IMG/VR virus record: IMGVR_UViG_3300010148_000101
Coordinates: 1 to 25,561 of that record
DNA length: 25,561 nucleotides
Source of the DNA: a virus
Strand: one strand, 5' to 3'
Shown: positions 1 to 25,561 of the stretch, in pieces
Layout: each line of letters starts with the position of its first letter
Position numbering within the stretch: the first letter of the stretch is position 1
The notes under the pieces: generated by a model
Told to the model about the DNA's origin: nothing
Database searches by the model: none
The model's input: the letters and a program-made list of their open reading frames with translations, nothing else
Position numbers and translations under genes: made by a program

Positions 1-3000
1 AACGGGAATGTTGGCATCAATACTTCAAGCCCTAGTGCAAAATTACATATCGAAAGTGATGGATCACATGACGAAGGAGCAGAGATAGTATTAAAGCATG
101 CTAATAACAATTCCACTGATATTGTTTCTACGTTATCATTTCAAAATAATGCTGGGCAGGTAGCAATGATTCAGGGTGGGACTACAGGCGCTAATAATAA
201 TGGTTATATTTCATTTTTTACGGATAACGCAGGAACTTCTGGCGAAAGAATGCGGATTACTTCTGCGGGAAGTGTCGGTATAGGAATCGCTTCTCCAACT
301 GCGTTACTTGAAGTTGGAGGGGATGCAGACGTGTACGGCCTTATAGGGAGGGCGAAAATGGGTACCATGGGCCATACTGATCTTGCTGGATTTAGTCACC
401 GAGATACAGGAGGCACAGGTAACTACGCTTTATTGCAATCATCGGCTGGGGCAACGTATTTGAATGCTGCATTCGATAGCAGCATCAGCTTTAGGGTGAA
501 TAACGCTGACACAATGTATATGACCAGCACGCAGCTACAGTTTAACGATAGTAAAAAACTCATATTAGGTAACGATAGCGATTTACAATTGTTCCACGAT
601 GGTAGTAACTCTTATATTCAAAATGGCTCAACTGGAAGTTTAAATGTTACTCTTAATGCAGGGGGTGAATTTGCAGCTAGATTTGTAAGAGACGCTGCTG
701 TTGAGTTGTATTATAATGGCACTAAAGTACTTGAGACAAATTCAACCGGGGCGACTGTTGGCCCGATTCACGGTAGCTTAACTTTTAATAACACAAGCAG
801 TGTTTCCGCTAGCACAATAATTCAACAGACTTACAACGGTGGTACAGCGGAACTTCGAATTGGCAGTAATGTTTCCACCACTGCAACGAGTGCAATGAAT
901 ATTCTGACCGGCAATGCTGGGGTGGTGAAGTTTAATGGATTTGTTGGAATAGGAACTGCAACTACTATGAGCTCAAGTGCCGAGCTTTTGGGGGTTTATT
1001 CAGCTAGTAATGGCCATGCATCTTTCAAAAGTTCTTCAGACAGCACTGGGACTGTTTACATTAGAAACGTTTCTACAACAGCAAATACTTGGCAACCTTA
1101 CTTGATATTAGCTGATAGCGGCGGGAACCGTGGAGGTTTTGCCCTTAAGTATTCTACATCTGGATTAAAAGTCCATGGTCAAGGGGGCATAGAATTTTGG
1201 ACAGGTTCAAGTTTTGGTGGGGGTTCGCGGAAGATGTATTTAGAGAGTGCTGGTAATTTTATAGTAGAATCAAAAGTTGGAATAGGAGATGCCAATCCTC
1301 AGACCACTTTAGCTGTAAACGGGGAGGCGAGTTTCGGCGATGGAAATCGATTAAGTTTAATCGGATTAAGTATAGCTTCGAGCTCCGCGAGCCCGAATAT
1401 TAAAATTAGAACAAAAATTCCTTTCGCTTTAGGCTCCGCAGATTTCACCGTTAATCTTAAAGGCTTTATTTATGGTAACGCAGAGACAGCTAACCTAACT
1501 ATCTGTTGGCACTACTACAATAGCACTTTTTATAACGCTTCATGCAGTTCCGCAGGTGGATGGGCTCCTACTATCCAATTATCTGCAGAAGATTGGGACT
1601 CGTCAGGGACTAAGAAGGTGTGTATTTGTCTTAGTACTCCGGGTTATTGGGTTAAAATGTATGCGGAGAGCATGTTTAGCCATAGTTATAATGACGCTTA
1701 TGCTGATGGATGGACTTGGGTTGACGAAACCGCTTCAGGAACAGGAAACGATTTAGTAACAGCGAGTTATAAAGCTGATTTCGGCCGCGGTTTTCTACTG
1801 AATAACAATGGCGTCGTATCAGTTGGCAACAACTTTACAATTCCTCAAGGGAACTTGTTGTATTTAGATGGCGGTTCTAATACCTATATTTATTCTGACA
1901 CGGCAGATTCTATTTCTTATGCTACCAACGGTGGTATTCGCCTAATAACTAATAACTCAGGACTCACTATACCTTCAAACAACAATTTAAGTTTTGGTAA
2001 CGGCGCGAATAACACAGGGCTATTCAGATTTTATAACAACAATGCTACAGCCTATTACTTAGATTGGAAATCTACGGGGCAGAGAGCATATGTATACGAA
2101 GGATCGGCTTCAGGTGGTGATTATTCAACTACATTTAAAAATGCAGGGTCAGGGGGGCATGATTTATATATTGGTGGACAATTAAATGTTTCAGATGATG
2201 CGTTAAGTACAACTAGGTTTTGGGTTAGTACATCTGGAGTAGTCCAATGGGGTTCTACGGCTAGTCACGGAACATTAACATGGGATACAGATAAAGCTGT
2301 TATCGGCGGTATTGGCACGCATAATTTATCATTAGTCGCAGAAGGGACAGAGGTTGTTAATTCTACTAGCAGTACTTGGGACTTCAAAAAAGAAGCAAGG
2401 TTCCCGAATAATACAGGAGTATATTTTTTACATGCAAATGGGTCTGCAACAGCGGGAATTAAACTAGATACTTCGGACCACTTGGATTTTAGAACTGGCG
2501 GCGCTAATGGGCGTATGATCCTTGACGATAACGGAAACTTAGGTATTGCAATGAACCCTACTGGAGCTCGTTTAGAAGTTCAGAAGAACTCAGGAAATAT
2601 TTTTAAATGCCGCGGAGATTCCAGCACTACCCGATTTGAAGTAGGCGCGAGTGGCGCTTGCACTATTGAAGCCAACACTGGTAGTTACCCTTTAAAAATT
2701 ACTAACGCTGATTCGGGTGATAAAGGGCTACACGTTTCAGGCTGTTCGGCAATGATAGGCAGGACAAACGTATCCACCAGCTACCCTGCAACCGCTTACG
2801 ATTTGTTTCTAGGGAATGGAAATAATGACGGAGCAGTATTATTATTGTATAATTACGCCGGGAACTACCATTCTGCTTTAGTTAGATACCACAATAACAC
2901 ATTAAAGTTAGGCCTTAATAACAGTAACAGTGCAGATAGTATATTCGGGACAACTGCTATTAGCGTTACAAATACGGGCGTTGGTATAGGAGTAGCTTCT

Positions 3001-3771
3001 CCCACTTCGCTTCTTCACGTAACGGGTGATCAAGGTAATGGTACATTTTTAGCTTACATATACAACAGTGGAACTCAATCAGAAGATAATGGACTTAATG
3101 TTCAAGTAGCATCTTCGGGAAGTTCAGCTCAGGCTCTTAGAGTTAACACTGGAGGAGATTCTAACGCTTTTATAGTCGCTGGAGATGGTCAAGTTGGAGT
3201 CGGATTTTCGCCAAGCAGTTTTGGTCAAAAATTTAATGTTAATGGAAACACGTATCTAAGCGGATCAGTTGGGATAGGGGATTCTACCCCCTCTTACAAG
3301 TTGGATGTTGCAGGAACTGGTAGATTTACTAATGACGTTACTATATCAGGAAATGTTGGAATTAACGGTTTTAGCCCTAGTAGCAGTTATGGCCTCCAAG
3401 TTGGCGGTAATGCTCAAGTTTCTGGCTCTTTCTACGCAAGTAGTAAATCTTTCTTGATCGATCACCCAACTAAAGAAAATAAAAAATTAGAACATGGTTG
3501 TTTGGAAGGTCCTGAATTTGGAGTCTATCACCGAGGCAGAGCTCAATCTAATACTATTACTTTGCCAGATTATTGGACGGGTCTTGTGAGAGAAGACTCC
3601 ATCACAGTGCAACTAACACCAAAAGGCTCCTTCCAGCATTTATATGTGGTTAGTCAGTCATTAACGGAAATAGTAATCGGCGCTGCTGACGGCGAAACAA
3701 TTGACTGTTTCTATACAATTTATGGGGAAAGAGCCGATATAGATAGCCTCGTAGTTGAAAAAGAAGTGTAA
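1..3771 (+). CDS. Large tail fibre / receptor-binding structural protein, 5'-partial
   Basis: The reading frame is open from base 1 and closes with TAA at 3769-3771, so the true start lies before the window; 1256 residues are visible. The sequence is rich in Gly, Ser, Asn and Thr and in short beta-strand repeats. Degenerate units of the form VGIG..(S/N)P...L.V occur near residues 3, 91, 314, 425, 846, 994, 1064, 1089 and 1118. Residues about 184-250 hold another fibre repeat type (LFHDGSNSYI, then VELYYNGTK.LET). Residues about 465-600 form a distinct domain with several Cys and Trp. The last ~110 residues begin with SFLIDHPTKE and contain LEGPEFGVYHRGR, a C-terminal cap pattern I recall from marine phage fibres; the usual peptidase S74 signature is not evident. 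The role is inferred to be a trimeric adhesin at the virion surface. A structural rather than receptor-binding role is possible. Confidence 0.85.
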   Translation, partial: NGNVGINTSSPSAKLHIESDGSHDEGAEIVLKHANNNSTDIVSTLSFQNNAGQVAMIQGGTTGANNNGYISFFTDNAGTSGERMRITSAGSVGIGIASPTALLEVGGDADVYGLIGRAKMGTMGHTDLAGFSHRDTGGTGNYALLQSSAGATYLNAAFDSSISFRVNNADTMYMTSTQLQFNDSKKLILGNDSDLQLFHDGSNSYIQNGSTGSLNVTLNAGGEFAARFVRDAAVELYYNGTKVLETNSTGATVGPIHGSLTFNNTSSVSASTIIQQTYNGGTAELRIGSNVSTTATSAMNILTGNAGVVKFNGFVGIGTATTMSSSAELLGVYSASNGHASFKSSSDSTGTVYIRNVSTTANTWQPYLILADSGGNRGGFALKYSTSGLKVHGQGGIEFWTGSSFGGGSRKMYLESAGNFIVESKVGIGDANPQTTLAVNGEASFGDGNRLSLIGLSIASSSASPNIKIRTKIPFALGSADFTVNLKGFIYGNAETANLTICWHYYNSTFYNASCSSAGGWAPTIQLSAEDWDSSGTKKVCICLSTPGYWVKMYAESMFSHSYNDAYADGWTWVDETASGTGNDLVTASYKADFGRGFLLNNNGVVSVGNNFTIPQGNLLYLDGGSNTYIYSDTADSISYATNGGIRLITNNSGLTIPSNNNLSFGNGANNTGLFRFYNNNATAYYLDWKSTGQRAYVYEGSASGGDYSTTFKNAGSGGHDLYIGGQLNVSDDALSTTRFWVSTSGVVQWGSTASHGTLTWDTDKAVIGGIGTHNLSLVAEGTEVVNSTSSTWDFKKEARFPNNTGVYFLHANGSATAGIKLDTSDHLDFRTGGANGRMILDDNGNLGIAMNPTGARLEVQKNSGNIFKCRGDSSTTRFEVGASGACTIEANTGSYPLKITNADSGDKGLHVSGCSAMIGRTNVSTSYPATAYDLFLGNGNNDGAVLLLYNYAGNYHSALVRYHNNTLKLGLNNSNSADSIFGTTAISVTNTGVGIGVASPTSLLHVTGDQGNGTFLAYIYNSGTQSEDNGLNVQVASSGSSAQALRVNTGGDSNAFIVAGDGQVGVGFSPSSFGQKFNVNGNTYLSGSVGIGDSTPSYKLDVAGTGRFTNDVTISGNVGINGFSPSSSYGLQVGGNAQVSGSFYASSKSFLIDHPTKENKKLEHGCLEGPEFGVYHRGRAQSNTITLPDYWTGLVREDSITVQLTPKGSFQHLYVVSQSLTEIVIGAADGETIDCFYTIYGERADIDSLVVEKEV

Positions 3772-3782
3772 TTTTAGAAAAG

Positions 3783-4400
3783 ATGAAAATTGTCGATATA
3801 GCAGATGAACTTTACAGGGAGCTCGGGCAACCATCGAGTATATCAATTCCCGCCATTTCTTTTTGGATCAGAAGTAATGTCGGCGAATTAAACAACAGGA
3901 TCAATACTACTTTTAAGATAGTTGACTATGGATCAGAGGCTTATGAATTCTCTGGAAGTTTTATATCTCCTGAAAACGAACCTCAGGTTTTTAACGAGGG
4001 AACAGGAGCTTTAGGGCTTTCTATAAGTGGAGAAACGGGAGCTACGTCTGATCCTGTAATAGTTTCAATTCAAGCCGAAGAGGCTGCGGTGCTGAAGAAA
4101 ATGTATATAGTTCACTATTACGATCAGCAGATAAGAAGTACTGTAGGTGCGGCTTCTACTGATCCAGTGGTTGAGGTTGCTTCTGACGGTTCTCGAGTGC
4201 GTAAAATTAATAAAAATGAGTTAAGTAAGACTTATTTAGCATTAAAAAAAGAAGAATATATGGAGCTAGTAGATATGATAAATTCTTACAAGTTAAGAAA
4301 ATCATCTCCTGTTCAGGTAGCTGGCGACGATACAATAAGAGGGGAGTATGCTATGAATAATGAAGGGTACCCCTATAACCGCGTAGTTAATAATTATTAA
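3783..4400 (+). CDS. Putative head-tail adaptor / neck protein
   Basis: This 205-residue protein starts with MKIVDIADELYRELG, has a hydrophilic middle part, and carries a helical Lys/Glu-rich segment near residues 140-170 followed by a disordered-looking tail. I recognise the N-terminus as similar to proteins I recall from the neck region of marine phages, but no catalytic motif is present. It starts 11 bases after the fibre stop and is the first of four tightly packed genes that lead to the tail tube gene. In siphophage gene order this place belongs to the adaptor that docks on the portal. Function is inferred from position; a generic virion protein is the alternative. The ribosome binding site is weak (AGAAAAG directly before ATG). 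Confidence 0.55.
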   Translation: MKIVDIADELYRELGQPSSISIPAISFWIRSNVGELNNRINTTFKIVDYGSEAYEFSGSFISPENEPQVFNEGTGALGLSISGETGATSDPVIVSIQAEEAAVLKKMYIVHYYDQQIRSTVGAASTDPVVEVASDGSRVRKINKNELSKTYLALKKEEYMELVDMINSYKLRKSSPVQVAGDDTIRGEYAMNNEGYPYNRVVNNY

Positions 4401-4405
4401 TTATC

Positions 4406-4843
4406 ATGGCATCTTTAATACCAGCATCTGAGGCGACTGTTTTTAAAACAGCTTTAGCCGACCATTTTGATACTTTCAAAGCTACGATTACAGTCAATAA
4501 GGAACCTCAAAGAACCGTCTCTTTAACCGCCGATCAAAACATCTATGCCGGATACGGTGCGCCTAAAACTCAAGTTACCTATACTCCTGTAAGTCAATCT
4601 TTTAGCGCTATTGTGAATTACAAAGAAAACCAACCTTTAGAATATCAAGACGAATTGAAAGTCATGATAGAAAAAGGTGATGTGAGAATTAAGGTGGAAT
4701 TAGATTGTAAAAACTATATCGATAAAGGTAAAACTGAATCTATTGAAATAAATGGAAGTCTTTTTAATGTTATAAGTTCTGATGGGGCTCGTTTTTTTAT
4801 AGGCCAAACTTATTATGTTTATTACTTGGAGGCTACTACCTAA
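4406..4843 (+). CDS. Putative head closure (stopper-type) neck protein
   Basis: The product has 145 residues, with a predicted mix of one N-terminal helix and many beta strands, ending in FIGQTYYVYYLEAT. The middle part contains EKGDVRIKVELD, a pattern that fits small beta-barrel head-tail joining proteins. It lies five bases after the preceding gene, and its stop TAA overlaps the next start in the arrangement TAATG. The size and position between a putative adaptor and a putative tail-completion protein suggest the stopper that seals the portal channel. No motif proves this, so the call is based on order and general fold expectation. Confidence 0.5.
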   Translation: MASLIPASEATVFKTALADHFDTFKATITVNKEPQRTVSLTADQNIYAGYGAPKTQVTYTPVSQSFSAIVNYKENQPLEYQDELKVMIEKGDVRIKVELDCKNYIDKGKTESIEINGSLFNVISSDGARFFIGQTYYVYYLEATT

Positions 4844-5445
4844 TGGCGCGCGTTAAAAAATTAAGTTTAAATAAGCTTCTTAAAAAATATAATTTTAAGG
4901 GGTCGAAACAGCTTCAAGATATAGCTTACAAAGCTGCGCTAAAGAAAGCAAACGAGATAAGGCAAGAAGCAATAGATGAATTAGAGGCTCATCCAGTCAC
5001 GCAAGAAATAGAAGCTGGTCCAAATGCAATGGGTAGTTCTCTTTTAGGAGGAAGAGGTAGCCTTTTTGGATTTTTGGGGTTTGAACAAGATTCTCAACCT
5101 ATAATGGTAATAAAAGATGTCTTTAACAAGATGCTTAAAGTGAATAAAAACCAAGGAGTGTTAAAAAAAATATCCGGTACTAAATTTATACTAGAGTACA
5201 AAATTCAAAATATGCCAACAATAACAGATATATATAGCATAACTCCTCTAAGCTGGTCTACAAAAAGTTGGGTAAAAGGTGTGCAAAAAGGTATAACTAA
5301 TTCTGCAAATACTATTTTTAAGAGCTCAGATAATAGTAGGTCTGGAGTAGCTATACAAAGTAAGCAAGCTGTTAATTTTATTAAATTCAATCCTACTCCA
5401 TATATTGACGTCATTCTTAAAAACGCAAGGAAAAAATTTAGATGA
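4843..5445 (+). CDS. Putative tail completion / neck protein
   Basis: The protein has 200 residues and a basic N-terminus (about nine Lys or Arg in the first 20). A helical segment at residues 24-50 ends in ELEAHPVTQEI, followed by a Gly/Ser loop with LGGRGSLFGFLGF near residues 69-80. This combination matches neck or tail-completion proteins I recall from marine siphophages and is reminiscent of the HK97 gp10-like group, in which a helix and a glycine-rich loop precede a beta domain. The start is well supported: GGAGG at 4828-4832 lies 10 bases before ATG, and the ATG overlaps the previous stop by one base. The stop overlaps the next start as ATGA. Confidence 0.55.
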   Translation: MARVKKLSLNKLLKKYNFKGSKQLQDIAYKAALKKANEIRQEAIDELEAHPVTQEIEAGPNAMGSSLLGGRGSLFGFLGFEQDSQPIMVIKDVFNKMLKVNKNQGVLKKISGTKFILEYKIQNMPTITDIYSITPLSWSTKSWVKGVQKGITNSANTIFKSSDNSRSGVAIQSKQAVNFIKFNPTPYIDVILKNARKKFR

Positions 5446-6308
5446 AAGCTCAATTCGACAATCAGGTAATGTCCAGCTTTATGCTGTGGTTTGATAACAG
5501 GCTTTTAACAAAGGGAGAAGCTTTTCAAAACACTACTGGGCAATTTTACAGTGTTTCTGATGATTATTTTGGATACAACACTTACGCCAGTTCTTATTCT
5601 CAGATAGTTTCTGACGCTTCAATCAGCGGAGCTACTGTTCCTACTGGCTTATATGTAGCTAACACTTTAGTAAATGTGGGAGAGGGCGGAAATACTGGTT
5701 TATACGCTATCGACTACGGAAATGGGCGTTCTTATTGGTCAGGGGCTCAGTCAAGTGATGTCACTGGAAGTTTTGCTATAAAAGACTTTAATGTTTACTT
5801 AACAAGCCGAACTGAGGATGAAATTCTTTTCCAAACTCAATATACCAATAGAAATAAGATATCTTCAGTCGTTCCTACTGGTTTAGAACCTGATACAAAG
5901 ACCTACCCTGTAGTGTACATTAAGCCAGACGGGAGCGTGAATGAGCCTTTAGCTTTCGGCGGTCAAGACAATACAACCATTAATGTAAGAGCTATCGTTA
6001 TTGCAGATAGTCAGTTTGATATTGATGCAATAGGGTCTTTATTTAGGGATCAGAGGCAGATAAACATCGCTTTACTGGAAGCTTCTGAGATGCCATTTGA
6101 CCAATTCGGTTACTATAGGAATGGGCAATATAATTATACAGGGTTAGTAGCTGGAAAGGATGACTCTCAGCAAATTTTCCTAGAGGACGTTAATATTTCA
6201 CGATTTGACAGGGTGATAGAGAATGAAGTAAGGAAATTTAATCCCAATGTATACTCTACGTTAATTGATTTTGAGCTTAGTAAGTTCAGATTTCCCCGAC
6301 AAGCTTAA
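5442..6308 (+). CDS. Unknown tail protein next to the tube gene, possible tail terminator
   Basis: This 288-residue protein is rich in Tyr, Asn and Thr, with short beta-strand segments and no signal peptide or membrane segment. Features to note are DNRLLTKGEAFQNT near the N-terminus and LLEASEMPFDQFGYY near residues 209-223. It begins by ATGA overlap with the preceding gene, with AAGGA about ten bases upstream, and is the last gene before the tail tube gene. In siphophages that slot often encodes the tail terminator that caps the tube below the head, so this is a reasonable positional guess. The protein is longer than most terminators (usually 130-200 residues), and its N-terminal half may be a separate domain. 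I do not recognise the family with certainty. Confidence 0.45.
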   Translation: MKAQFDNQVMSSFMLWFDNRLLTKGEAFQNTTGQFYSVSDDYFGYNTYASSYSQIVSDASISGATVPTGLYVANTLVNVGEGGNTGLYAIDYGNGRSYWSGAQSSDVTGSFAIKDFNVYLTSRTEDEILFQTQYTNRNKISSVVPTGLEPDTKTYPVVYIKPDGSVNEPLAFGGQDNTTINVRAIVIADSQFDIDAIGSLFRDQRQINIALLEASEMPFDQFGYYRNGQYNYTGLVAGKDDSQQIFLEDVNISRFDRVIENEVRKFNPNVYSTLIDFELSKFRFPRQA

Positions 6309-6366
6309 AATAATTTCACTTTTAGCTATATTAACTGTAAATTAAAATAACAATTAAGGATTTAAA

Positions 6367-7653
6367 ATGGCTACCAGAAATAGAGTTATTTATCAGAGTG
6401 AGGCAGTTTACTGTACTCAAAATGTAAGTTTTAGTGGCTCAAATGTAGGCCCTTATGCTACAAAGGATTTGAATCGTGTTCAAAGCGCGAATTATTCCTT
6501 TAACATAGGACGTACAGATGTCAACCAGTTTGGACAATTAGGAGCTATTGATAGAATTATTACTGAATCTCCAACTGTTTCTTTTGATTCTTCGTATCTT
6601 TTGGCAAATTTTGCTAATGAAGCGAGGCTAGGTTTTTTTGTAACACCAAGTGGGCAAAACGGGCCATTTCGTTCATGTATTTCCCCTCTTGTTGATTCCA
6701 CTGATAATGCATATATGAAGAATTATTATATTCTTCAAGCCAAAGAGGGTAAAGACGCTGATGTTGAGACTTCCGGGACTACTTCTACTACTGGTCAATA
6801 CGAAAGTATCATTGGCATAGGGAATGCGGGTCTAACCTCTTATGCTGTAGAAGCTGCTGTGGGAGGATTTCCTTCAGTATCTTTTGCCGCTGAAGGCCTT
6901 AATATGAATTTTATCACAAATCCTCCAGTGGGGCCAAGTGGTAGTGCGCATGCTTATTATATTTCAGGGGTAAACCCTGCTATTGACCCTGTAAATGGAA
7001 GAGGGTTATATAATGGAAATGCCTCTAATGCAAGTGCAGCGCAAGTTCAAGTTTCTCTTCCCGTTCCTACTGGTAATGCTGGAGGGACTACCGCGGCTAC
7101 AAGAGCGGCTGGGAACGTAAGTGTTTTACGCCCCGGGGACATAAAGCTATTTTTATCAAAGCAAACTAGTAAGGCTGTTGATACAGCTGCCCTAACGACT
7201 TCCATGGATTCTCCAGAGTATGCTGGAGCAAGTATAACCGCAGCTCACATTCAAAGTTTTAACATTAGTTTTGACATGAGCAGAAGTTCAATCGAACAGT
7301 TAGGTAACAAATTCGCTTACGCTCGTCTAATAGACTTTCCAATAAGTCTTTCTATGGGAATTGAGGCGGTAGTAGCTGACCTTACAACAGGTTCTTTGGC
7401 TGAAATTATCAATTGTGATGATACATTTGATGCTCGAATTGCTCTATATAGCCCGGACTGCGTAGCTTACGGAACTGACAAGACTACCGTAGCCGCAAAC
7501 TACATTGTGAAGGGAATCAAATTAGATAGCCAATCATTCAGCTTGGGCATTGGAGATAATAAGACAGTCTCTCTAAGTTTTAGTACTCAAATAGGTGGCC
7601 CAGAGCAATCTGGACTTGGTCTGTTCATGAGTGGATATACTGGAGTGCTTTAA
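6367..7653 (+). CDS. Major tail tube protein with two tandem tube-like domains
   Basis: The 428-residue product has an internal duplication visible by eye. Residues 38-80 (VQSANYSFNIGRTDVNQFG onward, then TESPTVSFDSSYLLANF) line up with residues 295-338 (IQSFNISFDMSRSSIEQLG onward, then IDFPISLSMGIEAVVADL). The second halves also match: PSVSFAAEG near 168 against VSLSFSTQIG near 401. The first copy carries a long Gly/Ala/Ser-rich insertion (about residues 185-290). Position after the neck genes and before chaperone-like genes and the tape measure supports the tail tube role. It has its own leader of 58 bases with a good ribosome binding site (AAGGA) and is followed at once by a strong terminator, as expected for an abundant structural protein. 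A capsid decoration protein is less likely given the gene order. Confidence 0.75.
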   Translation: MATRNRVIYQSEAVYCTQNVSFSGSNVGPYATKDLNRVQSANYSFNIGRTDVNQFGQLGAIDRIITESPTVSFDSSYLLANFANEARLGFFVTPSGQNGPFRSCISPLVDSTDNAYMKNYYILQAKEGKDADVETSGTTSTTGQYESIIGIGNAGLTSYAVEAAVGGFPSVSFAAEGLNMNFITNPPVGPSGSAHAYYISGVNPAIDPVNGRGLYNGNASNASAAQVQVSLPVPTGNAGGTTAATRAAGNVSVLRPGDIKLFLSKQTSKAVDTAALTTSMDSPEYAGASITAAHIQSFNISFDMSRSSIEQLGNKFAYARLIDFPISLSMGIEAVVADLTTGSLAEIINCDDTFDARIALYSPDCVAYGTDKTTVAANYIVKGIKLDSQSFSLGIGDNKTVSLSFSTQIGGPEQSGLGLFMSGYTGVL

Positions 7654-7678
7654 AGCTATTATAAATCTTAATTGAATT

Positions 7679-7707
7679 AGGCCCCTTGAAAAAGGGGCCT
7701 TTTTTTT
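7679..7707 (+). terminator. Rho-independent terminator after the tail tube gene
   Basis: Bases 7679-7687 (AGGCCCCTT) pair perfectly with 7692-7700 (AAGGGGCCT) around a GAAA tetraloop, followed by a run of eight T (7700-7707). It sits 25 bases after the tail tube stop codon. It should end or reduce transcription before the chaperone and tape measure genes, so these probably have their own promoter in the following 40 bases. Confidence 0.93.
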
Positions 7708-7715
7708 CGTATTTT

Positions 7716-7729
7716 GTGTAATTATACAT
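7716..7729 (+). promoter_or_regulatory. Candidate promoter/operator motif, copy 1 (GTGTAATTATACAT)
   Basis: The motif lies just after the terminator and 33 bases before the start of the 84-residue gene. It shares 13 of 14 bases with the motif upstream of the tape measure (9808-9821) and contains the small inverted repeat TGTA-ATTA-TACA. Because the terminator isolates the downstream genes, a promoter is needed here, and this is the best candidate. It is not a canonical sigma70 -35/-10 pair; TGTAAT could serve as a -10 element. Identity as promoter or operator is inference. Confidence 0.45.
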
Positions 7730-7748
7730 AAGATGTAAGGTAAAAGGT

Positions 7749-8003
7749 ATGTCAAAGGAAGAAGGTAAAGATAGGGATATTATCAATAACTTTTTTGCGT
7801 TTCAAACGCGAAGAAAGATCACTAATCTCTATAAACAGTTCTTTTTCATCCTAGAAGATCTTCAAGTGGATGGAATAAAAATCCCCGAAGAAACCCACCA
7901 AAGAATCCGCAAGAGAATTCTCGACTTAGGTAATGATACTATTCGAGAATTAGAGGAATACTTTGAAAAATTCATAGAATATAACAATAATAAACCAAAA
8001 TGA
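7749..8003 (+). CDS. Small helical protein in the tail assembly chaperone position
   Basis: The product has 84 residues, is strongly charged and looks almost wholly alpha-helical, with many Glu, Lys, Arg and Phe. It has no recognised motif. It is the first gene after the terminator; AAGGTAAAAGGT precedes the ATG. Its stop overlaps the start of the next gene as ATGA (8000-8003). A small acidic helical protein between tail tube and tape measure is the usual place of the shorter tail assembly chaperone (lambda G type), so that role is proposed from position only. Confidence 0.5.
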   Translation: MSKEEGKDRDIINNFFAFQTRRKITNLYKQFFFILEDLQVDGIKIPEETHQRIRKRILDLGNDTIRELEEYFEKFIEYNNNKPK

Positions 8004-8803
8004 AGCGTATATACGAATTCACCGTAGATAGAGAAGAGACTGTTAAAGACGAAACTGTTGAGACTCAAAAAGATGGTTCTGAAGTAACTATTTCCAAAGA
8101 CGTAAAAAAACAAGTAGCGCGTAAATTTTTTCTAAGGCGTCCTACGAGATCTATGACTGATGACGCCGAGCTTTACTATGGGGTAAAGTTAGCGGATGGG
8201 ATAAAAGCTGGCCTATTAACCCGGGCTCTACTAGAAAAGCGTTTTGAAAATGACGGAGGAACGAGAAGTGATGAAGAAAATGAACAATATCAAGAAATTC
8301 TGCAAAAACTTCAGGCCTTTCATAAAGAGCAGACAAAAATATTAGAAGTTCCCGAGAAAAAAAGAACTGTAGCTCAAAAGAAAAAACTTAAAGAGCTGGA
8401 GAATGAAATTAAACCAGTCAGAAAAGATTTAAGAGACCTTCAGTTAGTTGAAGACAGTCTTTACGAAGAGACTGCAGAAAATAGAGCAAGGAATAAAGTA
8501 ATATTATGGTGGATGCTTCATTTAAGTTATTGGGAAGTAGACGGTAAAGACGTTCCTTTTTTCGGGGAGGGGTCTTTTGAACAAAAATTAGAAAGATATG
8601 ACGAAATTGACGAAGGTGAAGTGGAGTTTGATGTTTTGGCCGCTCGCAAGTTAGCGTATTACGTTAGTTTTTGGTTTGTCGGCAAACCTAATAGTCAGGA
8701 GGAATTCACAAGTATGATAGATCTAGCTTTACAACTAGATAAAGAAGAAGTGGAGCCTGAAGTGGAAGAGCCGCCTAAAAAGCCTGTTAAAAAAGCTAAA
8801 TAG
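8000..8803 (+). CDS. Putative tail assembly chaperone
   Basis: This 267-residue, very charged protein has a beta-like N-terminus (residues 1-45), then RPTRSMTDDAELYYGVKLADG, then a long coiled-coil-prone stretch (about residues 95-150), a Trp-rich segment (VILWWMLHLSYW, near 174-185) and an acidic region ending in a Pro/Lys tail. I see no enzyme motif. It overlaps the upstream gene by ATGA and the downstream gene by TAGTG. Position between tube and tape measure suggests a protein that binds the tape measure during tail assembly. It could also be a structural component of the tail; the family is one I recall only as a virion-associated hypothetical protein. Confidence 0.5.
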   Translation: MKRIYEFTVDREETVKDETVETQKDGSEVTISKDVKKQVARKFFLRRPTRSMTDDAELYYGVKLADGIKAGLLTRALLEKRFENDGGTRSDEENEQYQEILQKLQAFHKEQTKILEVPEKKRTVAQKKKLKELENEIKPVRKDLRDLQLVEDSLYEETAENRARNKVILWWMLHLSYWEVDGKDVPFFGEGSFEQKLERYDEIDEGEVEFDVLAARKLAYYVSFWFVGKPNSQEEFTSMIDLALQLDKEEVEPEVEEPPKKPVKKAK

Positions 8804-9798
8804 TGTATCATGGAAGTTTAAAAGTAATTTTTTCTGAAATTCTTAGAGGTTTCACTCTAATAGAATCTCCTCCTTCTATTGGAGTAGATAAAATTAAAGT
8901 TAAACATTTTAATAATTTTGATTCGGCGGAACTTGACATAAAAAATAGATATTTTTATGAAAAAGCCGTAGAGCAAGGACTGCCTACTCGAAAAGAAAGA
9001 ATAGACTACTTAATAAAAGAAGAAATTTGGGACGAGAAAAAGAATAAAGAGATAATAAATCTTAAAAGTCTCGTAGCGGGCTTAAAAAAATCCAAATCCA
9101 AACTTTACCTTTCTAGTCATTTAGAATCTGTTAATCAACAACTAGAAGAGGCTCAGTTAAAGCTTTCTAAAATAGAATTAAAAAAAGAGGAGTTAATAGG
9201 TTTTTGCGCCGAAAACTATTCACAGAGGAGAGTCAATGAGCATTATATGAGAAATGCTTTATTGAAAGAAAATAACTCTTATTTGTTTAAAGTTGATGAA
9301 TTCGAAGAATTATCCGAAAAGATATTAATGGAATTGATATCTATATATAACAAATCTTCAAAAAGATATGATTCTCAGACATTAAAAAAAGTTTCTCTCT
9401 CTCCCTTTTTTACTAATCTTTTTTATCTTTGCGATAATAATGCTCAGATTTTTTTTGGTAAACCTTTAGTTGATTTAACTTTTTATCAAATTGAGCTATT
9501 TGGTTATGGGAGGTATTATAAATCTTTAATGGAGTCTGCAGAAAATCAAGTACCTGACGATGTAAAAGAAGATCCTAATAAATTAGTAGAATGGTTTGAT
9601 TCTAATAAAAGCGCTAAGGAAGTGTTGGATAAATCAAAAAATGAAGGATCTGCCACTTCATTAGTGGGGGCAACTTCTGAAGATTTGAAACGCTTAGGCC
9701 TTGATAACCCTAACGAAACTATAAATTTAGCTAAAAGAGCCGCTGAAAAGGGGGGGTCATTAAGCATGGAGGATATGATGAAAATTCATGGGGTTTAG
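8803..9798 (+). CDS. Unknown protein between chaperone-like gene and tape measure
   Basis: The product has 331 residues and starts at GTG (8803-8805), which overlaps the preceding TAG stop by one base; the nearby ATG at 8810 is out of frame, so GTG is the only close start. Residues about 70-125 are Lys/Glu-rich and coiled-coil-prone, the centre is more hydrophobic (LSPFFTNLFYLCDNN, IELFGYGRYYKSLM) and the last ~90 residues look like a flexible, charged tail. No family is recognised. Translational coupling and position before the tape measure suggest a part in tail assembly, perhaps a third chaperone-type protein or a tail structural protein. The gene ends 30 bases before the tape measure start. 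Confidence 0.5.
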   Translation: MYHGSLKVIFSEILRGFTLIESPPSIGVDKIKVKHFNNFDSAELDIKNRYFYEKAVEQGLPTRKERIDYLIKEEIWDEKKNKEIINLKSLVAGLKKSKSKLYLSSHLESVNQQLEEAQLKLSKIELKKEELIGFCAENYSQRRVNEHYMRNALLKENNSYLFKVDEFEELSEKILMELISIYNKSSKRYDSQTLKKVSLSPFFTNLFYLCDNNAQIFFGKPLVDLTFYQIELFGYGRYYKSLMESAENQVPDDVKEDPNKLVEWFDSNKSAKEVLDKSKNEGSATSLVGATSEDLKRLGLDNPNETINLAKRAAEKGGSLSMEDMMKIHGV

Positions 9799-9805
9799 CC
9801 AAAAA

Positions 9806-9823
9806 TAGTGTAATTATACACTA
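9806..9823 (+). promoter_or_regulatory. Inverted repeat with promoter/operator-like motif, copy 2
   Basis: TAGTGTA (9806-9812) and TACACTA (9817-9823) form a perfect 7-base inverted repeat around ATTA. The core GTGTAATTATACAC (9808-9821) differs in one base from the copy at 7716-7729. It lies immediately before the ribosome binding site AGGA and five bases before the tape measure ATG. It may be a promoter element, a protein binding site, or an RNA hairpin that tunes translation of the tape measure. Confidence 0.5.
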
Positions 9824-9828
9824 GGAAT

Positions 9829-12800
9829 ATGGCAGCAGATAAACTTAGCGTAGAGATAGATCTCCAAACAAGGCGAGCGGCAGCTGAACTTAAGAAGCTT
9901 AAAAAGATTGCCTCGGAAATAGGAGCGGGAATTGGTGGGGGTGCGGGAGGTCTTGGTTCTGCAGGAGGCTCAGTTGGGAAAGTCAGAGCCTTGGGGTCAG
10001 GTCTTTCAAAGGCTACTGTAAACGCTGATGAGTTTACAAAATCTCTAGAAGCTTCTAATGCTCGTGTTATAGCTTTTGGAGCTTCAGCTGGGTTAATAAT
10101 GCAAGTAGATAAGGCTCTTAGAGCCATGGTTCAAAGCACTATAAAAGTAGAAAAAGCACTTGCTGACGTTAATATCGTCATGAACCTTAATAATAAGCAA
10201 CTTCAACAATTCAGTAAAGGAATGTTTAAAGTTGCCAAAGAAACTGCTCAAAGTTTCGAAACTGTGGCTGAGGCTACCACTGAATTCGCTCGTCAAGGTT
10301 TAGGTATGGAAAATACATTAGTGCGAACTAAGGACGCATTAATATTGACTCGGCTGACTGGAATGCAAGCTGCAGATTCTGTAAAAGCCTTAACCGCTGC
10401 CGTAAACTCTTTCTCTAAAGAAGGGCTTACTTCAACTGAAGTCATTAATAAAATGGCAAAAGTTGATGCAAATTTTGCTGTAAGTTCGGAAGATTTAGCT
10501 AACGCTATTTCTCGAGTTGGTTCATCTGCCGTTGATGCCGGGGTTAGTATGGATCAATTATTGGCTATAACAACAGCGGTGCAGCAAAGGACTGCTCGTG
10601 GCGGCGCTGTTATTGGTAACGCTTTTAAGACAATATTTACTCGTATTCAACGTAGTGACGTTCAAAAGACTTTAGGTGGCTTTAACATAGCTACTAGAGA
10701 CTTTAATGGCAACATGTTGGACGCAGTGACGATTTTAACAAATTTAGCTGGCAAATTCCAAACATTAACAAAAGCCCAACAGGCATCAGTCGCAGAAAAT
10801 GTTGCGGGAGTTTTTCAGGTAAACATTCTTAGAGCCGCAATGGCAGATTTAGCAGATGCAAATTCTGTAACAGCTAGAGCTACTAGAGACGCTTCTTCTG
10901 CTACTGATGAAGCTATGAAGAAAAACCAAGAGTTGCAGAGGACTATGGATGCGACTATTCAGTCAACGTTAGCAAATTTAACTTCAGCGGGAGCGTCTTT
11001 AGGGGAAGACTTGTTTGGCCCAGCAATGAAAAATATACTAGGCTCAGTCAATGCGCTACTTGATTCTTTCGGGGAAGGAGGAAAACTAGAAGGGTTCGGA
11101 GAGGGGATTGGTAAAAATTTAGTAAAAGGAATTGGTAAATTTATCGCGGGGCCGGGTTTGATTATAGCTGGAGTTGCTTTTGGAAAATTAGCTAAACAAC
11201 TTGGTAAGTTCGCCAGCCAAGCTTTCAAGGATGTGATGGGGCTGAATAAGGCTTTTAAAGAGCGGGCGGCTATGGAAAAAGCCATCGTAGATCTTTTAGA
11301 TAGCGAGCCGGAATTGTTACAAGAAGCAGAAACCGGCGCTAAAGGTCTGCTTTCTGTACAGAAAAAGATAAAAAATACAATCCAAGACCAAAACAATTTA
11401 CTGGCAAGTCAACAAACAGCAGCTGCAGATATAGCTAGAGTGCTTCAGGCGAGTGGGGCTACTATAGGATCAGGCGGAGGCATAATACTTCCTCCGGGGA
11501 TTGGCGCTGGAGGTGTAGGTGGAAAGGGTATAAGAGGGTTTTCAGGAAGAGGAGCTTTTGGTAGAGGTATCCCCGGTAGAGCAAGCGGGGGGCTGATTCC
11601 TAACTTTGCTTTAGGTGGGCTAGCTTCTGCTATAGGAAGAGAAATATCAGCGGGAGTCCCTGCTTCAAAAATAAAAGTAGGCAGTAGCGCTGCTTTAAGA
11701 AGCTCGGGCAACCCCAGTGGAATAGGAGTCTTCAATACAAGAGATGAACCTAGAGGTTTAGGGCAGGGCATTAGTAGATCTGCATCTATGGGTATAAATC
11801 CTAAATCTCATGGCATACCTAACTTTGCTGTAGGGGCGGGACTAAGGGCTCTTGGAACTAAGTTTATTCCAAGTAAAGGGACAATGAAGACAGCAGCTAA
11901 AGGAGCAGGCGCTGGTCTTGCGTTTACAGCCATGGGCGCTTCCGACGGTTTATTTGGTTCTGCTATGAACGTAGCTGCCGGAGCAGGAATGGGAGCTATG
12001 TTTGGGGGAGGCGTTCCGGGAGCAGTAGTTGGAGGAGGTATTGCATTGTTAAGTGAGATTGTATTCGCGCTTGCAGGTTCTAGTGATGAAGCCACTGAAG
12101 CATTAAAGGAAGAAGTAAAAGTTCAAAAAGAATTGGCTTCAGCCAGCACTATAGCTAAAGATGCTTTAGCCAATATGAAAGACGGCTTGCCTTCTTCGAT
12201 TGGAGCTGTTAGGGGTGATATCGTTAGAAGAATTACGCAAAGTAAAGATTTTGAAGATTTCAAAATGGGAGATACCGCAGAGTTTAAAGGTATATCCACT
12301 CCTTCAAAACAATTATCTGCCAGTGAAATTACTACCGCTGTGGAAGCCTATGATAAGAGGGTGGAGTCAAGGAGGAGAATAGGGCTAGGAGCAAGTGGAT
12401 TGCCTGATTCAAGACAAGTATTTGGTTTTGATGATCCTCGTACAAGAGACTTAAGGTTTTCTACCATAAAAGATGCAGTAAGTAAAGGTGCAGGAGGGGT
12501 AGATGCGATAGGTCAAAGACTAGTTGGAAACTTTACTCCTGAGCAATTTAAGGCTATGGAGGAAGGGGGGATGACTTTCAGGCAAATGCTAAGTCATATA
12601 TTTGACGCTCCTGAAAAAGATCTTGAGAAATTCGCTGTTCAAATCGAAGAGTTTTCTGGTGGTGATCTTCAGTCAGTTAGATCTGCATTTAGGAAAACTT
12701 TCTTGAATCAGGAGGTTTACAATAAAGCGTTAAAAAATTTAAATGAGGCTGTCGCTAAAAGCACTTTGGCTCAAATTTCAGACGAACAAATATTATCAAG

Positions 12801-15147
12801 AAAGAATAGATTTCAACTAAGGCTAGCCTCCGAGGCAGCAAGGAGGACAGCTGGGTTTAATAATCGAATGGAAGGCTTGAGAGGCTCAGGTAGATTAGCC
12901 AGCGCAAATGCTACAATGGGATCTGCTGGAGTCGCCTCTGTGCGTTTCGGGAATAGTTTGGCTTCTGCTGGAGTTGCCTTTCAGGGAGCTCAAGCTCAGG
13001 CCGCTGCAGACTTTTCAAAACAGGTTGCTGACGGTTTAGGGAAGTTAGATATAAAAAAATTCATACAAAATTTCCAGAAAGGAATGTCAGAGGGTCAGGC
13101 AGCAAGGTCAAGGACTGCATTTCAAAGTATAACTACTGGAGACTTAAGTGTTTCCGATTTAGAGGAACAGCTAAAACGACTTGAAGGCTTAGCGAATGTA
13201 GGGAGGATAGATCCTAGGGATGTAGATTCATTAACTAAACTAGAGTTTTTGCCAAAAGTTATAGAGGTTCTTTCAAAGTCCACGCAGGACTTAGGCTCAA
13301 AACAAAGAGCAAACGCTGATACTTTAGATAAAGCCACTAAAACGGCTGAAGAACAAAATAAGTTAGATCTTCAAGCAATTCGATTACAATATGTTTTAAA
13401 TACGCAGAAAAGACAAGAATCCAGAGAAATTTCAGCAGCTTTAGCTAGAGCAGAGTTATCAGAGGCAGGGACCCTTCTTTCAAGGGGTCAAATAGGAGCC
13501 CGGGGAAGAAATGCTGCTTTTTCAGCTTCTTTGGCCGCTGATGTTTCTGCTAGGGGCATACAGGAAGGAGACTATGGCAGAGCTTTCCAAGCTGGATTTA
13601 GAAATGAATTTGGATACGAAGGAGTAGATGCATTAGAGGATTTTGAAAATGGCAGCAGGCAAGTTGCCCAGACAATGAAATCATCTTTTGCTGATGCATT
13701 TCAATCAATTGCAAGTGGTGCAAGTACAGTCCAAGGTGCTTTAGCTAACATGGCTCAAAGTATATTAAATTCAATCTCTAGCATGTCTACTCAGATGATG
13801 ACAAATATGATGTTTTCTAAAATGGGTTTTAGCGAGGGAGGATATGTTCCGGGTTACAACGCAGGAGGGCTTGTGACGGGAGGATCAGGACATAAGGATG
13901 ACGTGCTTACTAAAATGCAAGGAGGAGAGTTCGTTATAAAGAAATCTGCAGTAAATAAAATAGGTCTACCTACTTTAAATGCTATTAATGGATACGCTAA
14001 TGGAGGATCTACTGGCCCTTCAATGGGACAGTTAGGCTTAATCGCTGGAGGAGCTAGTGCTTTGTCTGGCGTAATAGGCGCGGCCATGGCTCCTGATCCT
14101 GCAAGGCCCGCTCCTTCTACAGATTATGGTTTTGGAAGAGGGCAGCATGGATTTTTTGGTGGTCCAGATCCGGATGCGCAAGGAGGAGATATTATATCAG
14201 GTGGAGGAACCCGAGCTGGGGTTTCTTTAAATAAAGCTTTTGTATATTACAGGAGAGATCCGAAAACCGGTCAGTTAATAAGTGAGAGTAGGCGTCCTAC
14301 GGAAGGAAGATTTGAAGTGAGTAGTAGATTGTCGCTATTAGGGAGACTGAGCGAGGATGATCCCCAAACGTCAAGGATGTTTGATAAAGAGCAAACTATG
14401 GCAAGGTATCAAGACTATCTAGCTACAGAAACTCAAAGCAGAAAAGATCAAATACAAGCTGTAAGAGATCAAAAGAAAGGTAGATTAATCGGAGCTTACA
14501 TGAATGCTGCGATGTTAATAGGTGGGGCGAAATTTTTTGGTGGTGAAACGGCAGGCACTGAAGCTATTACTGACTCTATGAATGCGGCTGACCCAATGAC
14601 AGCTACTGGAATGCCAATGAGTGCATTAGAAAGGCACGGAGGGAGGATGAGCTATACTCCTCCTGTTGCGATGGATAGATTAGGATCTCATGGTATGCCA
14701 GTGGGAATAGGGGGGAGTGGTGGTGGAGCTAACGGTGGATTGGCAAAAGTTATGGGAGGAGAATATGTAATGAGTCCTGAGGCTGTCCGTACTCATGGAG
14801 TAGGGTTCATGACTGAACTAAATCGTGGAAATGTCCCCGGTTTCGCAGCAGGAGGTTTGTATGGAAATCAAACTGGGCCAACTATAAATAATGGCGGCTC
14901 TACCCTTAACACAGGGGGAAACACAAGCAATAATGTTAAGATAAACATTAACATAGATAAAAGTGGAAAAGCCGAAGCGAGTGCTGATTCTACTTCGTCT
15001 CGTAAAGGCCCTTCAGAAAAAGACGATCAAGAAGAAGTGCAAAATAATAAAGAGTTTGGAGACTTACTGCAAAGTATCGTGGTCAAAGAGATTGTGCAGC
15101 AACAGCGTCCCGGTGGATTATTAAATAGATCAACTACAGGAGTTTAA
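9829..15147 (+). CDS. Tail tape measure protein
   Basis: The 1772-residue protein sets tail length and lies in the tube lumen. The N-terminal part (about 60-400) has the tape measure core, including ASNARVIAFGASAG near residue 75 and long amphipathic helices. Hydrophobic, Ala/Gly-rich stretches occur near 440-460, 690-760 and 1400-1420, fitting membrane-active segments. Residues about 540-595 are Gly-rich. Two GxIPNFAxG motifs lie near residues 586 and 661, and two copies of a VPG(Y/F).AGG plus GGE(F/Y)V module lie in the C-terminal part (near 1338-1370 and 1642-1685). AGGA four bases before ATG supports the start. The stop overlaps the stop of the convergent minus-strand gene. No lysozyme or peptidase motif was evident by eye. 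Confidence 0.93.
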   Translation: MAADKLSVEIDLQTRRAAAELKKLKKIASEIGAGIGGGAGGLGSAGGSVGKVRALGSGLSKATVNADEFTKSLEASNARVIAFGASAGLIMQVDKALRAMVQSTIKVEKALADVNIVMNLNNKQLQQFSKGMFKVAKETAQSFETVAEATTEFARQGLGMENTLVRTKDALILTRLTGMQAADSVKALTAAVNSFSKEGLTSTEVINKMAKVDANFAVSSEDLANAISRVGSSAVDAGVSMDQLLAITTAVQQRTARGGAVIGNAFKTIFTRIQRSDVQKTLGGFNIATRDFNGNMLDAVTILTNLAGKFQTLTKAQQASVAENVAGVFQVNILRAAMADLADANSVTARATRDASSATDEAMKKNQELQRTMDATIQSTLANLTSAGASLGEDLFGPAMKNILGSVNALLDSFGEGGKLEGFGEGIGKNLVKGIGKFIAGPGLIIAGVAFGKLAKQLGKFASQAFKDVMGLNKAFKERAAMEKAIVDLLDSEPELLQEAETGAKGLLSVQKKIKNTIQDQNNLLASQQTAAADIARVLQASGATIGSGGGIILPPGIGAGGVGGKGIRGFSGRGAFGRGIPGRASGGLIPNFALGGLASAIGREISAGVPASKIKVGSSAALRSSGNPSGIGVFNTRDEPRGLGQGISRSASMGINPKSHGIPNFAVGAGLRALGTKFIPSKGTMKTAAKGAGAGLAFTAMGASDGLFGSAMNVAAGAGMGAMFGGGVPGAVVGGGIALLSEIVFALAGSSDEATEALKEEVKVQKELASASTIAKDALANMKDGLPSSIGAVRGDIVRRITQSKDFEDFKMGDTAEFKGISTPSKQLSASEITTAVEAYDKRVESRRRIGLGASGLPDSRQVFGFDDPRTRDLRFSTIKDAVSKGAGGVDAIGQRLVGNFTPEQFKAMEEGGMTFRQMLSHIFDAPEKDLEKFAVQIEEFSGGDLQSVRSAFRKTFLNQEVYNKALKNLNEAVAKSTLAQISDEQILSRKNRFQLRLASEAARRTAGFNNRMEGLRGSGRLASANATMGSAGVASVRFGNSLASAGVAFQGAQAQAAADFSKQVADGLGKLDIKKFIQNFQKGMSEGQAARSRTAFQSITTGDLSVSDLEEQLKRLEGLANVGRIDPRDVDSLTKLEFLPKVIEVLSKSTQDLGSKQRANADTLDKATKTAEEQNKLDLQAIRLQYVLNTQKRQESREISAALARAELSEAGTLLSRGQIGARGRNAAFSASLAADVSARGIQEGDYGRAFQAGFRNEFGYEGVDALEDFENGSRQVAQTMKSSFADAFQSIASGASTVQGALANMAQSILNSISSMSTQMMTNMMFSKMGFSEGGYVPGYNAGGLVTGGSGHKDDVLTKMQGGEFVIKKSAVNKIGLPTLNAINGYANGGSTGPSMGQLGLIAGGASALSGVIGAAMAPDPARPAPSTDYGFGRGQHGFFGGPDPDAQGGDIISGGGTRAGVSLNKAFVYYRRDPKTGQLISESRRPTEGRFEVSSRLSLLGRLSEDDPQTSRMFDKEQTMARYQDYLATETQSRKDQIQAVRDQKKGRLIGAYMNAAMLIGGAKFFGGETAGTEAITDSMNAADPMTATGMPMSALERHGGRMSYTPPVAMDRLGSHGMPVGIGGSGGGANGGLAKVMGGEYVMSPEAVRTHGVGFMTELNRGNVPGFAAGGLYGNQTGPTINNGGSTLNTGGNTSNNVKININIDKSGKAEASADSTSSRKGPSEKDDQEEVQNNKEFGDLLQSIVVKEIVQQQRPGGLLNRSTTGV

Positions 15148-16013
15148 AAGTTCATATTCTCCATTCGGGTGAGTCTTTTATCTAGCTCTAAAAGCTTAGC
15201 GTCGATTATTCTCACAGCTTCATTGTAGGTCGTTTGAGGGTCTAGAGATCTTGGAGGTAAGAGAGGTATGCCGTTAATTGGAGAGTAGTCAAAAGTTATT
15301 TGGCAAGGCTCGTTTTCAAAACTTTCGCTGTCATAAGGTTTTTCAAGGAAGATAACTTGTTTAGAAACTACCATTTCCCCTTTTTTTACTCCCTTAGGAA
15401 GAGAGTATGAAATTTTTATCTTGGTTGATGATTCAATAAAATCTACCATTTCAAAATCTCTTTCCAATATAGAAACGTTATCTGAAGAATCAAACTCTAA
15501 ATCCATTTCAATTAACTTGCCTGCTTCGTTCATAACATTTACTGGGTTCTCAGGTGTTATGATGTATAGGCCCGGTCTAGTTATTTGAGCTTTAAGTATT
15601 TCGCCTTTTTCTCCTGTTTTTGTGACTTCTATTTCTGTATATTCGCCGGTTAGATTACCGCTTGAACTGGAAGTGATTCCTCCCTGAGCGTAAAGCTTGT
15701 CGCCTATTTGATATTTAAAAGAACTTTCGCCTATGTCTAGAATGCTTGAAGCTTGGTATTCTTCAAAAGTTATTGTAGCGCTATCATTTGGGGCTAATTT
15801 ATAACTGTAATTACCTTTAATGGAAAGAGTATCGCCGAAGGCTTCAAACTTTTTTTTAATATTGATATTCTCTGTATTTTCTGCTCGATAAAAAATATCA
15901 TTAACACCTAATTTAATAAAAGCTCCATTTTTAACCGCGATGGCCCTGTCGGATTTTATATACAAGCGGTTTGATCCTCGTTCGAGTGAGGCTTCAAATA
16001 TTTCAGGTTTCAT
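15144..16013 (-). CDS. Unknown protein downstream of tip protein J
   Basis: The 289-residue protein is mostly beta-like, with a strongly hydrophilic composition and no membrane segment or signal peptide. The C-terminus (about residues 262-289) is a likely short coiled coil, ILDKR-type heptads ending RLTRMENMNF. It starts 13 bases after the J stop and is the last gene of the minus-strand tail tip operon, so it is probably a small tip or fibre-attachment protein; a role as chaperone or host-range accessory to J is another possibility. Its stop overlaps that of the tape measure on the other strand. I do not recognise the family. Confidence 0.6.
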   Translation of the reverse strand: MKPEIFEASLERGSNRLYIKSDRAIAVKNGAFIKLGVNDIFYRAENTENINIKKKFEAFGDTLSIKGNYSYKLAPNDSATITFEEYQASSILDIGESSFKYQIGDKLYAQGGITSSSSGNLTGEYTEIEVTKTGEKGEILKAQITRPGLYIITPENPVNVMNEAGKLIEMDLEFDSSDNVSILERDFEMVDFIESSTKIKISYSLPKGVKKGEMVVSKQVIFLEKPYDSESFENEPCQITFDYSPINGIPLLPPRSLDPQTTYNEAVRIIDAKLLELDKRLTRMENMNF

Positions 16014-16026
16014 TAAATTATTTTAT

Positions 16027-19000
16027 CTAATCTTCAGCAAGGATTCCAAATTTTGTATTTACAACTGCACTTTGGTATTTTGTAGCTGATCTACCTTCTG
16101 GGTCTAAATCTACAAATAAAATATCTGAAAAAAGTATTGATGCTGAGTTTACGTTTTCAGTTTTACCTGTTATCCTTTTTATAGCTGCTTTTATGCCTTC
16201 TATACTTCTATTATTTCTATTTGCAGATATGTGAAAAGCCATATACTCAGAAGACAAGAATATGGCTCCAGCACTATTAATAGTTATGCCAAACTGGCCT
16301 GTTCCGGGAGAGATATAGAGGTTTCCTTGGTCATCAAACCACTCCTCACGATAGTGGCCTGTCCCTCCTGTTGTATTTTCAAAATTAGCAAAAACAGAAT
16401 CATCTCCAACATTCTCAACCCTAAGTACATATCGTATTTCCCAGCCAAATACTCCTTCCTCTGGGCCTCTATTGGTCATTTTAATCTGAGCAAAAGAACT
16501 TAAACGGCCGTCTAAACCTGCCTGTAAGATTTTGGTAGGCTGCAGAGGTATCATCCCTCCCCATTTTTCTATTCCATTATAACTTGCTCCATTTATAGGA
16601 AGGGGGAGTTCTAGATATCCGCCTGATAAAGCTGATTGTAAGCTAGAAAAGTCAAACTCGACTTGCGCCCACCCCCTGAAAGCTAGAGCAGTGGCTCCGG
16701 CGCTCATAATACTAGATTCATTCAAAGGGAATGACCTAGGGGAATTTTGGGCTTTAAAGCCTATTATTGTTTCTCCTGTAGCTTCATTTTTTATATTCTT
16801 TGGTTGTTCGCCGATTATTTGATAGTAAGTATCTCCGCCTTTGGCATCCACAACGGATGAGAAATTAATACTAAAATCTTTATAAATAGCATCAGTTTTA
16901 AGAGGTATCGTGTCTGCTCCTACAGTTATAGAGCTTGTGTTGTAGGTCTTGGGATTATTAGTATTGTCGACATCAAATGATGAAAGCAGGCTTAACTCGT
17001 CAAATATTCCGAAAGAAATTTGAATGTTCTCTACTTCTGTGGCAGGAATAGAGACTTTCTTGCCGTCTATTTCTATTTCTTGGGCAGCTCCGCCTTGTTG
17101 CCTAATTTTTGGAATTGGGATTCGGAAGTTATATATATCTTGATCTTCTCCGAATAAGTAATACCCCCTCCAAACATTTTTATCTTTATACTCAGGGCTT
17201 AACTCCTTAACTATTCCTCCGAAAGCTCGACAAGAATTGTCTCCGTCTAGAGTGGCTTTAGAGTAAGTTAAAACATTAGTAGCATTAGCTCCTAAAGTCG
17301 CCCCCTCAGTAGCCATATCAGGAGTTATGTTTAACTCAAAACTAGACGCAAGATTTTTCGGTATCTGCGGGGTCTGTGATTCGTCAAATTTATTATCGCC
17401 TGTTGTAAAGTAATAAATCACACCAGCTGAATTATCAAAAAAGTTTTCTACCTCATCAGGGCTGAATGCAGTAGCTCCCTGTGGGCTTTCAGCTTCGTTT
17501 ATAGCAACTTCGAAATATCCATTTGGATATATAGCGGCTCGTGCAGCGTAAGGCATTTTTTTAACGTGAGCTTGCCAAGGCTCAATCCATTTAAAAGGAG
17601 ATAATTGGCTTTTATATTCTTCTACGTTGTCTTGAGCAAAGAGTACTCCGCTTGGCGATTGAATCTCTACTCCCATTACGTCATATTGTTTATCTATTTC
17701 AGAAATATTCCAACCTTCTCGATTATTTCCTGCTTCGGATTTATATAGAGTATTATCGAAAACTTTATTTTTCGCGCTGGTTATACCGTTACTATCATGA
17801 GCTTCTACAACTATATCGAATTTCCTAACAGGAAACTCACTAGGATTAGCAGAAATATTAAAACCGCTTCCACTTACTGAAAGAAACTCAGGTTCTGCCT
17901 CTTTTTTCTGTGTCAAATTTAGGTTCTCCCAGTTGGTAATAGGGGAGCCATTTGCCCAGCCTGTTACAAAGTCATCGTCAAAATATTTTTCAATATCGTT
18001 GGGGTTATTTAAATATCTTTCTAATACGAAGCTAGGAGGGTCCGTTTGGGGCGTATATCCGGTAACTTCTAAATAAATTTTTTCACTCGGTTGATTAGTT
18101 TCACTATGTGGTCTAACCGTTATTCTAAATTCAACAAGATCGTTAGGGATCGATAAGGGAAATCTTACTGGAGTAGACTCATTAACTTCCGCGATATTGA
18201 ATATTGTATTAGAAACTGAGCTCCAAGAAAAAGAAGGCTCTATCGACTCTATGGCATTTAGGCTGGTTTGTTGAGCCGGCTCTACCTCATCTTCATTTAG
18301 ATTACTAATAACAGTTGCTCCTACAATCGATTGAGTTATACTTTCAGTATTATTAACTGTAATCTTACTGACCATACCATAAGAAATATCGTTACCTAGA
18401 GAGGAGGCAAAAACGAAAACAAAATAGTCTTGAGAAGTGGCATTGAGAGGTATGTCTGTAACCATATATTCAGCATATACCTCTTCGTCTAAAGTCTTTT
18501 CTTTGTCAAAAGAATTGAGAGTTTCACGAACATAAGGTTTATAAGCTGTAAATTTAGAAGGGTCAACTACATATACGCTACCGTTAATCATACTGTTGGG
18601 TAGGCCGTATTCCGCTTGGGTAGCGGCATCAACAATTAAATTTTCTTTAGTAAAGCCAATGTAATAATCTATATCATCAACTGTATCTCCTTCGGCTCTT
18701 TGTATTTTGTAGGTTGCAGGCGATCCTGACTTTTTGGCTTCTACAGGAGTAACTGTATACCCTGCTTGATTAAAATTAATTTCAATAGTCTTGAAAATAT
18801 TTACAGGATCAGGGTTGCCATCCTTTACCTCAAAGGCAAGTGAGTTCGCTAGCGGGTTAGTGCTGTCGGTGGAACCTATAACGCCAGTAGGAAATAAAGG
18901 AGGATTAACCATGTCGTCACTAGTTAATTTTGCAGAATTGAAAATTTTATCATATTTACCAGTCGAATAAGCTAAAGCAGATACGCCGTAAGTATTAGTC

Positions 19001-21531
19001 TCCTCTTCTTTTATATTTATAATTTTAAAGTTGGAATAATTACCCTCAATAAACTCAGGGTCATTTGGATCGTTAGGCTCTACGCACCAAATTAAGTTTT
19101 CTCCAGAATAGCAGCCTCCACTATAATCTTGAACAGTGTTTGCGTTAATATTCGTAGCTACTCCTGTATTGGTGTACCCTGTTATAACATAGTTGCTAAA
19201 GTCTAATTGGTTTCCTGTCCCTCCATAGGTAGCGCCCGTGCTGAAATATATTTCTGTGCAAACTCCGCTGCCGCTTAATTGCAGATCAGATCTATAATCT
19301 CCAGAAATAGTAGTTGCATCTGTTCCGTTAAAAAGTAAATTTTGAATCTGGCTTCTTCTTATATCTGTCGCATCTCCTGTGGTGGTGTTGTAAGTGGGAG
19401 TGAGCAAAGAGAATTTATATGTTTTTCCTGCGGTAAAATTTAAAGCTTGGTCAAGTATTATACTATTATAAGCAGAATTATGAGTGACTGTTGCCCCCGG
19501 GCTGTTAGTCGCTGTAAGTGGGCGGACTGCGTTAGTTCTTCCGCTGTATTTTAATGGGCTGCGAAAGTTATCATAAATTTGTATTACGTCTCCGGGCATT
19601 AGGTAGGCTCCATCATTACCGACAGAAAAAGAAACAGTCTCAGTTTCTTCAGATTCACTAGACAATATCCATTTAGCAAAACGCCTAGCCTGCCCTCGGC
19701 TTGTCGCCCCTAAAGCGCTAGTTTCTATTTCTCGTATTCCGTAACGCCGAACTGATTCTTCATCCTCCAAGTATTCAATAGCGGGCTGGAACAAATTCTT
19801 TTTATCATTGTACCTTACGATGGCTACCGAGTGACGTGCTTTTTGGGACGAGCTAGAATAAGTAAAGTTTCCGTCGATAACATTTGAATTATTAAATTGA
19901 TAAACCGCGTCTTTAAGTTTGTCCTGCACTGCAAAAATACTACCATTAGAATAGTAAGCTATACCTCTAAAGATAGAGGTTAAATCATTTAGCACTTTAA
20001 AAGCCTCTTCTCGCGAGGTTAGTATATAGTTAATAGTGAAACGTGGCTCCAGAGATCCGTAAGTGTCAGGGACAAGTACATCGCAGTATTGAGCTATTTC
20101 GTAAATCGTCCATTTATCGATTTGAGACTGATCAATAAATTCGCCTAACCCGTAGCGTGAGTTAGTCATTAAATCGTAAAGACACCAAGCAGGATTATCA
20201 GTCCACTCTTTTAAATATTGACCATTAGCGTCTCTTTTAAATTCTCCATCCCAAAAAGATTCCGCTTGTGAGCCCGGCCTGCTCCAAGTCATCGCTGTAT
20301 AGTCATCGCTTGAGGAGGTATTAAATACAGAATTAGTTTTAGTATTGTTAGTAGCGTTACTGTTACCGTAAGATTTTAAAATAGGATCATAGTTATTGGG
20401 TATTTTAACCTTAGTCATTCTTACGTCATAAGATCGAGAGGGGATTCGAGAAAAAGAACGGGCGTCAAACTGAGAATAAACCATCGAAGAGTAAGGATAC
20501 CTTAACTTAGTCCTATAAACTTCAACTAAAGAATCAACAAAAGTAACATTCTTTAAAAAAGACGTTAAAGATTCTGGGGTAATTCTTACAATTCTTATTT
20601 CCCATCCCTCAAATCCTTCTTGATCGCTAAAGTCTGATTGCAGTACAATACTGCTAGTCCTTATATAAGGGGAATCTATCTTACCAGTGACTTTTTCTTT
20701 CAAGGGGCCGCTCCATCCGGTTCTTCCTCCTGACTCGGTGGTTTTTCCTGTTTCTGATGTATTGGAGAACCTCGCGTCAAAGATAGGGCGGTGATATATG
20801 TTGTACTCAATAGTCCGGGCTTTCGTGTCTCCAAACCCTACAGCCGGCACTCTTTTTTTATAGGTTTTTGGTCCTGCTTGAACGCTTTCAAAAAGAGCAG
20901 AAATTTTAATATTAACGTCAATCTGTCCTACTTCTTTATTTAGAATAGAATAAGTCTTTGCATACTTATCTATTGTGATGCCATCTTTAAGTTGAGCGGG
21001 CTTCGTTGAAGTAGGTGTCGCATCTCCGCCTTTGATTTCTGGCCCGTAAAGCCTTTCACCTATTGATCTGTTAATGGTTAGGTCTAAAGGGGTTGTTGCA
21101 GAGACTCCGGCATATGAAGACATGGCGGGATTTAAAGATGGGATGTTTCCTGCGGGATTACCTTTGACATATTCTACATTAACAGAGCTGAAATTATAAA
21201 ATCCATCGTTATCAACGACGGGTATTTCATTCCAAAAAATAGATTGTAAAAAACCTAAATTATTATCGTCGCTACCTAAAGCCCCAGTAGCTTGGTAATG
21301 TTTAAAATTAACATTTTTGTATCCAGTGGCATTTTCTTCTCCGATGTATTTATAGTTTCCGCTAACAAGCCCTTCCATGCTGCCTTCACAAAGTAGGTCG
21401 ACAACCTCTGCGTAAGATCTTGATACTACAGTGTTGTCAGCAGATGCGGCTGATGATCCTATTTTAACTGCGCTTACATCCGTGACAATAGGTCGTGCTT
21501 GTTTTTGTTTTTTCTTTTTAAATAAACCCAT
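16027..21531 (-). CDS. J: Tail tip / central fibre protein, lambda J-like
   Basis: The product has 1834 residues, much longer than lambda gpJ (about 1130). The N-terminal ~850 residues carry the gpJ core: SYAEVVDLLCEGSMEGLV near 37-54, EEAFKVLNDLTSIFRG near 500-516, then a segment with GDVIQIYD and, near 849, VSALAYSTGKYDKI, which matches the end of the hub region in gpJ proteins. The remaining ~980 residues are beta-rich and probably form the receptor-binding extension. GTG at 21546 is also possible as start, but the bases GGGGAG at 21544-21539 form a ribosome binding site for ATG at 21531, only two bases after the stop of the preceding gene, so ATG is preferred. It is the fifth gene of the M-L-K-I-J operon. 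Confidence 0.92.
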   Translation of the reverse strand: MGLFKKKKQKQARPIVTDVSAVKIGSSAASADNTVVSRSYAEVVDLLCEGSMEGLVSGNYKYIGEENATGYKNVNFKHYQATGALGSDDNNLGFLQSIFWNEIPVVDNDGFYNFSSVNVEYVKGNPAGNIPSLNPAMSSYAGVSATTPLDLTINRSIGERLYGPEIKGGDATPTSTKPAQLKDGITIDKYAKTYSILNKEVGQIDVNIKISALFESVQAGPKTYKKRVPAVGFGDTKARTIEYNIYHRPIFDARFSNTSETGKTTESGGRTGWSGPLKEKVTGKIDSPYIRTSSIVLQSDFSDQEGFEGWEIRIVRITPESLTSFLKNVTFVDSLVEVYRTKLRYPYSSMVYSQFDARSFSRIPSRSYDVRMTKVKIPNNYDPILKSYGNSNATNNTKTNSVFNTSSSDDYTAMTWSRPGSQAESFWDGEFKRDANGQYLKEWTDNPAWCLYDLMTNSRYGLGEFIDQSQIDKWTIYEIAQYCDVLVPDTYGSLEPRFTINYILTSREEAFKVLNDLTSIFRGIAYYSNGSIFAVQDKLKDAVYQFNNSNVIDGNFTYSSSSQKARHSVAIVRYNDKKNLFQPAIEYLEDEESVRRYGIREIETSALGATSRGQARRFAKWILSSESEETETVSFSVGNDGAYLMPGDVIQIYDNFRSPLKYSGRTNAVRPLTATNSPGATVTHNSAYNSIILDQALNFTAGKTYKFSLLTPTYNTTTGDATDIRRSQIQNLLFNGTDATTISGDYRSDLQLSGSGVCTEIYFSTGATYGGTGNQLDFSNYVITGYTNTGVATNINANTVQDYSGGCYSGENLIWCVEPNDPNDPEFIEGNYSNFKIINIKEEETNTYGVSALAYSTGKYDKIFNSAKLTSDDMVNPPLFPTGVIGSTDSTNPLANSLAFEVKDGNPDPVNIFKTIEINFNQAGYTVTPVEAKKSGSPATYKIQRAEGDTVDDIDYYIGFTKENLIVDAATQAEYGLPNSMINGSVYVVDPSKFTAYKPYVRETLNSFDKEKTLDEEVYAEYMVTDIPLNATSQDYFVFVFASSLGNDISYGMVSKITVNNTESITQSIVGATVISNLNEDEVEPAQQTSLNAIESIEPSFSWSSVSNTIFNIAEVNESTPVRFPLSIPNDLVEFRITVRPHSETNQPSEKIYLEVTGYTPQTDPPSFVLERYLNNPNDIEKYFDDDFVTGWANGSPITNWENLNLTQKKEAEPEFLSVSGSGFNISANPSEFPVRKFDIVVEAHDSNGITSAKNKVFDNTLYKSEAGNNREGWNISEIDKQYDVMGVEIQSPSGVLFAQDNVEEYKSQLSPFKWIEPWQAHVKKMPYAARAAIYPNGYFEVAINEAESPQGATAFSPDEVENFFDNSAGVIYYFTTGDNKFDESQTPQIPKNLASSFELNITPDMATEGATLGANATNVLTYSKATLDGDNSCRAFGGIVKELSPEYKDKNVWRGYYLFGEDQDIYNFRIPIPKIRQQGGAAQEIEIDGKKVSIPATEVENIQISFGIFDELSLLSSFDVDNTNNPKTYNTSSITVGADTIPLKTDAIYKDFSINFSSVVDAKGGDTYYQIIGEQPKNIKNEATGETIIGFKAQNSPRSFPLNESSIMSAGATALAFRGWAQVEFDFSSLQSALSGGYLELPLPINGASYNGIEKWGGMIPLQPTKILQAGLDGRLSSFAQIKMTNRGPEEGVFGWEIRYVLRVENVGDDSVFANFENTTGGTGHYREEWFDDQGNLYISPGTGQFGITINSAGAIFLSSEYMAFHISANRNNRSIEGIKAAIKRITGKTENVNSASILFSDILFVDLDPEGRSATKYQSAVVNTKFGILAED

Positions 21532-21533
21532 GG

Positions 21534-22292
21534 CTATTCTCCCCACTCCCTCACTCTTGAGGCTAGAAGGCCTCCGGCATTAGGTATGTTATATTTTAAT
21601 CCGTAATCCCCTAGACCCCATGAGCTCTTGGGAACGACTTCTGCGTCAACATCAACCGTGTCTTGAGCAGACTGAATAACATGACTCCCTACTAACAGTC
21701 TTCCGTATCCAACAAACACAGGTCCGCCTTCTCTTATTGTGTTTTCTGGCCCGTTAAATAAGTAAGATCGAGAGCCTCCTGACTCTATTTCTGTAAAATC
21801 TCCAAACTTCGGCATAGGAGTTAACAAGTTTGTAACTCCTGCTGCTACCAGCCCGATGCCTCCCAAGACCAAAGCTCCCTTCATCCCTGCGCTCAATCCA
21901 GCTCCTAACCCAAAAGCTCCGACTCCTGTTGCTATTAAGGCAACTCCTACTACAATAGTTAAAATAGACATCAAGTCGTCAGAGCCCTCTATAATAGGGA
22001 CTATATCTATGGTTTTTATAGAGTTACTTTTTATCATTAGCTCCGAACTGTTTAATCCTTCTAAAGTGTTAGGGTCTTTACCTTCTTCGATTCCGAAGTC
22101 GTTGTCGTTTATGAGAACTCTATACTTAATATTCTTTTTGTCGTTTTCAAGCAGATTTTTATAGAGTTTTTTAGTGTTAGACTCCACTCCTCTAATTGCC
22201 TCGCCAACGCTTCTTGCGGCTAACTTCCATTCAGATTGCCCTAACTGGTCTCCTAAAACTCCATGAAATTTTATATTAATTAAGTTGCTCAT
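21534..22292 (-). CDS. I: Tail assembly protein, lambda I-like
   Basis: The 252-residue protein has the three parts expected for the gpI family: an N-terminal beta-grasp-like domain (about residues 1-105), a hydrophobic Gly/Ala-rich stretch (about 107-157, LTIVVGVALIATGVGAFGLG and following), and a C-terminal part with YLFNGPENTIREGGPVFVGY and GSHVIQSA near 180-212. It acts in tail tip initiation together with J, K, L and M. It overlaps the end of K by 17 bases and ends two bases before J, indicating one transcript and coupled translation. The upstream Shine-Dalgarno match is weak, which fits coupling. Confidence 0.9.
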   Translation of the reverse strand: MSNLINIKFHGVLGDQLGQSEWKLAARSVGEAIRGVESNTKKLYKNLLENDKKNIKYRVLINDNDFGIEEGKDPNTLEGLNSSELMIKSNSIKTIDIVPIIEGSDDLMSILTIVVGVALIATGVGAFGLGAGLSAGMKGALVLGGIGLVAAGVTNLLTPMPKFGDFTEIESGGSRSYLFNGPENTIREGGPVFVGYGRLLVGSHVIQSAQDTVDVDAEVVPKSSWGLGDYGLKYNIPNAGGLLASRVREWGE

Positions 22293-23022
22293 GCCTGTAT
22301 ATTTTGCAAATTGTTTTTTGATAAGGTTTACTTAAAGGTTCTATACATAAGTATTTGTTGCGGGGGTGGTGAAGTATTTTGTCTTCTCCTAAATAAATTG
22401 CCACATGATTAGGCCCTCTATTTTTAATGTATTCAAAAACTATAACATCATGTTTTTTTAAATCCTCAGTTGGATTGATTTCAATTATAGGTAGTTCAGG
22501 ATTACTTTTATTTAAATTAAATAAATCTTGGATTAAGCTTGGATTTTTCTGATGCCATGTGTGGTCTTTTCGGGTATTTGGAGAATCTGCCAAGTCTATT
22601 CCAAGGTTCTTGTAATATTCCTTAACTACAGTATAACAATCAGATTCACCTATTTTAAATACCCTGTCGTAAAGAAATGTTTTGTCTCTATCAGGGTCAA
22701 ATGCGCTAAATGAATCCTTTGTTGAGCAGTAAAGTATAAATGGAATTTTATGAGACCTGCTATGGAGTATATCATTAGGAGAGAATTTATTATTATCTGA
22801 ATTGTGGGAATGGTATACAGCTTTTATAGAACCGCATCTTGAGGCTCTAAGATAATCTCGAGGCAGTATAGAAAAGTGATTTTTAGGTGATTCAGAAACA
22901 TTAGAGCATTCAAAGACGTCAATAGAATTATTTTTTTCTACAAGTAGCCCGCAGCACTCTTTAGTTAAATCCTTTAAGGCGTGTTTTTTTATTTTTTCTT
23001 TTATGTTATCTTGTAGAATCAT
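22276..23022 (-). CDS. K: Tail tip peptidase, JAB/MPN plus NlpC/P60, lambda K-like
   Basis: The 248-residue protein has two hydrolase domains. The JAB domain (residues 1-115) keeps the full metalloprotease motif: Glu22 and His71, His73, Ser81 and Asp84 (HSH, seven residues, S, two residues, D). The NlpC/P60 domain (115-248) keeps Cys129 in GESDCY, His206 in NHVAIYLG and a third polar residue at His218 or His219. The family is expected to cut peptides in cell wall or to process a tip protein; in lambda gpK this architecture belongs to a tail tip assembly protein that may also be needed for DNA entry. All key residues are present, so both domains are probably active. It starts within an ATGA overlap with L and overlaps I by 17 bases. 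Confidence 0.93.
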   Translation of the reverse strand: MILQDNIKEKIKKHALKDLTKECCGLLVEKNNSIDVFECSNVSESPKNHFSILPRDYLRASRCGSIKAVYHSHNSDNNKFSPNDILHSRSHKIPFILYCSTKDSFSAFDPDRDKTFLYDRVFKIGESDCYTVVKEYYKNLGIDLADSPNTRKDHTWHQKNPSLIQDLFNLNKSNPELPIIEINPTEDLKKHDVIVFEYIKNRGPNHVAIYLGEDKILHHPRNKYLCIEPLSKPYQKTICKIYRHEQLN

Positions 23023-24335
23023 CCTTGCCTTTGTATTTTTCTAGCCGCCGGGAAGCCTCCAAACGGGAGCAGTCCTTTTACTCCAGCAGATCCGTCCGAA
23101 TCTTTTCCTAGCGCGCATTTAGAACCGAGAACTACCTTTCCCTTAGTACTCCCCCATCTCATTCTGCATCCTGTAAGTGTTTTAGAACACTCGTCAGCCT
23201 CCCAGTAGTCAGAGTTAGGGGGGAGAATAGCATCTGATTGGGGAGCTCCGTTATCTTTAATACATACAAAATAATATTTTATATCATCTTTTTCCAAGAA
23301 AACCCACTGCCCTTTCATGTAACCTGAAGGTTGTCCGCTGGAGTTAACTGGATTTTTTTGCCAAAGACCTCTGTCGTTGCCTCCTGCTATTGAAAGTCTT
23401 TCGTCTTTGTCATTAGCTACAGGGAGGGTTCTTTCAGGAAGTCCTGTGCCTTGAGCTTTGGTTACCGTGGCCCCTGCTGCTACATGAAGACTGTCAAGTT
23501 CGGCTTTTTTTAATATAGGAACAGCGTCGCCGGGCGACGGTACCCCTGCACTAAAGTTAGTATTCCATTGTGCCTCTTCGGCCTCTGTTGCGTGTTGATA
23601 CCAACATCCTATCCCTCTATATTGCCATACGCATTTATCTGAGTTTATTACCCTCTTAGGAATCTTTGTCCCTTCTAAGTCAAGTATAGAGGAAAGCTGG
23701 TAGGTGATAATACTTTTATTTTCGGTTTGTTTCCTTTCAATGAAATAAACATCTTTAGGCAGTTCTGCGAAAGGGTCGGGTTCGTACCCTTGGGGAATCT
23801 GTTGAGATTTCTCTGAGAGATTAGCCCCTGAGAAAAGCGTAAAGTTGGTTTTATCTAAATATTTAGCGAAGGTTCTACGTCGAGTCACTGTAGATCCTAT
23901 TATATCGCCGAATTTTCTTATCTCATGCTTTAATAAAGCTAACTGATCTATGCCGTTTTCAGATTGACTTGAAATAGATAGAGTAGGTTGGGGTAGCGTG
24001 CCTTTTGTAGTTGCTTCAAATCCTTCTGCAGCAATCGGGGCTGGATGGTAAACTTTTCCTTGCCACACAATATAAGAATTAAAAATATTTACATTATTAT
24101 GAAATCTTAAAATATTATCGTTTAAATCAATCCGTTTAGTTATGTTGTTTTGCTTAAACTGGGCGTTCAATTCTTGTTGTTCAGCTGCAAGGGTAGTGTT
24201 TTTTGACTTCACCAGCTTGCTTATATCTATTTCAAATAATGTTATTAAGGCGGATGGGGTCAGATTAGTGAGCTCAAAATTCAAAGATTTAATTGAGGAT
24301 TCAGCTCTAGTATTATCTATCTCGTAGTCGGGCAT
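23019..24335 (-). CDS. L: Minor tail protein, lambda L-like, with large insertion
   Basis: The product has 438 residues, against about 230 in lambda gpL. It shares the tip-protein pattern with N-terminal ELTNLTPSALITLFEID and the C-terminal cysteine cluster that binds an iron-sulfur centre in lambda gpL: Cys235 and Cys244 (C-x8-C), then Cys383 and Cys390 (C-x6-C, ECSKTLTGCRMRWG); a fifth Cys lies at 407. The C-terminus FGGFPAARKIQRQG also fits. Between the two cysteine pairs lies an insertion of about 115-140 residues, part of which (residues 338-380) looks like a small carbohydrate-binding module with W344, YYF and PPNSDYW. L starts three bases after the M stop and overlaps K as ATGA. Confidence 0.9.
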   Translation of the reverse strand: MPDYEIDNTRAESSIKSLNFELTNLTPSALITLFEIDISKLVKSKNTTLAAEQQELNAQFKQNNITKRIDLNDNILRFHNNVNIFNSYIVWQGKVYHPAPIAAEGFEATTKGTLPQPTLSISSQSENGIDQLALLKHEIRKFGDIIGSTVTRRRTFAKYLDKTNFTLFSGANLSEKSQQIPQGYEPDPFAELPKDVYFIERKQTENKSIITYQLSSILDLEGTKIPKRVINSDKCVWQYRGIGCWYQHATEAEEAQWNTNFSAGVPSPGDAVPILKKAELDSLHVAAGATVTKAQGTGLPERTLPVANDKDERLSIAGGNDRGLWQKNPVNSSGQPSGYMKGQWVFLEKDDIKYYFVCIKDNGAPQSDAILPPNSDYWEADECSKTLTGCRMRWGSTKGKVVLGSKCALGKDSDGSAGVKGLLPFGGFPAARKIQRQG

Positions 24336-24338
24336 CGA

Positions 24339-24914
24339 TTAGTTAGAGGTGTTGGTTTCTACAAAATTAGCTTTTATAGTATAATTATTGTGAAAAGTGA
24401 AATTGCTGTTGAAAGTAGGGCAAATGAATCTTTTTTTGTATGTAGCGTCTGCATAAATAGGAGGTAGTGTGCCTACAACAAAGGACTCCGTTCCCTTTCG
24501 GGCTTTTAAAAACTGCAAAATAGCTGTAGCTTCTTTCTCGCTCCTCATGTCAAAACTAACATTAAGTTTAATCATTTGAGTAAAAAGTCCGTCAGGGTTT
24601 CTTTGTTCATAGCCGTTACCAAAAGCAATAGTGTTTACCTTCGGGGAATGATCAGCACTTAAGTTGTAGGAGGCTGTCCACAGAAAGTTAGGGGTCATTT
24701 GACCATTACAATTTGTGTATCCTCCCCAATATTGATTGTTAAAAGGAGCGGTAGCGGGTGGGGTGTTATTGGCGGGGACGTCCTTAAGGGCATAATAATA
24801 ATTAATAGCTTTGGGGACTCCAGTGGTGCCAATGGATATTTTTTGATAAACTATATCATTTTTATAATAGACTCGCGTAGCGTTCCACTGATCAATGTTG
24901 TATATGCTAGACAT
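24339..24914 (-). CDS. M: Minor tail protein, lambda M-like, with N-terminal extra domain
   Basis: This 191-residue protein is longer than lambda gpM (about 110). Residues about 88-191 match the gpM pattern: IAFGNGYEQRNPDG near 96-109, then a helix with AILQFLKARKG and strands ending in YTIKANFVET. Residues about 8-66 form an additional domain with W10, Y17, K18-D20-I21-V22-Y23, a YYYALK strand and PP...YW, resembling a chitin-binding-type module. The start has a clear AAGGAG two bases before ATG. It is the first gene of the minus-strand operon; the divergent region upstream must carry its promoter. It should work in tail tip assembly between tube and J hub. Confidence 0.88.
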   Translation of the reverse strand: MSSIYNIDQWNATRVYYKNDIVYQKISIGTTGVPKAINYYYALKDVPANNTPPATAPFNNQYWGGYTNCNGQMTPNFLWTASYNLSADHSPKVNTIAFGNGYEQRNPDGLFTQMIKLNVSFDMRSEKEATAILQFLKARKGTESFVVGTLPPIYADATYKKRFICPTFNSNFTFHNNYTIKANFVETNTSN

Positions 24915-24977
24915 TTCTCCTTAAACCTTTATTTATTATATTACACACAAAAAAGAGTGTAAAATAAAGATAAGGCA
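24915..24977. promoter_or_regulatory. Divergent intergenic region with two back-to-back GTGTAA motifs
   Basis: This 63-base AT-rich gap separates gene M (minus) from the last gene (plus) and is the only non-coding place from which both could be started. It contains TTACAC at 24941-24946 and GTGTAA at 24957-24962, inverted copies with 10 bases between. Read toward M the sequence is GTGTGTAATATAATAAATAAAG; read toward the plus gene it is GTGTAAAATAAAGATAAGG. Both resemble the motifs at 7716 and 9808. AAGGAG for M and AAGG for the plus gene complete the two leaders. Promoter activity is inferred. Confidence 0.5.
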
Positions 24978-25561
24978 ATGTTAGGAAGAATAACAAGGGA
25001 GGCTGAAAGCCTCACTATAAATGGTAGCGGGATACAAGGAATTGAATCTATTTCGGCAAATTACAATTCTGTAGCTCAACCTCTATCTAATTTAGGCATA
25101 AATCACATACAATTTGCTCCTCAAGGCCCTCAGCAAGCCAATTTGACAGTAAATACCCTATTAACTCATACGCTCAGTGATTCAGCCCAAGTAACTTCTT
25201 CGGAAATTCTGTATAATTTCACCGGAGAATCTCCTTTTAGCGGTGAAGTGGCTCATGGCGGTAAAAAATTTATTTTTACGGAGGGATACATGGATTCTTA
25301 TTCTGCTTCTTGTGCCATTGGTGAAATTCCTTCTATTTCAATGAGTTCAGTAATTTATGGAGAATTTGGGACGGGAACCCTTGTGGTTGACCCTGATGTC
25401 TACCCAAGCACCTTAAATATACCTAGTTACAGCTCTATGGAGATAAATTTAGACACTTTCACTACAAATCGAGTTTTAAATTTTGATATTAAAGTAGCTA
25501 CTCCTCGTTTACCTTTATATGCAATAGGGTTGGATACTCCTACTGGGGTTATAGCGGGCAG
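24978..25561 (+). CDS. Tail-tube-like protein, 3'-partial
   Basis: An open frame starts at ATG 24978, preceded by AAGG, and continues to the window end; 194 residues are visible. Residues 22-62 (GIESISANYNSV, then LGINHIQFAPQGP and VNTLL) resemble the first domain of the major tail tube protein (VQSANYSFNIG, QLG, SPTVSFDSSYLL). Residues 103-128 (GYMDSYSAS..IGEIPSIS) resemble GLTSYAVEAAVGGFPSVS there. From about residue 158 a second domain may begin (MEINLDTFTTNRVLNFDIK). It is therefore probably a second tail-tube-fold protein, perhaps a distal tail protein, a tube extension or baseplate ring. It may be the first gene of a further plus-strand operon. Similarity was judged by eye and is moderate. 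Confidence 0.6.
   Translation, partial: MLGRITREAESLTINGSGIQGIESISANYNSVAQPLSNLGINHIQFAPQGPQQANLTVNTLLTHTLSDSAQVTSSEILYNFTGESPFSGEVAHGGKKFIFTEGYMDSYSASCAIGEIPSISMSSVIYGEFGTGTLVVDPDVYPSTLNIPSYSSMEINLDTFTTNRVLNFDIKVATPRLPLYAIGLDTPTGVIAG

Follow-up and report, generated by a model that had tools for sequence, protein, structure and literature searches.

The usual description of a phage tail tube is of a single ring that repeats, together with one or two adaptors. In phage T5, p140 is a paralogue of pb6 that lacks the Ig domain; its single ring lies between pb6 and the ring of pb9 and is enclosed by a collar of p132, which carries the side fibres (PMC10038345). p140 has been described as a landmark specific to T5-like phages (PMC10038345). 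In T4, gp54 and gp48 form extra tube-like rings between the tube and the baseplate (PMC8718954; PMC10038345). Here we describe a gene, denoted X, whose product is related to the tail tube of its own phage and is encoded beside a lambda-type tip module.

Gene X and its neighbourhood

The window, meaning the whole stretch of DNA that was analysed, is a 25,561-base virus record, and the record end cuts X (Table 1). The complete protein is about 276 aa in relatives. Upstream of X, the J-, I-, K-, L- and M-like genes form a lambda-type tip module spanning 16027 to 24914, on the strand opposite to the tube and tape measure genes. Database searches gave the tube gene no match of its own; we identified it because it precedes the tape measure gene and shares a superfamily with X. 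At the start of the record, positions 1-3771 hold a large tail-fibre-like ORF (1,256 aa, open at the record start), whose N-terminal part matches tail fibre proteins and whose C-terminal part matches two PHROGs of unknown function.

Table 1. Tail genes and the M-X spacer in the window
Feature	Position	Strand	Remarks
Major tail-tube protein	6367..7653	+	428 aa; X homologue by family profiles
Tape measure protein	9829..15147	+	
J-like central fibre / hub protein	16027..21546	-	
I-like tail assembly protein	21534..22292	-	
K-like tip assembly protein	22276..23022	-	
L-like minor tail protein	23019..24335	-	
M-like minor tail (tip) protein	24339..24914	-	Phage_min_tail
M-X spacer	24915..24977	.	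63 bp between divergent starts; two-fold symmetric, near-invariant in relatives
Gene X, 5' part	24978..25561	+	194 codons from an ATG, open up to the record end; predicted double tube-domain protein, p140-like by fold

Related stretches in IMG/VR (46) yielded full-length X proteins of 276-292 aa, which are 58-74% identical to the window protein over full-length matches, with up to 96% in one short fragment. Profile search reached relatives down to 26% identity, and two distant members used as queries in further scans added more, extending the full-length range across all relatives to 267-310 aa. A single scan of GTDB genomes detected one related contig. tblastn of X and of distant X against 50,697 phage records found no relative in isolated phages. 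The source of X is a lineage of uncultured marine phages.

The window spacer between M and X carries TTACAC-N10-GTGTAA. Comparison of alleles showed that each arm reads outward GTGTAA.ATAA, with a purine-rich stretch between this motif and the start codon, and exact copies of the core GTGTAAWATAA occur in the window in the spacer only, one per strand. The spacer is probably a divergent promoter or an operator, and it is a candidate for a bidirectional late promoter.

As the window itself ends inside X, the genes that follow were examined in relatives. Each distinct X protein was taken once, and downstream genes were counted only where enough sequence follows. M is divergent from X in all 93 distinct alleles. 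Downstream of X and in the same direction, the gene denoted B comes next in 68 of 69 cases, followed by C (60/60) and then D (53/53). B and C are further tube-superfamily genes, and D encodes a long TIG-repeat protein of about 1,100-1,200 aa with a TIG_SUH match. The sole exception is L134, in which X adjoins M but none of B, C and D follows directly. In one clade C and D are fused (L135:7768-12558, L139:3039-7832 and L140:9786-14606) into a protein of about 1,600 aa with the TIG domain straight after the C part. Longer C proteins of 424-431 aa, versus about 293 aa, were also observed (L011:7476-8771, L025:8636-9922, L029:7201-8487 and L115:7739-9013); in L115 the added residues form an insertion within the C-terminal half.

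Long contigs hold more tube-superfamily genes. The two longest contigs each encode a third divergent tube homologue of 474-478 aa, denoted T3, directly after the portal gene (L063:3612-5036, minus strand; L066:3941-5377, plus strand), which is possibly a neck or terminator ring. Five such genes (tube, T3, X, B and C) are present in a 144-kb contig (G009) and six in a 170-kb contig (G007), including two tandem tube genes. Tandem major tube genes were seen in five of the related records searched (L064:5428-8151, L049, L050, L052 and L054/L059), one copy in L059 being enlarged to 573 aa, and a single copy is present in the window and in the record of L048. Searched by tblastn against the same 50,697 phage records, T3 gave zero matches and a C-family protein four insignificant ones only (E 0.3-0.4).

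Homology of X to the tail-tube protein

The initial annotation had taken X for a paralogous tube-fold protein on the basis of a spaced pattern shared with the major tube protein. This pattern was borne out, as SANY...LG...LL is present in both proteins and the rest of the pattern reads MDSYSASCAIGEIPSIS in X (residues 105-121) and LTSYAVEAAVGGFPSVS in the tube protein (residues 156-172). Taken as a bare window pair the likeness is weak, and BLASTP of the two window proteins alone gave a best segment of 20 residues at E 0.043. An X HMM gave the tube protein of the window a score of 14.9 bits (E 7e-4), versus 10.7 bits for the best of 2000 composition-shuffled copies.

Comparison of families gave a far stronger signal. 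hhalign of 49 X proteins against 15 tube proteins reached 95.4% (E 1.7e-8) and was collinear over X 18-275, covering both tube halves; an earlier hhalign with shallow families had given 47% only. To avoid circularity, strict families were rebuilt and each HMM was searched against all ORFs plus reversed sequences. The strict X HMM matched 12 of 12 tube proteins (best 3e-9), with controls at 0.16 for the best reversed sequence and about 6 for the best tip-protein family. The X HMM also matched both copies of the portal-side paralogue T3 (1.9e-8), 62 C proteins (6e-7) and 65 B proteins (6e-5), while the B HMM matched C (1.9e-17) and X (3.2e-13). In an independent whole-record search, the tube profile retrieved X in two other records (1e-4 and 2.2e-4). 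Compared domain by domain, matches were collinear (X1-B1 94%, X1-C1 89%, X2-tube2 93%, B1-C1 98% and B2-C2 89%), with controls from tip-protein and other families at 1.1% or below. The same comparison gave no sequence signal for an internal repeat of X (X1-X2 0.7%).

We accept the homology of X and the tube protein because the family profiles stand clearly above chance, the window pair alone being unconvincing. By these profiles, X is a distant homologue of the phage's own tail-tube protein and a member of the same superfamily. The profile-profile comparison, run on full-length relatives, placed X with the tube family and with no unrelated family, in agreement with the paralogy first proposed.

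Predicted fold and comparison with known tube proteins

We modelled X with AlphaFold2 from an alignment of 49 sequences; the first of these was L005, a full-length relative that shares 74% identity with the window protein. The model is nearly all beta (pLDDT 75.9, pTM 0.75). Foldseek against the PDB returned ten matches at E<1e-3, every one a tail-tube protein. First in rank was T5 p140 (7qg9_G, E 2.8e-9), a 298-aa chain which a search of the PDB with the T5 gene identified as 'Baseplate tube protein p140'; SH-Ab15497, T5 pb6, DT57C and P74-26 were also matched. Alignments to double-domain tubes covered about 290-360 columns with TM (query) of 0.5-0.6. SPP1 Dit reached only E 0.057; the best structural match of X was thus a tube protein and not a Dit or hub protein. 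Among predicted viral proteins, the named matches were mostly tail, major tail or minor tail proteins. An earlier run with a shallow alignment gave a model of low confidence (pLDDT 51), for which p140 and tube proteins ranked first too.

X almost certainly has the tube fold, and the model predicts two tube beta-sandwich domains in one chain; this double-domain assignment rests on the model because the internal repeat is invisible by sequence. The structure prediction, made for a full-length relative, bears out the tube beta-sandwich that the initial annotation had expected. For B, C and the major tube protein, we infer the fold from homology. Sequence searches of the PDB with the X, tube, B and C profiles gave nothing relevant, and matches of X to Pfam Phage_tube_2 (PF18906) were sub-threshold, with few members matching (best E 0.011, 15.8 bits versus a gathering cut-off of 27).

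T5 p140 (PDB 7QG9, 9IOZ; DT57C 8HQZ chain L) has the double tube-domain fold over its full length, as predicted for X. Both proteins (298 aa for p140, 276 aa for X) are tip-linked tube paralogues without large inserts. The genetic settings differ: the p140 gene follows pb6, whereas X diverges from a lambda-type tip module and heads the X-B-C-D row. Moreover, no sequence homology between X and p140 was detectable (X HMM E 41), and because this sequence test fails X is kept out of the p140 family; it is described as working like p140 but not as a member of that family. T5 pb6, the P74-26 tail tube and the SH-Ab15497 major tail protein also have a fold like that predicted for X (Foldseek E 3e-8 to 1e-6), but they form the shaft, whereas the phage of X has a separate major tube protein. 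The T4 proteins gp54 and gp48, which are likened to X by description, belong to a contractile tail, unlike X.

Probable place of X in the tail

Rings with the tube fold are also known from the neck, from terminators and from Dit, so the location of X in the virion is not settled by its fold and the position of its gene. Among the roles offered at first (a distal tail ring, a tube variant or a duplicated hub), we favour the distal tail ring, given that X always adjoins the tip module and that no solved fold is nearer than that of T5 p140. By analogy with T5, we estimate at roughly 60% the probability that X forms a special ring where the tube meets the tip, working like p140. Such a ring would be pseudo-hexameric, built from three copies of X, and its bore would equal that of the tube. 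It would occur a single time in the tail, stacked between the final ring of the major tube protein and the ring of the M-like tip protein. Without large inserts (276 versus 428 aa), X would offer a plain outer face on which tip parts may dock.

The tube variant proposed initially fares less well. In this reading X, with B and C, would be a multi-copy variant of the shaft tube, or would form a ring that initiates or terminates the tube, instead of serving as the one adaptor between tube and tip. X shares its fold and double domain with the tube protein, and the tandem major tube genes of several relatives demonstrate that variant tube proteins occur in the group. Every relative, however, encodes X with the tip genes and not with the tube genes, and for a position at the neck T3, beside the portal, is a better candidate than X. 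We therefore regard this reading as improbable.

Less probable again is that X, B and C kept the tube fold but sit around the tube, as peripheral collar or fibre-attachment proteins, and hold D. The gene row shared with D and the C-D fusion would fit such a role, but known double tube-domain proteins form coaxial rings, and X may act without B, C and D, given L134, where it lies next to M and none of the three follows directly. That X is a duplicated hub or a distal-tail (Dit-like) protein is very doubtful: the tube fold is used by Dit and hub proteins too (PMC10038345), but M- and L-like tip genes are already there, as are separate I- and J-like genes, which makes a duplicated hub unlikely, and Foldseek favours tube proteins over SPP1 Dit by orders of magnitude.

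If X forms the junction ring, B and C may be additional rings, and C would most likely anchor D as a side appendage, as the C-D fusion of one clade suggests. Tentatively, and with rather less than even odds, the end of the tail could consist of distinct tube-fold rings stacked in the order X, B, C, with the C ring bearing the long TIG-repeat appendage. Were this stacked arrangement true, each virus would have five or six tube paralogues, and its tail, joined to a lambda-type tip, would change in ring type from one position to another.

Precedents for an extra tube-like ring are already known in T5 p140 and T4 gp54. The more striking feature is found in relatives, beyond the window: three tube paralogues in a tip-linked row, accompanied by a TIG-repeat protein. 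Pfam and PHROGs leave these structural genes unnamed, and the present analysis annotates the group. In this uncultured lineage of marine phages, a lambda-type tip goes together with a double-domain tube and a p140-like protein. At least five paralogues have arisen from the tube gene in long contigs, three of them in the tip-linked gene row. The system is thus suited to asking how rings sharing one fold gained different positions.
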